IMG/VR virus record: IMGVR_UViG_3300040806_003461
Coordinates: 16,662 to 80,661 of that record
Length of the DNA stretch: 64,000 nucleotides
Source: a virus
Strand: one strand, 5' to 3'
Shown in pieces: positions 1 through 64,000 of the stretch (position 1 is the first letter of the stretch; the number at the start of each line of letters is the position of its first letter). The position numbers were made by a program, and so were the translations under genes. The notes under the pieces were generated by a model. That model had not been told where the DNA came from, searched no databases, and saw nothing but the letters and a program-made list of their open reading frames with translations.

Positions 1-860
1 TTAGCTGACGGAGTTGGCAATTCGGCGCCTGTTCTTTCAAATTTAGTTAATGCAAACATAAAACCTCCACGATCTGCAGTGGTCGGTATTGTGTTTGCGT
101 TGCCAATCTTTTCGGCAAATTTCATTGTTACGAATGATTTAATTTCAGTATTTCCTTCAGCGACCCAGCTAGGTTGATGGTATCTATTTTTTATTTCAAA
201 CATAGCATCCATTTCTGTTTCAAACCTACCTTCATATTCATCGGCCGAAGCAGGAACATCTGGTTCATAACATAATTGAACAGAAACCAAAGATAAACTT
301 TTATCATCATTAACAGCATACGTTCTATTACCTAATGTATCCCAAGCTTTATTCTTGGTTCGCGTGTATGCTTTTATCGTTGTAAATCTTTCTTTATCTA
401 AATCATAATAAACTTTAACACCACCGCCTATACCTTCAATTGCTTGCGACGTGTTTGCGTATTGTCCAGGCAAATCATATTCATCAAAAAACCACCAGCA
501 ATCATAAGGCATTTGCCCACCAAAACATATTGTATTTGCGCCGTATACAGGATGCGGTTGCCCCATTGATCTAGTCATATTTATACCAAGGCGAGGGTTT
601 CTTATCGCGTCAATTTGCCGCCAAGTATTAATAAAATCTCGCATTTCTTGGTTAATGCCAAGAGGATGATTAGTCTGAATCCAATCAACCATTACATTAG
701 CAAACGTTTGGGAATCTTTACCATAAAAACCAATGTCAAGATCACCGTTAACCGTTTCACCTTTGCCAACGGCAATATGACTAATCTTTTCTTCAAACTC
801 ATCTGATATCACAATATCAGAATTACATACCTCTGTTAAAAACTCTTTCCAAATACCCAT
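1..860 (-). CDS. Partial protein of unknown function at the end of the fibre operon
   Basis: The frame opens at an ATG at 860 and is still open at base 1, so the C-terminus lies outside the window; about 286 residues are visible. It starts MGIWKEFLTEVCNSD and contains an aromatic stretch PYDCWWFFDEYDLPGQ. I do not recognise the family. It begins 2 nt after the stop of the Gly-rich adhesin gene, so it is very probably co-transcribed with the fibre genes and may be a virion appendage or fibre-associated protein; that role is inferred from position only. Confidence 0.75.
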   Translation of the reverse strand, partial: MGIWKEFLTEVCNSDIVISDEFEEKISHIAVGKGETVNGDLDIGFYGKDSQTFANVMVDWIQTNHPLGINQEMRDFINTWRQIDAIRNPRLGINMTRSMGQPHPVYGANTICFGGQMPYDCWWFFDEYDLPGQYANTSQAIEGIGGGVKVYYDLDKERFTTIKAYTRTKNKAWDTLGNRTYAVNDDKSLSLVSVQLCYEPDVPASADEYEGRFETEMDAMFEIKNRYHQPSWVAEGNTEIKSFVTMKFAEKIGNANTIPTTADRGGFMFALTKFERTGAELPTPSA

Positions 861-862
861 AA

Positions 863-1636
863 TTAAAACACCCTATATCCGTCGTTCCAATTACCTTCGC
901 CGCGTGTATTCACAACATAAGTTCTATCGCCCGATGCTCCACCTCTAATACGTACATAACCAGGAGATCCGCTTCCACCGTTTTGAGGAAGACTATTGTA
1001 ACCACCACCGCCTGCGCCAGTTCTTATATCAACATAAGAGTTAACGGCAATGTATGTTCCTGATGCCGAACCGCCGCGCGAACCGCCTGCGCCCGCGTTT
1101 CCAGCAGAATCGTTTTTACCGCCACCATCACCACCGCCTCCACCACCGCTTGCGCCCCAAGCTGTGCGTGTTGAAGCTCCGCCGCTGTTATTAGCACTAC
1201 CGCCGCCACCGCGCCCATTACCATTAATAGGAGAGTTTTGACCGTTACCGCCTGATGTACTTCCAACGTTACCAGATCCGCCGCCTCCCCCACCGGATAC
1301 TCTAACCACATCGTTTCCGCTGTTGTTTCTTACCCACGAATCACCGCCAGCTCCACCGCCACCGTACACGGCATTATTAGGTCCGCCATCGTTAAATCCA
1401 CCACCACCGCCTCCCCCACCGGCAGAAATTACAACATTAAGTGGGTAACCATCTGTCGCCCCATAAAAATTACTTAATGCAATTTGGCCTGATGTTGGAA
1501 CGTTGTTGTTTTGTGGAATATTAGGAACATAGCCGCCACCGCGATAATATTCGCGCAACTCATCCTGGCCTGGTGTATTGCCAAACTCATTTCTTAAGTC
1601 ATTAATTGATATTGTACCGCTAGTCTGGAGTGGCAT
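863..1636 (-). CDS. Glycine-rich tail-fibre tip / adhesin protein
   Basis: 257 residues. Residues 1-60 carry the short N-terminal module common in marine phage fibre proteins (SGQIALSNFYGAT). The rest is dominated by runs of 4-8 glycines separated by Asn/Ser/Asp-rich segments, ending in VRIRGGASGDRTYVVNTRG. Such polyglycine blocks resemble the receptor-binding adhesin gp38 of T-even phages, where Gly-rich motifs pack as polyglycine II helices behind variable loops. The gene overlaps the upstream S74 fibre gene by 17 nt, the same fibre-then-adhesin order as T4-type gp37-gp38. The adhesin role is inferred from composition and position. Antisense and shifted frames here are Gly/Pro-rich shadows. 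Confidence 0.7.
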   Translation of the reverse strand: MPLQTSGTISINDLRNEFGNTPGQDELREYYRGGGYVPNIPQNNNVPTSGQIALSNFYGATDGYPLNVVISAGGGGGGGGFNDGGPNNAVYGGGGAGGDSWVRNNSGNDVVRVSGGGGGGSGNVGSTSGGNGQNSPINGNGRGGGGSANNSGGASTRTAWGASGGGGGGDGGGKNDSAGNAGAGGSRGGSASGTYIAVNSYVDIRTGAGGGGYNSLPQNGGSGSPGYVRIRGGASGDRTYVVNTRGEGNWNDGYRVF

Positions 1637-2528
1637 TCTTGAGCCTCTGTACTTCGTCTTGCAATTCTTTGACTGCTTCGATGAGGAGGGCTACTATTTG
1701 ACCGTATCTTACTGCTTTATGTTCACCACGTGTTGGATGGTCGGCTGTATAAACGAGGCCGGGTAGTACCATCTCAACTTCTTGAGCAATAACACCTGTC
1801 GCTCTCTCACCTGGTTTGTCTTTATATTCAAAGGTGTATCCACCTAATGCTCTAACCTTTTCAAGTGGGTTTTCAATTCTTTCAATATCTTGCTTTAATG
1901 CAATATCCGACGTGCTATAATCTGTTACAACTTCTCCTAATGCATAAACATTATTTGCAGTAATATCAGCGTTTAACATTGAAAGGTTACCATTAAAGTT
2001 TACGGTTCCTTGGAAACGAGCATCACCATTTACATCAAGGTCTGTTGTAATTTCAACAGCTTCAGTTGTAATAAGATTAGGTACAGTTAACGTTCCGCCT
2101 GTAGTAAGTTCAAATTTAGTAGTACCGGTTCCGGTGTCAATAATAAACTTTCGGTTTGTTGAATCTTGAATACCAACATCCCAACCTACGGTACCATCAG
2201 TGTATCTTGTTTGACCACCGCCTGAGGAATATAAGAATGTTGCGCATCGCTGATCTGTTGCTGCTGTAATTGTAATAGGTACATCAAAATCAACGTCTGC
2301 CGATGCTGTTCTCGAACTTATAAGATCAGATTGAACACTGGTTGTTGCGATTAAATTAGTTGCAGTAAAGTTCCCAACAAGGGTAGCATTACCATTTGTT
2401 GTATCACCAGAACCAGTAGAGGCGGTGACAGTTTCATTCTTAAACAAATCCACTAATTCGTTTGTTTTATCAAACCAATTCTGAAAAGTTTGAGATGTTG
2501 CGATATTCGTAATGCCTGACTTTGCCAT
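1620..2528 (-). CDS. Tail fibre with C-terminal S74 intramolecular chaperone
   Basis: 302 residues. The N-terminal 200 residues are a Thr/Asn/Ala-rich beta-type fibre shaft beginning MAKSGITNIATSQTFQ. From about residue 204 there is a peptidase S74 (endosialidase-type) chaperone domain: TSDIALKQDIERI, then GVIAQEVEMVLPG, KAVRYGQIVALLIEAVKEL and a short terminal coiled coil. In the family this domain trimerises the fibre and then cleaves itself off at the Ser of the SD..LK motif, and both the Ser and the Lys are present. It lies between a 59-aa coiled-coil gene and the Gly-rich adhesin, in the late fibre operon. Confidence 0.85.
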   Translation of the reverse strand: MAKSGITNIATSQTFQNWFDKTNELVDLFKNETVTASTGSGDTTNGNATLVGNFTATNLIATTSVQSDLISSRTASADVDFDVPITITAATDQRCATFLYSSGGGQTRYTDGTVGWDVGIQDSTNRKFIIDTGTGTTKFELTTGGTLTVPNLITTEAVEITTDLDVNGDARFQGTVNFNGNLSMLNADITANNVYALGEVVTDYSTSDIALKQDIERIENPLEKVRALGGYTFEYKDKPGERATGVIAQEVEMVLPGLVYTADHPTRGEHKAVRYGQIVALLIEAVKELQDEVQRLKNATPD

Positions 2529-2708
2529 TTAACAGTTCTCTACTTTTTCTAATTTTTCTTCAACTCGCGCAAGGCAAGCTTTAATTTCAACCACCTCTTT
2601 AGATAGTCGCTCAACCTTGCGATATAATTGCTTTTCCATTTTATATTTATTAAGAGCCGCAGCATCCGTATTCAGAACGGCGTTTGATATTTCATGTCTC
2701 TGTATCAT
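2529..2708 (-). CDS. Small coiled-coil protein (59 aa)
   Basis: An ORF of 59 codons. It starts at an ATG at 2708 that overlaps the TGA of the upstream giant gene (ATGA) and stops at TAA 2531-2529, directly before the S74 fibre gene. The product begins MIQRHEISNAVLNTDAAALN and its second half is a heptad-like helix rich in Lys/Glu (KVERLSKEVVEIKACLARVE). The exact overlap and co-directional setting argue it is translated. A role in fibre attachment or oligomerisation is only a guess from position and the coiled-coil character. Confidence 0.65.
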   Translation of the reverse strand: MIQRHEISNAVLNTDAAALNKYKMEKQLYRKVERLSKEVVEIKACLARVEEKLEKVENC

Positions 2709-5700
2709 GTTAATGCAATCGCTCTGAAGTCGGCCACGTTTGGCGCTCGGTGAATATTTGGCGAAAGCAAATCAATACGGATTGCGAATTTGCGATATCC
2801 AACAAAATCTCCGCCTGCGCCTGATGTATAGAATAATGCACCATCACCATTTTTGTTTGCCTCAGGTACCTCATAAACGAATTCTCTGTAATCCATAGGA
2901 TTTGAGGTAGAAGAATATGCTCTTTCTCCTTCAGTCTTTTCAAGTTCGATCCAATCAATCGTATCAAATGCTTCACTATCGTATGCGTGTTGTGGGCGAA
3001 TATAAACTTTAATATCTGAACCTTCAGGTCTATAACCAGTTAAGTATAAGCGCATATCTTCGGCATCAAGATCTTCCGCAAGTTCAACAACTTTTGAAAT
3101 ATATCTTGCAGTACCAGAGTTATCAACACGATATTGGTTTGCCATAAGTAAGCTTGTTTCAATATCAATTAAAGGAGAAGAAGTTGTATTTGTACCAGTC
3201 ATATCAATTGTAATCTCAAACGGTTTAACACTGCTAAGATCATTTGATTTACTGTAAAGTACAACACCATTTTTAGCAAAGAAGTTTGCATCACCGAACT
3301 TCATCTTTTGTTCGTAGTAATTATTCGTATTCTGAGTATCAACAAATCTGCCTTTTATTGTAGTTCTTGATGCAGAATCGTTTGTTCTTTGAATAATTGG
3401 TTGAACATAACTTAAATTAATATCATCAATGGATGAAATATCAGCTTCTGTTCCGCTATCTAATCCGTAAACAGTATTTGCTACTTCGAATGGGAATGTT
3501 GATGTTGCAGAACTTTCTTCAATATATAAAGTTTCAGGTCTACGGAAATTATGGTATGTTGCTTTACCAAGAACAACTGGTCGGCCCGTTGCACCAGCAA
3601 AAGAAGCCTTTTTAACAGTTGTCATTTCTGATGCAGAAACGATTTCAGCAATTTTGAAAACATCTTTTCTTGTTTGACCTGAGTCTTCAATTAAGATATA
3701 ATCGCCGGCTGCATAAGTATCGTCAAGGTCAGTACCTGTAATTGTTTTAGAACCAACTGAAATACTTATAGTATCATTACCGCCAACATTATCTTTTAAT
3801 TGATAAACGTATTCACCCTGAGTAAATTGACCGTTCCAATCTAAAAGTGTAAAGAATTCGTGGTCATTATTAGTTAATGTAATTGATCCTTGCGTTGAAT
3901 TGAAATCATGACGGTATAAAGTAAACTTAAGATCTTCATCTTGATATGATTTCCAAGCTTTGTTGTTTGTTGATGTAAACAGAATACCATCACCCCAGTC
4001 AGCAACAACTGATTGGCCGTTGGTATCCCCCGGTGTTAAATCGGTACCGCCAACCTTTGAAGTATATACCAAATAATTCGGGTCGTTTGCGTCAGGACGA
4101 ATAACAATACAGTATTCAGTTTCTGTCTCAAGTCTAACAGGCGCTTCAAAATCAACTGTCGTTACAACACTTGCATCAGCAGAAACATTTACCTGTGAAG
4201 GTTTCAGGTGTGTTTGTGAGAATGGGATAATTCTGTTTCCAGGATATCCATTAACAACTTCTCTTATTTCAACTGTCGTACCGTTAATATTGCTCTTACG
4301 GTTAAAGTATAAATCAACCTTTGAAATCATTACTGTATTAGAACCTTGACCCATACCTTCTTTAATGAAGAATGTTTGAGCAAGAGGATCACCTCGGTTA
4401 ATTGGTCTTAACGCGACGTTACGAGTTGTTACAGTTTGACTGAAATCAATTTCAGGAACGCGTGTTTGTAGAGTTGTTTTTTCCTGTTCAACATTATATG
4501 CATGGAAAGAGATTGAACCTCCAGATGTTCCTGCAGACTCAACGCTGTCGTATTGATTAATGTCATGTATTTCTAATTTTCTTTCACCGACATAGAAAGT
4601 TTCGGCAGGAATATCAAAGACTGCTCTTAATACACCATTATCATCGGTTTCAACTGCATTTCCTGCCTGTCCAAATTTTTCAACCAATCTTGGTAGATCT
4701 TCATCAGTACCAGGAGTTACATTAGCGTCAATGTTTTGACCGTCAAAGAAGAAGTAATGACGAGTATTTGGACGCAAGCCTGCCATATAAATTTTAACAG
4801 ATTGCGGTCTAATAAACGGATTAAACGCAACGTTAGAAACAAAATCACCAACCGGGTTTGTTGTACTACCGCTAAGATCAAGTGACGATGTTGTCACCTG
4901 TTGCGTTTGCATTAACCAGTTTCTTGTTTGAAAATTTCCTAAGCTTTGTACTCGAGTTGTTCCTGTGAGTGGAACGAACTCTTGAATTGCATCGGCAAAA
5001 TCTTGGAAAGGAGTTGCAAGATCAATTGTTGCAGGAACTGGGTTTGCAACCGTATCAACACCAAAGTCGTGCGACGGAGAAAGTCCGCCTGTGCCGCGAT
5101 AATCATAAAAGTTACTTACACAGTTTCTAATATTTGTTGCATACGGCTGTTTTAATAATTGAACGTGTGCATTACGACTCAATGTACCGGTATCAGCAAT
5201 TGCTGTTGTTGGGAACAATGTTGATGCCGTTGAAGATTTATATTTTAAATCTAATGGGAATGTAATTACTGGCGGTGTCATTGTCTTTGTATCAAATGGC
5301 ACTGCGGCGTTATATTCCGGATCATTCGTATCGGCAAAATTCATATTGTTAAATGTTTCAGCAAGATACCCATTTTTAAATCTTGTTAATCCGTTTTCAT
5401 CAAGAACATTTAAATTCTCGACAGATTGCTCAAGGCTGTTAAGTGTGATATAATATTCCATGCGTTCTACACGATTATCAATCGCCGCAATATCATTCAT
5501 TGTGAAACGTTTCACACCTTTACTTCTTGTACGAACAGCATATGCAGGTTTCTTTTGACGATCTGCTTCAAACGCTGACAGCGCAGGATATCCTGGAATA
5601 AAGATTTCAGAAATAACCATTTTGGTTTTATCAATCTTTGGAGGACCCGGATCTTGTGCTTCGCTACCTTGGACAACTTCCATTGAACCGAAAGAATCAA

Positions 5701-8017
5701 TTGTAACTAAATCAATTCTTGCGTTATAAGATTCAATATCCATTACCATCGCTTCTTTAACCGCTGGTACAATATAATCTGAACGGCTAAACGTTGGAGC
5801 CGTGCCATCCGCAGCTGCACTAATCGTAGGAGCTGTTCCAGGAGAGTTGGCATTATAATTTGCGTTTGTATCCTTATCAGCATAAGGACGGAAGTCAACG
5901 CATTCTCTTAAATTATAATCACGCCCTTGGCCTGTTGAATAGACAACTAAATCTTGTGAGCGAACTTTATCGTTAGGTAAAGTTTCTGTATCGTCGTCAA
6001 TCGGATAACTGTTAATCGTAAAGAAATAACTTCCTGTACTTGCGTTTAATTCAAATACCCAAAGCTTAATTGTAATCGTACCGCTTGGTTGTGGGCGACC
6101 TGCAATATATTCCATATAAGACAGATCATAATAACCGTCTTTTTGGTTTGTTCTTAAACGGAAGCTATCAGTATAATCTGTACCTTGAGAATCTACAATG
6201 CTTTCAATACGAATAACATCTGGGAAACCTAAACTATATTTTGTTGTCCCACCTGAATATGCAACCTTAATATACGGTTTCTTTAAGGTCTTTGCATAAG
6301 GAGTTGTTAATTGAATATTTCTATTTGCATAAACTGTTGCTGTGCCTGTTGCTCCACCGCCTACTGTAATTAATAATTCAGAATCATTTGCTTGAGCAAC
6401 TGCACTTGTAACAGAACGACTTACGTTTAAAGAATCAACAACCACAACATCATCGTTTTGAACGTCGTAGTTATAAACACCGCCACCATTTGTTAATGTA
6501 ATCTGATTACCTGTAATAGATGCGCCTGTAATTGCAGAGCGAATAGGCACAGTAATATCAGAAGTACTCTTAACACTGAATACTCCTGTTGGGAAAATCA
6601 TTGGAGCTTTTTCTTGCTCTTTAATTTTTGAATCTGCGGCAATTGAAATAGTACCAGCAACGCTATCAATTTGATCCACGTCAGCAAAAGATTTACCTGC
6701 CGTTGTAATACGAGATCCGAATAAGTAAATACGATCTTGCGTTAAGTTACGAATAAATGTTTTACCAATTACAGTACCGCCTTCTTCAAGATCGGCTTCA
6801 GTAAATTGTAAATCTATCGTTCCGTTAATTCCTGTTACATCAACGTAAGAGCCGTATTCAATTGAGACTGGTTGGTTTTGTAGAATTTCAGTATTTGAAA
6901 CTTGGTCAATCGTAAAAGATTGTTCACCACCGCTTTCTACGCGATAACCTTTAACATACGCAACACCAGGAGATACAACTGCTTTAAGAACATCGCTTCT
7001 TTTCTCTGATCTTGTATTGAATCTTTCAACAATATAGTTTCCTGACTCTTCGTATGTGCGACGAGCCATTTCATCGCCAAGTGCGTTATATTGCGACACA
7101 TCTCTTAATTGAACCGCGTTGCCGTCAACGTAACGAATCAGCGTAAAGAAGTCGGCATCGGTATCAGCCAATGTGGTTGTTTTTACAACAAGAACAGGAG
7201 TTAATTTTAATCGGTCAGCACCTGGTGCGTTTTCGTTTGTAGAACCGTTTGCGTTATCAAACAAAGAACTGTCTTGTAATGAACTAACAACTGTTTCTTT
7301 TACTTCATAACCAACTGATTTTCCGTCAGGCTGATTGCTATATTTTTCAACAATCAAAGTTTGTGGTTCGGTATAAATGAAGTTACCTTTTTGGAAAACA
7401 ACACCAGCTGAAGATTGAATACCAAATGCTTTACCTGTTGGGTTCGGATCATCTGGCGAAACGTTAATTGTTTGAATCGCAGGAGTACTGCCAACAAGTG
7501 CATCATCAATATAACGATACTGATTAATTTTTAAGTTTTCACCAGATTGGAAAACTTTGTAGTTGCTTGTTTCGTTTGTTTTCAAATAATTAATGAAGAA
7601 CGTGTTCAAATCTGGGGGACGAGTTTCAAAACCACGTTCTGATTCAATAATTTTTGCCTTAAGACCTGTAACTTCACCTTCTAATTCATAAACAATATCT
7701 ACGTCTGTTTCAACTCCGCCAATTACTTCTTTAACGGTTTTACTTACGTATGATTTAACGTCAAAGCTAGCCTTATCTCTAACCTTAACATATTCCAATT
7801 TGTCTAGGTTTGTAAATGTGCACCCTTTTACAATTGAACCTTCTTGGAAAATATTATCACCAAACGTTTCAACCTGATTCTGCAAAATAGATTGAAGTTG
7901 AGTAAGCTCTCGTGCCTGCACGGCATATCCTGGTTTATACAGAATACGATAAAACTGTTTCTCTGTATCAAAATCATCAAAATATGGTGCAATATTTAGA
8001 TCTGTATTAATAGGCAT
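2705..8017 (-). CDS. Giant virion structural protein with N-terminal DUF4815
   Basis: 1770 residues, the largest gene in the window. The N-terminus (APYFDDFDTEKQFYRILYKPG then AVQARELTQLQSILQNQVE) is the DUF4815 signature of marine T4-like virion proteins. The remainder is beta-rich with many repeated short strands, consistent with an extended baseplate or fibre component; a region around residues 1130-1330 (PLAQTFFIKEGMG) looks like a separate jelly-roll-type domain. It lies immediately downstream of the gp8-like gene, where T4 has gp9-gp12, so it may take the place of the T4 short-fibre and fibre-socket proteins. Family membership is well supported; the exact role is inferred. Confidence 0.8.
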   Translation of the reverse strand: MPINTDLNIAPYFDDFDTEKQFYRILYKPGYAVQARELTQLQSILQNQVETFGDNIFQEGSIVKGCTFTNLDKLEYVKVRDKASFDVKSYVSKTVKEVIGGVETDVDIVYELEGEVTGLKAKIIESERGFETRPPDLNTFFINYLKTNETSNYKVFQSGENLKINQYRYIDDALVGSTPAIQTINVSPDDPNPTGKAFGIQSSAGVVFQKGNFIYTEPQTLIVEKYSNQPDGKSVGYEVKETVVSSLQDSSLFDNANGSTNENAPGADRLKLTPVLVVKTTTLADTDADFFTLIRYVDGNAVQLRDVSQYNALGDEMARRTYEESGNYIVERFNTRSEKRSDVLKAVVSPGVAYVKGYRVESGGEQSFTIDQVSNTEILQNQPVSIEYGSYVDVTGINGTIDLQFTEADLEEGGTVIGKTFIRNLTQDRIYLFGSRITTAGKSFADVDQIDSVAGTISIAADSKIKEQEKAPMIFPTGVFSVKSTSDITVPIRSAITGASITGNQITLTNGGGVYNYDVQNDDVVVVDSLNVSRSVTSAVAQANDSELLITVGGGATGTATVYANRNIQLTTPYAKTLKKPYIKVAYSGGTTKYSLGFPDVIRIESIVDSQGTDYTDSFRLRTNQKDGYYDLSYMEYIAGRPQPSGTITIKLWVFELNASTGSYFFTINSYPIDDDTETLPNDKVRSQDLVVYSTGQGRDYNLRECVDFRPYADKDTNANYNANSPGTAPTISAAADGTAPTFSRSDYIVPAVKEAMVMDIESYNARIDLVTIDSFGSMEVVQGSEAQDPGPPKIDKTKMVISEIFIPGYPALSAFEADRQKKPAYAVRTRSKGVKRFTMNDIAAIDNRVERMEYYITLNSLEQSVENLNVLDENGLTRFKNGYLAETFNNMNFADTNDPEYNAAVPFDTKTMTPPVITFPLDLKYKSSTASTLFPTTAIADTGTLSRNAHVQLLKQPYATNIRNCVSNFYDYRGTGGLSPSHDFGVDTVANPVPATIDLATPFQDFADAIQEFVPLTGTTRVQSLGNFQTRNWLMQTQQVTTSSLDLSGSTTNPVGDFVSNVAFNPFIRPQSVKIYMAGLRPNTRHYFFFDGQNIDANVTPGTDEDLPRLVEKFGQAGNAVETDDNGVLRAVFDIPAETFYVGERKLEIHDINQYDSVESAGTSGGSISFHAYNVEQEKTTLQTRVPEIDFSQTVTTRNVALRPINRGDPLAQTFFIKEGMGQGSNTVMISKVDLYFNRKSNINGTTVEIREVVNGYPGNRIIPFSQTHLKPSQVNVSADASVVTTVDFEAPVRLETETEYCIVIRPDANDPNYLVYTSKVGGTDLTPGDTNGQSVVADWGDGILFTSTNNKAWKSYQDEDLKFTLYRHDFNSTQGSITLTNNDHEFFTLLDWNGQFTQGEYVYQLKDNVGGNDTISISVGSKTITGTDLDDTYAAGDYILIEDSGQTRKDVFKIAEIVSASEMTTVKKASFAGATGRPVVLGKATYHNFRRPETLYIEESSATSTFPFEVANTVYGLDSGTEADISSIDDINLSYVQPIIQRTNDSASRTTIKGRFVDTQNTNNYYEQKMKFGDANFFAKNGVVLYSKSNDLSSVKPFEITIDMTGTNTTSSPLIDIETSLLMANQYRVDNSGTARYISKVVELAEDLDAEDMRLYLTGYRPEGSDIKVYIRPQHAYDSEAFDTIDWIELEKTEGERAYSSTSNPMDYREFVYEVPEANKNGDGALFYTSGAGGDFVGYRKFAIRIDLLSPNIHRAPNVADFRAIALT

Positions 8018-8031
8018 TTAATTTAACTTCC

Positions 8032-9714
8032 TTAAAATTCCAGCAACAGTTTATATTCTTCTCTTGACTGATTGGTTCTATCCAACGGAGTAAAGTCTTC
8101 CATAAAGTAAACCAAGCCAGAACGTTGGGTATACGGTGATTCGGTTACATTGTTGGCTACAGGAGTATTTATCTCGATTGTCACGCCTGACTCATTCTGA
8201 AAATCAATCGTCGGATCAAATGCGATATCATTTCCAACCTGAGGCGCATGGATGCGATTGTAGTTATAAAGATAAATTGTATTTGCCGATGCGTCAATCT
8301 CGTGAACACGTCCTGCAAAGCATGTTTCATTTTCGTCGTTAACCTGTGAAAGAACTTCATTAACAACGACCGATCCATAATCGTTTGTTACAATCTTTAT
8401 TCTGTTATCAAAAACATTTGGATTGTGCAAGTCTGTATTTGCGCTTTCCCATTGAGGTTCTTTCACGATACCCAAATGCGAATAACTATTCGTTGCGCCA
8501 ATTGAGTTATTATCATCTTCAGTAATGTATCCGTATAATAAAATATGACGGCATTTCATTTCTTCAAGACGGTCAGTATTGTGTCCACCTTTTGGCGACA
8601 AGATCGGCCTGATTCCAGCACGAATATCAACCGTGTTAGGATCATCAGGATTAAAGTCATATAAAGGATCTACAATGTTTGCTTGTACTGTATGATATCC
8701 TTCGCCTTTATTTGTTACAAGAACGGACGTAATTTTTCCACCTTCAACAATAGGATACGCTTCTGCGCCAGATCCATTACCTTGAATTTGTATTCTTGGT
8801 ACAATTTGGAATTTCGCACCTTTTGTTACTCCGTCTCCATAAGGATCGTCGTTTGCTGAAACTTGTATTGTTGCTTCTGCGTCTGGGTTATCTTCATCAA
8901 TTCCGTAGGTATACGTTGAGATTGTATAAATTTTAGTTACACCACCCGTTGTGATTACAATTGACATCCCAGAATAATAATTCGTAATTTCGTTTAATGG
9001 TAAAGCAAGATCGCCTGAAACTTTTAATTCGCCATCGAGTGCGGCGTTTGCTTCAAGCTTACCTGTTGCTCTAGGATACCCAGAGTTTGCATCAACGTTC
9101 TCAACAAAGATTTGGTCAATTGGAGAACCGGTTGTTGTTGGCTGAGTATTCGCAGGCGCATTGTTTGCATCAGAATCAAACGGTGCATATATGAAATCAT
9201 CAACGACAGGAATATAACCTACCGCATTATATGCTTCAAATTCTGTTTGCGTCAACTTGTACATATATTTCCAAATGTACCCATCAGCAGTACGATAAAT
9301 TTGGTCAGTTGTTGTCGCATTAAAGTTTGGTGCGTTTGAAACAGTTCCGCCATTATTATTATAAAGGCATTTATAAACGCGGTAATCGCCAGTATCGTTA
9401 ATGTTCGGACCAACTACGCAATAAAATCTTTCGCCTTCAAGAGTAACCGAATCGTCATACTGAACAAAAGATTGCCCTTCTTGCCATGGATAATATTTAA
9501 CCATAAATTTACAATCAGAATTAAGAATCTTTTTGCCAAAAATAACATTGTCTAAAAATTCATTCTTACTGCTAATTGAATTTACAACTTCTCGGCGGTC
9601 TTCGCCTAACCTAGTTACTGAAGACACAAACACGTAAAAATCGTTTGCCTGTAAATCATCATAGAACAGGCGAACGGTATCGGTTTTCAAAAGTGATGTA
9701 AGTGTTTCAGCCAT
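8032..9714 (-). CDS. 8: Baseplate wedge protein, gp8-like
   Basis: 560 residues beginning MAETLTSLLKTDTVRLFYDDLQ and followed by FYVFVSSVTRLGEDRR. This N-terminal layout (FYDDL, then a short virion-protein strand, then NEFLDNVIFGKKI) is what marine T4-like phages carry for the gp8-position wedge protein. It is longer than T4 gp8 (334 aa) by a central beta-rich insertion. It follows gp6, the gp7-like gene and two inserted genes in the baseplate operon and has its own perfect late promoter at 9737-9744, 22 nt upstream of the ATG. The assignment rests on order plus N-terminal similarity, so it is moderately sure. Confidence 0.55.
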   Translation of the reverse strand: MAETLTSLLKTDTVRLFYDDLQANDFYVFVSSVTRLGEDRREVVNSISSKNEFLDNVIFGKKILNSDCKFMVKYYPWQEGQSFVQYDDSVTLEGERFYCVVGPNINDTGDYRVYKCLYNNNGGTVSNAPNFNATTTDQIYRTADGYIWKYMYKLTQTEFEAYNAVGYIPVVDDFIYAPFDSDANNAPANTQPTTTGSPIDQIFVENVDANSGYPRATGKLEANAALDGELKVSGDLALPLNEITNYYSGMSIVITTGGVTKIYTISTYTYGIDEDNPDAEATIQVSANDDPYGDGVTKGAKFQIVPRIQIQGNGSGAEAYPIVEGGKITSVLVTNKGEGYHTVQANIVDPLYDFNPDDPNTVDIRAGIRPILSPKGGHNTDRLEEMKCRHILLYGYITEDDNNSIGATNSYSHLGIVKEPQWESANTDLHNPNVFDNRIKIVTNDYGSVVVNEVLSQVNDENETCFAGRVHEIDASANTIYLYNYNRIHAPQVGNDIAFDPTIDFQNESGVTIEINTPVANNVTESPYTQRSGLVYFMEDFTPLDRTNQSREEYKLLLEF

Positions 9715-9736
9715 TCGTTTTACCTTTGTTTTCCAT

Positions 9737-9744
9737 TATTTATA
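9737..9744 (-). promoter_or_regulatory. T4-type late promoter (TATAAATA)
   Basis: The minus strand reads TATAAATA exactly, the T4 late promoter -10 element recognised by gp55 RNA polymerase. It lies between the subtilase-cupredoxin stop (9745) and the gp8-like start (9714), in the right orientation and at a leader-sized distance. Confidence 0.7.
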
Positions 9745-12687
9745 TTAACTCACCGTGATTGTATTTGACATGGAGCCGTGGAATTGGCAGTTATAATAAT
9801 AAGTACCTGCACTTCCGACAGTCCAATCAACTGGGCCTTCTTGCATTCCTTGACCGTCAACGCCGCTTGCCTGATTTCCAGTGCCTGTTCCTTGTACTGT
9901 CTTAATGTAAAAAGGATGGCCTGACGCACTTAAATTAAATCTTACTTTATCTCCTGCATTAAACGCAAGAGTAGGATTATCTGAGCCGCCGCTTACAGTT
10001 CCATTTCTATCTGTTCCTGACATTACATATCCTGCCGAGCCATTATTATTCACGGTGATTGTAAAGTCAGGTGCAAATGAACCTTGTGAACTTTGTGGAT
10101 CCATGTATTTTGTTTGTTGAATTTTAGTACGAGGAAATAGCATTCCACTTATTGGACGATATGACAAAGTTTTTAATGGATAGCTTTGTCCTTCGGTTTT
10201 TCTTTGATTAATCCAACGTAAATATTTATTAGGAGCACCCTGCAGACTATTTGTATCCATTGCATCATCTGCTTCGGTGTCTTGCATTTGATCTACTGAG
10301 GCATAGGTTGATAACCAAGTTTCAGCTTGAGCTTGATCCATGTTTGGCCACGATTCTGCAAGGATTGCAAGTACTCCTGCAACCTGTGGTCCTGACATAC
10401 TTGTACCTTGATACTTCCCAAGATCATAAGAACTGTTTCTTGCGTCGGTTACTCCGCCTGTATGTAAAGAACTTTGAATTGCTTCCCCTGCGGCAAAAAT
10501 ATCAACCTGACTGCCTACATTTGAAAATGGTGCTTTGTCTTCTTGCGTATCATTTGACGTGGCGCCTACGTTAATTACCGGTGCATAACCAGCGCCTGAT
10601 CCTGTACCACGATTTAGCCACCATGTAAATGGAGTACCGTTATAAGACATAAGAAAATCGTTATTATAATCTTGGTCTGAGCTGTTTACTGTTTTCCAAG
10701 ATGCGTTACCAGCTGATGCTACAATAATGATTCCATCATCAATTGCATCTTGCATGTCGGCTTGTCTTGATGTAAAATAATATGGGATACTCATAACACG
10801 ACTTGCAAGAGGACAATAAAAACCGCGTGCTTGTAATTCAGCTTGTGTTAATTCGCGCCCAGGATTAAAATCTGTTCCACGATAATTTACACGTGTTGGT
10901 ATACCTGTATCATAACCGTCTTGTGCTGCAGTTGCGCCTGCCTTAATTGTAGATCCATAACTGTTGTTTGTAATCGTTGGGTTGCGACGCCCAGTTGCTA
11001 CATTGATTGGTTTACTATTGTGCCACGCACGAATATAGTCCCACATAAGGCTGCTAGAAAGGCTATTTGGGTTTGTACTATATGGACTTATGTTGTAAAT
11101 ATTGGCGTCTCTAGCCCAGCCTTGAGTGTTTCCAGCAACGGTACCAGCACAATGGCAACCATGATTATTATCATCTTCATCAATTGAGTTTGTATATGAT
11201 CCACTGCGGTCATAAACGTAAGTTCCAGTTCCAGCGCCAACGTTGTTTTGAAACCAATTTATCTGCTTTATTCTTGAAGCACCGTTTGATGCTGGTGTAT
11301 AATATGAAGGACCGAGATCATTATCCCTAAAAATATCTCTTAAAACAGCAAAGTCTGGTTTACTTAACACTGGTTCAAAATATGATTTAAATAGGGCGTA
11401 CCCTTTCGGATTATTAGTTAACATTCCAGATGGAGTTTTTACTGAGTCAGACCATTCCGGTGACAGTGATCCGCCATCCCAAAAAGTACTCATATCCCAC
11501 ATTGACCAGTTAATCAAATACATATATTCTTTATAAGCTACCTCAGCTGCCTCATCCACTGTTGCCCAATCGGATGCATAACCAGACGGATCAAAAAATC
11601 CGCCATCAATAGCTTCTTTCATAGCAAGGTGCAATTCTGTTGTTTGCCAATTAACATTATTAGTTGCTAACCAATTCACAGCTGTTTCAGATCCCGGCAC
11701 CGCACCCATAATACCAAACAAATGTATTGTGTGCATAAGATGTTCTACAAGTTCTTCAATATCTCTATCACCAACCGATGGGCTTGGCCCGCTAATATTA
11801 GCATACCAAACCATATCGTTATGTACGTGGTTATCTAAAAAATCTACGTATCCTGCATACTGTGCAGCGCCTACATCTGTTAAAAAGTTTGGACTATATT
11901 CAGAACCACCACCGTATGCAATTCTTTGAACGGCAGGAAGTCCTGCGTGTATAGTTCCTGTAGCGCCTTGTAATGTTTTAATTAAATTGATTTGATGGTC
12001 TACATTAATAAGAGGATATGTTGGATCAATTAACAATGTTACCATTTTGGCAGTTTTTTCTGCCCACATATCAGGTACTGCGGTTTGACCTCCAACTGCG
12101 CCCGCAACAACCATCTTTAAACCACGAGCTGTTATTTGTCTATCAAATACTGCACCATTTGAACTATTATTTGCTAAAGACGTGTCAACATAATCTGAAA
12201 CAGTATTTGTCTGAGCAAACTCTGGGTGCGCAGGATCAATATGACCGTCTATTATTACAACGTCAACGTTTTTACCAGATGCTGTAATGGTTAAATCTGT
12301 TTGAACTAATGAGGTACCATTGCCACCCCAATTACTGCGATTTGTTTCTTCACTGTGGCGGAGCAAACCCCAGTTTAAATCATCAGGATCACTAGTCCAA
12401 CTTTTATCAAACTCACCGTTTGTAATTGTATAACCCATTGGGACAGTTGTCAAATCAACGAGTTCAGCAAGCTCAACATCCCATACTCTAGGATCAGATT
12501 TAACTAACATTGCTTCTTCTATCGTAAGCATATAATGTGTGTTACGAGAAATTGGGCGGCGATGAGCTACTTCCATGCGTCTATGAGGAATGGTGATTGC
12601 ACCACCTTCATTTTCCATATCATGGTAAAAATCGTCAAGGTCTTCTTTGTTATGAAGAGTGACAATCCATTCCTTAAGATCCGACAT
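9745..12687 (-). CDS. Virion subtilase (S8) protein with C-terminal cupredoxin-like domain
   Basis: 980 residues. A subtilisin-type triad is visible: Asp147 in VVIIDGHID, His509 in HGCHCAGT, Ser763 in GTSMSGPQVAG, with the oxyanion Asn661 in VASAGN. Asp and His are about 360 residues apart, against about 40-60 in ordinary subtilases, so a domain of about 300 residues (roughly 165-490) is inserted; it includes a helix with EHLMHTIH. Residues about 870-980 form a cupredoxin-like beta-sandwich ending YYYNCQFHGSM, with His924, Cys967, His970 and Met973 in type-1 copper ligand order. It sits inside the baseplate operon, so a virion-borne protease acting at the cell surface or in virion maturation is plausible. 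Confidence 0.8.
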   Translation of the reverse strand: MSDLKEWIVTLHNKEDLDDFYHDMENEGGAITIPHRRMEVAHRRPISRNTHYMLTIEEAMLVKSDPRVWDVELAELVDLTTVPMGYTITNGEFDKSWTSDPDDLNWGLLRHSEETNRSNWGGNGTSLVQTDLTITASGKNVDVVIIDGHIDPAHPEFAQTNTVSDYVDTSLANNSSNGAVFDRQITARGLKMVVAGAVGGQTAVPDMWAEKTAKMVTLLIDPTYPLINVDHQINLIKTLQGATGTIHAGLPAVQRIAYGGGSEYSPNFLTDVGAAQYAGYVDFLDNHVHNDMVWYANISGPSPSVGDRDIEELVEHLMHTIHLFGIMGAVPGSETAVNWLATNNVNWQTTELHLAMKEAIDGGFFDPSGYASDWATVDEAAEVAYKEYMYLINWSMWDMSTFWDGGSLSPEWSDSVKTPSGMLTNNPKGYALFKSYFEPVLSKPDFAVLRDIFRDNDLGPSYYTPASNGASRIKQINWFQNNVGAGTGTYVYDRSGSYTNSIDEDDNNHGCHCAGTVAGNTQGWARDANIYNISPYSTNPNSLSSSLMWDYIRAWHNSKPINVATGRRNPTITNNSYGSTIKAGATAAQDGYDTGIPTRVNYRGTDFNPGRELTQAELQARGFYCPLASRVMSIPYYFTSRQADMQDAIDDGIIIVASAGNASWKTVNSSDQDYNNDFLMSYNGTPFTWWLNRGTGSGAGYAPVINVGATSNDTQEDKAPFSNVGSQVDIFAAGEAIQSSLHTGGVTDARNSSYDLGKYQGTSMSGPQVAGVLAILAESWPNMDQAQAETWLSTYASVDQMQDTEADDAMDTNSLQGAPNKYLRWINQRKTEGQSYPLKTLSYRPISGMLFPRTKIQQTKYMDPQSSQGSFAPDFTITVNNNGSAGYVMSGTDRNGTVSGGSDNPTLAFNAGDKVRFNLSASGHPFYIKTVQGTGTGNQASGVDGQGMQEGPVDWTVGSAGTYYYNCQFHGSMSNTITVS

Positions 12688-13416
12688 TTATGCCTCCAAT
12701 TGGATAACAGTAAGTGTTACTTCAACGGTTGCAGTTGAGCCTGATAAGTTAGTTACTCGACAAGGGATTGTAGTACCAGGCGTTCCTTCAAAGCTATAAC
12801 CGATTGTCCCTGGAGATATTTGAACGATACCTGCACCTGTTGTAATTACTTCAGCAATAACACCTGAACCTGGATCTGGGTCAGTTGCTTGAGTTCTTGA
12901 TGCGTCGGCAGATCTTGCAGATGCGTGTGTATAAACTCTAATCCAAGCCGCACGGTCAGTTTCAATTGCAAGAAGTGCATAACCTTTAAATGCGTTTGTG
13001 ATATTAAGATCAGCCGAAGCATCATCCGCAAGAGATGAAGTTGTGCCTACCTTTGTAGTACGAGAACTTAAACCGATACCACCACCGTCTTGAAAGGTAA
13101 TCCCACCACTTCCGTTCGTTGTAAGTACTTGACCAGTAGTTCCATCACTAATACCTAAATCTAAAATTGTGGACGGAACATCAGCAGGTGTAAATACAAA
13201 TGCGCCAGTGCTATCATTATAAGTAAGGTTGCCATTACCGCTTGCCGATCCAACAGTTAAACTTAAGTCTGTTGTAGAAATGCCGGTTAAAGAGTTGTTT
13301 GCCCAGTTCGAGTATAATTCATCGAAGTTGGAATTTGTCTTGACGAAAGCATTACGAAGTGTATCGCCTGTGCCGTCGTCAGGAACAGTACCCGTATTGA
13401 TTACTTGCTTTGCCAT
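12688..13416 (-). CDS. Fibre/whisker-type virion protein
   Basis: 242 residues starting MAKQVINTGTVPDDGTGDTL, followed by RNAFVKTNSNFDELYSNW, a virion-anchoring N-terminal module found at the start of many marine phage fibre proteins. The middle is Gly/Ser/Thr-rich beta sequence and the last 130 residues (SSRTTKVGTTSSLADDASAD onward) look like a compact beta domain. Its stop abuts the subtilase start, and it lies directly after the gp7-like gene, so it is probably a baseplate-attached fibre. The name reflects the N-terminal module; the receptor or partner is unknown. Confidence 0.65.
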   Translation of the reverse strand: MAKQVINTGTVPDDGTGDTLRNAFVKTNSNFDELYSNWANNSLTGISTTDLSLTVGSASGNGNLTYNDSTGAFVFTPADVPSTILDLGISDGTTGQVLTTNGSGGITFQDGGGIGLSSRTTKVGTTSSLADDASADLNITNAFKGYALLAIETDRAAWIRVYTHASARSADASRTQATDPDPGSGVIAEVITTGAGIVQISPGTIGYSFEGTPGTTIPCRVTNLSGSTATVEVTLTVIQLEA

Positions 13417-13438
13417 TTTTGCTCCTGTCTTTTTCTAT

Positions 13439-13446
13439 TATTTATC
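13439..13446 (-). promoter_or_regulatory. Possible variant late promoter (GATAAATA)
   Basis: The minus strand reads GATAAATA, one mismatch from the T4 late consensus, 22 nt upstream of the fibre gene start and overlapping the last base of the gp7-like stop. The placement matches the perfect late promoter ahead of the gp8-like gene. It is weaker evidence because of the mismatch. Confidence 0.35.
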
Positions 13447-15788
13447 TACGGCTCTGTAGTCATATCTACCGTCAATACCGTTACGTCCGCGGTGTAATCT
13501 TGACGGTCCGCTGTTAATCCACCGCCATCTCCGGGAACAACTTGATTTGGACCAACAATTGGTGCACCACCAACTTCTGTATCCAATTTAATAATCTGAT
13601 TAAACTTGTGAGAGATGCCTGCATCAACTGGTCCAAATGACATCTTTCTTTTGAATAAACTGTCGCCAAATAATTTTGTACCTGCAAGGTGAACAGTTCT
13701 TTTAAGAGGTTCTTCGTAAACAGCTTTAGAAATTGTACCTTTAATTTCGTATGAATATTCTTGATAATAATCGCTATCTTGAATCTTCATATTAGAATCA
13801 AAGTATTCAAAATTACCGCTTTCTTCTTCTGTCCAATATCCGTTTAGGTGTGAACTGTAACTTGCCCAGTAACCTGATGTGATACCTTGTGTATCAGCTT
13901 TTAAAGTAGCTCTTGCAACAATTAGACCATTATCATCGGTAAGATTTACAATCTCGCCATCCTGATACCCAAACCCTGACTCGTATACGTTTGCCGCTTT
14001 TATTCGGCCTGACGCAAAGATTGTTCTTGATTCTATTTCAGCAGATGTACCTAGTGTATCAGCGTCATAGTCTCGAGCAACATATTCAATTGCGTAGTCG
14101 CTTCCTTTATGATTAACTGGATTACCACGCTCAAACCCATAATAATTATAAGGTCTTACTTTAATAAATGATTCGGAGGCACTAATATCAGTAATAATAC
14201 CAGTTACAGTTGTGTTTGAATTAATGCCAGTATTCGCTTGAGATATTTCGTCGCCTCTTGACATTGCTGCTGAAACATCTTCAAGAACAATAACCTGTTC
14301 ATATCTATCAAACGCTGACATCTGATCGTCACGGGCAATTGTCCAAACATCGGTAACGTAATTTTCACCTGGGTTAACATTAACTAATGTTTCAATTGAA
14401 CCAATATCAAAAGGAGATAAGTTAAATGCTTCATCGAGTGGAGTTGCTAGCGTAATTGGATTGGTATTACCCGAGTTAGACATTGGCTTTAATGCAGGCG
14501 GAACGTCATTATAATTTGAAGAGTCAATATCCACCGCAAGAAAATCACTGATCTTATCAGTAATCAAAGATACCGCTTGAATGTTAGTAATTGTTACCTT
14601 AACATCATTATTTGCGCCTGTGTCTGGATACAAAGGACCAGGTGACGAATCATTCTTTTCTGTGATTGACGTAATAGGACCAGTGTTTCCTACCGCACCT
14701 GCTAATCCAACTCTTGGTCTTCCTGGTCGGTCAAGAGCATATAATTGTGGCAAAGGATCAGTAGTAAATTCGTGAGATGTATTAGCAAAGTGAATACCGA
14801 CCGCGAATGCAGACTGACCTGTTACAATACCAATATTAGTATTTCCTGTATCGGCGATGCGTTCTTCTAAAACAAAATCGAGGTCAGGGTTTGAAAGCAA
14901 AAGGTTTTGACTTGAAGCTTTTAGACGAGTTTCTTCAACGGTATAACCGAAGCCAGGATCCTTGATCGTATAAACAACTTGACCTGTAAACTCATCTTCA
15001 AGATCGGTAACAATTGCCTTACCGCCTTCGCCTTTACCAACAATGTTTAAAATTTCGCCAATTTTTCTTTCGGTCTCACCGCCATATCCTAAGTCAATTG
15101 TAAGTGCAGCTGCAGAACCATCAACGCGACCAAACGCAACTTCATTTCCTCGAATAGTTGTTTGTAAATCGTCATACTTAATAAAGTCACCTTTAACGTT
15201 TGAAATATAAACGATAGGTGTTAATGTACCATTTAATAAAACGAAATTGATTTTATCAACAGCGGCACGAGCTTCAGAAATACTACCACGGATGTTTTTA
15301 CCAATTAGGTCCGCATACGTAAACTTATTATCGTCAATATCATAAAATACATTATCATTTGGAAATAGTTGTAAATAAACGCCTTTACGCCAATCGGAAT
15401 CGGAAGGCTTAAACATTTGTGATGCAGGATATCTAATTTCAACATCTTCTTTATAGAACATACGGAAGAATAAAAGAATACCACCAGGTGTACCTTTACG
15501 GCGGTATAGATCCATAATGTTTTTAACAACAAAACGAACATCAGATTCTTCCAATAAAGGCAGTTCAGCCATAAACATTTTATGGAATTGTAAGATAAGC
15601 TCAGAAAGAGTTGTAGATACGTCTCGATACTCGAATAATCTTCGAGAATTATAATGCGACATATTTGTTTCTTCTTCAAGGAATCTATAATATTCCTCTA
15701 CAAAATCAACGAGTTCCTGCCCATACTCTCGATAGAGTCCAGGAAATTGGTCTCGGATTTTGAATGCTATGAGCTTTTCTACTTGCAT
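13446..15788 (-). CDS. 7: Baseplate wedge protein at the gp7 position
   Basis: 780 residues starting MQVEKLIAFKIRDQFPGLYR with a helical N-terminal region (FVEEYYRFLEEETN, NIMDLYRRKGTPGGILLFFR) and then a long beta-rich body. It starts one base inside the gp6 stop (TAATG) and occupies the slot of T4 gp7 in the conserved order 25-6-7-8. The RKGTPGGI motif recurs in large wedge-associated proteins of marine T4-likes. It is shorter than T4 gp7 (1032 aa). Assignment as gp7 is mainly positional; its place in the wedge complex is secure. Confidence 0.6.
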   Translation of the reverse strand: MQVEKLIAFKIRDQFPGLYREYGQELVDFVEEYYRFLEEETNMSHYNSRRLFEYRDVSTTLSELILQFHKMFMAELPLLEESDVRFVVKNIMDLYRRKGTPGGILLFFRMFYKEDVEIRYPASQMFKPSDSDWRKGVYLQLFPNDNVFYDIDDNKFTYADLIGKNIRGSISEARAAVDKINFVLLNGTLTPIVYISNVKGDFIKYDDLQTTIRGNEVAFGRVDGSAAALTIDLGYGGETERKIGEILNIVGKGEGGKAIVTDLEDEFTGQVVYTIKDPGFGYTVEETRLKASSQNLLLSNPDLDFVLEERIADTGNTNIGIVTGQSAFAVGIHFANTSHEFTTDPLPQLYALDRPGRPRVGLAGAVGNTGPITSITEKNDSSPGPLYPDTGANNDVKVTITNIQAVSLITDKISDFLAVDIDSSNYNDVPPALKPMSNSGNTNPITLATPLDEAFNLSPFDIGSIETLVNVNPGENYVTDVWTIARDDQMSAFDRYEQVIVLEDVSAAMSRGDEISQANTGINSNTTVTGIITDISASESFIKVRPYNYYGFERGNPVNHKGSDYAIEYVARDYDADTLGTSAEIESRTIFASGRIKAANVYESGFGYQDGEIVNLTDDNGLIVARATLKADTQGITSGYWASYSSHLNGYWTEEESGNFEYFDSNMKIQDSDYYQEYSYEIKGTISKAVYEEPLKRTVHLAGTKLFGDSLFKRKMSFGPVDAGISHKFNQIIKLDTEVGGAPIVGPNQVVPGDGGGLTADRQDYTADVTVLTVDMTTEP

Positions 15789-17584
15789 TACTTGATCTCA
15801 ATCATTTTAACAGTTACATCGTCGTCGCGGACATAAAAGATACGGCCTTTAGGCGCTCTAATATCGTCAGCACTTGTTCTTGCAATAATTTTAATTTCAG
15901 AACCTTCATAAGAATCTACAATAAAGTCAGTTAATTTAACTTCGCCTGTTTCGTAATTTACTGTACCAACTTTTGGTTTAACAATCTGTGGGTTTGCCTG
16001 GTTACTTGTAACTGACATAAGATTGCCTAAGCCGTCATCTTGTAAAAAGATTTCTTGTGCGTTACTTGTAAATGTACCAGATTTAATTGCTGGTTTATAT
16101 CCTTCAAAACCATTTGCAGATCTAAATGGATATGGCTTAGCAAGTTTTGCTCCAAACTTAAATGTTGGGTTTAGTTTAATACCCGATGCTGGCGAGTATG
16201 GAATATATGGGAATGCACAAACACTGTTTGAAAGAATCGCAACATCCTTTATATCAATTGCCGACGCAATGTTTGAAACTCGAAGTGTTTTATTAAAATC
16301 ATCAAGATTATCAACCGAATATTTCTGAATAACTTGTCTAATAATTGATTCTAATTGAGCAGGGCTTTTTGTAGATTGTGCTGCACTATAATAAGCATCA
16401 ACTTCAATATTTGCATATAAGAACTCAGATTCAATAAAGATCGGTTCAACAGCAAGTGGAGATTTCTCTCTTAAATAATCAATGTATGATGCTGCAAGCG
16501 ACGCCGATAAAATTTCTGTTTCTTGTCCAAGATAAACCGAAATCGCAACCTTACCAAATTGTGGCGGATCTAATTCATCACCACCGTATGCTGACACTGA
16601 AAGAATTTCAGGAAACTTTTGTTTTAAAAGATTTTCATAATCTGTTTCTGTAACTGCACGTTCTTGAATTTGTAATGCTCTTGGCGCGTTGAAGCGAATG
16701 CTTTCAACCGATTCCTCGTCAGCACCACCTGTTGCTCGTGCGATTGTTGTAACCGTTGTCGTCCCTGTTGTTGTAAGAGAAATACTAAACTTATTAATGC
16801 CGTTTGCTTCTGCGCCTGATGTAATGCGATACTTAACTCGAACGTCTTCAATCTCGGTTGGCTGCAATCCAAAAATGTTTTTACCAAAATAAACAGTATA
16901 ACGACCATCGTAATATGGTTCAACATAAAATACTTTATCGGTTGGACCAACACCAAAGATTGTGTCTTTACGAACAAATACGTTTCTATCTTCGGTCGCT
17001 TCTGCATCAACAAAACATTCAATAGAATCAGTATCAGCATTTTCGTTTGTTAAAATAACACGAAGAATACCGTCATCGTCAACAAAGAATCCTTCACGTT
17101 CAAAACTTGTTAGCATTTGGCCTTCATATAACGTAATGTTTTCGGATTCAAATGTACCTACGCCTGTCTTACGAAGAACGTGAGCTTTATTTGTAACAAA
17201 GGTAAAGTTCTGACCTTGAAAAGATGCGGCAAACTCTGCGTACTGAGGAATTGTAATTGTTTGACCACTAGTGATTGACGTATCTACAACTTTTACTTTA
17301 ACAATTGCACGGGCAGAACGACGAGAACGAGGGAGATAATTTAATTCTTTTGCGTGCGAAATAACACTATTACGTAAGAGTGCAGAATCAATAAACATTT
17401 CGTTTATTGCCATATTTGTATAGAAGTTATTTTGGAACGTGTTATAAGATAGCACATCTAACAGCACATTCATGTTTGAACCTTCAAAGTCGTAGTCTTT
17501 GAATTTTGTTTGGGTTTTCATATAGTTTTTGAGCTGATTCTTTATCGTCTCAAAATCTAATTCAGTAATAGCCAGCTTAGCCAT
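15788..17584 (-). CDS. 6: Baseplate wedge protein gp6
   Basis: 598 residues with the typical gp6 start (MAKLAITELDFETIKNQLKN, YDFEGSNMNVLLDVLSYNTF) and the Baseplate_J-like core including FIDSALLRNSVISHAKELNY and LPRSRRSA. In T4, gp6 dimers join neighbouring wedges into the ring around the hub and transmit the sheath-contraction signal. Length is close to T4 gp6 (660 aa). The gene follows gp25 without spacing and overlaps the gp7-like gene by one base. This is among the best-supported calls in the baseplate operon. Confidence 0.9.
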   Translation of the reverse strand: MAKLAITELDFETIKNQLKNYMKTQTKFKDYDFEGSNMNVLLDVLSYNTFQNNFYTNMAINEMFIDSALLRNSVISHAKELNYLPRSRRSARAIVKVKVVDTSITSGQTITIPQYAEFAASFQGQNFTFVTNKAHVLRKTGVGTFESENITLYEGQMLTSFEREGFFVDDDGILRVILTNENADTDSIECFVDAEATEDRNVFVRKDTIFGVGPTDKVFYVEPYYDGRYTVYFGKNIFGLQPTEIEDVRVKYRITSGAEANGINKFSISLTTTGTTTVTTIARATGGADEESVESIRFNAPRALQIQERAVTETDYENLLKQKFPEILSVSAYGGDELDPPQFGKVAISVYLGQETEILSASLAASYIDYLREKSPLAVEPIFIESEFLYANIEVDAYYSAAQSTKSPAQLESIIRQVIQKYSVDNLDDFNKTLRVSNIASAIDIKDVAILSNSVCAFPYIPYSPASGIKLNPTFKFGAKLAKPYPFRSANGFEGYKPAIKSGTFTSNAQEIFLQDDGLGNLMSVTSNQANPQIVKPKVGTVNYETGEVKLTDFIVDSYEGSEIKIIARTSADDIRAPKGRIFYVRDDDVTVKMIEIK

Positions 17585-18001
17585 TTATCTCGTCCTCTCT
17601 AAGAATACGTCTAATTCTACCGGTTGCTCTTGGTTCTTAACAAAAAACTTTACAGTAACTTTGATCGCGTTATCATTTAAGTTACCATTTACAATTACGT
17701 CTATAATTTCAGCACGCGGCTCGTATATTTCTATTGTTGTTCTTATTTGCTCTTCAATTAATTTTAAACCGGCAGGAGTCATATTTTCAAATAATGCTGC
17801 GCGAATATTACCGCCAAGGTTTGGTTGCATTAATCTTTCGCCACGATCGGTTAAGACAAGATTCTTTAATGATTCTTTAACGGCATCTTCATTTTTAAAT
17901 AACGCCAAATCATTTGATAAAGGACTTACGCTTAAATCCTTTTTAAAATCTGAATAGATTTCAATCTTTTTAGTTTTGGCTGTGACTAATGAAACTGTCA
18001 T
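17585..18001 (-). CDS. 25: Baseplate wedge protein gp25
   Basis: 138 residues, the usual length of the gp25/GpW-gp25 family. The core is recognisable: DAVKESLKNLVLTDRGERLM, QPNLGGNIRAALFE, then EEQIRTTIEIYEPRAEI. gp25 is a lysozyme-like fold without activity that nucleates sheath polymerisation with gp6 and gp53 in the inner baseplate. The gene overlaps the M15 peptidase gene by 4 nt (ATGA) and abuts gp6, preserving the T4 25-6 order. Confidence 0.92.
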   Translation of the reverse strand: MTVSLVTAKTKKIEIYSDFKKDLSVSPLSNDLALFKNEDAVKESLKNLVLTDRGERLMQPNLGGNIRAALFENMTPAGLKLIEEQIRTTIEIYEPRAEIIDVIVNGNLNDNAIKVTVKFFVKNQEQPVELDVFLERTR

Positions 18002-19713
18002 CTATTACGTCTCCAACTTTCGTATGTGCTGCGAGTTGATCGTGGCCAAGTTACAAACACGCCTTTTGGTCTTTTGCTTTCATATCCTGCAATAATGCCA
18101 CCTATGTCAACGTGAACAAATCCTTTATTAGGATAAAATCCTGCGGCGTGCCAACCTGCTTCTCTCGCCATTTCCACAAATTCAAATTGTCGCTGTAAAC
18201 TACCAGAACCGCTAAATGTTACGTCAAACGCAACACCTTTCATATGTAATGATTTTGATTTGCCCCCAACGCTTTTGTTATATTTTGGGCTACGATAGGC
18301 ACTAATGATTGTTAACGTGGATCCCCACGATTCTGCCAATCTCATTAATTTAACTTTTGCCTGCATAGGTACGTACCGATCTGACCAAGCATCTCTGCCC
18401 ATTTTTGTTGCAATGTTTGAACCAGGATTGATATAAAGGTTATTTACTGGCCCAGCTAATAATTGTTCCCACGTAGGTATACCATCAATTTCTTGATTTG
18501 TCAATGGCTCAGTTTCAATAACTGTTGGCGGACCACCGTTATTATCTGATTCAGTTGACGAATCGCGCGAAGCTTGCCTACAACGCTCCGCCATATTATT
18601 TATCCCTTCTTTACGGGCTTCATCCGAAACACGATTTGCACCAGCTTTAACAGCTTCTGCCGTTGCTTGTGCCGATGCCTTTTTTGTTTGTTCCGCAGAA
18701 TCTTTAAAGTTATCCATGATTTGCTGAAGGCGTTCTTTAACTCCGTCAATTAGACCTTCAACACTAACTGCAAATCCACACATACGATATACTAAAAGTT
18801 CAACAGCTTTAAGCGATGGGTTGGCAAAACGCTCAACCGCATAGTCAATTAATCCTTCTACCTTTTTCAAAAAAGTATCTCGATTTTCATCGTTAAGAAT
18901 TTCTTTAACTCTATCAATTTCAGCTCTGATCTTTTGTCTAACCGAATCACTAATTTCTTTTACTCGGGTTTCAAGATCGGAAATCAAAGTATCAAGTGAA
19001 AAGTTTTCAACCGCGTCAACAACCGTGCGCCATTTTTCTTTAATAGCGTCAACAATCTTTTTCTTAATTGCTTCAATCAATGCCTTAACTTTAATCTTTT
19101 CAAATGCCGCCTTTGCGAGATCTTTTAGATTTTTTAATTTATTAATTGCCGCTAACGCCGAACTAATCAGATCGCCGATTTTACCTATCATATCAAACAA
19201 CGCCATAGCAACGCCATAAATGCTTCCTATTGCGCCACAAAAGCCACCCATAATACTATCAATCCAACTACCGTTGTAAAAATCATTTAGGTTTCGTAAT
19301 AATTTTTGACGGTCAGAATTTTGTGCTTGTCCAATTGATGTTGGATTATACAAATAATCTTCCATGAATTGCGCGCACTCAATACCTGTAATTGGTTTAC
19401 CTAATAATAAACGGTCATTTAATTTTGGATAAGATTCCGTAAATTGACCACGAAGAAAGGTATTTAAATTATTAGTCAAATCGTTTACAACTGTATTCCC
19501 ATATCTTCTTATAAGAACTTCATACGAATTAGTGTCTAAATTTTCAACAAGACTTGCTGCGTATTGTTCCTCCAAAAATGGAATAGAATCAATTGTAAAA
19601 CTACCGTTCTGATCTGTGAGGACCAATTGCGATGCCGCAGAAACAGTAGTAATATTTCTTTCAATATTTGAACTGTTATCAATATCGCATGGATTGCATT
19701 CGTTCTTACTCAA
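17998..19713 (-). CDS. Baseplate-associated protein with C-terminal M15 peptidoglycan peptidase
   Basis: 571 residues. Residues 1-120 are an unrecognised virion domain, 150-370 are strongly helical (KALIEAIKKKIVDAIKEKW and following), then a linker leads to an M15-type metallopeptidase. The zinc ligands His490 and Asp497 (HMKGVAFD) and His534 (HVDIG) are present, with the family AYRSPKYN and VGGKSKSLHMKG signatures. M15 enzymes cut D-Ala peptide crosslinks in peptidoglycan. The gene lies between gp5 and gp25, and gp5 here lacks a lysozyme domain, so this protein probably supplies the cell-wall-opening activity of the tail. The helical part could be a spike or hub linker. Confidence 0.8.
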   Translation of the reverse strand: MSKNECNPCDIDNSSNIERNITTVSAASQLVLTDQNGSFTIDSIPFLEEQYAASLVENLDTNSYEVLIRRYGNTVVNDLTNNLNTFLRGQFTESYPKLNDRLLLGKPITGIECAQFMEDYLYNPTSIGQAQNSDRQKLLRNLNDFYNGSWIDSIMGGFCGAIGSIYGVAMALFDMIGKIGDLISSALAAINKLKNLKDLAKAAFEKIKVKALIEAIKKKIVDAIKEKWRTVVDAVENFSLDTLISDLETRVKEISDSVRQKIRAEIDRVKEILNDENRDTFLKKVEGLIDYAVERFANPSLKAVELLVYRMCGFAVSVEGLIDGVKERLQQIMDNFKDSAEQTKKASAQATAEAVKAGANRVSDEARKEGINNMAERCRQASRDSSTESDNNGGPPTVIETEPLTNQEIDGIPTWEQLLAGPVNNLYINPGSNIATKMGRDAWSDRYVPMQAKVKLMRLAESWGSTLTIISAYRSPKYNKSVGGKSKSLHMKGVAFDVTFSGSGSLQRQFEFVEMAREAGWHAAGFYPNKGFVHVDIGGIIAGYESKRPKGVFVTWPRSTRSTYESWRRNR

Positions 19714-21380
19714 AATCCAGTACCTCCTTCATTTAAGCGTTGTGCAACTTTTTCCGCGCCTTCTTCATCACGATATAAAGTATTAACACCAGATTCAGGC
19801 TGAGCCCTTATTCCTGTATTTCTATCAATAATCATCCAATATTTTTCGCCTGTTGAAAATGCTCCTTCACTCACATAATATTGAAGTTCTGTTTCAGGCG
19901 GTGCATCATCACTATGGTCAATTGCTCCTATACCATCTTCATATAATGGAGGGCGATCCGGGAAATTAGGAGGCGTTGAATATGCGACAGGTTCTGGTAA
20001 TTGAGGTATACCTCTTTCCTGATCTACGCCAGGTTGGAATAAAGCCGTTGGAATATAAATGGCAGGCGCCGCACTGAATGCTCCTGAAGGTGAGATTGCT
20101 AATCCATTTGCCATGCTTACAAAATCATCAATATTTACAGCATTACCTCTGATGTTTGTTTGAACACCACCGCCAACTCTTGTAATTGCGCCTTTAATGT
20201 TTACATCCGCGGTTCCTTCAACACGTGTTGTTGCGCCACTAACGTCCATTGTAGCAGTACCTGAAATTCGAGTTGATGGACTACTTAAATCAAGTGTTAC
20301 ACCAGAATCAATATTAGTAAATCCTGCGGATTTCATATGTAAGCCTAAGAGTGTTTTGATATAACCTGTACCGCCATCAACAGCCCAGTTAATAGCAGCC
20401 TTATCCCAAATCATATCAGATTTTCTCGACATGGTATCTTTTGATTCCATAATCATATTTTCTTCGGCCATCATACTTAAGTCGTTTGCGTTTGCATGAA
20501 TCTTTACTGATGCCGCTCTAATATTTGCAGTCGTTGCTGCATTAATACTTGATTCTCCACCAACCGACATGATGTGATCGCCGTGGACCAAATGAGTTAG
20601 GTTACCCATAATCTCTTCGGTTTTATTTCCTTCAACCTTTACGTAAGCATTTCCTTTGATAACAACATTAGATGTTCCGCCAACATATACATATTGATTC
20701 TCATCGTTTATTTCAAACTTATCGTGAATTGATTTATGTTTCGTTGTTCCGCGCTCACCCATTTCAACATAAGACCCTGAACGGTGGTGAATAGTAATAC
20801 GTTCAGCCCCATCAGAATCGTCAATCTCAATACGATGCTTTGCCGTTTCAATTGTTCGGTTAAATGGATACTGTGGGCGTGCATACGGTCCTGGCTCGCT
20901 CCAAGTATCTGTACCTGCAGCACCTTGAACATCTCGAACTCTTAATTGATCCATTTCGCCAACAAACGTTTCATCTAAATATTCACCGCGGTGTGTTTTA
21001 CTGTTACGCGGTTGTCCAAACTCATTAGGACCCATTTGATTTTCGCAACTGCTTGTTGGATATGCGCCATAACCGTCTTTTTCAGGTTCAGGAACTTTTG
21101 TTGTGTTTGTAGGAATTAATCCAAGTACCATTGGAGTTTGTGCTTCACGCCCATCAAGAAATACTCCAAATACCCAATCGTTTAAATGTAAATGGAAATT
21201 TGGATCATAATTACCCCAACACACAATAGCCCAAGGAAGACTTTCTGTTGGAATCTGATCTATCGTACCATGAATATTAAACGCACGTACTTTTACTCGT
21301 CCTTCTTTGCGAGGATCTACAATTTCTTCAATCACACCAATAAAGAATAATGGGTTAACTAATCCTGACCCTGTCATCAT
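19710..21380 (-). CDS. 5: Baseplate hub / central spike gp5 without lysozyme domain
   Basis: 556 residues. The N-terminal OB-fold of gp5/VgrG proteins is clear (FIGVIEEIVDPRKEGRVKVR then LPWAIVCWGNYDP, NDWVFGVFLDGRE). From about residue 185 there are short beta-helix repeats of the needle type (YVKVEGNKTEEIMGNLTHLV, HGDHIMSVGGESS). No T4-lysozyme domain sits between OB and needle, unlike T4 gp5. A C-terminal extension of about 110 residues (PNFPDRPPLYEDGIGA onward) is unrecognised. It forms ATGA junctions with the gp27-position gene upstream and the M15 gene downstream. Confidence 0.85.
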   Translation of the reverse strand: MMTGSGLVNPLFFIGVIEEIVDPRKEGRVKVRAFNIHGTIDQIPTESLPWAIVCWGNYDPNFHLHLNDWVFGVFLDGREAQTPMVLGLIPTNTTKVPEPEKDGYGAYPTSSCENQMGPNEFGQPRNSKTHRGEYLDETFVGEMDQLRVRDVQGAAGTDTWSEPGPYARPQYPFNRTIETAKHRIEIDDSDGAERITIHHRSGSYVEMGERGTTKHKSIHDKFEINDENQYVYVGGTSNVVIKGNAYVKVEGNKTEEIMGNLTHLVHGDHIMSVGGESSINAATTANIRAASVKIHANANDLSMMAEENMIMESKDTMSRKSDMIWDKAAINWAVDGGTGYIKTLLGLHMKSAGFTNIDSGVTLDLSSPSTRISGTATMDVSGATTRVEGTADVNIKGAITRVGGGVQTNIRGNAVNIDDFVSMANGLAISPSGAFSAAPAIYIPTALFQPGVDQERGIPQLPEPVAYSTPPNFPDRPPLYEDGIGAIDHSDDAPPETELQYYVSEGAFSTGEKYWMIIDRNTGIRAQPESGVNTLYRDEEGAEKVAQRLNEGGTGF

Positions 21381-22783
21381 TGTTGAACATCCTCTATATC
21401 TTGCTCTAAATCAGTACCACTCCAATTCAGTTTCTTAATCTTTGCCGCCGTTGTTAATTGCCCATCAACAAACGCGTGAGTTGTATCAGTAACAACATAA
21501 CGACCGTTTAATTGTGGATTTAATTCTCCACCTGATTGAGTGCTGCCCATTTGAATATTTAAGTCAATAATTTTTCCTGGTAAAATATCAGCACGTCCTT
21601 TTGTTTCAATACTTAGGATAACATCATTCAAATGGCGGTGATATGCAATGCGGTTTTGTGCAATTGTTGAAAAGAATGTTTCGCCTTTAATACTTCCTGG
21701 AATATCTCCAATACTTGCATAGTCTTTAAATAAAATCATATCTAAAGAATTTTCCGGTGTAAACGTATCTTTAATAAATTGTTCGCTATGCGGTGAGTTT
21801 TCAGGCTTAACAATTTCGCCATCTGAATCTATAAACTTAGTATCATTTAAATAATCGTAAGTTGAGGTTGTCATAACACCTTTTACCAAATCAAGCTCAA
21901 CCACGCGATTGTAATATGCACCTGAATATAAATGGTCGGCGGTATTACTACCACGGCTAACAATAACCATTTTATCAATTCTTTTCAAAGCAAGCTCAGG
22001 ATCGGTTCCTTGCTCGGTTTCAAGCGCATAGAATAAATTTAATTTATCGTCTTTGCTTTGTTTGAAAAAATATTCGTCAGTGACAAAAAAGAATCCATCT
22101 AAACGTTCAAAGAATCTAAAAGTTTGCGAAGGAGTATTTGAATTATAAGAGCGTGCTGCCATAAAATTCATTGCGGCAGTTGGTTCATAATTTGGTATGA
22201 TGAAATCAACAACACCTTCAGTATCCTGAACAATAAATGATTTGCCAGGATCATTAATTAAATCGTATTTTTTCGCATTATATGGAAGGCCTTCTGAATC
22301 GCCTTTGTTTGCCTTTCCAAAATAATCATTAAAGAAAAACGCTGCACCTTCGGAGATCTTTCCTTGCCAAGGCGCGGTTATACGTCTTTTGCTTGCTTCC
22401 CACGAAGTATAAGATACGCAATGGAGAGTAAATGAGGTGCCTGTCATTTGACCTGTAAAAGCTACGTTTCCGATATTATAAACAAAAAGCTTTAGACTTA
22501 TTGCTTCATCCGTATCTTTTATTTTTATATTAAGTTCAAGTGTTTCTTCTGCGCGAATAGGTAATGTTTCTAAAAGATTTGAGGTATCTGTAACTTTAAT
22601 TTTAACCATATAACTAAAGTCAGTGACACTCTGAACAATATGAATAGCTGTAACTAAAGGCCCAATGTCAGTCTGTGGCGAATTTGAAGGAGTGTTACCT
22701 ACATCACCATTTGGAGGCAGATACGGTTTAAGTATTGCACTCTCAATAGTATATGATGGATTGGATTGATCTTCTTCGCTCAT
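21377..22783 (-). CDS. 27: Baseplate hub protein at the gp27 position
   Basis: 468 residues, beta-rich, with TDFSYMVKIKVTDTSNLLET then TLELNIKIKDTDEAISLKLF, a layout expected for the tube-like hub domains of gp27/VgrG. A later part (GKIIDLNIQMG, LNGRYVVTDTTHAF) resembles the C-terminal hub strands. It precedes gp5 with an ATGA overlap, as expected for the protein that binds gp5 in the hub. Recognition is by context plus general pattern, so the gp27 label is tentative while a hub role is likely. Confidence 0.55.
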   Translation of the reverse strand: MSEEDQSNPSYTIESAILKPYLPPNGDVGNTPSNSPQTDIGPLVTAIHIVQSVTDFSYMVKIKVTDTSNLLETLPIRAEETLELNIKIKDTDEAISLKLFVYNIGNVAFTGQMTGTSFTLHCVSYTSWEASKRRITAPWQGKISEGAAFFFNDYFGKANKGDSEGLPYNAKKYDLINDPGKSFIVQDTEGVVDFIIPNYEPTAAMNFMAARSYNSNTPSQTFRFFERLDGFFFVTDEYFFKQSKDDKLNLFYALETEQGTDPELALKRIDKMVIVSRGSNTADHLYSGAYYNRVVELDLVKGVMTTSTYDYLNDTKFIDSDGEIVKPENSPHSEQFIKDTFTPENSLDMILFKDYASIGDIPGSIKGETFFSTIAQNRIAYHRHLNDVILSIETKGRADILPGKIIDLNIQMGSTQSGGELNPQLNGRYVVTDTTHAFVDGQLTTAAKIKKLNWSGTDLEQDIEDVQQ

Positions 22784-23034
22784 CTACTTATCTTGCTTTT
22801 AAATTCTTTTACAACAAGTGGTAAGAACCTTTTATCAATTAAAAAGATTTCTTTTTTGTTATCATTTTTTGCTTCTTCGTCTTCGTAAATACGCCAAGCT
22901 TTCCATTCATCAGGAATAATTCGTTTGATGATAATCTTTCGACCGGTTTCAGTACGCAAAATAACTCTATCTTCTGCACGAAGATAAATGGTACGGAATG
23001 ATTCCGGTGCAAGTCTGATAATTTCAACAGCCAT
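22780..23034 (-). CDS. Small conserved baseplate-operon protein (84 aa)
   Basis: 84 residues starting MAVEIIRLAPESFRTIYLRA, basic and probably a compact beta protein. I do not recognise the family. It is locked between gp53 (one-base TAATG overlap) and the hub gene (ATGA overlap), so it is surely translated with the baseplate proteins and is probably a small hub or wedge component. No catalytic motif is visible. Confidence 0.7.
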   Translation of the reverse strand: MAVEIIRLAPESFRTIYLRAEDRVILRTETGRKIIIKRIIPDEWKAWRIYEDEEAKNDNKKEIFLIDKRFLPLVVKEFKSKISR

Positions 23035-23546
23035 TAGTAAATAATACCTCCGCCGGTTCCATCCTCACCTGCGTCGCTTGCAGTTTCTGTAACTTCTTTA
23101 CTTAAATCAACTTCAACGTCTGAGTTTTCAGAATCGTCAACAGAAATTACATTGTCTTCAAATACAGGGTCAATTTCTCTATAATAATAAATGATATTCT
23201 CATCAGATTCTTCACGAGTCCATTCAAGAATATCGTTTCCTTCTTTACCGCTTTCTTCACGGTACTTATCAATAAGATAGTTATTAAAATCTTCTGTCGC
23301 TTTTGGCCATTCGTGATAAGGATCCACGATGTTATTACTCAAATAAACAACCCAAGTATAATCAGTACTGCCATAATAGAAATTAGCAATATCCTCAGGA
23401 CGTTCTCCTTCGTGGATTGTGTATGGCTGAAAGGCAAATGGGTTTGTTGTTACGCTCTTAATAAAACTATTTCTTCGAGTAATATCTCGAACTTTATATC
23501 CGTCGTAGTCAACAATTGGAAAATTTTCAAAATATTTTGTAGCCAT
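23034..23546 (-). CDS. 53: Baseplate wedge protein gp53
   Basis: 170 residues. The gp53 family pattern is complete: KYFENFPIVDYDGYKVRDIT near the start, then IHEGERPEDIANFYYGSTDY, WVVYLSNNIVDPYHEWPK. gp53 bridges gp6 and gp25 in the inner baseplate and has a LysM-like part matching GERPEDIANFYYGS. The acidic C-terminal tail of about 35 residues (DDSENSDVEVDLSKEV) is an extra. One-base overlaps on both sides. Confidence 0.9.
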   Translation of the reverse strand: MATKYFENFPIVDYDGYKVRDITRRNSFIKSVTTNPFAFQPYTIHEGERPEDIANFYYGSTDYTWVVYLSNNIVDPYHEWPKATEDFNNYLIDKYREESGKEGNDILEWTREESDENIIYYYREIDPVFEDNVISVDDSENSDVEVDLSKEVTETASDAGEDGTGGGIIY

Positions 23547-24661
23547 TATGTAGATCCTCCTGATGTACCTTCGGCTGTACCTTGGCTTGGAATATTTTCT
23601 CCGTTTTCATTTTCGCCAGCTGTTGTTTCCGGTGGAGTTACCGCGTCTTCATAATCATCTGCTGTTTCAATATCAAGTTCTTGGAAACTCATCGAGAGTT
23701 CAACTGCAGCAGGTACGCCGCCTTTTGCGATTGCGGTAATACCACCACCGCCGCTATAATTTACCGAAACGTTTGAAACCATACAAGTTTTAAATTTCAT
23801 AAAGTGTTCTTGATTAACGCCAAGCAAATACATATCAACAGTGCTTGGGAAATTCAAAAGAACGCGAGGAATTCCGACAAATTCTTCAGTTGAAGGTAAT
23901 GTGTTTCTTTTAATAGTACGAACAATATTACGAATCATTTCTGAATCTTGTTTATTACTCGGAAACAATTGCCAACTAAATGAATGGCTTTTTAAACCTA
24001 CACCTTCAAACGTCAAAGTTTCTCGAGGGTTAACAACTTGGCCGAGTGCGGCATTAAGAGTACTAATTGCAGTACCACCCATTCCAGGAATGTTATGGAT
24101 TTGGCTTCTTAACAAATAAGCAAGTCCTGCTGTCCCGCCACCACCTCTTGCATCTACAACACTGTTTAAAAAATTGCCTGCGTCTTCAAACATTTGTTTA
24201 CCATCAGCACCAGTTAAGTATGAGCCAATACCTTTTGTGGCATTAAATATATCTCCACCAATGTCAGCTAAACCTGATCCCAAATCACTGAGGCTTCCTT
24301 GTCCTTTTAAAAACGATTCTATTTTAGGATTTGATAATGCACCTTCAACCAAAGCATTGCGTTCAAATGAGGCGAGACGAATATCGTTTGAATCTGTAAG
24401 CTGTTTAGGGAAAGGCAATTGAATACCTACAGAACCATTCAACTCAATCTGCCGGCCTGTTGCGCGCCCTTTTGTGGGTTCTGACAATAACTCGCGGCGT
24501 GAATCAGCCCATTTTTTATATTCGTATTTTTTAAAGATAAGCAGAATCGAGTGCGGCGTTTCCTTTGTTGGAAAGACCAGCAAGTCGCTACTTTTACCAC
24601 GTATTGACTTGCGGCGAGCAGCTTCAACCGAATTCTTGCTTACATTGGTGTTCTCAGCCAT
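23546..24661 (-). CDS. 48: Baseplate tail-tube cap protein, gp48-like
   Basis: 371 residues. The central part matches the tube-like fold used by gp48/gp54 (TLTFEGVGLKSHSFSWQLFP, SEMIRNIVRTIKRN). A Gly-rich linker (VDARGGGGTAGLAYLL) and a disordered Ser/Thr/Glu C-terminus are present. In T4, gp48 caps the hub and with gp54 starts tail-tube assembly. It is the first gene of the leftward baseplate operon and is preceded by a perfect late promoter. It could be gp54 instead, since both share the fold; gp48 is preferred because a smaller tube-like gene occurs at 25790. Confidence 0.6.
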   Translation of the reverse strand: MAENTNVSKNSVEAARRKSIRGKSSDLLVFPTKETPHSILLIFKKYEYKKWADSRRELLSEPTKGRATGRQIELNGSVGIQLPFPKQLTDSNDIRLASFERNALVEGALSNPKIESFLKGQGSLSDLGSGLADIGGDIFNATKGIGSYLTGADGKQMFEDAGNFLNSVVDARGGGGTAGLAYLLRSQIHNIPGMGGTAISTLNAALGQVVNPRETLTFEGVGLKSHSFSWQLFPSNKQDSEMIRNIVRTIKRNTLPSTEEFVGIPRVLLNFPSTVDMYLLGVNQEHFMKFKTCMVSNVSVNYSGGGGITAIAKGGVPAAVELSMSFQELDIETADDYEDAVTPPETTAGENENGENIPSQGTAEGTSGGST

Positions 24662-24679
24662 TAAAGCCTACCTTTTTTA

Positions 24680-24687
24680 TATAAATA
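24680..24687 (+). promoter_or_regulatory. Late promoter TATAAATA for the rightward gp4 operon
   Basis: Perfect T4 late promoter core on the plus strand, about 40 nt upstream of the gp4 start codon in the 65-bp divergent spacer. Confidence 0.75.
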
Positions 24688-24698
24688 TCTCTATGGAT

Positions 24699-24706
24699 TA
24701 TTTATA
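24699..24706 (-). promoter_or_regulatory. Late promoter TATAAATA for the leftward baseplate operon
   Basis: Perfect T4 late promoter core on the minus strand, 37 nt upstream of the gp48-like start. It lies only 11 bp from the plus-strand core at 24680-24687, and the two face each other, so their transcripts overlap at the 5' ends. Confidence 0.75.
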
Positions 24707-24726
24707 CTGTAATAGTGGAGTGAAAG

Positions 24727-25185
24727 TTGGCGCATAGTGGTAGATTTCGTCCGAAAAACCCACAAAAGTACAAAGGGGACCCAACTCGGATTATTTATCG
24801 CTCTTGGTGGGAAATGAGAGTATTCCGAGATATGGATATTCATCCTGATGTATTATGGTGGCAATCAGAAGAAGTGATCGTGCCTTATGTATCGCCAATT
24901 GATGGACGCCGACACCGATATTTTCCTGACGTTATTGCACACGTAAAAACTAAGGATAATAAACGGAAAACTATTATGATTGAAATTAAACCGAAGGCTC
25001 AGACAAGGCCTCCAGATGTAAAGAATAAAAATACGGTAAAAGGTCGACTATCAAGGCGATATCTGAATGAGGTTCGTACTTGGGGAATAAATGAAGCGAA
25101 ATGGAAAGCCGCTAAAAATTATTGTGCGGATCGTGGATGGGAATTTCAGATTTGGACAGAAGACCATATACCGGGAGCGAAATAA
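24727..25185 (+). CDS. 4: Head completion protein gp4
   Basis: 152 residues. The protein starts at a TTG (MAHSGRFRPKNPQKYKGDPT) and contains IIYRSWWEMRVFRDMD, YFPDVIAHVKTKD and TIMIEIKPKAQTRPP. This is the gp4 (gp50) head completion family, whose D..E.K arrangement (FPDV and EIKPK) is of the TnsA/restriction-endonuclease type. gp4 acts after DNA packaging, before tail joining. It is first in the rightward operon behind a late promoter and is followed directly (0 nt) by the next gene. Confidence 0.85.
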   Translation: MAHSGRFRPKNPQKYKGDPTRIIYRSWWEMRVFRDMDIHPDVLWWQSEEVIVPYVSPIDGRRHRYFPDVIAHVKTKDNKRKTIMIEIKPKAQTRPPDVKNKNTVKGRLSRRYLNEVRTWGINEAKWKAAKNYCADRGWEFQIWTEDHIPGAK

Positions 25186-25785
25186 ATGGTAGCAAAAGTA
25201 TTTGATGATATATTGCTGAAAGGTATCCGATCTGGTGAAGCGCCAGGTCGTACAGCAGCAAGTCGTGAATGGTATCGGAATCAAGCTGCAAAGATTAAAA
25301 AAGGTAGAGTTACCGAAGCTCAATTAACAAGTGATAGAAACCGTCGTCGTGAAGAACAGGCAAATGGCAATATGTATTTCTTTGGATACGATGCAAAGCA
25401 TAAAGGTAAGTTGCCATATTACGACAGGTTTCCGTTGATATTTCCAATAGGTCCAGCAAAAGGTGGATTTTATGGAATTAACTTTCATTATTTACCGCCA
25501 AGATTACGAGCACAATTAATGGATGCTTTATACGATACAGCAAACAACGATAGATTAGATTCATCAACAAAGCTACGTATATCGTATGATATTTTAAAAA
25601 GTGCATCAAAGTTTAGATTGTTTAAACCTGCTATTAAGCATTACCTTGCTCAATATGTTAGAACTCAATTTGTTTATGTGGAACCTTCTGAATGGGACAT
25701 TGCGTTGTTTTTACCGACTGCTGACTTTGTTGGCGCAAGTAAGAATAAAGTTTATTCAGACTCAAGAAAGATTATAAGCGGATAA
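25186..25785 (+). CDS. Conserved T4-like late protein of uncertain role (199 aa)
   Basis: 199 residues starting MVAKVFDDILLKGIRSGEAP, with a basic N-terminal half and then MYFFGYDAKHKGKLPYYDRF, PLIFPIGPAKGGFYGIN, FHYLPPRLRAQLMDAL. The pattern recurs next to gp4 in marine T4-likes, but I cannot place it with certainty. The DNA-end-protector gp2 is one candidate because T4 has gene 2 beside gene 4, but the length (T4 gp2 is 274 aa) and sequence do not make it compelling. Translated directly after gp4 with no spacer. Confidence 0.7.
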   Translation: MVAKVFDDILLKGIRSGEAPGRTAASREWYRNQAAKIKKGRVTEAQLTSDRNRRREEQANGNMYFFGYDAKHKGKLPYYDRFPLIFPIGPAKGGFYGINFHYLPPRLRAQLMDALYDTANNDRLDSSTKLRISYDILKSASKFRLFKPAIKHYLAQYVRTQFVYVEPSEWDIALFLPTADFVGASKNKVYSDSRKIISG

Positions 25786-25789
25786 GAAT

Positions 25790-26569
25790 ATGTCATTTAA
25801 TATTAATGAATTTAAATCACAAATGAATCGCTTCGGCGGTCCTGCTCGAACGAGTTTATTTCAAGTTCAATTTGTTGGTACACCAATTTTATTCGGCACA
25901 AATGCACGAGAGCGAGACCTAACATTCTTTTGCTCAAACGCACAAATACCAGGTATGACCGCGACAACTTCGGACTATTTGTCAGTTGGCGGAAGACCAA
26001 AAACATTTGTAACTGGTATGAATAACGAACCTGCAAGCTGTGTCTTTATGCTAGATTCTGACCATCAGATTCAAAGATTTTTACATGGATGGTTTCAGAA
26101 AGTTGTTAATTACAGTACAGCAGGTGGTAATCTATCAGAAGTTAATGGAATGCTACCGTATGAAGTTGGCTTTAAAGATGAATATACTTGCCGCATGATT
26201 ATTCGTCATTATAGTACATATCAACCAAATCAAAATTTTCTTGAAAGACTTTTTGATCCATATTATTATGAAGTAATACTTGATAACGCATTTCCAACGA
26301 CAATATCTCCAACAGATTTAAGTTGGTCTAATAGCGATTCGGCGGCAGTTATGGCAGTATCTTTTGCTTATGATAACATTTATTATGATGGTGAACGAGT
26401 TGGTGTCCCATCTAATAGATTATCACGTGGCTATGGTTTGCTTGATTTACTTACAACCGTCGGACAAATTAATCAGCTCGTGGATATTGGGTTTAGACCA
26501 CAAGGTATCCAAGATGCAATAAATAAACTAAATCGTTTTAATAATACGGTGAATACTATAGGATTATAA
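25790..26569 (+). CDS. Tail-tube-like protein (gp54/gp19 family)
   Basis: 259 residues. The start MSFNINEFKSQMNRFGGPAR then SLFQVQF and CSNAQIPGMT is the pattern of T4-like tube-fold proteins: an N-terminal FN..EFKS segment, a first beta strand, then a C.sA.iPG motif. The fold is shared by tube gp19, gp48 and gp54. Its place between gp4 and gp26, separated from the usual sheath/tube pair, favours the gp54 tube initiator over gp19. It is 4 nt after the preceding gene and 13 nt before gp26. Confidence 0.6.
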   Translation: MSFNINEFKSQMNRFGGPARTSLFQVQFVGTPILFGTNARERDLTFFCSNAQIPGMTATTSDYLSVGGRPKTFVTGMNNEPASCVFMLDSDHQIQRFLHGWFQKVVNYSTAGGNLSEVNGMLPYEVGFKDEYTCRMIIRHYSTYQPNQNFLERLFDPYYYEVILDNAFPTTISPTDLSWSNSDSAAVMAVSFAYDNIYYDGERVGVPSNRLSRGYGLLDLLTTVGQINQLVDIGFRPQGIQDAINKLNRFNNTVNTIGL

Positions 26570-26582
26570 TGGAGAATTGAAT

Positions 26583-27290
26583 ATGGGCGCACCCTTACCA
26601 AAAATTGACTTGCCTATTTACGAGATGCTTCTTCCATCAACAAAAGAAAAAATCAAGTATCGTCCTTTTACTGTAAAGGAAGAAAAGATTTTGTTGGTGG
26701 CACAAGAATCTGGTGAACCTGAGCAGCAAATCGTTGCGGTTAAACAAATTGTGAATAACTGTTTGATTGACCGAGACGTTTCAGAATTTGCAATGTTTGA
26801 CCTTGAATTTGTAATGTTAGCATTGCGTTCAAGATCGGTGGATAATAAAATTCCAATCAAGATTCAAGACGAAGAGACAGGTGAAAAGGTTGAATTAGAA
26901 TTAGATCTTGAAATGGTTGAATTGGAAACTCACGATGAACACACAAATCGTGTACCAATTAATGAAAACTATACATTGTTTTTAAAATATCCAACCATTG
27001 ACGAATTCATTCAAATTGCTACGTCTGATCCGAACGATCCTCTAACAAGTTATTTTATTTTGATTTCTTGTTTAGATAAGGTTGCTTCTGACGATGAGGT
27101 ATTTGAATTTAAAGATTATAAACGAGAAGAAGTTGATAAGTTTATGGAAGATGTATCATCTGACGTTGTCCGAGGAATTGAAAAGTTCTTTGATACAATG
27201 CCAGCAATGAAATACGAAATTCCATATGCATTGAAAGATGGCACAGAAAAAACATTTAAGGTAGCAGGCATAAACGCTTTTTTTTCCTGA
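26583..27290 (+). CDS. 26: Baseplate hub assembly protein gp26 (tail assembly chaperone-like)
   Basis: 235 residues from ATG 26583; GGAG at 26571-26574 is correctly spaced for this ATG but too close to an in-frame TTG at 26577. It contains LPSTKEKIKYRPFTVKEEKI, LLVAQESGEPEQQI, DRDVSEFAMFDLEFVMLALR, the T4 gp26 (PF12322-type) pattern. T4 gp26 helps assemble the hub. It sits just before the tape measure gene, where other tailed phages encode the tail assembly chaperone. It ends in a T8 run and TGA overlapping another ORF in the -1 frame. Confidence 0.85.
   Translation: MGAPLPKIDLPIYEMLLPSTKEKIKYRPFTVKEEKILLVAQESGEPEQQIVAVKQIVNNCLIDRDVSEFAMFDLEFVMLALRSRSVDNKIPIKIQDEETGEKVELELDLEMVELETHDEHTNRVPINENYTLFLKYPTIDEFIQIATSDPNDPLTSYFILISCLDKVASDDEVFEFKDYKREEVDKFMEDVSSDVVRGIEKFFDTMPAMKYEIPYALKDGTEKTFKVAGINAFFS
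27278..27285 (+). other. Probable -1 ribosomal frameshift slippery site
   Basis: Eight T residues read as GCT TTT TTT TCC TGA in the gp26 frame, so a canonical X XXY YYZ heptamer (T TTT TTT) lies in exactly the right phase. Slipping back one base bypasses the TGA at 27288-27290 and enters the open -1 frame that continues to 27451. Confidence 0.6.
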
Positions 27291-27451
27291 TGCTGTGTCA
27301 TATTAATCTAAAAGATTACTATAGAATAATTTTCGCCATGGCACAGCACCATAAATACTCTATAACGGAGATTGAAAATATGTTGCCGTACGAAAGAGAT
27401 CTATATTTTGGTATGTTGACTGAACACTTAGAAAAACAACAGGATAGGTAA
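27290..27451 (+). CDS. 53-aa -1-frame extension of gp26 (frameshift product or coupled ORF)
   Basis: ORF of 53 codons whose ATG overlaps the gp26 TGA (TGATG). The product contains DYYRIIFAMAQHHKYSITEI and MLPYERDLYFGMLTEHLEKQ; LPYERDLY is the sort of motif found in C-terminal parts of phage tail assembly chaperones. No Shine-Dalgarno precedes the ATG, only the T8 run, so expression by -1 frameshifting to give a gp26-53aa fusion of about 288 residues is more likely than free translation. The ORF ends 5 nt before the tape measure gene, which matches the G/GT-then-tape-measure order of other tailed phages. Confidence 0.65.
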   Translation: MLCHINLKDYYRIIFAMAQHHKYSITEIENMLPYERDLYFGMLTEHLEKQQDR

Positions 27452-27456
27452 GGCAA

Positions 27457-29502
27457 ATGGCATTATCGGCAGAAACCAAAGCAATCATTGAAACACTTAA
27501 AGCAGAAGGTGTTGCATTAAGAGAAGGTAACAATACCAACTCTATTGGGACAATGAATGTAAAATTAGATCGCCTCAGCGGGGTCTTGGAATCTGTCGCA
27601 AAAAGCCTTCAAGCACAAACTAGTGTTCTTGTTGATTCTGCCGCACAAGAAAAAGCTGCGCGTGAAAAGGCTGCATTGCAAGCAGAATTAGAATCAGTCA
27701 AAAAGAAAAAGAAAGAAGATGAAAAGAAAACCGAAAAGGTTGATCTTGCAAAGGAAATCAGATCTGCAATTCCAAATATGCTTAAAGGACTTCAGCGTAC
27801 TTTAGGTAATTTCTTAATTGGTGGTATTGGTGCTCTTGCATTAGGTGGTTTCGTTACAGGTATTGCCGATAATTTAACAGGTGGTGGATTTTCTAAATTC
27901 ATTAATGATTTTATCGGTGGAGACTGGGAACAGATTCGCACAAGCTTAGCTGAAGGCGGTTACAATTTCTCGGACGGCATTAACAAAATGCTAACCTTTA
28001 CTACAAGATTAGCACCAGGCGGTGATTTAAACGAAAAGATTACAAGCTTTATTGATGCAATTGCTCCTGTCACTGCGTGGTTAATTGAAAATCCTTTATT
28101 AGGACTAGGCGCTGTATTAGCAGGTGGTGCGGCATTAAAATTTGCTATGAAAGCATTAACTCGTAATTTAAGAAGAACAGCAGTAAAACTGGCGGTTGGT
28201 GGTCTTGCTGCATTATCTACTGGGTTATTAGGAAAACCACCTAAAGCGGATGTTGATGTTGATGGTGCAAAAGCCAAAGCAGACGCTGCAAAAGCACAAG
28301 CCGAAGCAGACGCTGCAAAAGCAAAGGCAGATGCAGAAGCTGCAAAAGCAAAAGCAGATGCCGAAGCAAAGTTAAGAAAAGGACAAAAGTTAACTCCTGA
28401 CCAATTAGATGCTCTTGCCGGCCGTGGTAAATATGCGACTGCCGTGGCACCAGGAGTAAAAGCAACTGCACCTGAGGTTATGTCTGAATCTCCAAAGAAA
28501 GCTAATTTTGCATTTACCGGTGACGATGGCACAAAATACGTTACTACACAAGACGGTGCAATTAAAAGAGCTGATAGCTCACAAGGTAGATTTATTTCTA
28601 ATATGTCAGGTAATCTTGTTGATCTTGATAAATCACCTACTGTGGCTACTAAACCGCCTGTGGAACCAATGAAACCTGGTGACCTTGGTAAAAAATTAGC
28701 AGCGGAAAATAAAGGAAAGGTTGCTAAGTTAATTGCAAAGAAAATGGTTGGTGTTGCAGTTAAAGCTGTGCCTGTTTTGGGTGCCGCGGTCGGTGCTTGG
28801 TTTGCTGCTGTAAGTTTAGCAAAAGGTGATATCACATCAGCAGGATTAGAAGGCGGTTCAATTTTCCTACCATCACTATCAGGTGTACCTGTTGATATTA
28901 TGGCAGTTGCCACAAGTACTTTCTTTGATACGTATGGTATGTCATACAATCCTGCAGATCCTGAGCACCGCGAGATGATGAAAGATATTCTCGAGCAAGT
29001 GGAACAGGCATTTGAAGATTGGAAGAATAAGAAAGATTTAGATGCACAAACAGCGTACGAAGAAGGTGACTCAATGACTCGTGCGGAAATGAATGCTCGT
29101 GCTGAACGTGCTATAATGGGTTATAATGAAATGAATGGATCTTATCTTGGTATCACACCTGGCATGGCAACTGGCCTTGGCGGTGTTACAACAAGAACTG
29201 CGCCTGCAGGATTCTTTGGTGGATTCCCATCAGCTGACGAAAATGCAGATTTCTTTGAACAAATGAAGCAAGGTCAATATTATGCAGGTTCTGCAGCAAA
29301 CTTAGCAATGCACGAGCAACTTGCGGCGAAAGGTGGTGGCGGCGGTGGAACCTATAACGATAATCGCGTTACAAATAATGTAGTACAAGGCGGGGATACG
29401 GTTCAAAACAGTAGCGATGCTGCTGTTATACAATACGGCGGAGAAGGAAGTGGAACAAGACCCGGGATGGGTAGTGTTAATGTTCCCGGGTCTGTCCAGT
29501 AA
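27457..29502 (+). CDS. 29: Tape measure / baseplate hub protein at the gp29 position
   Basis: 681 residues. The N-terminal 100 residues are helical (KSLQAQTSVLVDSAAQEKAA), followed by hydrophobic Gly-rich segments at about 115-150 (FLIGGIGALALGGFVTGIA) and 215-250, an Ala/Lys/Asp repeat tract at about 265-310 (AKADAAKAQAEADAAKAKAD) and a second hydrophobic stretch near 430-475. The C-terminus is Gly-rich and disordered. Membrane-type segments plus long helices are normal for tape measures, and it directly follows the gp26 frameshift pair. T4 gp29 (590 aa) sets tail length from inside the tube. A 329-codon antisense frame at 27960-28949 is a shadow of the Ala/Lys repeats. Confidence 0.65.
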   Translation: MALSAETKAIIETLKAEGVALREGNNTNSIGTMNVKLDRLSGVLESVAKSLQAQTSVLVDSAAQEKAAREKAALQAELESVKKKKKEDEKKTEKVDLAKEIRSAIPNMLKGLQRTLGNFLIGGIGALALGGFVTGIADNLTGGGFSKFINDFIGGDWEQIRTSLAEGGYNFSDGINKMLTFTTRLAPGGDLNEKITSFIDAIAPVTAWLIENPLLGLGAVLAGGAALKFAMKALTRNLRRTAVKLAVGGLAALSTGLLGKPPKADVDVDGAKAKADAAKAQAEADAAKAKADAEAAKAKADAEAKLRKGQKLTPDQLDALAGRGKYATAVAPGVKATAPEVMSESPKKANFAFTGDDGTKYVTTQDGAIKRADSSQGRFISNMSGNLVDLDKSPTVATKPPVEPMKPGDLGKKLAAENKGKVAKLIAKKMVGVAVKAVPVLGAAVGAWFAAVSLAKGDITSAGLEGGSIFLPSLSGVPVDIMAVATSTFFDTYGMSYNPADPEHREMMKDILEQVEQAFEDWKNKKDLDAQTAYEEGDSMTRAEMNARAERAIMGYNEMNGSYLGITPGMATGLGGVTTRTAPAGFFGGFPSADENADFFEQMKQGQYYAGSAANLAMHEQLAAKGGGGGGTYNDNRVTNNVVQGGDTVQNSSDAAVIQYGGEGSGTRPGMGSVNVPGSVQ

Positions 29503-29504
29503 TA

Positions 29505-29732
29505 TTATTTGTCGCCTTTATCAGAAACGAATGAATACATTTCTTTGGCTTTTGCCATCATATCTTCAACAGAATACATTTCTGTAACTTTTTGAAATTC
29601 TTCCATTTGCATCTTACCTTGCTCCATCATTTTTTCAGCAAATGACACGTTCATGTGATATTGCTGATCCATATACTCTTTTGCAAGTTGTAACATTTCT
29701 GAACGAATTTCGAATGGGTTTTTATTTGACAT
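29505..29732 (-). CDS. Small conserved phage protein (75 aa)
   Basis: Start taken at ATG 29732 because AGGAG lies 7 nt upstream; the longer frame to 29771 has no ribosome site. Product MSNKNPFEIRSEMLQLAKEY is helical and Met-rich (MNVSFAEKMMEQGKMQMEEF). Proteins beginning NPFEIR..ML.LAKE are frequent in marine T4-likes, but their role is not known to me. It is the last gene of the leftward replication operon and is convergent with, and 2 bp from, the tape measure gene. Confidence 0.7.
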   Translation of the reverse strand: MSNKNPFEIRSEMLQLAKEYMDQQYHMNVSFAEKMMEQGKMQMEEFQKVTEMYSVEDMMAKAKEMYSFVSDKGDK

Positions 29733-29789
29733 AATTAGTCTCCTGTGTATGTGTGGGTTACAAATATTCATTTAAGCTCTTTCTAAAGT

Positions 29790-29817
29790 GGAGGGGCTTT
29801 CACCCTCCTAGCTTTTT
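29790..29817 (+). terminator. Intrinsic terminator for the rightward late operon
   Basis: GGAGGG (29790-29795), 7-nt loop, CCCTCC (29803-29808), then TAGCTTTTT on the plus strand. The T-rich tail is on the plus side only, so it stops rightward transcription coming from the tape measure gene after it has crossed the 75-aa gene in antisense. Confidence 0.6.
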
Positions 29818-29819
29818 AT

Positions 29820-30269
29820 TTATTCCGTTAGAAGTTCAGGCTCGGAAGAACCACCAATGGCGATCTTACGCGGTTTCTTTTCTTCAGGAATAACGTTCTC
29901 AAGTTCAATTGTAAGAATGCCGTCAACGAACTCGGCGCCACGAACTACAATTGTGTCTGAGAGTGTAAAGGTACGACGGAATTGACGAGCGGAAATTCCA
30001 CGATGTAGATAACTTCCTTCTGTCTCTTTGTCTTCTTTCTTACCTTCCACTGAAAGAACGCCGTCTTTCAATTCAACATCCAATTCATCACGTCCAAAAC
30101 CTGCGACCGCAATCTCAATATGATAATTGTCGTCATCAACTTTTACGATGTTATATGGAGGGTAATTTGTTTGACCCGGAGTTTGTTGGTGCATACGATC
30201 CAATACGCGATCGAAACCAATAAAGAAAGGGTCATTTAATAGGTTGGCAGTAATTCTGCGTGCATTCAT
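29820..30269 (-). CDS. hsp20: Small heat-shock protein Hsp20
   Basis: 149 residues, standard Hsp20 length. The alpha-crystallin domain spans about residues 40-135: PPYNIVKVDDDNYHIEIAVA, GFGRDELDVELKDGVLSVEG, then YLHRGISARQFRRTFTLSD and ILTIELENVIPEEKKPRKIA with a C-terminal I-x-I (IAI-type) anchor. Hsp20 genes are a recurrent accessory of marine T4-likes, where they are thought to help virion protein folding. It has its own promoter region at 30334-30364 in which sigma70 and late motifs overlap. Confidence 0.92.
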   Translation of the reverse strand: MNARRITANLLNDPFFIGFDRVLDRMHQQTPGQTNYPPYNIVKVDDDNYHIEIAVAGFGRDELDVELKDGVLSVEGKKEDKETEGSYLHRGISARQFRRTFTLSDTIVVRGAEFVDGILTIELENVIPEEKKPRKIAIGGSSEPELLTE

Positions 30270-30304
30270 TTTGCTATCTCCTTTTGTTTAAGCAAGATTT
30301 TAAA

Positions 30305-30331
30305 AATGGGAACCCGTTTGGCATTCCCATT
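30305..30331 (-). terminator. Stem-loop with T-tract between dut and hsp20
   Basis: AATGGGAA (30331-30324 read leftward), 11-nt loop, TTCCCATT then TTTT. It looks like an intrinsic terminator for readthrough from the dut operon. The predicted start of the hsp20 transcript (about 30329) falls inside its first arm, so the local transcript would form a weaker stem. Confidence 0.5.
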
Positions 30332-30333
30332 AT

Positions 30334-30364
30334 TATTTATAACACAATACTATGATTGTGTCAA
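30334..30364 (-). promoter_or_regulatory. hsp20 promoter: sigma70 (TTGACA, 17 bp, TATAAA) overlapping late TATAAATA
   Basis: TTGACA is complementary to 30359-30364 and TATAAA to 30336-30341, spacer exactly 17 bp; the same -10 is part of a perfect late core TATAAATA (30334-30341). A CACAAT/ATTGTG inverted repeat (30343-30360) lies in the spacer. The gene could therefore be read by both early and late polymerase forms. Confidence 0.65.
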
Positions 30365-30371
30365 TAAAAAA

Positions 30372-30878
30372 TTAACCAGTTGAGCCAAAACCACCGTTAC
30401 GGTCTGTTTTTTGCTCTGGGCGATCTGTAGTTTCTACAAGCTCGTGTTGTTCTACAGGAACCAACATGCATTGTACTAAGCGGTCGCCATTTTCAATTGT
30501 AACTAAGCTGTCAGTGACGTTCTGTAACATCATATATGATTCTTCAACGTAATCGGAATCAATAATGCCAGTGCCGTTTGCCATTACAAGACCTTTCTTC
30601 AATGCAACACTCGAACGAATAAACATTTTTAAAACGTTATTCTCGGGTATGTCAAAGATTAATCCTGTCGGAACCAAAACGCGAATCCCAGGAGGTAATT
30701 GAAATGCGTCAGGATTTGTCCCAACGCCTTTCACAACAATAGGTTGTTCTCTGTTCCAAGAATTATATGATTTTAGGTATTGACCTTTGGTAATACATGC
30801 TTTAATATCAAAACAAGCAGATCCTTGAGTTGCGTAGGCGGGGATCTCAGCCTTTTCATTCACTTTATATACATTCAT
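30372..30878 (-). CDS. dut: dUTP pyrophosphatase (dUTPase)
   Basis: About 168 residues with all five dUTPase motifs: 1 in AYATQGSACFDIKA, 2 in FIRSSVALKKG, 3 in GTGIIDSDYVEESYMMLQN, 4 in NGDRLVQCMLVP, 5 in NGGFGSTG at the C-terminus. It hydrolyses dUTP to dUMP, keeping uracil out of DNA and feeding dTMP synthesis. An insertion near residues 35-55 (YNSWNREQPIVVKG) lengthens the usual 150-aa trimeric form. ATG at 30878 is used; a GTG at 30887 overlapping the RegA stop (GTGA) is an alternative. It fits with the dCMP deaminase at 41285 as the dUMP supply route. Confidence 0.93.
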   Translation of the reverse strand: MNVYKVNEKAEIPAYATQGSACFDIKACITKGQYLKSYNSWNREQPIVVKGVGTNPDAFQLPPGIRVLVPTGLIFDIPENNVLKMFIRSSVALKKGLVMANGTGIIDSDYVEESYMMLQNVTDSLVTIENGDRLVQCMLVPVEQHELVETTDRPEQKTDRNGGFGSTG

Positions 30879-30883
30879 AATAA

Positions 30884-31288
30884 TCACTTTTTCCCAATAT
30901 TATATTTGGCCTCCAAAATCCATTGATCTTTTTCTTTGTGAGATAGGATTTTAATTTGATTAAGAGGAGCAACCGGATCTTGCGATTTAGCAGGATCAAC
31001 GATTTCAATCAAATCCCATTCTTCAAGCAGGTTCACAATCGTATTGCGACGTGCTCGATCTTCATCTGTAAATGTATTGTTTTTGCCGTCAAGAATAAAC
31101 AATTCTTTAAAGTGTAGAATTGAGTACTTACCTTGTTTGTGGAGAATGTGACAAGATTGATATAACTTCTTTTCCTTACGTGAAGAAATACCAATACGAG
31201 TCAGGGTCTCTTTGACCTTTAAAAAACTATCCGGCGTTGGAAGTCTAATTTCCACTCCGACTCCTTTAAAAATATCTTCAGTTTGCAT
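30884..31288 (-). CDS. regA: Translational repressor RegA
   Basis: About 134 residues from ATG 31288. It aligns by eye with T4 RegA through FLKVKETLTRIGISSRKEKK, LYQSCHILHKQGKYSILHFK and LLEEWDLIEIVDP. RegA binds the start region of many early mRNAs and blocks translation as infection proceeds. The position after gp62 matches T4 (45-44-62-regA). The 83-nt spacer upstream is the longest in this operon and is the natural site for an autoregulatory leader. Confidence 0.93.
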   Translation of the reverse strand: MQTEDIFKGVGVEIRLPTPDSFLKVKETLTRIGISSRKEKKLYQSCHILHKQGKYSILHFKELFILDGKNNTFTDEDRARRNTIVNLLEEWDLIEIVDPAKSQDPVAPLNQIKILSHKEKDQWILEAKYNIGKK

Positions 31289-31371
31289 AATAAGCAGCAC
31301 CTTTTATTATAGTTATTATTTTTCATGCTGTTGTCCACCATGACCATCAGAATATTTATCATTTTCTGAAT

Positions 31372-31770
31372 TTAACCACCGGTAAATAGCTTACTATGCA
31401 CTTGTTTCAATTGATCCGCAGACAAAGCTTTTAGGTACATCTTTGCCACGGTACGATTACATTGATAGACCTGCTGAATTGCGTCAAGGTCTTTACTTTT
31501 TTCTGCTTTGTGCCATTTTGAAAACCGCTTGCGTTTGCGTAAGGCACTAAAGTAATAATCAAATTGAGCACCATTAAACATATGGGCACGTTGATTCATT
31601 TCATTGGCATGCAAGATAGTATCTTCAAAGTTAGCAAAGCCACGATTGACCATATACGGAATGTATTCCTTTTCGGTCAGTTCAGGATTATCCGATTCTT
31701 GAATAAGATGTTTCTTTGTCAGGGAAACGGCATTCATAAAATCAAAAGGTGTAAACTCATTCTTCGCCAT
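31372..31770 (-). CDS. 62: Clamp loader small subunit gp62
   Basis: 132 residues from ATG 31770 (GAG ribosome site 9 nt upstream). It has the marine T4-like gp62 pattern: FDFMNAVSLTKKHLIQ, YIPYMVNRGFANFEDTILHA, NEMNQRAHMFNGAQFDYYFS, then RKRFSKWHKAEK. gp62 with gp44 loads the gp45 sliding clamp. The start overlaps the end of the zinc-ribbon gene by 14 nt. Confidence 0.85.
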   Translation of the reverse strand: MAKNEFTPFDFMNAVSLTKKHLIQESDNPELTEKEYIPYMVNRGFANFEDTILHANEMNQRAHMFNGAQFDYYFSALRKRKRFSKWHKAEKSKDLDAIQQVYQCNRTVAKMYLKALSADQLKQVHSKLFTGG

Positions 31771-31954
31771 TGTATATCTTCTCAAGTTCAATCAATACAT
31801 CATTGAATTCCATTGCACAAGGTTCACAGGCTGTCATCTTATGAGGACCTTCAAGGGTATCAATGTTAATTGTATAGATCTCTTTTTTGTTTAACTTTTT
31901 ATCGCAAAAACCACAAGTGTGTTTCTCGATAAGACGGCTCATCCATTCACTCAT
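31757..31954 (-). CDS. Small zinc-ribbon-like protein (65 aa)
   Basis: 65 residues with two Cys pairs, CGFC near residue 14-17 and CEPC near 43-46, spaced as in a treble-clef or zinc-ribbon. The sequence between them (EIYTINIDTLEGPHKM) would form the connecting strands. It is joined by ATGA to the 75-aa gene upstream and overlaps gp62. A DNA- or protein-binding accessory of the replication genes is plausible; no specific family is recognised. Confidence 0.65.
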   Translation of the reverse strand: MSEWMSRLIEKHTCGFCDKKLNKKEIYTINIDTLEGPHKMTACEPCAMEFNDVLIELEKIYNGEE

Positions 31955-32178
31955 ACCGAAATATCAATCGTTGAGTTTGGTCGCTCAGTAGGAACAAGTT
32001 CACCGCGGCTGTTATAACGAGTGTATTCATGCTGTACGCTTTCAACCGATGTAACACCAGATGCCGTTTGAAGATGCTTTGTTTTCTCGACGACAACCTT
32101 ATCATCTCGTACGACAATGGTTGAATAAGCACTGGTTACTGTGAATGGCATAATACCATAGATTTCTGTATTCGTCAT
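31951..32178 (-). CDS. Small replication-operon protein (75 aa)
   Basis: Start at ATG 32178, which overlaps the gp44 TGA (ATGA); the longer frame to 32214 would lie deep inside gp44. The product starts MTNTEIYGIMPFTVTSAYST and is rich in Val/Thr/Ser, probably beta. I do not recognise it. Locked between gp44 and the zinc-ribbon gene by ATGA junctions on both sides, so it is likely translated with the clamp loader. Confidence 0.65.
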   Translation of the reverse strand: MTNTEIYGIMPFTVTSAYSTIVVRDDKVVVEKTKHLQTASGVTSVESVQHEYTRYNSRGELVPTERPNSTIDISV

Positions 32179-33125
32179 TTGAAGCTTGCCTCCATCATAA
32201 TTTCGGTTAGACACGCAACCATATTTATTTCAAGGTCAGCAACAAAGTTAGCCTTATACATATAATCAGCAAGTGTTACGATAAAACCAGGTTGTGAACG
32301 AAGTTCAACCTTGTCATTTGCCATATCATAGATACGACGAAACATTTCATTCATATCTTGATCTGAATTCTTTGCAACCCATTTACGCATTTCTGAAAAG
32401 TTCTTTGCCTTTAACAAACGGAACAGTTCATCAACTGATTCTTGTTTCAGGTTAACAAAGATACCTTCGTCAATACGACCTGATGCTGCATAGGATTGGA
32501 GTTCAGTCAATACACGACGGAAATCAGGAAAGTGCTTTTCAATAACTTTGGCAACTACCTTGTTATCGTATTCAACGTTTTCGTTATCAAGAATTTGTAG
32601 AACACGTTTATAGAATTGAGCTGCCATCTTCGGACGCTCGGATTGCTCGATTGTGAAATCAACTTCAGACAGTCGAGAGCGAAGAGGAGCAATTATACGA
32701 TTCTTAAAGTTACAAGTAAAGATAAACCCACAGTTGCTTGAATATTCTTCAATAAAATTTCGGAGTGCGGGCTGAACATTTGCTGCGTTGAGATAGTCCG
32801 CCTCGTCAAAGATGACGTATTTTCTGCCACCTGATAAGGATACCGCTGAGGCATACGTGGAGATGTCATATCGGAGAGTGTCGATATTGACGTTAAGTGA
32901 ACCGTTTTTAACAATATAATCGCAGCCAAGTTCATCGAGCATAGCTTTTGCGATAGTAGTTTTGCCAACACCTGGGCCGCCAGTTAGTAATAAGTTTGGA
33001 ACATTGTCATCAGCAACGAACTTTTGAAACATTGCTTTTGTAGTATCAGGCAGAATTGTATCATTAATCTTTTGCGGACGATATTTTTCTACCCAAAGTA
33101 CTTCGTTTGATTTTGCATCAACCAT
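32175..33125 (-). CDS. 44: Clamp loader ATPase gp44
   Basis: 316 residues, matching T4 gp44 (319 aa). Seen: WVEKYRPQKINDTILPD at the start, Walker A GGPGVGKTT near residue 50, Walker B VIFDEAD, and a sensor/arginine-finger region RSRLSEVDF replacing the usual SRC. AAA+ clamp loaders open the gp45 ring on primed DNA with gp62. The gene is flanked upstream by a C(UUCG)G hairpin that separates it from gp45. Confidence 0.95.
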   Translation of the reverse strand: MVDAKSNEVLWVEKYRPQKINDTILPDTTKAMFQKFVADDNVPNLLLTGGPGVGKTTIAKAMLDELGCDYIVKNGSLNVNIDTLRYDISTYASAVSLSGGRKYVIFDEADYLNAANVQPALRNFIEEYSSNCGFIFTCNFKNRIIAPLRSRLSEVDFTIEQSERPKMAAQFYKRVLQILDNENVEYDNKVVAKVIEKHFPDFRRVLTELQSYAASGRIDEGIFVNLKQESVDELFRLLKAKNFSEMRKWVAKNSDQDMNEMFRRIYDMANDKVELRSQPGFIVTLADYMYKANFVADLEINMVACLTEIMMEASFK

Positions 33126-33156
33126 TTATTCACCATTTTCATAATATAAAAAGAAA

Positions 33157-33255
33157 TCATTTTTGTACGCATTTTAGCGAGCAATGTACAACACTCGGGT
33201 GATCTAACACCAATCGAAATACCTTACCGCAGGTAACGCATTTACGAGTTTTAAT
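33157..33255 (-). CDS. Possible 32-aa Cys-rich micro-ORF
   Basis: In the 158-bp gap between gp44 and the 94-aa gene, one frame encodes KTRKCVTCGKVFRLVLDH then VVHCSLKC, with a zinc-finger-like Cys pattern. The only in-frame start is an ATT at 33255 and no ribosome site is obvious, so translation is doubtful; it may instead be a decayed zinc-finger gene. Confidence 0.2.
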   Translation of the reverse strand: MKTRKCVTCGKVFRLVLDHPSVVHCSLKCVQK

Positions 33256-33257
33256 AA

Positions 33258-33275
33258 GTGGGGCCGAAGCCCCAC
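33258..33275 (-). terminator. C(UUCG)G hairpin between gp45 and gp44
   Basis: On the minus strand GTGGGGC, TTCG loop, GCCCCAC: a 7-bp stem closed by C-G over UUCG, the very stable tetraloop type abundant between T4 genes. It is followed by TTATTAAAA, so it may act as a partial terminator or as an RNA-stabilising 3' end for the gp45 message. Confidence 0.6.
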
Positions 33276-33283
33276 CCATTTCT

Positions 33284-33568
33284 TTAGTTGACTTTTTCAA
33301 CTACTTTATCCGCCATTGGCGCGTCCATCGGAACATCAGCTGGTGCCATTTGGCCTTGAGCCTGTTGACCCTGCATTTGAGCCTGCTGGTTGAGGAAGAC
33401 CTCTACTTTGTTGCGTAGAGTACCTACACCTTGAAGTTCACGGCCTTCAAAAGCACCGCGGCGAGATGCAATATCCACGATCTGTACGAACGTGGCAATA
33501 TCATTTAAAGACAACTGAACAGGTTCTTGCTGTTCTTGAGCTTGTCCGTTTTCAACTTGATCATTCAT
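33284..33568 (-). CDS. Conserved Gln-rich protein next to the sliding clamp (94 aa)
   Basis: 94 residues. The N-terminal part QLSLNDIATFVQIVDIASRR then GAFEGRELQGVGTLRNKVEV is conserved in character among marine T4-likes; the C-terminal third is Gln/Met/Ala-rich and probably disordered. Function unknown. It lies 6 nt after gp45 and upstream of the C(UUCG)G hairpin, so it shares the clamp message. Confidence 0.7.
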   Translation of the reverse strand: MNDQVENGQAQEQQEPVQLSLNDIATFVQIVDIASRRGAFEGRELQGVGTLRNKVEVFLNQQAQMQGQQAQGQMAPADVPMDAPMADKVVEKVN

Positions 33569-33574
33569 GAATAA

Positions 33575-34237
33575 TCATCCTTTCTTGTAAGTCGACTTTG
33601 TATCAATAGCAACGAAATATGTCGCGCTATCACCCTTAAACTCAGAGATACCCTTTGCGCAAAGAGTAACCTGATAGTCCTGCGGAAGAAGTTTCAGGTT
33701 ATCAGTTTTGATAACGATTGAAAACTCATCAGCAGTTTCACCAATCTCAATTCCGTAATCATCAGCATTTGCCGAAGAAGTATCTACAGCCTTGAGAAAG
33801 ACTTTGCCTTCCTGACCAACGAATGCAACCTCCGTAAATTGAAGTACACCTGCTGCTTTCACAACGGACTGCAAATCATCCCATGTCACATTCACCTGCA
33901 CATCCGCAGAAGGAATCGTAATCTCCTTATCCGGCGGTGTGTGAATCATGGAAACATCTGCAAAGGCATACTTCGTACGACGCTTACCTTCGGTAATCAC
34001 AAAATATTTATCTCCGAATTCCACGTCCGGCGCCTTGTGGAGAGATAAAATTGACAAAAATCTTGATAAATCGTAAACGCAAGCAGTACCAGGAATTTGA
34101 TCCGGGATAGTTGCTTTTGCAACAAGCGTTTTCTCAGGGGTAATGGTTTTGAGTTCATTACCAGGTTGCATTAGAATTGACTTATTGATAGCACTAAAGC
34201 TTTTCAAAATAGTCAGAGTTTGTTCAGATAATTGCAT
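33575..34237 (-). CDS. 45: DNA polymerase sliding clamp gp45
   Basis: 220 residues, close to T4 gp45 (228 aa). It starts MQLSEQTLTILKSFSAINKS and has the clamp-typical VYDLSRFLSILSL, FGDKYFVITEGKRR and KLLPQDYQVTLCAKG. gp45 trimers tether the polymerase and also activate T4-type late transcription through gp55/gp33, which fits the TATAAATA promoters in this window. A 25-nt spacer separates it from the glycosyltransferase gene upstream. Confidence 0.93.
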   Translation of the reverse strand: MQLSEQTLTILKSFSAINKSILMQPGNELKTITPEKTLVAKATIPDQIPGTACVYDLSRFLSILSLHKAPDVEFGDKYFVITEGKRRTKYAFADVSMIHTPPDKEITIPSADVQVNVTWDDLQSVVKAAGVLQFTEVAFVGQEGKVFLKAVDTSSANADDYGIEIGETADEFSIVIKTDNLKLLPQDYQVTLCAKGISEFKGDSATYFVAIDTKSTYKKG

Positions 34238-34262
34238 AATATAAAGTAACTCCTTTGTTAGA

Positions 34263-35204
34263 TTATCGGTTTATTTTATTACGGTTTTTCTTTTTTGTCA
34301 ATGGTTTTTTATCACCTGCGACAGATTTATTTTGATAAGCCTTCTTATTGCTTTGCTTATTTGCAGTTGCAGTCATTCCTAAGGAACCGATAGCACCTAA
34401 GGATCCTTTGAAGATATACGTACCAATATGCTGCAACTGCATCCATGGGCACATCCAAACTCGAATACCGATCTCTCGAGCCTTCTTACAGAAGAAGTAG
34501 TCCTCGGACAGATAGCGTTTTGTTACCGGGTCAATAATACAATCAAAGAATGCTGTAATCTCTCGAGACCCATCAAACGCATCAGTACGAACGTGGTCAG
34601 GTTTATAGCGATACTCAGGATATGCTTCAGCAAACTTCTCAAGGACGTCTCGAGGAATCAGCATGAACCCCGTGCCTGCTTCTGCAACCTCAATTGGTTG
34701 GCCAAGGTTAAACTTGGTTTGACCACTTGCGATTGGATTGAATACGTAATCAGCAGAGAATTGTTCAAGTTGGAACGGATTCTCATCGCCAGCACCTGCC
34801 TTGGCTGCTTGATGAACCTTTTCCCACGCAATTGTTTTCTTAGGATAAGGTCCTGTCATAATCTGATAATTGTCAGGATCCGTAATGTTCATAGCAAGAA
34901 GCGATAGAATATCTCGAGCATTAAATCCAATATCAGAATCAATAAACATTAAGTGAGTACAACCTGAGCGCAGGAATTCGTCAACCACATAGTTACGAGC
35001 ACGTTGAACCAAACTTTCATTAAATAGGAAATAGAATTTTAGATTGATTCCATTTGCAGCGCATAGCATACTCAAATCAGTACAAGATTTTGTAAATGTA
35101 CCTGCGCAATTGCCGCCATACATCGGCGTTCCTAAGAAGATAGAATACTTGCGGATTTCATCAATTGAAACCTCGGTTGTTTTAGGTTTTTGCTGTTCTT
35201 CCAT
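34263..35204 (-). CDS. GT-A type glycosyltransferase
   Basis: 313 residues. A GT-A fold is indicated by LVQRARNYVVDEFLRSGCTH then LMFIDSDIGF, where DSD is the metal/nucleotide-sugar binding DxD motif (near residue 93-95), followed by GTGFMLIPRDVLEK and YLSEDYFFCKKAREIG. The C-terminal 40 residues are very basic (KKPLTKKKNRNKINR), possibly for nucleic acid contact. Homologues are common in marine T4-likes. It is downstream of DexA and the C5-methyltransferase, so DNA or virion glycosylation are both possible. Confidence 0.75.
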   Translation of the reverse strand: MEEQQKPKTTEVSIDEIRKYSIFLGTPMYGGNCAGTFTKSCTDLSMLCAANGINLKFYFLFNESLVQRARNYVVDEFLRSGCTHLMFIDSDIGFNARDILSLLAMNITDPDNYQIMTGPYPKKTIAWEKVHQAAKAGAGDENPFQLEQFSADYVFNPIASGQTKFNLGQPIEVAEAGTGFMLIPRDVLEKFAEAYPEYRYKPDHVRTDAFDGSREITAFFDCIIDPVTKRYLSEDYFFCKKAREIGIRVWMCPWMQLQHIGTYIFKGSLGAIGSLGMTATANKQSNKKAYQNKSVAGDKKPLTKKKNRNKINR

Positions 35205-35833
35205 TAAACTTGCTCCATATCATTTTCTGCTCGGGTGATTGCTTGAATGCGTAATACATCAGCAAGAATATCCCACGAACTATCGTGTGCTTTAAAACTT
35301 GATTCCCACAATGCTTCATCAGCCAATGGATTGAACCCATTCTTTTTTGGGAAATTCAATTTTGCGTCAATAAAGGTACGTGTATCTCTCACTCTCCAAT
35401 ACTTAAGGTATTCTTCCATATGCAATAGCTTATCTTGAGATTGGAATAGCCGCCCAAGGATAATTGGATCAAACGTATTAGAACGAGACCACCAAAAATC
35501 AATCTTAGGACTATTGATTAAAAAGTTTTGAAAATCCTTACAGAATTCTTCAACAGTCAAATCACCATCCTTTGGACTAATATGCCTACGTACTTCAGGA
35601 GATTGCTCTTCCCAAAAGGATACCGTGTCTTTATCAATCTCGTATCCGTAGTTTTTGACTTGATCCATTACTGACAGCTTAAAGCGCCGTGTAAGATTAA
35701 TATCTCGAGTTGTATATGGATCGTTGGACAACATCTTGTCCCAATTGAATACCATAACTGAACAATCAATTACAGCACATTTTTGAGCATCCTTACCGAA
35801 GGTCTCAAAGTCAATAATGAAATCGTTTCTCAA
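35204..35833 (-). CDS. dexA: Exonuclease DexA (DEDD 3'-5' exonuclease)
   Basis: 209 residues matching T4 DexA (227 aa) in order: FIIDFETFGKDAQKCAVID (catalytic D and E), DTVSFWEEQSPEVRRHISP, SRSNTFDPIILGRLFQ (D), YWRVRDTRTFIDA, and AHDSSWDILADVLRIQ (D). T4 DexA degrades ssDNA 3'-5'. The four acidic residues expected for a DEDD nuclease are all visible. One-base overlap with the glycosyltransferase downstream and ATGA with the methyltransferase upstream. Confidence 0.88.
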   Translation of the reverse strand: MRNDFIIDFETFGKDAQKCAVIDCSVMVFNWDKMLSNDPYTTRDINLTRRFKLSVMDQVKNYGYEIDKDTVSFWEEQSPEVRRHISPKDGDLTVEEFCKDFQNFLINSPKIDFWWSRSNTFDPIILGRLFQSQDKLLHMEEYLKYWRVRDTRTFIDAKLNFPKKNGFNPLADEALWESSFKAHDSSWDILADVLRIQAITRAENDMEQV

Positions 35834-37044
35834 ACCAAAAACTCCTCAAGTGTTGATATATTAATATTACCACAAGAATCGTATTCTGTCAACTCTTTAT
35901 GATTGTTTTGACGCAAATAATTTCCTTCCGACATCTGCAATTCACCACGGATGAATTTGCCAATCTCAGTATGGATATCTCGGCTCGTAGGAACAGGTAC
36001 GTTTTGAGCAATATGGTTTGCTTTTGGCAATCCACCAACAAGTTCAAAGTCGTGTGGGAATCCCATCATATGCAATGCTTCACGAATAGTCAAAGAACGC
36101 ATCTCCTTAGGATGGATCGTGTCATTCATATTCCGTCCGATAACCGCATTCATAACTTCATCAAATACGTGGACCGAACCATCCCAAATACCTTTGTTCA
36201 TGGCAAACTTGTTCTTTGCATGAGTCGCAAGCTTAATACCTTTTTCGTTATTTGTTTTCTCAAACCAATGAAGGGCATCGTCAAGCAAACCGTTTTTCAT
36301 AATGTAATTGAAAGCTGTAATCCTGCCGGCGTCAATCATAACCTGTCGAGCATCTTGGTTTGTCGTACTTTGAATATATTGGAAATACGGTTCCTCGGCA
36401 AGATTCTTGTGAATAACTAAATCTTGTTGAAGAGCATCAGAAGGTACCTCATTCAAATGCTCAAGGAAGGTTTTACGATCTCGCTTATACCAATTCATAA
36501 TAGGTGCGGTTTCAGATTTCCAACCAACCGCAAAGGTGCGGTCTCGAGCCTGCGGGATTCCATGATATTTGGTAGACGTTTTATAAAGAGATAAACTGTA
36601 TCCGCGTTCTTTACAAATTTGATACAGTGCATCAGCTACAGGTTTGCCTTTGTTTGTAAATAATGCAGGAGCGTTTTCAACCACAACAGCCTTTGCGTTA
36701 AAGTCATCAATTCCTCGAGTAAATACCTCATACATCCATTCGTTCTTAGCACAACCTGCACCTTTTGATTCCGCTGATGTTCCTGTATTCAATTGAGATA
36801 ATGCAGCACAAGGAGGAGTACCTGAGATAACGTCAATCTGGCGACCGGGCTTTGCTTCAGTCAAATCAATGTACTTAATATCACGTCCTTTGACATTTTG
36901 CTGATAGTTAACGTAATGACTATCGTTAGCTTCAAAACCTTGGAATGAGTAAATTGCTTCAGGTGGTTTTCCAAACGCTTTTTCTGCCCCTAGCATTTGT
37001 CCACCAATCAATGGGATAAGAGGTGCCCAAGTAATATCTGTCAT
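35830..37044 (-). CDS. C5-cytosine DNA methyltransferase-like protein
   Basis: 404 residues. C5-MTase motifs: I-like PLIGGQMLGAEKAFG (residues 11-25), IV GTPPCAALSQLNTG with catalytic Cys79, VI VVVENAPAL (Glu123), VIII IPQARDRTFAVGW, IX RSLTIREALHMMGFP, X HIAQNVPVPTS. A helical domain of about 100 residues sits where the target-recognition domain is expected. It transfers methyl to cytosine C5 in the family. No restriction partner is present. In a phage with 5-hydroxymethylcytosine the C5 position is occupied, so its substrate may be host DNA, newly made unmodified DNA, or a changed reaction. Confidence 0.8.
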   Translation of the reverse strand: MTDITWAPLIPLIGGQMLGAEKAFGKPPEAIYSFQGFEANDSHYVNYQQNVKGRDIKYIDLTEAKPGRQIDVISGTPPCAALSQLNTGTSAESKGAGCAKNEWMYEVFTRGIDDFNAKAVVVENAPALFTNKGKPVADALYQICKERGYSLSLYKTSTKYHGIPQARDRTFAVGWKSETAPIMNWYKRDRKTFLEHLNEVPSDALQQDLVIHKNLAEEPYFQYIQSTTNQDARQVMIDAGRITAFNYIMKNGLLDDALHWFEKTNNEKGIKLATHAKNKFAMNKGIWDGSVHVFDEVMNAVIGRNMNDTIHPKEMRSLTIREALHMMGFPHDFELVGGLPKANHIAQNVPVPTSRDIHTEIGKFIRGELQMSEGNYLRQNNHKELTEYDSCGNINISTLEEFLV

Positions 37045-37045
37045 T

Positions 37046-38179
37046 TTATAATCCTATATTCAATTTTCGTTCATACGATAAACAAGTATCTTTAAAGTAT
37101 TGAATGAGTTGCAACCGCACCTCTTCAGTCAATTCTTTGATCTTATCACCTATAGATGAGTATTCAACTGTGATTTTATTTATGATTTCTGGACTGATCC
37201 CAAAACTCTTGACAAAGTCATCAGTATGAACATCCGACGTAATTAATGGCAAACAGTCATTATAAATTGATTCCACAAAGCGATATATTGAAAAGTGTTT
37301 CAAATCGTATGGAGGAATCATTAGAGTATATCTTGAAGCACGAATGTTATCAAGATATTCATCGCGATTTACAAACGTGTCAATTCCAAGTTTCTTATGA
37401 CGAATAAACAGCTTTGCATCAACCTCGTTTGTGTGAATGCTTGACATTACATCATCGTATTGCTTTTCACGATGTTCAGTCAATGCTGTAAACCCAAAGC
37501 ATAGATCCTTAGTCTTCTCAACTTCATCGTCAAAGAATGTCATAAGACCTTTAGGTTCCTGACTCAAATATGCTTGTAAAGAATCAAGTCTTTTTAAGTT
37601 GTAATCATGCCAATCGTATCCATGGTAACAGTGCAATTCGTGTGGCTGATAATCAGTCAATTGATGCAATGTATTTTCGCAAGGATCAAAACAAATTTCG
37701 TGTAAAGGAATCTTACGTTCTCTCGACATTTTAACAAGCTGTAACAAACCGACAAGAAATGAACCATTCGCAATAAAGTTCATTTGATTTCTTGTCTTTA
37801 GCATAGCATTGAACTTGTTCTTTTCTCGTGTCAAACCTGACGCATCAGAAAGCATTCCACCAAAAACAACAATTTGAGCAACATCTTCAAATTGAGAAAT
37901 CCAATCTTCACGTTCAAGGAATTCGTACCAAGAATCGTAAATTGGTTTAGGATTTGTCATACACCGTTTATAATCATCAATATAGCAAATCATTTCATCA
38001 ATGCGAATACCTGCAACCCTTTCAATGTATTCAGCATTTTGTGTATTCTTCTTAGGAGTCCATAAAATAATCCTATGGCCTTTATCTTGATATTCTTTTA
38101 AAATACACATCTGCTCAATCAAAGATTTGGTATACTTTGACGTAATAGGTCGTGTTGTGAAAAGAATAATATTAGCCAA
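37046..38179 (-). CDS. Putative GT-B glycosyltransferase A
   Basis: 377 residues. N-terminal Rossmann-like start MANIILFTTRPITSKYTKSL and a C-terminal half with YLDNIRASRYTLMIPPYDLK then SIYRFVESIYNDCLPLITSD, which is the donor-site pattern of GT-B enzymes where a conserved Glu contacts the sugar nucleotide. Length is like T4 beta-glucosyltransferase (351 aa), but no direct sequence match is claimed. It overlaps the second GT-B gene by 8 nt and abuts the C5-methyltransferase. Confidence 0.6.
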   Translation of the reverse strand: MANIILFTTRPITSKYTKSLIEQMCILKEYQDKGHRIILWTPKKNTQNAEYIERVAGIRIDEMICYIDDYKRCMTNPKPIYDSWYEFLEREDWISQFEDVAQIVVFGGMLSDASGLTREKNKFNAMLKTRNQMNFIANGSFLVGLLQLVKMSRERKIPLHEICFDPCENTLHQLTDYQPHELHCYHGYDWHDYNLKRLDSLQAYLSQEPKGLMTFFDDEVEKTKDLCFGFTALTEHREKQYDDVMSSIHTNEVDAKLFIRHKKLGIDTFVNRDEYLDNIRASRYTLMIPPYDLKHFSIYRFVESIYNDCLPLITSDVHTDDFVKSFGISPEIINKITVEYSSIGDKIKELTEEVRLQLIQYFKDTCLSYERKLNIGL

Positions 38180-39440
38180 AGAAACTCTCCAAACCTAACA
38201 TAGGTTCTTCTTTAACAGCAAATTGTGTCAAATCTGGTGCAACATAGTCTGAGTCAATTGCTGACATAATCTGATTATTTAAAAATGAGCCGTCGTAATA
38301 TTCAGGTTTAAGAATTGCAGCCCGGATGCCATTCAATACTGTTTTGTACTTTTCAGGATTTTCAGACAGCATCTTAACTCGCTCTGCCAACTCTTGAGGA
38401 GTTTTTGGTCTAAGGAATCCTGGAATATTCAAATGGTTTTGCTCATCGTAAGTTGGATGTAAGAAAGGAATAACTCCGGCATGGATCATTTCAATATACT
38501 TTGAAGTAACCCAACCTTTTTTGATTGGAATGATAAACGTAAACTTAACATCTTGCAGTTTGCTTTGCAGTTCTTCAATGTGTAAAGAACCTTTGAAACG
38601 ATTATCTCCTTCAACCACTTCGGACCATTTTCCATAAATCTCAACATTATCGTTATGGTCAAGAACCCATTCTTTAAGCATTTTATAACGAGACGGCTTG
38701 CCTTCATTCAATACAACCATGAAATCGGTTTTGCGATCTGTATTGACTTCAGTGGGATACTCGTAATCAAGACAGAAGGCTGTTTCCATACCTGCATATA
38801 CCGACGGTACTTCACGAATAATCCTTGTCTGATCCTCATACGAGACGATAGTGTTTGATTTATACGTATAGTCGTATTGGCCCAAAGAGATTGAAGGCAT
38901 ATGAAACATATCACGAGATTGATTCATAACGTAACGTGGATCGTTAACGATTTCAACATAATGCGGTTTCTGTTCATTCAACCAAACAGCAAGAGGAGTA
39001 GCATAGCCTTTTGTCATATCAATAACAGAAGCAGGTTTGCCGTCGTCATCATTTACTTTTTTGATTTTGTTTGGAATTGTAACAGTACCAACTTGACCTA
39101 TCATCATAACGGTTGTGTCAAGCTTGACGTCATTCTCTTTAAGGTAATTGATAATCCAACGATAATAGCTATCATCATACTTGCCTGGGCGTAGCTTTTC
39201 TCCACCCCAAATATCAATAACGTTATCATACGGAAAGATTTCGTATTTTTCTTTTTCGTTCAATTGAGCATAATCTGATCTGCCAAGCAAGTAAAAGGTT
39301 TTATCGGGATTACGGTTTGCAAGTGCACGAATAGTACAGCTTGCTTCATTATCACCACCGATAGGAGAATACTTGTTCTTACGAAACTTTACAGATTTAC
39401 CCAATTTTGCAAAGCCAATATTTTTCATTTGTCCATCCAT
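38172..39440 (-). CDS. Putative GT-B glycosyltransferase B
   Basis: 422 residues. Early GGDNEASCTIRALANRNPDK (Rossmann), and in the C-terminal half VEIYGKWSEVVEGDNRFKGS, LQDVKFTFIIPIKKGWVTSK, YIEMIHAGVIPFLHPTYDEQ, followed by a terminal helix with YYDGSFLNNQIMSAI. This is the usual GT-B arrangement (acceptor domain, donor domain with an E..aG..P motif). With the neighbouring GT, HAD and nucleotidyltransferase-kinase it forms one operon from the promoter at 41256. Candidate acceptors are hmC in DNA or a virion protein. Confidence 0.65.
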   Translation of the reverse strand: MDGQMKNIGFAKLGKSVKFRKNKYSPIGGDNEASCTIRALANRNPDKTFYLLGRSDYAQLNEKEKYEIFPYDNVIDIWGGEKLRPGKYDDSYYRWIINYLKENDVKLDTTVMMIGQVGTVTIPNKIKKVNDDDGKPASVIDMTKGYATPLAVWLNEQKPHYVEIVNDPRYVMNQSRDMFHMPSISLGQYDYTYKSNTIVSYEDQTRIIREVPSVYAGMETAFCLDYEYPTEVNTDRKTDFMVVLNEGKPSRYKMLKEWVLDHNDNVEIYGKWSEVVEGDNRFKGSLHIEELQSKLQDVKFTFIIPIKKGWVTSKYIEMIHAGVIPFLHPTYDEQNHLNIPGFLRPKTPQELAERVKMLSENPEKYKTVLNGIRAAILKPEYYDGSFLNNQIMSAIDSDYVAPDLTQFAVKEEPMLGLESFFG

Positions 39441-39781
39441 TCTATAAACTCATCTGGGCGCATTGCCTTGTCATCAATGTAGTAAACACCGTATGGTTTA
39501 CCCCACACGATTTCGTCGTAGGGAACGTTATGGCGGTCAAGCCAATTCTTTGTACATTCTCCGACATCTTCAATGATTTTATTTATGTCCCCATTATGTG
39601 TAAGCATTCTGCGAGCGGTATGAAGAACAATTTTATAACCGCGTTCTTTTGCTACCTGCAGGCTTTTAATCATTGGCTCGTTAGGTACTGCAAGACCGTA
39701 TTTTAATGATGTCTTGGTTTGAGTATGATTAGGAAAACATATGGTATCGTCAATATCAACTATGAGCGTTTGCGTAGTCAT
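39425..39781 (-). CDS. HAD phosphatase of the EcbF/BcbF capsule-biosynthesis type
   Basis: 118 residues. HAD motif 1 is VDIDDTICF (Asp9, Asp11), motif 2 VLHTARRM, then RHNVPYDEIVWGKPYG (Lys) and VYYIDDKAMRPDEFIEW (acidic motif 4). The short length and KP....YIDDKA.RP.EF ending are those of EcbF/BcbF-like phosphatases from bacterial capsule clusters, which usually lie beside a nucleotidyltransferase-phosphotransferase gene, as here (26-nt overlap). It probably dephosphorylates an activated sugar or polyol intermediate. Confidence 0.75.
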   Translation of the reverse strand: MTTQTLIVDIDDTICFPNHTQTKTSLKYGLAVPNEPMIKSLQVAKERGYKIVLHTARRMLTHNGDINKIIEDVGECTKNWLDRHNVPYDEIVWGKPYGVYYIDDKAMRPDEFIEWMDK

Positions 39782-41231
39782 TGATGTAATTTCTCATCTT
39801 GTTCTGTCTATCAGGTGAATCGTAATGCAATTTAATACAGGTAGCAATAAGCAATGCACCACCGTCAATGATTTCTTCGTAATCGTCTGGATAATATTTA
39901 AAAATCATTTTGCCGAAGCTTTCTGCTACATACGGAGGATATTTATGTCCTGATACCATTTCACCATACCCGTGGTACAGGTCGTGAGATAGCTTACAGA
40001 GGTCATACATATGATCGCCACCACAACCAATATGATCGCCATAAGATCCTCGTGGATCAAGTAAAGTAATGCTATCGTTGTATGGGTTATAAAGAATATT
40101 TCCAAAATGCAAATCACCGTGCATTGCCGATACAGGTTTGACCTTTTTCAAGCAACGTTCAGCAACATCACGATAAAAGAAATCGTCATCTTCAAGACGT
40201 TTTTCTGTTTTATCAATCCACATCTTTTGAGCATTCTCATAGAAATCAGCAGTAAACTCAAGCGTTGCTTTTGTATGGAAATACTTTTGCATAGTCACGA
40301 TTACCTTTTCAATCAAATAGTCAATCGTACTATTAGAAAGGTCTTCGTGCATAAGAAGATCGGACAAAAGAGTGCCTGACTCGTAAGACATTGATAAGGC
40401 ATAATCGTCTTTGAGAATTTTAGGAACAAGCATACCTTGAAGAGGGTTCAAAGATTCGTACCAATTCTTTTCGTTCATAATCGTTTTGACGGCAAACGGA
40501 TCATTCTCTTTAGGATTCTTTGTGATCGCATTTAGATCAGGATAATACTCAAAAGAATTGAACTCACGAGCTTTGAATGTTAGAAACTGTGCGCATGTTT
40601 TATGGTATGTGGCAATATCACCAATGTCATACCATTGCACTGTATTGACACGCATATAGTCATTAGAGTATAATTCTAATGCGTCAGAAATATCGTATCC
40701 ATCTGTTCCTTCAAAGGCATCACAGGCTTTGAATCCGTTGGCAAAACTGTATAGACCAACGAGTGCGGATGCGTTAGGAATTGTTTCATTGGGCTTATTA
40801 TAAAAAGAACGACCATCCCACATACACCATGCAAAATGGTCGTGAACATCCTTGGTCAGTAAGAAATCCTTACCTAAAGGTAGATCTTCATCAAGGATAA
40901 TAGCATCGCCAAGCCAAACGACTAAAGGAGCATTGATATTGCTAAGTTCAGAGATACCTACACGAATAGCATCACGAGGACCATTCAAAGATCCTTGCTT
41001 AACGCACTTGATGTTATTCCACTTACTTTTCTTTGCCCATTCGCGTATATCATTATGCTTGCCGTCTACAATGACGATTTCGCCTACGTCAGGTGTATTC
41101 TTGTAGATGGATTCAATAATATACTCAATGGTTGGCTTGCCATGTACACGAACCATTGCCTTTGAGCAATTTGAAGTTAACGGTTTGAGTCTTGTTGCCT
41201 CACCCGCTGCAGGGATCACGACATTAATCAT
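39756..41231 (-). CDS. Nucleotidyltransferase - choline-kinase-like phosphotransferase fusion
   Basis: 491 residues from ATG 41231 (AGGAG 5 nt upstream; the frame to 41246 includes that ribosome site). Residues 1-230 are a sugar-phosphate nucleotidyltransferase: VVIPAAGEATRLKPLTSNCS, KAMVRVHGKPTIEYII, VWLGDAIILDED. Residues 260-491 are an APH/choline-kinase-like phosphotransferase: MHGDLHFGNILYN (Asp373, Asn378) and ITLLDPRG (Asp392). One chain would phosphorylate a substrate and then attach a nucleotide to it. Such fusions occur in bacterial capsule loci with EcbF-type HADs; the substrate cannot be read from sequence. Confidence 0.8.
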   Translation of the reverse strand: MINVVIPAAGEATRLKPLTSNCSKAMVRVHGKPTIEYIIESIYKNTPDVGEIVIVDGKHNDIREWAKKSKWNNIKCVKQGSLNGPRDAIRVGISELSNINAPLVVWLGDAIILDEDLPLGKDFLLTKDVHDHFAWCMWDGRSFYNKPNETIPNASALVGLYSFANGFKACDAFEGTDGYDISDALELYSNDYMRVNTVQWYDIGDIATYHKTCAQFLTFKAREFNSFEYYPDLNAITKNPKENDPFAVKTIMNEKNWYESLNPLQGMLVPKILKDDYALSMSYESGTLLSDLLMHEDLSNSTIDYLIEKVIVTMQKYFHTKATLEFTADFYENAQKMWIDKTEKRLEDDDFFYRDVAERCLKKVKPVSAMHGDLHFGNILYNPYNDSITLLDPRGSYGDHIGCGGDHMYDLCKLSHDLYHGYGEMVSGHKYPPYVAESFGKMIFKYYPDDYEEIIDGGALLIATCIKLHYDSPDRQNKMRNYINDYANAHS

Positions 41232-41255
41232 ATTCACTCCTATCATTACAAATAC

Positions 41256-41284
41256 ATTATATAACTATATATGATTTTTGTCAA
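41256..41284 (-). promoter_or_regulatory. Sigma70 early promoter (TTGACA-17-TATAAT)
   Basis: Minus strand: TTGACA complement at 41279-41284, TATAAT complement at 41256-41261, spacer 17 bp. Both hexamers are perfect. It lies between the dCMP deaminase stop and the nucleotidyltransferase-kinase start and drives the sugar/GT operon. Confidence 0.85.
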
Positions 41285-41773
41285 CTAAAAAATGGTGACC
41301 TCAACGCCCGCTTCTTGAAACATAGGAAACGATTGAGCATTAAATACTTCTTCCCAGCAACCTTTATTGGTTTTGTCGTTAGTGACAACACGTTTAATGC
41401 CTGCCTGAATTATACATTTTGCGCAAGCAGGGCAAACAGGTAAACCGTGAACATATAACGTTGCATCCTTAACAGACACACCGTTATATAAAGCGTTCAT
41501 CAAAGCATTCATTTCGGCATGAATAATACGTGGGTACTTTTCATCACGATCGTTCAATCGTTTTTCTGTATCGTTAATGCCACGAGGAAACCCGTTATAA
41601 CCGGTAGCAAGGATCCGCCTTTCAGAATTGACAATCACTGCGCCAATCTTACTCGACGGATCCTTACTCCAGCTTGAAATGACCTCAGCCATTTCCATAA
41701 AGCGTTTATCCCACTTATTGCTATTTACCGCGTCATAGCTAGGATAGCCTTTTTCAAACACCGGTTCAATCAA
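41285..41773 (-). CDS. cd: dCMP deaminase
   Basis: About 162 residues. TTG at 41773 is taken as start because GGAG lies 6 nt upstream; the frame extends to 41785. Cytidine-deaminase zinc motifs: HAEMNALMNAL (His, Glu) and VCPACAKCIIQAGIKRVV (Cys pair), plus SSKIGAVIVNSERRILATGY. It makes dUMP from dCMP, as T4 Cd does. In an hmC phage this removes dCMP not used by gp42 and supplies dTMP precursors. Overlaps the end of WYL_2 by 8 nt. Confidence 0.9.
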   Translation of the reverse strand: MIEPVFEKGYPSYDAVNSNKWDKRFMEMAEVISSWSKDPSSKIGAVIVNSERRILATGYNGFPRGINDTEKRLNDRDEKYPRIIHAEMNALMNALYNGVSVKDATLYVHGLPVCPACAKCIIQAGIKRVVTNDKTNKGCWEEVFNAQSFPMFQEAGVEVTIF

Positions 41774-42020
41774 GACGCACTCCAACCAAAGAATCCCAGC
41801 GGAAGGATCGCCATCCTTCTTTTTCTACATCATATACAACTTGCACTTCTTCATTTACAGCACGTACCTTTTTCTGAGTCAAAGGATCTTCCTTTGTGGC
41901 AGGTGGTACGATATTCTCATTAAGAGTACAAGTCATTACTCGCTTATCGCCATTCAGCTTATTAAAAGTAATTTCCACAACACCGTTTTTCAGTGCTTCT
42001 TTGATTGCTTCTTGTTCCAT
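41766..42020 (-). CDS. WYL_2 / DUF2693 Sm-like small protein
   Basis: 84 residues: AIKEALKNGVVEITFNKLNG, RVMTCTLNENIVPP, VVYDVEKEGWRSFRWDSLVG. This is the DUF2693 (WYL_2) pattern, a small SH3/Sm-like barrel widespread in marine T4-likes with a conserved CTL..N..P and W.SFR. Its function is not established; nucleic-acid binding is suspected from the fold. Encoded 9 nt after the peroxiredoxin gene. Confidence 0.8.
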   Translation of the reverse strand: MEQEAIKEALKNGVVEITFNKLNGDKRVMTCTLNENIVPPATKEDPLTQKKVRAVNEEVQVVYDVEKEGWRSFRWDSLVGVRLD

Positions 42021-42029
42021 AATATAATC

Positions 42030-42581
42030 CTAATCGTTAGAGATAGTTTCAAGACTTTCTAGGTAGTCAACCATTTTTTCTGGCGTAGTGTTTTCATATG
42101 GATCATCATCAGATCCATCGTTATTGATTCCTGGCTCTTGCCACCATTTCTCAATAACACCGTTATTGATAACACACATATAACGCCAACTGCGGTTACC
42201 AAATCCTAAATGGTTTTTGCCGATAAGCATACCCATATAACGAGTAAAGTTACCAGATCCATCAGGAATTACTTTGACATTTTCAATTCCTTGCTGCTTT
42301 GCCCACGCATTCATAACAAACGCGTCGTTTACTGAGATACAGTATACCTCATCTACGCCTGCCATACAAATACGTTTATAGTTTTCTTCGAAGCCAGGCA
42401 ACTGATAAGTTGAACAGGTTGGAGTAAACGCTCCTGGCAAGCTGAACAATACAACCCGCTTTCCTTTAAACAGATCATCGCTCGTAACCATATCCCAAGT
42501 ATATGGGTTAGGTCCTTCAATAGTCTCATCCCTTACACGAGTTTGAAAAACTACGCAAGGCGGTTTAAAACCTTCAATCAT
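42030..42581 (-). CDS. Peroxiredoxin of the Prx5/AhpE-like class
   Basis: 183 residues. Catalytic motif LPGAFTPTCSTYQLPGF with the peroxidatic Cys in PTCS, preceded by GKRVVLFS and followed by DEVYCISVNDAFVMNAWAKQ, all Prx5-type. It would reduce peroxides using a host or phage thiol donor. As a phage auxiliary gene it may protect the infected cell, or supply redox balance for oxygen-using enzymes such as those in the 48.7-60 kb operon (speculative). It sits between gp42 and WYL_2 in the early nucleotide operon. Confidence 0.88.
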   Translation of the reverse strand: MIEGFKPPCVVFQTRVRDETIEGPNPYTWDMVTSDDLFKGKRVVLFSLPGAFTPTCSTYQLPGFEENYKRICMAGVDEVYCISVNDAFVMNAWAKQQGIENVKVIPDGSGNFTRYMGMLIGKNHLGFGNRSWRYMCVINNGVIEKWWQEPGINNDGSDDDPYENTTPEKMVDYLESLETISND

Positions 42582-42593
42582 ATTTCCTCCTTT

Positions 42594-43286
42594 CTATTTT
42601 ACAAGGTTAAAGTGACGTTCGTAGACGTGTAAGTTCTGAACTTGCCACACCATCATACCAGGTTCAATCATTCGGCCTTGGTCATACCGATCTTCGTGGT
42701 TGAAATCCCAACAAAGTTTTTCCATAACATATCTTTGCCACGCATAATCGTTGCGATAGCCATAGACTACATCATTACTACGCATTTGTACCACAGCATG
42801 TAACAGGCCGTCACGAATATAGTAAGTGACAGCATTGGTGCAAATGAAATCATTTTTGCCATCAGCTTCAAAATCAATCCAAATACTAGGACGATTATAA
42901 ACACAAGTAGCGCGCCTTCCATCAGGATTCTCCAATAACTCGCTTAATACATTTTCATATTGACTATAATACTGAGGTGAATAAATTAAGGTACCATAAT
43001 TAGAATTGATTTCACCATGTTGGTTTGCAGAATATTGCCAAGCCGCAGGCGATTTGCCGTAGATTTCTTTAAGAGTATTGATGTTTGTGGACTGAGTTTC
43101 GTACCACTCAATTTCAGCATCAATGTATTCTTCTTTCGGTATACCAAAGATTGCGGGCTTATCAGCAATAAAAGATGCGCCAATCAGCTCAATCGTTTTA
43201 GCACCAGTGCGGTCAATGGTATACGCTTCATCGGCAAGTTCACCGATAAAGAATTCACGCATATCTTTTACGGATGGAATATTCAT
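42594..43286 (-). CDS. 42: Deoxycytidylate 5-hydroxymethyltransferase gp42
   Basis: 230 residues, closely matching T4 gp42 (246 aa): TGAKTIELIGASFIADKPAI, GEINSNYGTLIYS, FICTNAVTYYIRDGLLHAVV, MRSNDVVYGYRNDYAWQRYV, and LHVYERHFNLV. Cys149 and Asp180 correspond to T4 Cys148 and Asp179, the residues that set nucleophilic attack and hydroxylation rather than thymidylate synthesis. It converts dCMP plus methylene-tetrahydrofolate to 5-hydroxymethyl-dCMP. ATGA overlap with the RHH gene. This is the key evidence that the phage DNA carries 5-hydroxymethylcytosine. Confidence 0.93.
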   Translation of the reverse strand: MNIPSVKDMREFFIGELADEAYTIDRTGAKTIELIGASFIADKPAIFGIPKEEYIDAEIEWYETQSTNINTLKEIYGKSPAAWQYSANQHGEINSNYGTLIYSPQYYSQYENVLSELLENPDGRRATCVYNRPSIWIDFEADGKNDFICTNAVTYYIRDGLLHAVVQMRSNDVVYGYRNDYAWQRYVMEKLCWDFNHEDRYDQGRMIEPGMMVWQVQNLHVYERHFNLVK

Positions 43287-43489
43287 TTTGAGTTTTCCTT
43301 AATGTATTTAACGTTATCCAGGTCTTGAATGATTTGCATTTCTTCAGACCGCACCCATCCTTCAATAAATTGATTAAGAAGAGAAGTCCGAGAAAAACCT
43401 TTACTATCTACCAAATCATCAAACCGTTCTTTTAGGTCAGTTGGTATATTAAAATTAATAAGGGTATATTCTTTTTTCGTTCTGGGCAT
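43283..43489 (-). CDS. Ribbon-helix-helix DNA-binding protein (68 aa)
   Basis: 68 residues: KKEYTLINFNIPTDLKERFD, DLVDSKGFSRTSLLNQFIEG is the strand-helix-helix layout of MetJ/Arc-type RHH regulators (NFNIP strand, ERFDDLVDSKG helix, SRTSLLNQFIEGW helix). It likely binds DNA as a dimer and may regulate this early operon. Overlaps gp42 by ATGA and the DUF5664 gene by one base. Confidence 0.75.
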   Translation of the reverse strand: MPRTKKEYTLINFNIPTDLKERFDDLVDSKGFSRTSLLNQFIEGWVRSEEMQIIQDLDNVKYIKENSK

Positions 43490-43812
43490 TATTTATCTCC
43501 TTTATTATAGCGGTCGTCAGTTAGCTCAGGATCACTTTCAAGAGTGGTCATAAGTAGGATCATCATTTGAGTAAGAGCGTGCGAAAGATGAGGCAAACCA
43601 GATTCAGGGTCAAGATCCTCACCTGAATGATAGGCCATCAAATGGCGCTGAATGGATGAGTAATGACGAGACACAGGGAACTTGTCAATGTCTTGCCGCC
43701 AATTGTTCTCACCATATTTTTCAGCACCGAATCCAAATACCTTTGCAGCTTCAATAATAGCCTCAGGTGGAACGAGATGAATTTTTGGTTTACCTGCATC
43801 ATACTTCATCAC
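43489..43812 (-). CDS. DUF5664-type (MazG-like) dNTP pyrophosphohydrolase candidate
   Basis: 107 residues: KYDAGKPKIHLVPPEAIIEA, FGFGAEKYGENNWRQD, SRHYSSIQRHLMAYHSGEDL, DPESGLPHLSHALTQMMIL. This matches DUF5664, an all-alpha NTP-pyrophosphatase-related family (GA.KYG.NWR and DpESGlpHl), members of which hydrolyse dATP/dGTP in base-modifying phages. Neighbourhood (gp42, deaminase) suggests a nucleotide-pool role, possibly removing a dNTP that must not be incorporated; no T4-type gp56 dCTPase is in the window. Substrate not readable. Confidence 0.7.
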   Translation of the reverse strand: MMKYDAGKPKIHLVPPEAIIEAAKVFGFGAEKYGENNWRQDIDKFPVSRHYSSIQRHLMAYHSGEDLDPESGLPHLSHALTQMMILLMTTLESDPELTDDRYNKGDK

Positions 43813-44314
43813 GAGAACCTCTACCTTTAATTTCGCTATTCATTATAGGTTGAAAATGTTGGATTGACGCATCCTCAATAATAGGAGCAATACTCAGATC
43901 GCCATACTCAACCGTATCAATATATTGTATCACAACATCCATTGAATGTAAACCATTTTCTTTTAGATATTCTCGATACTTGCGGCCTGATACTTCGTGA
44001 TGTTCATCAGGACGGCGAAAAGAGCGAGTATGATTACATTGACGTAAATGAATAGACATTGTCTTTCCATCCGTCTTACCGACATACAGGATTTTTCCTG
44101 TTTTCTTTTCAACCCAACGATAGATGCCTTTTGCATAGTTTGCAGCAATGCGGTTTCCATCTTTAATGTGTGGAGTTAAAAGATCAGTTTCAAAACCTGT
44201 GTCGGTCCGTGAAAGACGGATTTCTCCATAAGTTTTTGCTTCAGTCCAATAGTCTTCAATTTCGTTAAAGACAGTCTGTTCTATAATTGCAGCAAGTGAT
44301 TGTAACTTAGACAT
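43799..44314 (-). CDS. GIY-YIG endonuclease, EndoII (DenA)-like
   Basis: 171 residues. GIY at 63-65 (AKGIYRWVEKKTG), YVG at 77-79 (ILYVGKTDG), conserved Arg91 (HLRQCNH), and a C-terminal Glu147 in IIEDASIQHFQPIMNSE. This is the GIY-YIG nuclease layout, and the late Glu followed by an F.P.N ending is as in T4 endonuclease II, which starts degradation of cytosine-containing host DNA. A homing-type or Seg-like nuclease is an alternative, but the gene is tightly overlapped (14 nt and 1 nt) inside the hmC operon, not free-standing. Confidence 0.65.
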   Translation of the reverse strand: MSKLQSLAAIIEQTVFNEIEDYWTEAKTYGEIRLSRTDTGFETDLLTPHIKDGNRIAANYAKGIYRWVEKKTGKILYVGKTDGKTMSIHLRQCNHTRSFRRPDEHHEVSGRKYREYLKENGLHSMDVVIQYIDTVEYGDLSIAPIIEDASIQHFQPIMNSEIKGRGSRDEV

Positions 44315-44613
44315 TATTTGTACTCCCGGATGTAAACGTCAAAGTGAGTTGCGTTTTCAATAGGAGTATCATAGTAGCAACAACCGTTAAAACCAACACC
44401 GTTAGTTTTACGAGAACCACGAGGACGAATACGAAGTCCGTGAGTAGGACGATCATATTTTGAATTGAACCAAATAGATTTGCGGTAGCGTTTGGTACCT
44501 TCGTTTGCGTTTACCAACATTGCCTTTAGGTCAGCAATTGCAGGATCGTCAAGAGAAGTAACGGTGAAACGATAATCAGAGGAAGTGCGGTTTTTGTATG
44601 TGACGTATGCCAT
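44314..44613 (-). CDS. Hypothetical phage protein (99 aa)
   Basis: 99 residues starting MAYVTYKNRTSSDYRFTVTS, basic and rich in Tyr/Arg/Asn (GLRIRPRGSRKTNGVGFNGC). Unrecognised. First gene of the early operon downstream of the promoter at 44644-44672, and linked to the nuclease gene by a one-base TAATG overlap. The Arg-rich middle could bind nucleic acid, which is only a composition-based remark. Confidence 0.65.
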   Translation of the reverse strand: MAYVTYKNRTSSDYRFTVTSLDDPAIADLKAMLVNANEGTKRYRKSIWFNSKYDRPTHGLRIRPRGSRKTNGVGFNGCCYYDTPIENATHFDVYIREYK

Positions 44614-44643
44614 GTGTGTTTCCTTGTTTCAATTTATATTAAT

Positions 44644-44672
44644 AATATAATCTAATTGAAATGGAATGTCAA
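44644..44672 (-). promoter_or_regulatory. Sigma70 early promoter P4 (TTGACA-17-TATATT)
   Basis: TTGACA complement at 44667-44672 and TATATT complement at 44644-44649 with a 17-bp spacer; the -35 is followed by TTCC as in the other early promoters of this region. Upstream is a TATGAAAAAA tract resembling the repeated cassette. Confidence 0.8.
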
Positions 44673-44902
44673 TAGGTATTTTGAATTTTTTTCATAAAAA
44701 TATGAAATTTATCTGCGTCTTGATTAACCTCAAAACACATTGTATCTTCATACACATCGGTGTATGTAGTGTGAGCCCACTGCTCTTTAGGGAAATTCTT
44801 TTTACAATAAAGAACAGCTTGCGATCGCCAGTCAGAATGAAATGGAACCTGAAAGCCAGGCATCCATCTCATCTTGTATTCAAAAATTTCTACTGGCGTC
44901 AT
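44669..44902 (-). CDS. Hypothetical early protein (77 aa)
   Basis: Start at ATG 44902, which overlaps the TGA of the upstream 46-aa gene (ATGA); a longer frame would need a TTG at 44920. The product starts MTPVEIFEYKMRWMPGFQVP and ends DKFHIFMKKIQNTY, aromatic and compact. Unrecognised. Its stop region carries the -35 of the next promoter. Confidence 0.65.
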   Translation of the reverse strand: MTPVEIFEYKMRWMPGFQVPFHSDWRSQAVLYCKKNFPKEQWAHTTYTDVYEDTMCFEVNQDADKFHIFMKKIQNTY

Positions 44903-45039
44903 GATAACATCCGCAAGCAAGTAAGGAATGAGTTTTCATCCAAGCAATCAGACCAGATATGAGAAAAATACCAAACTATCAAGGCAACGATTGCAAGCAT
45001 TCCAATGACATACATGGAGATTTCAAACCACTGTTTCAT
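44899..45039 (-). CDS. Small single-span membrane protein (46 aa)
   Basis: 46 codons from ATG 45039 (overlapping the upstream TAA by one base, TAATG) to TGA at 44899-44901 (ATGA with the next gene). The product starts MKQWFEISMYVIGMLAIVAL and has one hydrophobic helix at about residues 8-25 followed by a short Cys-containing tail. Both overlaps support translation. Probably an inner-membrane peptide; role unknown. Confidence 0.65.
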   Translation of the reverse strand: MKQWFEISMYVIGMLAIVALIVWYFSHIWSDCLDENSFLTCLRMLS

Positions 45040-45512
45040 TATGCCGCCTCCAACACTTTATTTAGATCTTTGAAAGGAACCATCTCACCAGATTGCATTT
45101 CATAGGTGAGTTTAAAGTGAGCACGTTCACCACCTTCTTGTGGGATCCAAGACTCGTGAGCTGCAGCAATTTCTGGACGCATATAGCCGTATTCGTCGTT
45201 TTTAACAATACGGTCTGCTAACCAACGGTCGCCACCCCAAGAAAACTCGATTGGAGTTTCCCATTCCTCACACTCGTTGGCATCATCCTCTACTACCTCG
45301 AAGCCAAGGATATACTCTTCGTAATAGTCGTTTTTCTCTTCAATGAGTTTCTGAAGAGTAGGAATGCCACCACGAGCGCGCTCAGCTTGGCGGGCATCAA
45401 GATTACGTACTACATAGGTGTTGCCACCTTTGAACTTCCAATAGTACTCACCGTTAAAGCCATTGTGAGCAGCATAGTTTTCGCGGATTTGAGTTTGAAT
45501 GACAAGTTTCAT
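45039..45512 (-). CDS. Hypothetical early protein (157 aa)
   Basis: 157 residues starting MKLVIQTQIRENYAAHNGFN, then YYWKFKGGNTYVVRNLDARQ and a very acidic middle (FEVVEDDANECEEWETPIEF). No motif I can assign. The style (beta start with IQTQIRENY.AH) is seen in small early proteins of T4-like marine phages. Co-transcribed with its neighbours from the promoter at 45811-45839. Confidence 0.7.
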   Translation of the reverse strand: MKLVIQTQIRENYAAHNGFNGEYYWKFKGGNTYVVRNLDARQAERARGGIPTLQKLIEEKNDYYEEYILGFEVVEDDANECEEWETPIEFSWGGDRWLADRIVKNDEYGYMRPEIAAAHESWIPQEGGERAHFKLTYEMQSGEMVPFKDLNKVLEAA

Positions 45513-45515
45513 GGT

Positions 45516-45779
45516 TTAAGACTCCTGACCAATTTTGAAAAATTCTTGAGCTTCTTCTACAGTAACCTGTGCAGTTAACAGCAGATTGCTCAAATCTCTA
45601 GGACCGAAAACAGTACCTACTCGAGTAAGAGCATCGCCGAAAGAAGCCATACGATTATAACGACCAATTTCTGCATCCTTCAAACCTTTCATAGGAGCGG
45701 TTGCCGAAATGTCCATCAAGCGACGGCCAATACGAGCAAGGATGAGTTCGTTAGCTGTTGGATCGTAGTAGTTTGTCAT
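45516..45779 (-). CDS. Hypothetical early protein (87 aa)
   Basis: Start at ATG 45779 with an AGGAAAAGG ribosome site upstream; the longer frame to 45812 runs into the promoter -10. Product MTNYYDPTANELILARIGRR is mostly helical (LLTAQVTVEEAQEFFKIGQE). Not recognised. First gene behind promoter P3. Confidence 0.7.
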   Translation of the reverse strand: MTNYYDPTANELILARIGRRLMDISATAPMKGLKDAEIGRYNRMASFGDALTRVGTVFGPRDLSNLLLTAQVTVEEAQEFFKIGQES

Positions 45780-45810
45780 AAGTTTTTGCCTTTTCCTATT
45801 TAATATAACC

Positions 45811-45839
45811 ATTCTAAATCAAAACGAAACGAATGTCAA
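45811..45839 (-). promoter_or_regulatory. Sigma70 early promoter P3 (TTGACA-17-TAGAAT)
   Basis: TTGACA complement at 45834-45839, TAGAAT complement at 45811-45816, spacer 17 bp. The region from -35 to the ribosome site is similar to that of P2 at 46265-46293. Confidence 0.8.
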
Positions 45840-45853
45840 TAGTTTTTTTCATT

Positions 45854-45870
45854 TTATTTCATATTTTTTT
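45854..45870 (-). repeat. Copy of the early-promoter cassette repeat (partial)
   Basis: 17 bases identical to the right part of the repeats at 46301-46323 and 48215-48237, lying 14 bp upstream of the P3 -35. The left palindrome arm is missing here. Confidence 0.6.
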
Positions 45871-46234
45871 AAAGATGCAGTTCAACCTCATCATATCCTG
45901 TCTTACCATAGACAGAGCGGACAAACCATGCCTCTCCATCAAACAAGTAAAGATAATCAGCGCCTGCGTAATCTGCAGCTTCGTCAAAGAAATGTTGTGG
46001 GGATTCGTATTTGACTGATGGTTCGTTATGAACTGATTCTACAACCGATTCGTAAAGGTCAGCTTTCAAACTTGACAAGTAACCAGCATTAGCAACGTTC
46101 TTTGCCAACTCAGGAGTGTTATAGTTCTCAACAAGCATTTTGCCGTTATAAGAAATATAACCGTCGTAATGGCAATAAGTTGCTGTAACAGTTCCGTCTT
46201 CGTTATAACAACCGATCATTGAAGCAGTACCCAT
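45869..46234 (-). CDS. Hypothetical early protein (121 aa)
   Basis: 121 residues starting MGTASMIGCYNEDGTVTATY, then CHYDGYISYNGKMLVENYNT and an acidic C-terminus (GADYLYLFDGEAWFVRSVYG). The opening resembles small proteins of unknown role that begin by describing a Gly-Thr-rich beta hairpin; no function assignable. Single gene behind promoter P2. Confidence 0.65.
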   Translation of the reverse strand: MGTASMIGCYNEDGTVTATYCHYDGYISYNGKMLVENYNTPELAKNVANAGYLSSLKADLYESVVESVHNEPSVKYESPQHFFDEAADYAGADYLYLFDGEAWFVRSVYGKTGYDEVELHL

Positions 46235-46264
46235 AATTTAGTTCCTTTCCTATTTGATATAACC

Positions 46265-46293
46265 ATAATAATCTAAACGAAAAGGAATGTCAA
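46265..46293 (-). promoter_or_regulatory. Sigma70 early promoter P2 (TTGACA-17-TATTAT)
   Basis: TTGACA complement at 46288-46293, TATTAT complement at 46265-46270, spacer 17 bp, with TTCC after the -35 as in P4. Confidence 0.8.
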
Positions 46294-46300
46294 CAGGAAA

Positions 46301-46323
46301 ATGAAATTATTTCATATTTTTTT
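46301..46323 (-). repeat. Stem-loop/T-tract repeat of the early-promoter cassette
   Basis: A 15-bp palindrome (arms ATGAAAT/ATTTCAT) plus an A-T7 tract on the plus strand, identical over 23 bases to 48215-48237. It lies just downstream of the FabB stop and 7 bp upstream of the P2 -35, so it may combine a weak terminator with an A-rich upstream promoter element. Confidence 0.65.
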
Positions 46324-46348
46324 AGAATTTTTTGTTATATGGATATTC

Positions 46349-47557
46349 CTAAACCTTGCGGAATATCAACGACGAATTTGCTCCGCCAAACCCAAAGGAA
46401 TTTGACATCACTGTGGTCAGTTCCGCGTCAACACTTTGACGGACAAGAGGATAATCCTCAAAACCTTCGTCGGTTTCTTGAAGGTTTGCCGTGCCAGCAA
46501 TAAAGTTTTTATTCATCATAATGATTGAATAGATTGCTTCCTGAACACCTGCTGCGCCGATACCGTGTCCTGTTAGAGACTTTGTAGAACTAATTGGTGG
46601 TATATTGTCCGGACCAAAGGCTGATCTAATGGCCTGTAGTTCCTTTGTATCACCCACTGGTGTCCCAGTTGCGTGCGCATTAATATAGTCAATTTCTGGC
46701 CAATTGGGTTTCATTGCTTTTTGCATACAACGAACAGCACCTTCGCCAGATGGATGCGCCATATCATATCCGTCCGAGGTTGCGCCATAACCGATAATTT
46801 CACAATAGATCTTTGCGCCTCGAGCAATTGCTGTATCGTAATCCTCAAGGATCAAACAGCCACTACCTTCTCCAGGAACGAATCCATCTCGGTTTTTATC
46901 AAACGGACGTGATGCCGCGGTAGGATTGTCATTATACTTTGAAGATAAAGCCATTAAAGCATCGAGCATTGCAGCAATACTATAATGATTAGTTTCAGCA
47001 CCGCCAACAAGCATACGATCTTGATAACCGTTGGCAATGGTTCTAAATCCTTCACCAATACAGTGGCCGCTTGAAGAACAAGCTGAAGAGATTGTAAACC
47101 CTTCACCATAAATCTTAAGAGCTTTTGTAAGATTTGCAGAAGTAGTAGAGTTCATAATCTTAAACACAATAGTTGGTTCTCGATGAACTCCTTTACGAAC
47201 ATAAACGTCTTGCGCATATTGTTGAAACTCAGAAGATGAAGTACCCGATCCAAAATACAAGCCAGTATCTGGGTTGCTTACTTCATTATCAGTAAGTCCT
47301 GCATCTTCAATTGCTGAAAGACAAGACAAATAACCCATTGCTGCTGTAGGACCCATCCAACGATAGTGTTGTCGGTCTACAACGTCAACCGGTTTAAAGT
47401 CGCACATGCCAGCAATATTACATCGCATGTCTACAATTGCGTAATCAGGATTATGTTTAATTCCTGAGTTACCTTCTCTTAGGTTTTTTTCTACAGTTTC
47501 AAGATCATTACCGATTGGGGATCTAATACCGATCCCCGTGACGACAACTCTACGCAC
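46349..47557 (-). CDS. fabB: Beta-ketoacyl-ACP synthase I (FabB)
   Basis: 402 residues, full length. The active site is complete: Cys160 in ISSACSSSGHCIG, His295 in NAHATGTPVGD, Lys326 and His331 in STKSLTGHGIGAAG. It resembles E. coli FabB through SKYNDNPTAASRPFD, YGATSDGYDMAHPSGEGAVR and TTVMSNSFGFGGANSSLIFR. FabB condenses malonyl-ACP with acyl-ACP and is needed for unsaturated fatty acid elongation. A phage copy could redirect host lipid synthesis or extend an acyl chain for the nearby accessory operon. It is expressed from promoter P1 at 48168-48196 with two small genes; 8-nt overlap upstream. No ACP gene is seen. Confidence 0.93.
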   Translation of the reverse strand: MRRVVVTGIGIRSPIGNDLETVEKNLREGNSGIKHNPDYAIVDMRCNIAGMCDFKPVDVVDRQHYRWMGPTAAMGYLSCLSAIEDAGLTDNEVSNPDTGLYFGSGTSSSEFQQYAQDVYVRKGVHREPTIVFKIMNSTTSANLTKALKIYGEGFTISSACSSSGHCIGEGFRTIANGYQDRMLVGGAETNHYSIAAMLDALMALSSKYNDNPTAASRPFDKNRDGFVPGEGSGCLILEDYDTAIARGAKIYCEIIGYGATSDGYDMAHPSGEGAVRCMQKAMKPNWPEIDYINAHATGTPVGDTKELQAIRSAFGPDNIPPISSTKSLTGHGIGAAGVQEAIYSIIMMNKNFIAGTANLQETDEGFEDYPLVRQSVDAELTTVMSNSFGFGGANSSLIFRKV

Positions 47558-47759
47558 GTTTGCGTTCTCCTACAAGTTGACTGATTACATCCCGTGTATG
47601 CTTACTGTCGCGTACACTAGTTTTCAAAAAAGAAGCAAGTACTGCAATTTTTGCGTCTTTGTCCTGAATGGTAGAAAGATACGATTCGACCAAAGCATCA
47701 GCTTCGTCATATGTAAGACCAGATTTAAAACGAGTTAGGGAAAGATTTTGTCCAAACAT
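47550..47759 (-). CDS. Hypothetical protein upstream of fabB (69 aa)
   Basis: 69 residues, helical: MFGQNLSLTRFKSGLTYDEA, DALVESYLSTIQDKDAKIAV, with a basic C-terminus. It is about the size of an acyl carrier protein but has no DSL phosphopantetheine site and is not acidic enough, so it is not an ACP. Overlaps fabB by 8 nt and the 124-aa gene by one base. Confidence 0.65.
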   Translation of the reverse strand: MFGQNLSLTRFKSGLTYDEADALVESYLSTIQDKDAKIAVLASFLKTSVRDSKHTRDVISQLVGERKRA

Positions 47760-48133
47760 TATGCTGCCTCCAATTCACAGACTTCTTCAAAACCAAAATC
47801 AGCAACTACCCATACGATGTTGTTGCCGTCAATTACGATATCACCAACTGATACAGAATGCATACGATCAAGGCGTTCAATGCTTTCTTCAGGACCCATG
47901 TTTCCGATACGGAAAACATGCTCAAGGTCAGAAGCTTCAATGTTTGCTACGTGAGTGTAGTATTCAGCATCAAAAGCATCTTTAGCAAGTTCTTCAATTT
48001 TCTTGCCAACCAAGCGCGGGAAATCCATATCACGACGAGCTTTGAACTTTGGTACAGCGTTGAAATCACCAGTTTCGTTGATTAGATCAGCTTCTGCATC
48101 GGTAACGCGGATTTGCAAGATTTGGTATTTCAT
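47759..48133 (-). CDS. Hypothetical protein with YodL-like C-terminus (124 aa)
   Basis: 124 residues starting MKYQILQIRVTDAEADLINE. The C-terminal segment RMHSVSVGDIVIDGNNIVWV then VADFGFEEV resembles the mhSvSvGDvi....yyV...GFe.v end of YodL-type domains in phage and plasmid proteins of unknown function. First gene behind promoter P1, with a GGAA ribosome site. Confidence 0.65.
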   Translation of the reverse strand: MKYQILQIRVTDAEADLINETGDFNAVPKFKARRDMDFPRLVGKKIEELAKDAFDAEYYTHVANIEASDLEHVFRIGNMGPEESIERLDRMHSVSVGDIVIDGNNIVWVVADFGFEEVCELEAA

Positions 48134-48167
48134 AATGTATTCCTTTGTTGATTTACCTTATATATCT

Positions 48168-48196
48168 ATACTATCTAAAGTTCGTAGCAATGTCAA
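48168..48196 (-). promoter_or_regulatory. Sigma70 early promoter P1 (TTGACA-17-TAGTAT)
   Basis: TTGACA complement at 48191-48196, TAGTAT complement at 48168-48173, spacer 17 bp. It drives the 124-aa gene, the 69-aa gene and fabB. Confidence 0.8.
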
Positions 48197-48214
48197 CAAC
48201 TTTTTTCACAAATT

Positions 48215-48237
48215 ATGAAATTATTTCATATTTTTTT
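48215..48237 (-). repeat. Stem-loop/T-tract repeat of the early-promoter cassette
   Basis: Identical over 23 bases to 46301-46323. Here it overlaps the stop of the downstream DUF6356 gene (48221) and lies 18 bp upstream of the P1 -35. Confidence 0.65.
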
Positions 48238-48526
48238 CTCGAGCTGCGTCCTCGGCCTCAATAACTCCTCTGAGCGAAGCAATAAGTTCTTCCGCGAGTT
48301 CAACCTGTCTTAAAGTAATTCTATGAGGAGTGTTAGGAAACAAGAACGGTAGAAATGCGTGGGTATAACCTGTAATCGCATTTACCAATCCAAATGTACT
48401 CAATTTGATAGCAAACCACATATGCTCAAAATATCCAGAACGAACTTCTTGTAAGTGCTCAGTATTAATCAGATATCCATATCTGCCTAAATTACCAAAC
48501 TTCATTTCATACCTCGTGGTGCTCAA
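48221..48526 (-). CDS. DUF6356-like small membrane protein A (101 aa)
   Basis: 101 residues. Core HLQEVRSGYFEHMWFAIKLS, then NAITGYTHAFLPFLFPNTPH, the HL....GYFEH......H..lPf.f pattern of DUF6356, followed by a C-terminal helix ending in a Glu/Lys tail. One or two hydrophobic helices are visible, so it is probably membrane-associated. It is a paralogue of the gene just upstream (20-nt overlap). Function of the family is not known to me. Confidence 0.7.
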   Translation of the reverse strand: MSTTRYEMKFGNLGRYGYLINTEHLQEVRSGYFEHMWFAIKLSTFGLVNAITGYTHAFLPFLFPNTPHRITLRQVELAEELIASLRGVIEAEDAAREKNMK

Positions 48527-48719
48527 ACGTTTCGTTTACCAAGCTCGCCAGTTTCTTCGCCGCATTCATAGATGCTTTCTCCAAAGCAAATGGGAATAGG
48601 GCATGGATTGAACTTGTTACGAATACTGCTACAGACCAAATGACCATGTTTAGGCCGATCTTAATGTGGCCGAAGTATCCAGTATTTGCCTTATTTAAAT
48701 GTTGAGTTAGTGTAGTCAT
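48507..48719 (-). CDS. DUF6356-like small membrane protein B (70 aa)
   Basis: 70 residues: HLNKANTGYFGHIKIGLNMV, IWSVAVFVTSSIHALFPFAL. It shares HL....GYF.H.......(I/T)HA.(L/F)PF with protein A, so the two arose by duplication. One clear transmembrane segment. A perfect late promoter lies 28 nt upstream of its ATG, suggesting the pair is made late, perhaps in the envelope during virion release. Confidence 0.7.
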   Translation of the reverse strand: MTTLTQHLNKANTGYFGHIKIGLNMVIWSVAVFVTSSIHALFPFALEKASMNAAKKLASLVNETFEHHEV

Positions 48720-48747
48720 AAGCGCATCCTCCTTTTGTGTGCGATGT

Positions 48748-48755
48748 TATTTATA
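48748..48755 (-). promoter_or_regulatory. Late promoter TATAAATA for the DUF6356 pair
   Basis: Perfect T4 late core on the minus strand, overlapping the last codons of the methyltransferase gene (ends 48751) and 28 nt upstream of the DUF6356 B start. Confidence 0.7.
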
Positions 48756-49410
48756 CATACCATGGAGTAAAAGAATAAACCGGCAAAGCAGGATCCCGGC
48801 AATTCAACACCATGTAATTGAACCAAGATGTTTTTCCTGCTTCAACTTTTCTTGTAAACTTTATACGAGACATTAGATAGTTAGTATCAAACGCACTCCA
48901 TAACAGTCCGTACTTACCTTTCGTATATGATACGTTTTTCTTTTCAAAATATAAATCATAATACTTGTCACGAAACTTTTGAATAAACTGTTCGTTATCT
49001 GGATCAATGTATGTGAACACGATTTGTTTCGTATAATGGGATAGCGTTTTGAGGCAAAGCATTACCTCACAGATATCCATATGGGTAAAGACACTATTCG
49101 CAAATACAATGTCATAATATTGTGGAATAAATGGAAATTTTTCTTTAGGATTGCCGTCAGGATTGTAGTGCTCGTGATAATAATCCCAATGGATTGTTGA
49201 AACGCCAGGGTTTTCTTTTTCGCATAATCGTAATGCTTCTGTGCTTACATCAAGACAAGTATAATTTTCTGGTTTAATTTTGCCTTCGCTTGAAGCAATT
49301 AGATTACCTCGGTTGCCGCCAAAGTCTAAAATAGTCTTATCTTCATAATCGTCGACAATCTGTGTAAAAATATCAAACACATTTGCCTTTCTAAATATCG
49401 AAGAGTTCAC
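48751..49410 (-). CDS. SAM-dependent methyltransferase
   Basis: 219 residues from a GTG at 49410. Class I Rossmann motifs: TILDFGGNRGNLI (motif I), YTCLDVSTEALRLCEK (acidic loop), YDIVFANSVFTHM (motif IV). The substrate is not evident; the short C-terminal part after residue 130 (YYDLYFEKKNVSYTKG) is unusual. Last gene of the accessory operon; it overlaps the 2OG-oxygenase gene by 20 nt. A small-molecule or protein O/N-methylation role fits the oxidative enzymes upstream. Confidence 0.75.
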   Translation of the reverse strand: MNSSIFRKANVFDIFTQIVDDYEDKTILDFGGNRGNLIASSEGKIKPENYTCLDVSTEALRLCEKENPGVSTIHWDYYHEHYNPDGNPKEKFPFIPQYYDIVFANSVFTHMDICEVMLCLKTLSHYTKQIVFTYIDPDNEQFIQKFRDKYYDLYFEKKNVSYTKGKYGLLWSAFDTNYLMSRIKFTRKVEAGKTSWFNYMVLNCRDPALPVYSFTPWYV

Positions 49411-49897
49411 TTTCTTTACCTTTAATCATTTCCAACACCTCATCATAATCCATATCATCAATTGTAAAGCGGCACATAATACGCGTATCGTCAGTTTTAA
49501 CGCCGTGCAATTCTTGTACGTTTAACATAGCGCATTTGTAATATATATTATATTTATCATCAAACGTAACAGGACCTTCACCATTTAAAATAATATTGAT
49601 AGCAACAGTTGCGCCAACATCACGATGAGAATTTAAATCTGAATGCGCAGCCTGTCTATAATATCGCGGTTTAACTCGAGTCCCAATCATATGCGATAAT
49701 CTGTTTGCGATTGAATGCGCAAGATCGCAATCTACCATATCGTCAAGACGTATTACATCCATCTCTTCAAGGGTACGAGTAATTGTTCCGTTGGATGCAG
49801 TATACTTTTTAGCTCGATGAAGATTGTCGTAAAACTCATCTTTAAGATCTTCGACCAATTGTTTAGATATCGGCAAATGCGTTAGATATTTTTTCAT
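49391..49897 (-). CDS. Fe(II)/2-oxoglutarate-type oxygenase A
   Basis: 168 residues. The double-stranded beta-helix iron site is visible: His91-x-Asp93 in NSHRDVGATVAI, His131 in VQELHGVKTDDTR, and an Arg139 eight residues later as 2OG anchor. N-terminal helices and the strand NIILNGEGPVTFD are typical. These enzymes hydroxylate amino-acid side chains or small molecules. ATGA overlap with the second oxygenase gene, so two such enzymes are translated in tandem. Confidence 0.65.
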   Translation of the reverse strand: MKKYLTHLPISKQLVEDLKDEFYDNLHRAKKYTASNGTITRTLEEMDVIRLDDMVDCDLAHSIANRLSHMIGTRVKPRYYRQAAHSDLNSHRDVGATVAINIILNGEGPVTFDDKYNIYYKCAMLNVQELHGVKTDDTRIMCRFTIDDMDYDEVLEMIKGKESELFDI

Positions 49898-50478
49898 GGC
49901 AATATATCCGCCACAAAATGAATGCGATCTGTTCCGCTGGCGTTAAGTGCCGTATGGTAACCTTTATCGGTATGAGCAAAAGTCCATTCTCCTAATGGAA
50001 GATGGTATATCTCATCCTCAATAATCATAAGGCATCCTTCATCAGTTTGAATTGGATAATGAACTCGTGGTATAGGATCAATGTGCCAATTCATACAAGT
50101 ACGTGGTTTTGATTTGAGCAATCTTACACGGCCTATATTGAACCTTTTCTTTAATACATTATACATATCTTCAAATAGAGTACCGACAAACACATCGCAC
50201 AATTCCCAATCGTAAACTGAGCTAGGTTTCATTGGAATTCTAACGTCACCTTCCGGTGTATGGCGGATAAAGAAATCGCTTTTACCTTTGTCGGCAAAAA
50301 ATCCCGCTCCAAAATTAACATCATCAGTATATCCAGGAGCAGCATTTAAACAAATCTGTTCAGCACTTAATGGGTGTGAAGGTTGCAACCAAGATACCTC
50401 GCCTGTTCGTTTAAGTAATTCTATTTCATTCAATAAACCGCTAAATTTTTGGAGTGGCATTTTTTCAAAATATTTCAT
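49894..50478 (-). CDS. Aspartyl/asparaginyl hydroxylase-type 2OG oxygenase B
   Basis: 194 residues. RVRLLKSKPRTCMNWHIDPI then PRVHYPIQTDEGCLMIIEDE and YHTALNASGTDRIHFVADI give His132-x-Asp134, distal His175 and Arg185, the Asp/Asn beta-hydroxylase (PF05118-like) arrangement with the characteristic R.H.PI.T. It would use O2, Fe(II) and 2-oxoglutarate to hydroxylate an amino-acid-like substrate. ATGA overlaps with the oxygenase A and radical SAM genes. Confidence 0.75.
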   Translation of the reverse strand: MKYFEKMPLQKFSGLLNEIELLKRTGEVSWLQPSHPLSAEQICLNAAPGYTDDVNFGAGFFADKGKSDFFIRHTPEGDVRIPMKPSSVYDWELCDVFVGTLFEDMYNVLKKRFNIGRVRLLKSKPRTCMNWHIDPIPRVHYPIQTDEGCLMIIEDEIYHLPLGEWTFAHTDKGYHTALNASGTDRIHFVADILP

Positions 50479-52007
50479 AGTCCTAAAAAGCTTTCTACTT
50501 TATCATAATAACTTCTTTGCATATACGCTTTAGCGCGTTCTTTAACTGCAGGATCTTCAAACAATTGCGTAAACGTCATCTTACGTAATTCTGAAAATTC
50601 ATACCCAAGGCATTGATAAAACATAAGGAAAAAAGTTGCTACCTTAATATCGTCAATGAATTCGGCTTGTAATTTTTTAGTATACTCAACAGCCTCAACA
50701 CTGGTCCAATCGTCGCGGATCCAACGTTTTGTATCAGGCTCAACATAAAAACCGTATTCCTCGTGCCTTATAGATAATTCTGATGCTGTACCTAATTCCA
50801 ATGGGCTAAACGAATACGAATCAAATAGATCTGAGTTTTTAAATAACTCTTTTGTCCATACATCCATTGTTTCTTCATTGTCGTGTGGCAATCCTGTAAT
50901 AAAACTACCATACACACTCAGCTCTTGATTGAATACTTCCTTTGAGCGGCGGATTGTTTCAAAGATCTTATCTTTACTACAACCTTTTCCAATAGCTTTT
51001 GCCGCGTCAGGATTTAAACTTTCAATGCCTAAGAACCACGCACAGCAATTAATTCGCTTCAGATAATCAAGTTGCTCAGGATATCTTACAATTAAATCAA
51101 TACGGATAAATGCTGAAAACTGTAATTGCTCAGGAAGATTCAATTCTTCAATCGCTTCGGCAATTGCCTGCAGCTTAACTGTTTGCTCATTAAATGTATC
51201 GTCAATGATTACGTATTTGGTTGTTCCGTATAGATCATAATTTTGTTGTAGCTCGTGTTTGATCTTTTCTTTTTCTCGAAGGAACGATAAGTCGCCTTTC
51301 TTTTTACCGATTAATGGATACGCACAGAATTTACATTTAAAAATACAACCTCGGCCGAACTCAATTCCCATTGCGTCTTCAGGATTCCAAAAATCCTCAG
51401 GCACATAATTGATTTGCGAGTTTCTAAAATCAAACTGATTTCCTTTTTGGTCAAAATCAATTACCTTCGGACTTGAACCATACGCAATATTGTAATTAAG
51501 GCGTGTTCCGTTTTTTAAATGGTCAGTAATATGCTCAGCCATTGCTTCACCCATACCAACAACATAATAGTCAATACAGTCCGCAACTTCTTTTTCTTGC
51601 GCGCGATGAGCATTCATCATTCCGCCATAAACAGTCTTAACACCTTTGGCACGGATATAGTCTGTCATCTGTTTAATATCTTCATCCTGTGTCGGCCATC
51701 GCCACAGAATATTTTTTCGAGCACCGTCTCGAGTATGCCGTTTTGTATAAACATCATCGCCGCGTCTCATAAACAACGTAGAACTAAATCCACACCATAA
51801 CGTATTTTCACCAATGAGTTTATCAAGCAACTCTTCCATTCTACCGTTCTTAATCCAATGGGTAAAGTTGTTTAATACAAACACACTATACCCAAGGTTA
51901 CGCATATGTGACGCAATCTTATAACCGCCAACAGCACGTGCTACCTGAAAGATAGGATCGCTGCCTTCAGTCATAATGATAATGTCATATGGTTTATCTA
52001 TTTTCAT
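50475..52007 (-). CDS. Radical SAM enzyme with B12-binding-type N-terminus
   Basis: 510 residues. Radical SAM cluster motif CxxxCxxC at Cys221/225/228 (GRGCIFKCKFCAYPL). Residues 1-200 have the Rossmann pattern of cobalamin-binding radical SAM proteins (YKIASHMRNLGYSVFVLNNF, TVYGGMMNAHRAQEKEVADC). Residues 229-440 are the TIM barrel (YVIIDDTFNEQTVKL, FLGIESLNPDAAKAIGKG, SFITGLPHDNEETMD). B12-radical SAM enzymes methylate unactivated carbons or rearrange rings; the substrate is unknown. A canonical DxHxxG cobalamin loop is not seen, so B12 use is uncertain. Confidence 0.78.
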   Translation of the reverse strand: MKIDKPYDIIIMTEGSDPIFQVARAVGGYKIASHMRNLGYSVFVLNNFTHWIKNGRMEELLDKLIGENTLWCGFSSTLFMRRGDDVYTKRHTRDGARKNILWRWPTQDEDIKQMTDYIRAKGVKTVYGGMMNAHRAQEKEVADCIDYYVVGMGEAMAEHITDHLKNGTRLNYNIAYGSSPKVIDFDQKGNQFDFRNSQINYVPEDFWNPEDAMGIEFGRGCIFKCKFCAYPLIGKKKGDLSFLREKEKIKHELQQNYDLYGTTKYVIIDDTFNEQTVKLQAIAEAIEELNLPEQLQFSAFIRIDLIVRYPEQLDYLKRINCCAWFLGIESLNPDAAKAIGKGCSKDKIFETIRRSKEVFNQELSVYGSFITGLPHDNEETMDVWTKELFKNSDLFDSYSFSPLELGTASELSIRHEEYGFYVEPDTKRWIRDDWTSVEAVEYTKKLQAEFIDDIKVATFFLMFYQCLGYEFSELRKMTFTQLFEDPAVKERAKAYMQRSYYDKVESFLGL

Positions 52008-52008
52008 T

Positions 52009-52779
52009 TTAACCTTTTCTTGGATTTTTAAAATCTACAGGAGTGCCATCACGGCCAGTATACCAAAGCCATCCCCAATCATCAACAACGACCTGGTCCT
52101 TTGTATTAAACCAATCGTCATACACGCAAGAATCGCCTTTTACCCAAAGACAATTGTTTTCATCTACCTTCCATTCGCAATGGAATATGTTTCCAAGGAC
52201 CGTTGCATTTTTTGGTTGCTTAGTTAATGCCGCAATGACGTCAAATTTAGAACGGAATTTATGCATAATAGCATTTACTCCAATTTCAGTCATTCCCCAT
52301 ATTGTTATAACAGTTGCACCACGATCAACGAATGCTTCAATAATATCAAACGTGACAGGCTCAGATCCAACTAAAAATACTTTATCTTTTAAGTTAAGAT
52401 CTTTAAAGCCTTTTGTTCTCATCACAGCTAACGCTTGCTTCGGCGTTAAGTGCGTATGTGTATATTTATGGGCTATCTGCACATAACGATATGGGTTGAA
52501 CTTTTCAAGGTCAACAGTTGCTCCGGCCATTAAACCTGGAATTGTTTGGGCAAACAATGCGCCTGCTCTTTGTGGATTCAAACAAGTATAGATTACTGAA
52601 TTGCCAGTAATACCTTGCGTTTCAATAGCAGCGTGAGAATTTGCTATTGATTTATACGGAGGTTGAAATATTTCCTTAGGCTCTCCAGATGAACCACTTG
52701 TTTTAATTACAATCCCTTTCTCGGCGGCATCACGGAAATAATCCTCATCATAATTATCGTACCAAGTTCTTAACGGCAT
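52009..52779 (-). CDS. Minimal adenylate-forming (ANL) enzyme
   Basis: 256 residues from ATG 52779 (AGGTGA ribosome site; the frame to 52812 intrudes into the halogenase gene). ANL motifs: A3 IKTSGSSGEPKEI (25-37), A5 WGMTEIG (161-167), and WYTGRDG (239-245). Typical ANL enzymes have about 500 residues; this one lacks the first 150 or so and stops at the A8 hinge, so the C-terminal lid with the A10 lysine is absent. It may still adenylate a carboxylate or need a partner. It lies between the radical SAM and halogenase-family genes. Confidence 0.72.
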   Translation of the reverse strand: MPLRTWYDNYDEDYFRDAAEKGIVIKTSGSSGEPKEIFQPPYKSIANSHAAIETQGITGNSVIYTCLNPQRAGALFAQTIPGLMAGATVDLEKFNPYRYVQIAHKYTHTHLTPKQALAVMRTKGFKDLNLKDKVFLVGSEPVTFDIIEAFVDRGATVITIWGMTEIGVNAIMHKFRSKFDVIAALTKQPKNATVLGNIFHCEWKVDENNCLWVKGDSCVYDDWFNTKDQVVVDDWGWLWYTGRDGTPVDFKNPRKG

Positions 52780-52783
52780 ATAT

Positions 52784-53953
52784 TCACCTAAAGTAATTAA
52801 AACCAAATTCACGGTCTACGTATCGCAATACGTGATGACCCATAAATCTTTCGGTTATTGTTTTGAACATCTGATCTTCCTGATCTGCTACATATCTTTG
52901 TAATACATCAGTTTCTTTTAAATTATTTGAGGCTCGGTCTTTTGCCCAATCCCAAAATTCATTTTCATATATTGATCCACCGTGATATATCAAATTAATG
53001 AGATCTTCAACAGCACGGTAATTTAATACGCACAACTCGTTTGCTTCATCTTCATTAATTTCGCCTCTAATGTAATCCGATAAAATTTGAGTATTTTTAA
53101 CAGCCATATAAAGTGAGTTAGCACTCATAGGCTCAAAGAATACCGCTCTGTTACCATTCTTGAGCATACGTCCGTTGACTGTCTTTTTACAATAATATGG
53201 TTTAATTGGAAATGTTCTGAAGTCCTCAATATCATCCTCGGTCGCATTCGTGATACGAATAAGTTCTTCAATTGCCATTTTCTTATCGGCAAAATTATTA
53301 TTGTATAGCAATCCGTGTGAGGTGCGATGCTGCAACGGAATTACAAACATCCATCCATACTTATGAGCTACGTGACGAGTAAATCCAAAGTCAGAAGGTT
53401 CAGGATCGTCGTATACCAATGCCGAGTTTAAAATTAAATCACATTCTTTATAATCAGTAAAGTCTTGAGGTCTGCCTCGACAATCAATCACATAGTCAAA
53501 AACGCATAGCTCTTTGTTGATTGTTAATGCACAACCTGCGCTATCCCACATTGGATGGTCACCAACCTCTCCTTCAAGTAATGTATAATTTGGATAGAGT
53601 TTTTGTAATCTGTCTAAACCCATCTTTGCAAAATCACGGGCATCAAAATGAACGGCATGATAACCAGTTTGAAATGGAAAGATAATATCCTTTTCACGCC
53701 AATCAATATAATGCGTACCATATTTTGTCGTGCTGTTTAATTCCTTAGCCTCTGTGGCAAATATAAAGTCAAATGCTTGCCCAATCGCAAAGGTTACTTC
53801 TGAGGTTGTGCTTTCTCCTACGCCAAGAATTGGAATGTTTGGATCAAAAACATGAGTAACTTCACAGTCAATACCACGGTTTTTAAAATCTTTAAGAATA
53901 CAGCCGGTGGTTAAAATGCCTGCGCTGCCTGCTCCTAAGATTGCGATTTTCAT
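52784..53953 (-). CDS. Flavin-dependent halogenase-family protein (tryptophan-halogenase type)
   Basis: 389 residues. FAD fingerprint GAGSAG (7-12), family motif PILGVGESTT (41-50), a Lys77 in STTKYGTHYIDW aligned with the catalytic Lys of tryptophan halogenases, VIDCRGRPQDF, GWMFVIPLQHRT in place of the WxWxIP signature, and VFFEPMSANSLYMAV. The Glu found in the D-P-L-E-S-T-G loop of PrnA-type enzymes is missing. So a halogenase or a related flavin mono-oxygenase is expected, with a substrate other than free tryptophan. Marine phages are known to encode a flavin halogenase (VirX1 of cyanophage Syn10). ATGA with the GNAT gene. Confidence 0.78.
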   Translation of the reverse strand: MKIAILGAGSAGILTTGCILKDFKNRGIDCEVTHVFDPNIPILGVGESTTSEVTFAIGQAFDFIFATEAKELNSTTKYGTHYIDWREKDIIFPFQTGYHAVHFDARDFAKMGLDRLQKLYPNYTLLEGEVGDHPMWDSAGCALTINKELCVFDYVIDCRGRPQDFTDYKECDLILNSALVYDDPEPSDFGFTRHVAHKYGWMFVIPLQHRTSHGLLYNNNFADKKMAIEELIRITNATEDDIEDFRTFPIKPYYCKKTVNGRMLKNGNRAVFFEPMSANSLYMAVKNTQILSDYIRGEINEDEANELCVLNYRAVEDLINLIYHGGSIYENEFWDWAKDRASNNLKETDVLQRYVADQEDQMFKTITERFMGHHVLRYVDREFGFNYFR

Positions 53954-54477
53954 GCTTCACCTCTAACTTTCAAATACTTTTCTTGATTTAATAACCAAAT
54001 ATTTTGTTCCACACCGCGTACCTGTTCTTTACTAACATGACTAACGATACCATTCTTTTCGAGAATATAATATAAGCGATTTAGTCTAAGCATTGAACCG
54101 CTTGCATCGTTTTCGGTATTTGTTGTAATGTATATAGGTTCTCTATTAACAATATCAATCGCTAAAGGCAAATGGTATTTGAACATCCAACAATTCATAT
54201 GGTTACGGCTTAACCCACCAGGAATTGAATATAACTGGCATCCTCGGTACAATGCCCTATACCCATCTTTGAATTTATGTAATCCACTCACTCCAACAAT
54301 TTTATCTTCATCGTACGTGGCAAACCAGCAACCGCCACCTTTAATTGTTACAAAGAAATTCATACGCTCGAGTGAATCGTTGTTTTTAAACCCACGTTCT
54401 TTACAAGCATGGACAAATTCCATGAGATCTTCGTTTGCTTCAAATAAAATTTCTGTTCTGAATTCTGGCTTTATCAT
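53950..54477 (-). CDS. GNAT-fold acyltransferase-like protein
   Basis: 175 residues. FVTIKGGGCWFATYDEDKIV then GVSGLHKFKDGYRALYRGC is the beta4 region of a GNAT-like fold, preceded by a helical segment and followed by PIYITTNTENDASGSMLRLN. The acetyl-CoA loop (R/Q-x-x-G-x-G/A) is not clear, so it may be a degenerate or atypical GNAT. ATGA overlaps with the halogenase-family and P450 genes make it part of the same translation chain. Acylation of the pathway product is one possibility. Confidence 0.5.
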   Translation of the reverse strand: MIKPEFRTEILFEANEDLMEFVHACKERGFKNNDSLERMNFFVTIKGGGCWFATYDEDKIVGVSGLHKFKDGYRALYRGCQLYSIPGGLSRNHMNCWMFKYHLPLAIDIVNREPIYITTNTENDASGSMLRLNRLYYILEKNGIVSHVSKEQVRGVEQNIWLLNQEKYLKVRGEA

Positions 54478-55721
54478 GTGAATTTAAATTCCAAGTCCTT
54501 CCATACGGTTGTAGATCCAAACATTGCTGCCAATCTTTCAGGTTCCTTTGTAATCTCAAAGGTTTCAAATCGGTCAAGCAACGCATTCGTAATAACATCT
54601 AAATATTTTTTAACTAAAAAATCGCCAGTACAATGGTGCGGTCCATAAGCAAGCGTAACAGGATACGGCTCGTCGTCTCGTTCTAATTTAAATTCTAATG
54701 GATCCTTGTAATATTTTGGATCTCGGTTTGCGCCATACGTATATAAAAGAATACGCCCATTTTGGTCAAACTTGTATCCGTGATAGTCCATTGTTTCTGT
54801 AATATCTCGAATACCGCCTTTAAGAGGAGCAAGACGTAATACTTCTCGAGTAAAGTTTTTAACAAGCTCGCGATCCTTTTGAATTCTTTTCACAATATCA
54901 GGATGGTTTGCTAAACACATTACAAGATACTGATATAAAGACAAAGCAAACGTTGGAATCACGACAGTCCATAACGACTGAATAAACATATATCCCATCA
55001 GCTTTGGATTATCGTTATATTCCCATTGCTTATCGCTTAGGTTATATGCCATATTGACCATCGTATCTTCGTTACGACCTTCAAGCATATAATAATCAAG
55101 AGTATCGTTTACAGCCTGAGAAAACATTTTATAGAATTCAGTTGTTTCAGCAACCGGCTTATCGTAATCAAAATCTGGATTATAGTTTGAGAATACGTTG
55201 CCAGGTCTCATCCATTCGTGAAAGCCATCTTTTACTTGTTCTTCAGTTACGTCAAGCTCATCCCACGGAAATTCAATAGTCTGAATTTGCGTATCAGTTG
55301 CGATGCGTCCGATTACATCATAAGACAAAAATGGTTTGCCTTTTTCAATTGTATCTAATGAGTCATTAACATTCTTAGTAAAAATATCAAGGAAATCGTC
55401 AGCACGACGGCGAATCCATTCAAGGCTGTGCTTTTTTGCTAAATGATGATGAGGACCTTCTCGTAAAGTCAACGCATAACCTGCACGCCATATACCACCT
55501 AATGGAGTTGGATCAAACGGTGCAGGTGAAGTTTTTGCTAAGCTGAACGCTTCATTCATTTTGGATGCTTCTTTTAAGCGATCCATTGAAAAGATTATCC
55601 AATGCTTATACGTTGGGTGCCAAAAGAATCCACGCGGTTCGTTTTCAAAAAGAAACTCCGCGTGTTCATCCATTTTATAAAGGAACTCTGAACGAGTTAT
55701 ATCAAAATCAGTTTTTCTCAT
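54474..55721 (-). CDS. Cytochrome P450
   Basis: 415 residues, typical of a soluble bacterial P450. Haem signature LAYGPHHCTGDFLVKKYL with Cys364 as thiolate ligand, ExxR at Glu293-Arg296 (FTREVLRLAPLKGG), C-helix REGPHHHLAKKH, and a meander NRDPKYYKDPLEFKLERDDE. No N-terminal membrane anchor. The I-helix (FIQSLWTVVIPTFALSLYQY) lacks the usual acid-Thr pair for O2 activation, which could mean an unusual reaction or peroxide use. No ferredoxin or reductase gene is in the window, so electrons would come from the host. ATGA with the GNAT gene. Confidence 0.9.
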   Translation of the reverse strand: MRKTDFDITRSEFLYKMDEHAEFLFENEPRGFFWHPTYKHWIIFSMDRLKEASKMNEAFSLAKTSPAPFDPTPLGGIWRAGYALTLREGPHHHLAKKHSLEWIRRRADDFLDIFTKNVNDSLDTIEKGKPFLSYDVIGRIATDTQIQTIEFPWDELDVTEEQVKDGFHEWMRPGNVFSNYNPDFDYDKPVAETTEFYKMFSQAVNDTLDYYMLEGRNEDTMVNMAYNLSDKQWEYNDNPKLMGYMFIQSLWTVVIPTFALSLYQYLVMCLANHPDIVKRIQKDRELVKNFTREVLRLAPLKGGIRDITETMDYHGYKFDQNGRILLYTYGANRDPKYYKDPLEFKLERDDEPYPVTLAYGPHHCTGDFLVKKYLDVITNALLDRFETFEITKEPERLAAMFGSTTVWKDLEFKFT

Positions 55722-55738
55722 AATATAATAAAAGTTGA

Positions 55739-56050
55739 TTAAAGGTCGGCAGTCTCAGGGGAAAAAGAAATCGCCCAACCGTTACCGGTCATTGTATCTT
55801 TAACTGTTTGAGAAACACCTGCCATGAGCGTTTTATATTCAGCCGCGGCGGCATCAGTAAAAGTATTTTGAACTGTCCATACTCCATCAGCAACTGATAC
55901 CTCAGTAGTACGGCCGCCATCAACTTCTGCAGTTGCAAGAAAATCCTGTACATTTGTTGGCAACAATTCGCGCACATAACCCATTACCTGTGCTCTCGTT
56001 GCGTCAGGCATTGTAGCTGGGGGTGTAACTGTAACTGTTTGTGTAGGCAT
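55739..56050 (-). CDS. Small protein beside the P450 (103 aa)
   Basis: 103 residues: MPTQTVTVTPPATMPDATRA, QVMGYVRELLPTNVQDFL, EVSVADGVWTVQNTFTDAAA, AEYKTLMAGVSQTVKDTM. Cys-free, so not a ferredoxin. A beta-alpha-beta pattern with an Ala-rich helix after a Trp-containing strand recalls small dimeric alpha/beta-barrel (antibiotic-biosynthesis-monooxygenase-like) proteins, but the match is weak. It opens the P450 segment of the accessory operon with 17 nt to the P450 gene. Function unknown. Confidence 0.6.
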   Translation of the reverse strand: MPTQTVTVTPPATMPDATRAQVMGYVRELLPTNVQDFLATAEVDGGRTTEVSVADGVWTVQNTFTDAAAAEYKTLMAGVSQTVKDTMTGNGWAISFSPETADL

Positions 56051-56075
56051 AATTTATCCTCCGTTATTGATTTAT

Positions 56076-57833
56076 TTATTCTTCAAAGTACAGGCTAAAG
56101 TTTTTAGAAATAAAGTGTTTTATGACAGCCTTGTCTTCAATGTTTCTTGCGTTATATTTGTTCCTTGCGGCATACCATGCTTGATGACCTATTTCAAAAG
56201 ATTTTATATTATCATAGTTATGTTGAGAATGCCAATGTGCTGCAAGTCTGAATACAGGAACGTTGTTCTTAATTGTTTTATAGGAAAAGATTGTTTCGTT
56301 ATCGTACCCAAAAGATGCTCTTATATTACTAGGATACATGCTAAACTCATCTTCTTTAAGTTCTAACATTGTATCAAGCACTTCGTCAATATCTCCAAAG
56401 AAATCAAGTTGTTCCATTGATTTTTTATTGGCTATAATAACGCCAGTGTTATACGCGTAGTTTTCGTTTTCAATATCGTCGTTCGTTAGTAGTGCATGTG
56501 AATTCCAATACTTTGCTTGAGGATTACGAAAATCTTTATTATAGTTTACAAGATATTCAGATGACTTGCCATCAATTTTTAATTCCGCGGCAGTATTATA
56601 AAAACAACAAAGAGCATGGCTACAAGGAACGTGGTCAAACGCATCGGCATAACTTAAAAACAAACAGTCAAAGTCAACATACATTACAAGGTCGTAATCT
56701 TTTGTTAGCTTTTCAGTTAACCAAATCTTATATAAATTGATTACGTCATATTCTGATAATTGCGGAAAGCGTTTATAGAATTGTTCGTATTCTTCATTAC
56801 GACCGATATGAACATAATCAGCACCGATGTGTTTAGCATAATCTTTATGATTATCTAATATTTTTTCTCGGTATTTGTTTAATTGTCTTTTTGCTATTGC
56901 GCTTTTGTTTTCAGGATTATCTGAATAACCTTTTGGATTATCGAGTCTTTCCTCAGGAATATCAATATGTAAAGAAAAAATCAGTTTCGTTTTATCTTTG
57001 AAAAACCTACCAAATTGTTTATTGATAATATGTAGGATCTTTCCTTCGTAACCTTCTGCTGGTAACTCCGAATAGATTTTATGCCATTCCTCATCCATTA
57101 GTACGTATGGGATGTTGTATTCTTCAAGGATGTATGAGAATATGCTTTCGTTATTTGGATAATAACTTAGCATAATTGTACCGAAGATTGCGTCGGTTGA
57201 TAAAGCTTTATCTTTAATGTCTTCGAGCTTATTAATAATGGAAGGTAATCTATCAACAAACTGAATCTGTTTAATGTATTCAGATCTTGCTAACATAATG
57301 CCCGTATTCATTACGTGGTTATCCTTACCACCTAACAAATCTTTTGTGATATGATATTTAAGAGTAGGAGAACGTAATCCGATAACATCAAATAGCAAAT
57401 CCTGCTTGTCCTTGCCAATAATATCGTAATCTTGATCTCTAATATAAATGCCTTTGCTTAGATCTAATTCTTCAAATACGTTTTCGTCTGTATTAAATAC
57501 AACGTCCATATCAACGTACATTACTTCATCATATTCTTCAGCAAGGTTTGCCATCAAATGATGCTTATATAAATTGACCTTCGCAAATTCTAAATTTACA
57601 TCAACCTCAAAATCCTTCATCGTATTGCGATAGAAAATAAATTCAACGCCGATCTTTTCAGCATAATCTTTTTTGTTTTGTAGCAGTCGGTCAAAGTATT
57701 CTTCAATGCATTTCTGTTTGGCAATGTCAGCCTGACGAGTTGCCTTCCAATCAAGATCAACCGTTGCCTGACTTTTATTGACTTTTTCGCCACGATTAAT
57801 ATCGTCGTAAGTTGTAAATATTACTCGTTTCAT
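56076..57833 (-). CDS. Two-domain (duplicated) GT-A glycosyltransferase-like protein
   Basis: 585 residues built from two similar halves. Half 1 (1-290) has YDEVMYVDMDVVFNT with DMD at 108-110, HVMNTGIMLA and NESIFSYILEEYNIPY. Half 2 (305-585) has YDLVMYVDFDCLFLS with DFD at 387-389, YAYNTGVIIA and NETIFSYKTIKNNVPV. Both DxD sites are kept, so both domains may bind metal and nucleotide sugar. This is the GT8/GT34-like architecture. Such a pair could build a disaccharide or act on two acceptor sites, e.g. fibre proteins or an aglycone from the oxidative genes. ATGA with the methyltransferase gene. Confidence 0.75.
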   Translation of the reverse strand: MKRVIFTTYDDINRGEKVNKSQATVDLDWKATRQADIAKQKCIEEYFDRLLQNKKDYAEKIGVEFIFYRNTMKDFEVDVNLEFAKVNLYKHHLMANLAEEYDEVMYVDMDVVFNTDENVFEELDLSKGIYIRDQDYDIIGKDKQDLLFDVIGLRSPTLKYHITKDLLGGKDNHVMNTGIMLARSEYIKQIQFVDRLPSIINKLEDIKDKALSTDAIFGTIMLSYYPNNESIFSYILEEYNIPYVLMDEEWHKIYSELPAEGYEGKILHIINKQFGRFFKDKTKLIFSLHIDIPEERLDNPKGYSDNPENKSAIAKRQLNKYREKILDNHKDYAKHIGADYVHIGRNEEYEQFYKRFPQLSEYDVINLYKIWLTEKLTKDYDLVMYVDFDCLFLSYADAFDHVPCSHALCCFYNTAAELKIDGKSSEYLVNYNKDFRNPQAKYWNSHALLTNDDIENENYAYNTGVIIANKKSMEQLDFFGDIDEVLDTMLELKEDEFSMYPSNIRASFGYDNETIFSYKTIKNNVPVFRLAAHWHSQHNYDNIKSFEIGHQAWYAARNKYNARNIEDKAVIKHFISKNFSLYFEE

Positions 57834-58471
57834 TTTCCTATTACCATATATCTTTCATATTTACCAGCATCAAGAGAACCTTTCCATTCAACCTTTCGAA
57901 GACCTAGCGAATCTACAAATTCATCAAGACTATTGTGTGTATTGATATGGGATTGGATTTCGTGATAGTTGTTACCTTGAAAACAGACTAAAGTATTCGG
58001 TGCTTTCATTCGGGTCATTAACAACAAATCTTCAGGCTCCATATGCTCACAGCTTGTATTAATAATTATATCACATTTTTGTATATTGTCAAATACCCAT
58101 TCTTCAGCATCTTCAATAATACAATAGGTTCGGTCGCTTTCCATTCCTTGAAATAACAGTTTAGCAAAACGTGCCGTCTCAGGATCAGAATCAACGTTAT
58201 GAATGTGCGGGTTTGTTTCTAATTGCTCTCGTAATAATAAACTGATTAATCCGTACCACGATCCAAGGACAGCAATGTTGTTAACCTTTTTATCTATGAA
58301 TGGCATTAGGTTATTAACCAACCATTCCTTTGAAGCAAATTGGTTTTCGTTTACTGAATTGATAATGTCGTGTATACGAAAAAGGTCAACGTCAGGATTC
58401 CATTTACTTTTTTCATAAAGATCGTCAATGGCATTCAGTGCATTTCTATAAAGCAATTCTCGGTAATTCAT
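57830..58471 (-). CDS. SAM-dependent methyltransferase-like protein
   Basis: 213 residues from ATG 58471 (GGAA ribosome site; longer frame to 58495 needs a TTG). Rossmann motifs: NNIAVLGSWYGLISLLLREQ (I), VDSDPETARFAKLLFQG (II), CDIIINTSCEHMEPEDLLL (IV). Proteins of this shape with S(W)YGLI and TSCEH.E are frequent in marine T4-likes beside small GT-like genes. Substrate unknown. Overlaps the neighbouring genes by 26 nt and 4 nt. Confidence 0.7.
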   Translation of the reverse strand: MNYRELLYRNALNAIDDLYEKSKWNPDVDLFRIHDIINSVNENQFASKEWLVNNLMPFIDKKVNNIAVLGSWYGLISLLLREQLETNPHIHNVDSDPETARFAKLLFQGMESDRTYCIIEDAEEWVFDNIQKCDIIINTSCEHMEPEDLLLMTRMKAPNTLVCFQGNNYHEIQSHINTHNSLDEFVDSLGLRKVEWKGSLDAGKYERYMVIGK

Positions 58472-59060
58472 ATTCGATTCCATTATACATATCAATTGGT
58501 GCGATATAATTTTCGTTAGCTACACTGTTTACAATCCCGTCGGCAAACGTATCCAAAGCAAAACCTTCGTGAACGAGAAAGCGATCTATGCCTTTGTATT
58601 TTCGCATAAAGTAATCGCGGTTCGTCATAAAGTGATCCCATATATGAGCTTGCTGTTTTGCTGTCCACGTTATCACTGAGCTATTTATTTTTACGTCATA
58701 GGCATGTTTATCAAAATACATATCTTTTTTCCAATACGCATTGATAACTGTAAGATTATTCCATTTAATAAAATTAGATGGGTCTTCTTTAACATCCATA
58801 TCCAAATCAAAAAATAAACACTTGCCTTTAACTGGAAAATCTTTACTAAACATCGCAAGCTTATTCCACCAAAACCTTAAAGATGGTTTTTTGAGTATTG
58901 GAATAATATTGATTCTTGCATCAATATGTTGCTTGTTTTCAGTATAGCAATAAAAATCTGCGTTGGGATAATATTTAACTAATTGCTTATAAAGTCTATT
59001 TACATGTAAAGCGCTATACTTGTCGCCGTGTTTTACAAATATAATACTATCAGGTTGCAT
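58446..59060 (-). CDS. Small GT-A glycosyltransferase-like protein (204 aa)
   Basis: 204 residues: IIFVKHGDKYSALHVNRLYK, QLVKYYPNADFYCYTENK, then PSLRFWWNKLAMFSKDFPVK, GKCLFFDLDMDVKEDPSNFI. The FFDLDMDV strand is a DxD-type metal site in a minimal GT-A fold. The C-terminal YIAPIDMYNGIEYELPRI is unplaced. Homologous small GT-like proteins accompany methyltransferase-like genes in marine T4-likes, possibly for virion glycan synthesis. It overlaps the radical SAM gene by 11 nt. Confidence 0.65.
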   Translation of the reverse strand: MQPDSIIFVKHGDKYSALHVNRLYKQLVKYYPNADFYCYTENKQHIDARINIIPILKKPSLRFWWNKLAMFSKDFPVKGKCLFFDLDMDVKEDPSNFIKWNNLTVINAYWKKDMYFDKHAYDVKINSSVITWTAKQQAHIWDHFMTNRDYFMRKYKGIDRFLVHEGFALDTFADGIVNSVANENYIAPIDMYNGIEYELPRIAL

Positions 59061-60114
59061 GGTATGCTCTTAACTGATGACGCTTTTTAATTCTATTACT
59101 ACAATTGCGTGCGCATTGTGGAACAGGGTTATCTCCTTCCATACTTGCTTGTAATTTTTTCGCAAACCATTCGCTTGTAATAATATCAGATAATGTAGTG
59201 TGAAATATGTTATACTTTTCTAAGTTCTGATTATAGTCATCAGCGTATATTTCGTGGCGTTCAATTTCACGTCCATATGTTTTATCAACTCTATTTTTAT
59301 AATGGGCATTCGCATGGAAACAGCAAGGCAATACTTGTCCATCAGGATTAATCACAACCTCGTTACGCGGCCTTGCCCAACGGCATTTGATTTCATACTC
59401 GTTTTCAGATATATCTGTTCCTGATATTTTTCCGTCAGGTAAAGATTCCTGGTCGGCTCTTTCAAACGTATCTTCGTTTCCATTCTCATCAATAAACCGA
59501 TCTACCCCATCTTGAGTATGGTCAAATCTATCTGATATAACAAACGTATGAATATCAGCGCCGTGTGCTTTAACTAATTCTTTGATCTGTTCTTTATAAT
59601 CTTGATTGTGTTTAAACAAAACGGTTTGAGAACGTACCTTTGCGTTTGTATTGCTCAATGTTTCCATATTAGATAATACACGATCTAACTCAGTAAATCG
59701 TCGATACTTTTGGTGCATTTCCTGATCTATTCCATCAACTGCAAACACGACCTCAAGTTGAGAACCGCAGTATACTCCTAGATCCCACCACCAATCGTCA
59801 TTACGAATACTACCATTTGTATCAATTGAAATAAAGCAAAAGTAATTGTTGTCCACAATATACTTACACATTTCAAATAGATCCTTTGCCATTACAGGAT
59901 CACCCCAAGTTCCACAGAATTTAAACTGATTAACCTTCTTTACTTCATCTGGAGGAAATGCTTTTTTGAATGTTTCAAGATCCCATTGGATTAACGGAAG
60001 CCAACCTTGTTTTCCTAAACCATTTTTATCGGTACGATGGCACTGAGGACAACCCGCATTGCAATACGTTGAAATATCAAGAAAAACCTTGATACCTTCT
60101 GGACTCCATAACAT
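59050..60114 (-). CDS. Radical SAM/SPASM-type enzyme
   Basis: 354 residues. Radical SAM motif at Cys18/22/25 (FLDISTYCNAGCPQCHRTDK), GTWGDPVMAKDLFEMCKYIV, FCFISIDTNGSIRND. The C-terminal Cys set (CRWARPRNEVVINPDGQVLP, CCFHANAH, and PQCARNCSNRI) is the SPASM/twitch pattern for extra Fe-S clusters. Many SPASM enzymes modify peptides or protein side chains, others act on nucleotides or sugars. It is the first gene of the accessory operon and begins 7 nt after the fibre-assembly-like gene. Confidence 0.8.
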   Translation of the reverse strand: MLWSPEGIKVFLDISTYCNAGCPQCHRTDKNGLGKQGWLPLIQWDLETFKKAFPPDEVKKVNQFKFCGTWGDPVMAKDLFEMCKYIVDNNYFCFISIDTNGSIRNDDWWWDLGVYCGSQLEVVFAVDGIDQEMHQKYRRFTELDRVLSNMETLSNTNAKVRSQTVLFKHNQDYKEQIKELVKAHGADIHTFVISDRFDHTQDGVDRFIDENGNEDTFERADQESLPDGKISGTDISENEYEIKCRWARPRNEVVINPDGQVLPCCFHANAHYKNRVDKTYGREIERHEIYADDYNQNLEKYNIFHTTLSDIITSEWFAKKLQASMEGDNPVPQCARNCSNRIKKRHQLRAYHAT

Positions 60115-60121
60115 ATATCAC

Positions 60122-60649
60122 CTACTGCATTAAATATAAAACGGATAAACCCTCAAGAATTGTTTGAGATCTACGCAATGCTTTTTTCTGATCTGTTGTG
60201 GCCTTCTTCATCAACTCACTGTCAATTGCCCACATCTTAAAACCAAATACTGCATCTTTGTTTTTGTTGTTATTAACAATTATATCCCAAAATTTTGAAT
60301 GGTCAATAGAAAATTCAACAGTATCGGTTTTTCCTTCTTCGACCTTACTGATATTTTGATATGATTGTAAATTATGACGTTTCAGAACTTCAGATAAACG
60401 GATTTCAACTTCTTCATTAACAATCCGAGCAAAACGCTTACCGTCTGCTATACGCATCTCATCCGTAGCATTCATAATTTTTTCAACATCCCAACCGTCT
60501 GCCGCCAAAGCTTTATAGTCGGGATTGTGTTCGTTAGCAGGAATTACATATCCACGTATGCGATCTCCATCATTATATTCAACTCTGATTGTATTACATT
60601 CTTTGTTTATGTAATAGGCACGAGTTACCTTACCACTAAAATCTGCCAT
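60122..60649 (-). CDS. Fibre-associated (assembly/chaperone-like) protein A
   Basis: 175 residues. N-terminal half beta (NTIRVEYNDGDRIRGYVIPA), C-terminal half helical: FWDIIVNNNKNKDAVFGFKM, WAIDSELMKKATTDQKKALR. It is a paralogue of the protein encoded at 62604-63164, which shares the order W...(N/D)K(D)..F.FK.WA...E..K.A..D.KK.LR. Each follows a fibre gene, so they are probably fibre assembly or capping proteins. No enzymatic motif. Confidence 0.65.
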   Translation of the reverse strand: MADFSGKVTRAYYINKECNTIRVEYNDGDRIRGYVIPANEHNPDYKALAADGWDVEKIMNATDEMRIADGKRFARIVNEEVEIRLSEVLKRHNLQSYQNISKVEEGKTDTVEFSIDHSKFWDIIVNNNKNKDAVFGFKMWAIDSELMKKATTDQKKALRRSQTILEGLSVLYLMQ

Positions 60650-60661
60650 TATATAATCTCC

Positions 60662-62374
60662 TTATGCGCCGCCTTCCCATAATAGTCTGTAATATCCAGT
60701 TGCTTCAACGGTTGACTGGTCCTTTGAAAGTTGGAACGTAAATATTGACATGCCACCTGGATAAGTTCCTGGAGTTCGTAAATCTTCAATTACGAAATAT
60801 CTGTTAGTCCCACCTGTGCTGTCAATTCTATACCAAGTATTTAAACTCCAACCGCCTTGTATTGTACCTTGGCCAGTTCTTGAAGTACAACGAACGTACC
60901 AAGTACCAGTTGGGTTTACAGTATTACTCCAAGGTTGGAATCGGCTTGTCACTGTTACTCGAGTATCAGTATCATCAATGTATGCAATCTTGCCGTCGGT
61001 TCTGAACATCCACCCAAGCTCCATACCGTTGGATCCGGGTAAAGGTATATCTCCACTTACTTTTGGTTGTGAAACAGTACCTTCAAGTTGTCCTACTTCC
61101 TCTAAAATATCTACAACATCAACTGACACTGCGACGTTTCCTGCAGAAGTTGCGAACGTACAAGTAACTGTTTCGTTTTCAGTTCCTGCATCATTTGCCA
61201 ATGTGATTGATGTTGAGCCTGATGCACCACTGATTGTTACGCTGCCTGATAATTGTCCTGAGGAAAGATCGTCGGCTGTTATACCTGAAATGGTATAAGC
61301 AATTGCTCTACCATCCGGTACGTTGTTTGTATTAAGTGTAAATGTAACTGATTCGCCTTCGTTAACACTGCCTGATGGATTTGCTGATGCCGAGAACGTT
61401 TCTGTTTGGTCGGTTCCCGAAACATCACCACTATTAACAATTTTTAAATACCACGTATTCCTTGTGGTGACAGAGCCTGCAGGAACTTCTTGTGAATAAT
61501 ACGTATCATTAACTTGACGAGTCCTACGGTCAAATGAATTGTAATGAGTATCAGTCATACCTTGGCCGCTTACACGACCTTGTGTGCCATCTTGGTTTTC
61601 AATTTGATAACGAATCTGAGATCCTGACAATGAAACAATCGCATATCGCATATGGTATTGTAGCATAGAATTAAAATCAGCTTCAGTATATTGAACGATA
61701 TCGCCATTAGTATCAATTTTAAAAGGCAAGCTTGCTTGTACTGCACTTGAATTTTTAACATACAAATACCAAGTGTTTTCTGTTGCAGGTTGGTCAAGCG
61801 GGTTTTCAGGAATAGTACCTGTTCTTATTGAATCGTCAGAAATTGTATCGGAAAAGACAGGGTTTGCACTAACTAAAGTAAAACCTGTTTTTGTTGGATA
61901 GTCGTCATAAATTGCGTACTGTCCTGCGCCTGCATAGTTTCCTGAACCGGTTGGTGCAAACCATTCCGCAATTGTCGGCGCAATAAAAGTATCGTAAAAA
62001 TCTTGTCTTGTCATTGCGACAAATTCATTAGACGCATTTAGATATAAAGGATATGCAATATTTACGTTTGAATCATCCCACGTATTTGCAGGAGATGCCA
62101 CGGATTGATCCATAGTATCCCATACGGTATCAATTGCCTGTACGTCAGGCCCATCTGGAAATCCTGTATTAGTTGATGCTGCCGCACCTGCTTGATACCT
62201 ACGGTCAATCATTTGATTTAGATTACCGCTATTGGCAACCACACTAAGCGACACCGATGGATTTAAACTATATTGGTGAATTGCCTGTTCGCCGATTAAT
62301 TGCATCTCGGCTGCCGACATGATCTGAAACTCATTCTGACCATTCAGCTTTAGAACAGTTGAACGGACAGCCAT
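60662..62374 (-). CDS. Tail fibre protein with Calx-beta-like domain
   Basis: 570 residues. Start MAVRSTVLKLNGQNEFQIMS, then beta-rich fibre sequence. Residues about 330-420 form a Calx-beta-like repeat (SGSVNEGESVTFTLNTNNVP, GASGSTSITLANDAGTENET). The C-terminal 130 residues (ILEEVGQLEGTVSQPKVSGD to TGYYRLLWEGGA) are paralogous to the C-terminus of the fibre at the right window edge. Calx-beta-like domains bind Ca2+ in some adhesins. Likely a receptor-binding fibre; preceded by a small gene and a late promoter at 62601. Confidence 0.75.
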   Translation of the reverse strand: MAVRSTVLKLNGQNEFQIMSAAEMQLIGEQAIHQYSLNPSVSLSVVANSGNLNQMIDRRYQAGAAASTNTGFPDGPDVQAIDTVWDTMDQSVASPANTWDDSNVNIAYPLYLNASNEFVAMTRQDFYDTFIAPTIAEWFAPTGSGNYAGAGQYAIYDDYPTKTGFTLVSANPVFSDTISDDSIRTGTIPENPLDQPATENTWYLYVKNSSAVQASLPFKIDTNGDIVQYTEADFNSMLQYHMRYAIVSLSGSQIRYQIENQDGTQGRVSGQGMTDTHYNSFDRRTRQVNDTYYSQEVPAGSVTTRNTWYLKIVNSGDVSGTDQTETFSASANPSGSVNEGESVTFTLNTNNVPDGRAIAYTISGITADDLSSGQLSGSVTISGASGSTSITLANDAGTENETVTCTFATSAGNVAVSVDVVDILEEVGQLEGTVSQPKVSGDIPLPGSNGMELGWMFRTDGKIAYIDDTDTRVTVTSRFQPWSNTVNPTGTWYVRCTSRTGQGTIQGGWSLNTWYRIDSTGGTNRYFVIEDLRTPGTYPGGMSIFTFQLSKDQSTVEATGYYRLLWEGGA

Positions 62375-62562
62375 TAGCTACGGTCCTCGGCTCCATAAAT
62401 TTCTTTTACAACAGTTCCCGCCGCATTCTTAACTACAAGTTTGTTTGCTCTTGCTACAAGATTGTCGTTAATTGTGTTGCTTGTTGTTGTATCAACATCG
62501 GCGATGTTTTCTAAATGCTTGTCATTGCTAATCACAATGTCATTTGCTACTTTAATTGGCAT
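62374..62562 (-). CDS. Small fibre-operon protein (62 aa)
   Basis: 62 residues: MPIKVANDIVISNDKHLENI, ADVDTTTSNTINDNLVARAN, KLVVKNAAGTVVKEIYG. Short repeated beta strands as in fibre tips. It overlaps the large fibre gene by one base (TAATG) and has a late promoter 38 nt upstream. Probably a small fibre component or attachment protein. Confidence 0.65.
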   Translation of the reverse strand: MPIKVANDIVISNDKHLENIADVDTTTSNTINDNLVARANKLVVKNAAGTVVKEIYGAEDRS

Positions 62563-62600
62563 CTTTATCTCCTATCAGACGGTTATAAAGTTATTAGATT

Positions 62601-62608
62601 TATTTATA
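62601..62608 (-). promoter_or_regulatory. Late promoter TATAAATA for the 62-aa/fibre genes
   Basis: Perfect T4 late core on the minus strand, overlapping the last codons of the gene ending at 62604, 38 nt upstream of the 62-aa gene start. It may also feed the downstream accessory operon, as no other promoter is seen between 62.6 and 48.8 kb. Confidence 0.7.
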
Positions 62609-63164
62609 ATAGACTTGTGTAACAAGAAATCGCTTTAAACAAAGACTCTTGCTTTCTTAATTCTTTCTTGGCATCCGAAGACGCATTCTTTACAGCTTCT
62701 TGTTCAAGTGCCCATAATTTAAATTTAAAAAGCTCATCTTTATTATCATCGGATTTTGAAATCATTTCCCAAACACCGGTGTCCAAAGATTTTTGAATCT
62801 CGGCCGATTTCGTTTCAGCTTCTAATTCTCTTGCACCTGCAGCTTGTAATCTTTTATTGAGTTCGTCAACCTTTTCTTTTAGTTTGATCTCAATAGTTTT
62901 ATCAGCAAGCTCTTGTGCTGCTTTTTGAATAAGAACATTAATATCTCGAGAAGCCTGTCTTTTATATGCTTCCGTAGTTCTTACAAGTATTTCTTCTGTA
63001 TATCCAGAAGCAACTAAATCTTGATAATCTGTATTGCTTGGATCAGCAGGAATGCTGTGAATGCGTATTTTTCCGTCCTGTCCTTTCCATTCTACTAAGA
63101 CCGTGGAATAGGAGGAATCTTCATATCTTGCGCTAATTGCTTGGTCTATAATTGGGTTATTCAT
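62604..63164 (-). CDS. Fibre-associated (assembly/chaperone-like) protein B
   Basis: 186 residues. Beta N-terminus (YSTVLVEWKGQDGKIRIHSI, PADPSNTDYQDLVASGY), long central helix (IKLKEKVDELNKRLQAAGAR) and ending EMISKSDDNKDELFKFKLWA, LEQEAVKNASSDAKKELRK. Paralogue of protein A at 60122 and again placed directly after a fibre gene (12 nt). Role as fibre chaperone is inferred from this pairing. Confidence 0.65.
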   Translation of the reverse strand: MNNPIIDQAISARYEDSSYSTVLVEWKGQDGKIRIHSIPADPSNTDYQDLVASGYTEEILVRTTEAYKRQASRDINVLIQKAAQELADKTIEIKLKEKVDELNKRLQAAGARELEAETKSAEIQKSLDTGVWEMISKSDDNKDELFKFKLWALEQEAVKNASSDAKKELRKQESLFKAISCYTSLL

Positions 63165-63176
63165 ATCTTTCTCCTA

Positions 63177-64000
63177 TTATGCCCCACCTTCGTATTGGTT
63201 TTTATAGTATCCTGTCGCCAAAATTCCTGGGATTGTTTGTGTAACTGCGGAGTATCCGCCACCTTGCGATGTCCCAACGTCATATGTGTAGTTATCCGAG
63301 CCTTGGACGGATGTCGGTATATCAATTTCTTGGTTATAAGTTTGATTGAATTTTAATGTCCCGTTCCAATAAACTCTTACACGCCATTCGCTAAAATCAA
63401 TTTGCTCTTCAAGCCAGTAATATTCTGGTGATGATAAGCTATATTGGTTACTCGTAACTTGGTCACTGCCCGTCGCACTTTCTGATATATCAAGTTTTAT
63501 TATGGCTTCACGAGGTCCATACGAATTGGAAGCGCTGTTATCCGAAAAGAAAAACGATCTACTTGTATTTAATTGAAGCCACGTATTGTAAGCGTTTGGC
63601 GAAGGCGTCGGATTACTAAAGCTTTGTCCTGTATCAGACGAATAAACTGTTGCTCTTACATAATAAGTTTTAGTTGGGGAAGGCGCATTGCTATTCCAAT
63701 CTAAGTGACCAGTGGCACTATATTGCGGGAATCTGTCAGAATCATAATCTTCAATTGTACCGCTTGAGTTAACTCTCCAACCCATAAGAATAGATCCATC
63801 TGTTAAAGGAGGCACTCCGTTAGTTTCTGGAGATAAAGCTGTACCTTCAAGAGAAACCGTTTCGTTTGCCGCTGATAAGCTTGTATCATTAATCGTAACT
63901 GATACTGAAGCACCGCCTGCATTAAACGTTGCAGTTTCAGTACCTTCAGTATTTGAATCATTAGCCAACGTGATTTGAGTTGTTCCACTAGAAGATGCAA
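63177..64000 (-). CDS. Tail fibre protein with Calx-beta-like domain (5' end outside window)
   Basis: The frame is open to base 64000, so the N-terminus lies outside; about 274 residues are visible. The first residues SGTTQITLANDSNTEGTETA are the end of a Calx-beta-like domain, nearly matching SGSTSITLANDAGTENET of the fibre at 60662. The rest includes GWRVNSSGTIEDYDSDRFPQ and ends in ATGYYKNQYEGGA, again paralogous to TGYYRLLWEGGA. Annotating an internal TTG at 63968 as start would be wrong. Confidence 0.75.
   Translation of the reverse strand, partial: ASSSGTTQITLANDSNTEGTETATFNAGGASVSVTINDTSLSAANETVSLEGTALSPETNGVPPLTDGSILMGWRVNSSGTIEDYDSDRFPQYSATGHLDWNSNAPSPTKTYYVRATVYSSDTGQSFSNPTPSPNAYNTWLQLNTSRSFFFSDNSASNSYGPREAIIKLDISESATGSDQVTSNQYSLSSPEYYWLEEQIDFSEWRVRVYWNGTLKFNQTYNQEIDIPTSVQGSDNYTYDVGTSQGGGYSAVTQTIPGILATGYYKNQYEGGA

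Follow-up and report, generated by a model that had tools for sequence, protein, structure and literature searches.

What does a T4-like phage make or modify with thirteen consecutive leftward genes that encode radical SAM enzymes, glycosyltransferases, methyltransferases, a P450, a halogenase-type flavoenzyme, an adenylate-forming (ANL) enzyme, and 2OG oxygenases? The window analyzed here is a 64,000-nucleotide stretch of IMG/VR virus record IMGVR_UViG_3300040806_003461. An earlier note, made from its letters alone, had read positions 48751-60114 as one operon, flanked by fibre genes and a late promoter, whose products make or modify a specific molecule. An open reading frame check confirmed all thirteen leftward genes (Table 1). 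At most junctions the genes overlap by the described 4 nt or lie 1-25 nt apart, except for a few longer overlaps (11, about 35, and 20 nt) that vary with the choice of start codon. Upstream, fibre-like genes run into the thirteen genes as a continuous unit across a 7-nt gap, whereas the neighbors downstream of gene 13 are not fibre genes but two DUF6356 membrane genes (48221-48719), outside 48751-60114.

Table 1. Features of the locus (window coordinates)
Feature	Coordinates	Strand	Basis or match
TATAAATA, candidate T4-type late promoter, 5' of fibre-like genes running into the thirteen genes	62601..62608	-	position only
Gene 1, SPASM radical SAM, mobile module	59050..60114	-	SPASM / radical SAM E 1.6e-7 / 6.6e-6; 56% in L003, 22-27% or absent elsewhere
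Gene 2, GT-A glycosyltransferase (GT204), mobile module	58446..59060	-	phage glycosyltransferase family PHROG 1962, E 9e-13
Gene 3, methyltransferase-like, mobile module	57830..58480	-	no Pfam match
Gene 4, double GT-A glycosyltransferase, DxD in each half, mobile module	56076..57833	-	weak, Glyco_transf_34 E 1e-3, under cut-off
Gene 5, 103-aa ferredoxin-like protein, invariant C-terminal TADL	55739..56050	-	
Gene 6, cytochrome P450	54474..55721	-	PF00067 E 7.5e-12; 66-80% identity in relatives
Gene 7, GNAT-fold acyltransferase	53950..54477	-	predicted fold
Gene 8, flavin-dependent halogenase-type (FDH)	52784..53953	-	Trp_halogenase E 2.7e-30
Gene 9, mini-ANL, adenylate-forming core lacking both terminal domains (N and C)	52009..52779	-	AMP-binding E 2.5e-12
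Gene 10, B12-type radical SAM (B12-rSAM), C221xxxC225xxC228	50475..52007	-	radical SAM E 1.2e-16
Gene 11, 2OG oxygenase, Asp/Asn hydroxylase type	49894..50478	-	Asp_Arg_Hydrox E 1.3e-5
Gene 12, second 2OG oxygenase-like	49391..49897	-	motifs and relatives only
Gene 13, class I methyltransferase	48751..49404	-	Methyltransf_12 E 4.6e-7
TATAAATA upstream of DUF6356 genes	48748..48755	-	
DUF6356 small membrane protein, copy 1	48507..48719	-	PF19883 E 1.1e-7; hydrophobic segment
DUF6356 small membrane protein, copy 2	48221..48526	-	PF19883 E 3.6e-10

Mapping these genes across environmental phage contigs, we found that they form two modules, a cassette of genes 6-13 and a block of genes 1-4, rather than the single operon first described. 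Genes 6-13 recur in near-identical order in about 20 IMG/VR contigs from about 14 lineages of uncultured T4-like phages, often with the 103-aa gene ahead and two DUF6356 genes behind, and the gene 13 methyltransferase is the final enzyme gene of the cassette in these relatives. Four independent seeds recovered the same contigs and gene order, with 15 contigs from FDH, 20 from the P450, 19 from the ANL (at least 58% identity), and about 19 from the GNAT (at least 54%), all of them fragments. The synteny check proposed in the earlier note thus succeeds for the cassette and points to one pathway. Moreover, most cassette genes are under strong purifying selection, with omega mostly 0.03-0.2 for P450, GNAT, FDH, ANL, B12-rSAM, and 2OGa. 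The genes flanking the cassette vary by lineage; FDH is absent from four contigs and both 2OG oxygenases are absent in L004, so tailoring varies.

In contrast, genes 1-4 shift position and invert among relatives, and a single thirteen-gene pathway was rejected on that ground. Within this block, gene 2 is 65-70% identical and lies, as part of a GT-MT-GT run, on the opposite strand in L007, L008, L010, and L012, gene 4 travelling together with genes 2 and 3. The block is probably a separate module directed at glycans. The methyltransferase MT221, like the second 2OG oxygenase, was assigned from motifs and relatives only. A nearby fabB gene had been linked to the locus as a sign of an acyl product; among the relatives, only the closest one (L002/L003) has it near the cassette, and we therefore do not count it as a cassette member.

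The same gene set is absent from the cultured phage and cellular genomes searched. Among 50,697 phage records, the P450 had no tblastn match at E 1e-3 and the ANL no match, while isolate phages gave only generic 24-25% matches to the B12-rSAM. A cellular origin was also considered, and a peptide-pattern scan of GTDB, which misses distant relatives, found no relative of the P450 or the ANL. PADLOC, consulted for a defence system, returned nothing except one generic radical SAM match. The open-access literature yielded no article with DUF6356 and phage, and none joining P450, radical SAM, and 2OG-Fe with phage auxiliary metabolic genes.

The center of the cassette is more widely distributed than the cassette itself. 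Its ANL is a member of a phage family with 193 confirmed stretches, and the ANL profile matches are acyl-CoA ligases, with which the family has the AMP-binding motifs A3, A5, and A7 and the A8 Arg in common (kept in 56/56 members examined). Unlike those ligases, all 56 members lack the N-terminal part and the whole C-terminal domain with the catalytic A10 Lys, having merely 9-38 residues ahead of A3 and 15-31 past A7. Since relatives align only from about M12 (52779), the window protein probably starts there and would have 256 rather than 267 residues. A GNAT gene adjoins the ANL on the same strand in 40 of 48 loci, in either gene order, and was not found nearby at 10 of 56 ANL loci; in the reverse test from the GNAT, an ANL was present at 16/16 loci and DUF6356, which often adjoins the ANL as a third partner, at 14/16. 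As a core, ANL and GNAT, frequently joined by DUF6356, thus extend to many more phages than the cassette does, and this truncated phage ANL family with its GNAT pairing and frequent DUF6356 is newly recognized here. Next to many ANL loci we also observed sulfotransferase-like proteins, one of them fused to the GNAT, and in L073 a desaturase-like gene lies close to the triad.

The partner, gene 7, has no Pfam match, and its AlphaFold2 model (pLDDT 88) matches PDB GNATs at E 3e-6 with TM of about 0.5-0.66. The fold is thus common to GNAT N-acyltransferases, including FeeM, an N-acyl amino acid synthase, though these matches are generic. Gene 7 differs from those enzymes in having a truncated ANL as gene partner and in that the canonical CoA loop (Q/RxxGxG/A) is not recognizable, the loop reading roughly Q-x5-6-GL[SN][KR]xHM where model confidence is 73-79. 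Because this loop is not recognizable and the ANL lacks its C-terminal lysine domain, either protein could act in a nonstandard way.

Among the remaining enzymes, catalytic motifs are mostly intact. Gene 12 has HxD...H in the window and six relatives, with HxD replaced by RTE in L005 and L016. The gene 11 triad (H132xD134 and H175) is invariant in 9/9, and C221, C225, and C228 of the B12-rSAM are invariant too. The latter shares the radical SAM core with PhpK-type (1e-20) and ladderane-type (7e-18) B12 subfamilies, its best NCBIfam profiles, but scores far under the family cut-offs, with a weakly detected cobalamin-binding domain (PF02310, E 0.028, under cut-off) and fusion to gene 12 in one ORF in 8 lineages. 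In FDH, the GxGxxG motif (GAGSAG) and the catalytic Lys K77 (PrnA K79) are invariant, this Lys being kept also across four distant phage relatives. The PrnA Glu346 position is Ser (EPLES to EPMSA in the cassette), and the WxWxIP region is GWMFVIP, with the first W and IP retained and the second W changed to F; according to a review, Glu346 is absent from phenol halogenases (PMC8407142). VirX1 of cyanophage Syn10 has been proven to be a viral halogenase (PMC8407142; PDB 6qgm). The cassette FDH has about 35% identity with the S-MS29 and S-SSM5 proteins of the cyanophage "tryptophan halogenase" (T4-GC 212), with the FAD motif and catalytic Lys shared, but in four phages whose loci were inspected the gene has no such cassette around it and is surrounded by genes for DNA metabolism or structural proteins.

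The P450 heme Cys motif YGPHHCTG (C364) and E293xxR296 are invariant (11/11), and among solved structures P450tol is the closest in sequence. The I-helix acid-alcohol pair (AGxDT) aligns with VVIPT, keeping the Thr and replacing the acid with Pro, so that oxygen activation may be unusual. A search of nine contigs for ferredoxin (Fer2), flavodoxin, and flavin reductase found none, arguing against self-contained redox chemistry. Viral P450s are described from giant viruses and Mycobacterium phage Adler (Lamb et al. 2019, cited in PMC9405906); they too are encoded without a redox partner in the viral genome, whereas the cassette P450 sits in a conserved multienzyme cassette of T4-like phages.

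An exact TATAAATA lies 26-42 nt 5' of the 103-aa gene in 6/8 loci, where the background frequency is 0.087 per kb per strand, and a TATAAATA-like motif occurs at -31 to -39 of the DUF6356 genes, in several relatives too. The motif is not enriched over the whole window (7 found versus 6.8 expected), so the late-promoter claim stands on position and relatives. On that footing, the candidate promoter motifs indicate late expression of the cassette.

These results suggest that some specific molecule is made or decorated by these viruses; that much of the original proposal survives through conserved synteny, mostly intact catalytic motifs, and the promoter motifs, without its thirteen-gene unit, its fabB link, or a RiPP/NRPS toolkit. 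Our preferred but still tentative account is a virus-specific biosynthetic cassette with acid activation by the ANL, amide transfer by the GNAT, and late, lineage-specific tailoring. The mini-ANL would bind ATP and a carboxylic acid to form an acyl-adenylate and, having lost the domain that completes usual ANL catalysis, would pass this group on to the adjacent-gene GNAT for amide formation with an amine acceptor, while DUF6356 may anchor the work at the membrane. The P450, the halogenase-type flavoenzyme, two 2OG oxygenases, the B12-rSAM (probably a C-methyltransferase), and the methyltransferase would tailor the acid or the conjugate, drawing on host electron donors, with the product made late, along with the virion. 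It is conceivable, and we advance it with some reserve, that phages evolved a two- or three-gene system for acid activation and amide formation, in which the GNAT replaces the ANL C-terminal domain, and that in some lineages it grew, by the addition of P450, halogenase-type, and B12-radical chemistry, into a natural-product pathway specific to viruses.

The families had been viewed as the toolkit of bacterial secondary-metabolite and RiPP clusters; a RiPP/NRPS toolkit in the strict sense is not supported. An NRPS/PKS assembly line was rejected, as no PF00550 carrier protein was present on 18 contigs, themselves fragments (controls positive 11/14), and the sole candidate RiPP precursor examined is the 103-aa protein, for which modelling predicts a ferredoxin-like domain folded throughout (pLDDT 94), which has no leader/core pattern, and which was not found on nine of 19 cassette contigs, one of them 91 kb. 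In a structure search, its matches were ferredoxin-like but weak, with no E value under 1e-3. These properties also weigh against an unlikely alternative in which the cassette hydroxylates, methylates, and halogenates the 103-aa protein or a tail fibre as a RiPP-like or virion modification, as do the differing neighbor genes among lineages; to our knowledge, ANL and GNAT are not a protein-modification pair. What speaks for such a role is that the 103-aa gene, with its invariant TADL end, lies solely and directly 5' of the P450 (10/10), that the gene 11 domain resembles peptidyl hydroxylases, and that fibre-like genes and a late promoter motif adjoin.

Remodelling of the host surface or lipids, by which ANL-GNAT and membrane DUF6356 would yield an N-acyl lipid or a surface glycan carrying an N-acyl group, serving to exclude superinfection or to time lysis, is likewise improbable, although it would accommodate the single hydrophobic segment of DUF6356, the desaturase-like and sulfotransferase-like neighbors, the acyl-CoA ligase profiles, FeeM, and fabB. 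Yet fabB and the generic GNAT matches carry the limits given above, and halogenase-type and P450 chemistry suit a substrate that is aromatic or resembles an amino acid no less well. Phages modify DNA bases via 2OG oxygenases, radical SAM enzymes, glycosyltransferases, and amino acid conjugation, but nucleic acid or nucleotide hypermodification is very unlikely here, since the gene 11 domain matches Asp/Asn hydroxylases and not TET/JBP, the promoter motifs group the cassette with late virion genes, and we know of no such pathway with an ANL and a P450. A chance pile-up, in a hypervariable region, of cargo genes that share no pathway would fit the independent movement of genes 1-4 and the 2OG domain without a metal site in two lineages; it is largely refuted by gene order and purifying selection across diverged contigs, by gene fusion, and by ANL-GNAT pairing repeated in both orders.

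Phage biosynthetic clusters are mostly known as prophage cargo in common with bacteria. The cassette would be a multistep pathway that seems to belong to lytic-type T4-like phages themselves, and the searches of cellular genomes did not find its gene families. With its minimal adenylation enzyme and that enzyme's unusual partner, it points to a molecule that matters late in infection, and it places DUF6356, a domain of unknown function, in a functional setting.

All thirteen leftward ORFs of the earlier note were found as described, but they do not form the single unit that it proposed. When all genes were mapped on related IMG/VR contigs, genes 6-13 were seen to stay together, namely those for the P450, GNAT, flavin halogenase-type protein (FDH), minimal ANL (mini-ANL), B12-type radical SAM (B12-rSAM), two 2OG oxygenases and methyltransferase, and in most of these contigs two genes for small DUF6356 membrane proteins come after the methyltransferase. 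The same contigs were recovered from each of four seeds, FDH, P450, ANL and GNAT. Variation in cassette content is orderly: FDH is missing from four contigs (L030, L031, L032 and L035) and both 2OG genes from another (L004), the order of the 2OG genes varies between contigs with the first of them, 2OGa (gene 11), inverted in L030-L032, and B12-rSAM and the second 2OG make up a single ORF in eight lineages. Genes 2-4 form a block of constant order, which in contigs L007, L008, L010 and L012 is found downstream and on the opposite strand. Gene 1 is substituted or absent in related contigs. Thus, genes 1-4 are a separate module, probably glycan-modifying.

Conservation within the cassette extends to most of the catalytic motifs. 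Omega is mostly 0.03-0.2 for P450, GNAT, FDH, ANL, B12-rSAM and 2OGa, near-identical pairs such as L007/L008 being uninformative for this measure. No variation was seen in the heme Cys and ExxR of P450, the radical SAM cysteines of B12-rSAM, the FAD motif and halogenase Lys of FDH, the ANL motifs or the metal site of 2OGa. Departures from the norm are found in the P450 I-helix, which reads VVIPT, in FDH, which is without the PrnA Glu and has Ser in place of Glu346, and in the second 2OG of L005 and L016, where HxD is lost and omega reaches up to 0.48. The 103-aa protein of gene 5 evolves faster, is found only at the P450 cassette, and has a predicted structure that is folded and ferredoxin-like; it may be a substrate, a chaperone or a carrier. 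Small proteins encoded near the ANL-GNAT-DUF6356 triad in L073 and L167 may resemble it in secondary-structure pattern.

The mini-ANL and GNAT genes are also paired outside this cassette. The ANL family alignment, which took in a 41% identical ANL from L073, yielded 193 confirmed stretches, and 80 of these were retained. Of the 48 loci whose flanks are complete, 40 have GNAT on the same strand as ANL and within 1.5 kb of it, on the upstream or the downstream side depending on the locus; DUF6356 lies within 6 kb in 25 loci. Starting from GNAT, we found ANL in 16/16 loci and DUF6356 in 14/16, including one locus from the P450 group (L119). Other common ANL neighbours are sulfotransferase-like proteins, 2OG oxygenases, PP-loop ATPases and another radical SAM; an unfused form of the sulfotransferase-resembling P-loop protein listed in the table adjoins many mini-ANL genes. 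The N-terminal part and C-terminal domain of ANL are absent from 56 non-identical proteins. Every AMP-binding motif is kept in all 56, so the truncation is a fixed architecture rather than decay.

Beyond these contigs, each absence holds for the collections and sensitivities searched. The isolate-phage collection (50,697 records) gave zero matches to P450, to the window ANL or to GNAT, only generic matches (24-25%) to B12-rSAM, and a single 26% match to a divergent ANL, on a 4.5-kb fecal contig. Relatives of ANL and P450 were not found in GTDB at the sensitivity of the peptide-pattern scans. Cyanophages commonly carry FDH relatives, as single genes.

Coordinates of the cassette, its setting and related features (L-numbers are related IMG/VR contigs or loci)
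Locus	Coordinates	Feature
Window	48751-60114	Thirteen leftward genes
Window	48221-48719	Two DUF6356 genes
Window	62601-62608	Candidate late-promoter motif
Window	46349-47557	Full-length FabB/KAS I-type ketosynthase; among loci compared, otherwise only in L002/L003, the closest relative
Window	42030-43286, 35830-37044	Peroxiredoxin, thymidylate synthase and DNA methyltransferase genes, downstream of cassette
L005	6879-7343	Second 2OG domain fused to B12-rSAM; HxD metal ligands gone, faster evolution
L016	13495-13959	As in L005
L073	8834-9121	86-95-aa protein near triad, opposite strand
L167	8855-9115	As in L073
L158	10709-11962	GNAT fused to sulfotransferase-resembling P-loop protein
L141		Same fusion, 417-aa ORF
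L163	8167-9192	Second ANL-like gene (341-342 aa) immediately upstream of GNAT-DUF6356-mini-ANL; N-terminal part present, P-loop degenerate, C-terminal truncation as in mini-ANL
L176	8167-9195	As in L163
L047	1045-5565	Collagen-like (GxQG repeat) fibre protein, 1506 aa
L047	5989-16581	Structural-type protein, 3530 aa, same phage

The window is a portion of an 80.7-kb IMG/VR fragment of a T4-type phage, on which genes for baseplate wedge, hub, tail tube cap and clamp loader are recognisable. The closest isolates, at 33-56% identity, are Sinorhizobium phages phiM12/phiN3, Caulobacter Cr30, Stenotrophomonas DLP6, Methylophilales Melnitz and cyanophages. The ketosynthase gene is possibly a separate metabolic gene. 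Exact TATAAATA occurs 26-42 nt upstream of the 103-aa gene in 6/8 loci, and variants precede other 103-aa genes and DUF6356. In the window, the motif stands upstream of fibre-like genes that continue directly into the thirteen genes. The position of the motif supports a predicted late expression of the cassette.

The broad proposal of the earlier note, a specific pathway encoded by the phage and expressed late, is strengthened, while its unit, partners and likely chemistry are redrawn. In the mechanism we propose, mini-ANL would adenylate, GNAT would perform acyl transfer, DUF6356 would provide membrane tethering, and the remaining cassette enzymes would tailor, relying on electron donors from the host. 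Since Ser stands for Glu346 and phenol halogenases offer a parallel for the loss of this residue (PMC8407142), there is a weak hint of a phenolic substrate. Because the pairing of ANL with GNAT and DUF6356 recurs across many loci, we conclude that the P450 cassette is one elaboration of a broader phage theme built on the ANL-GNAT core.
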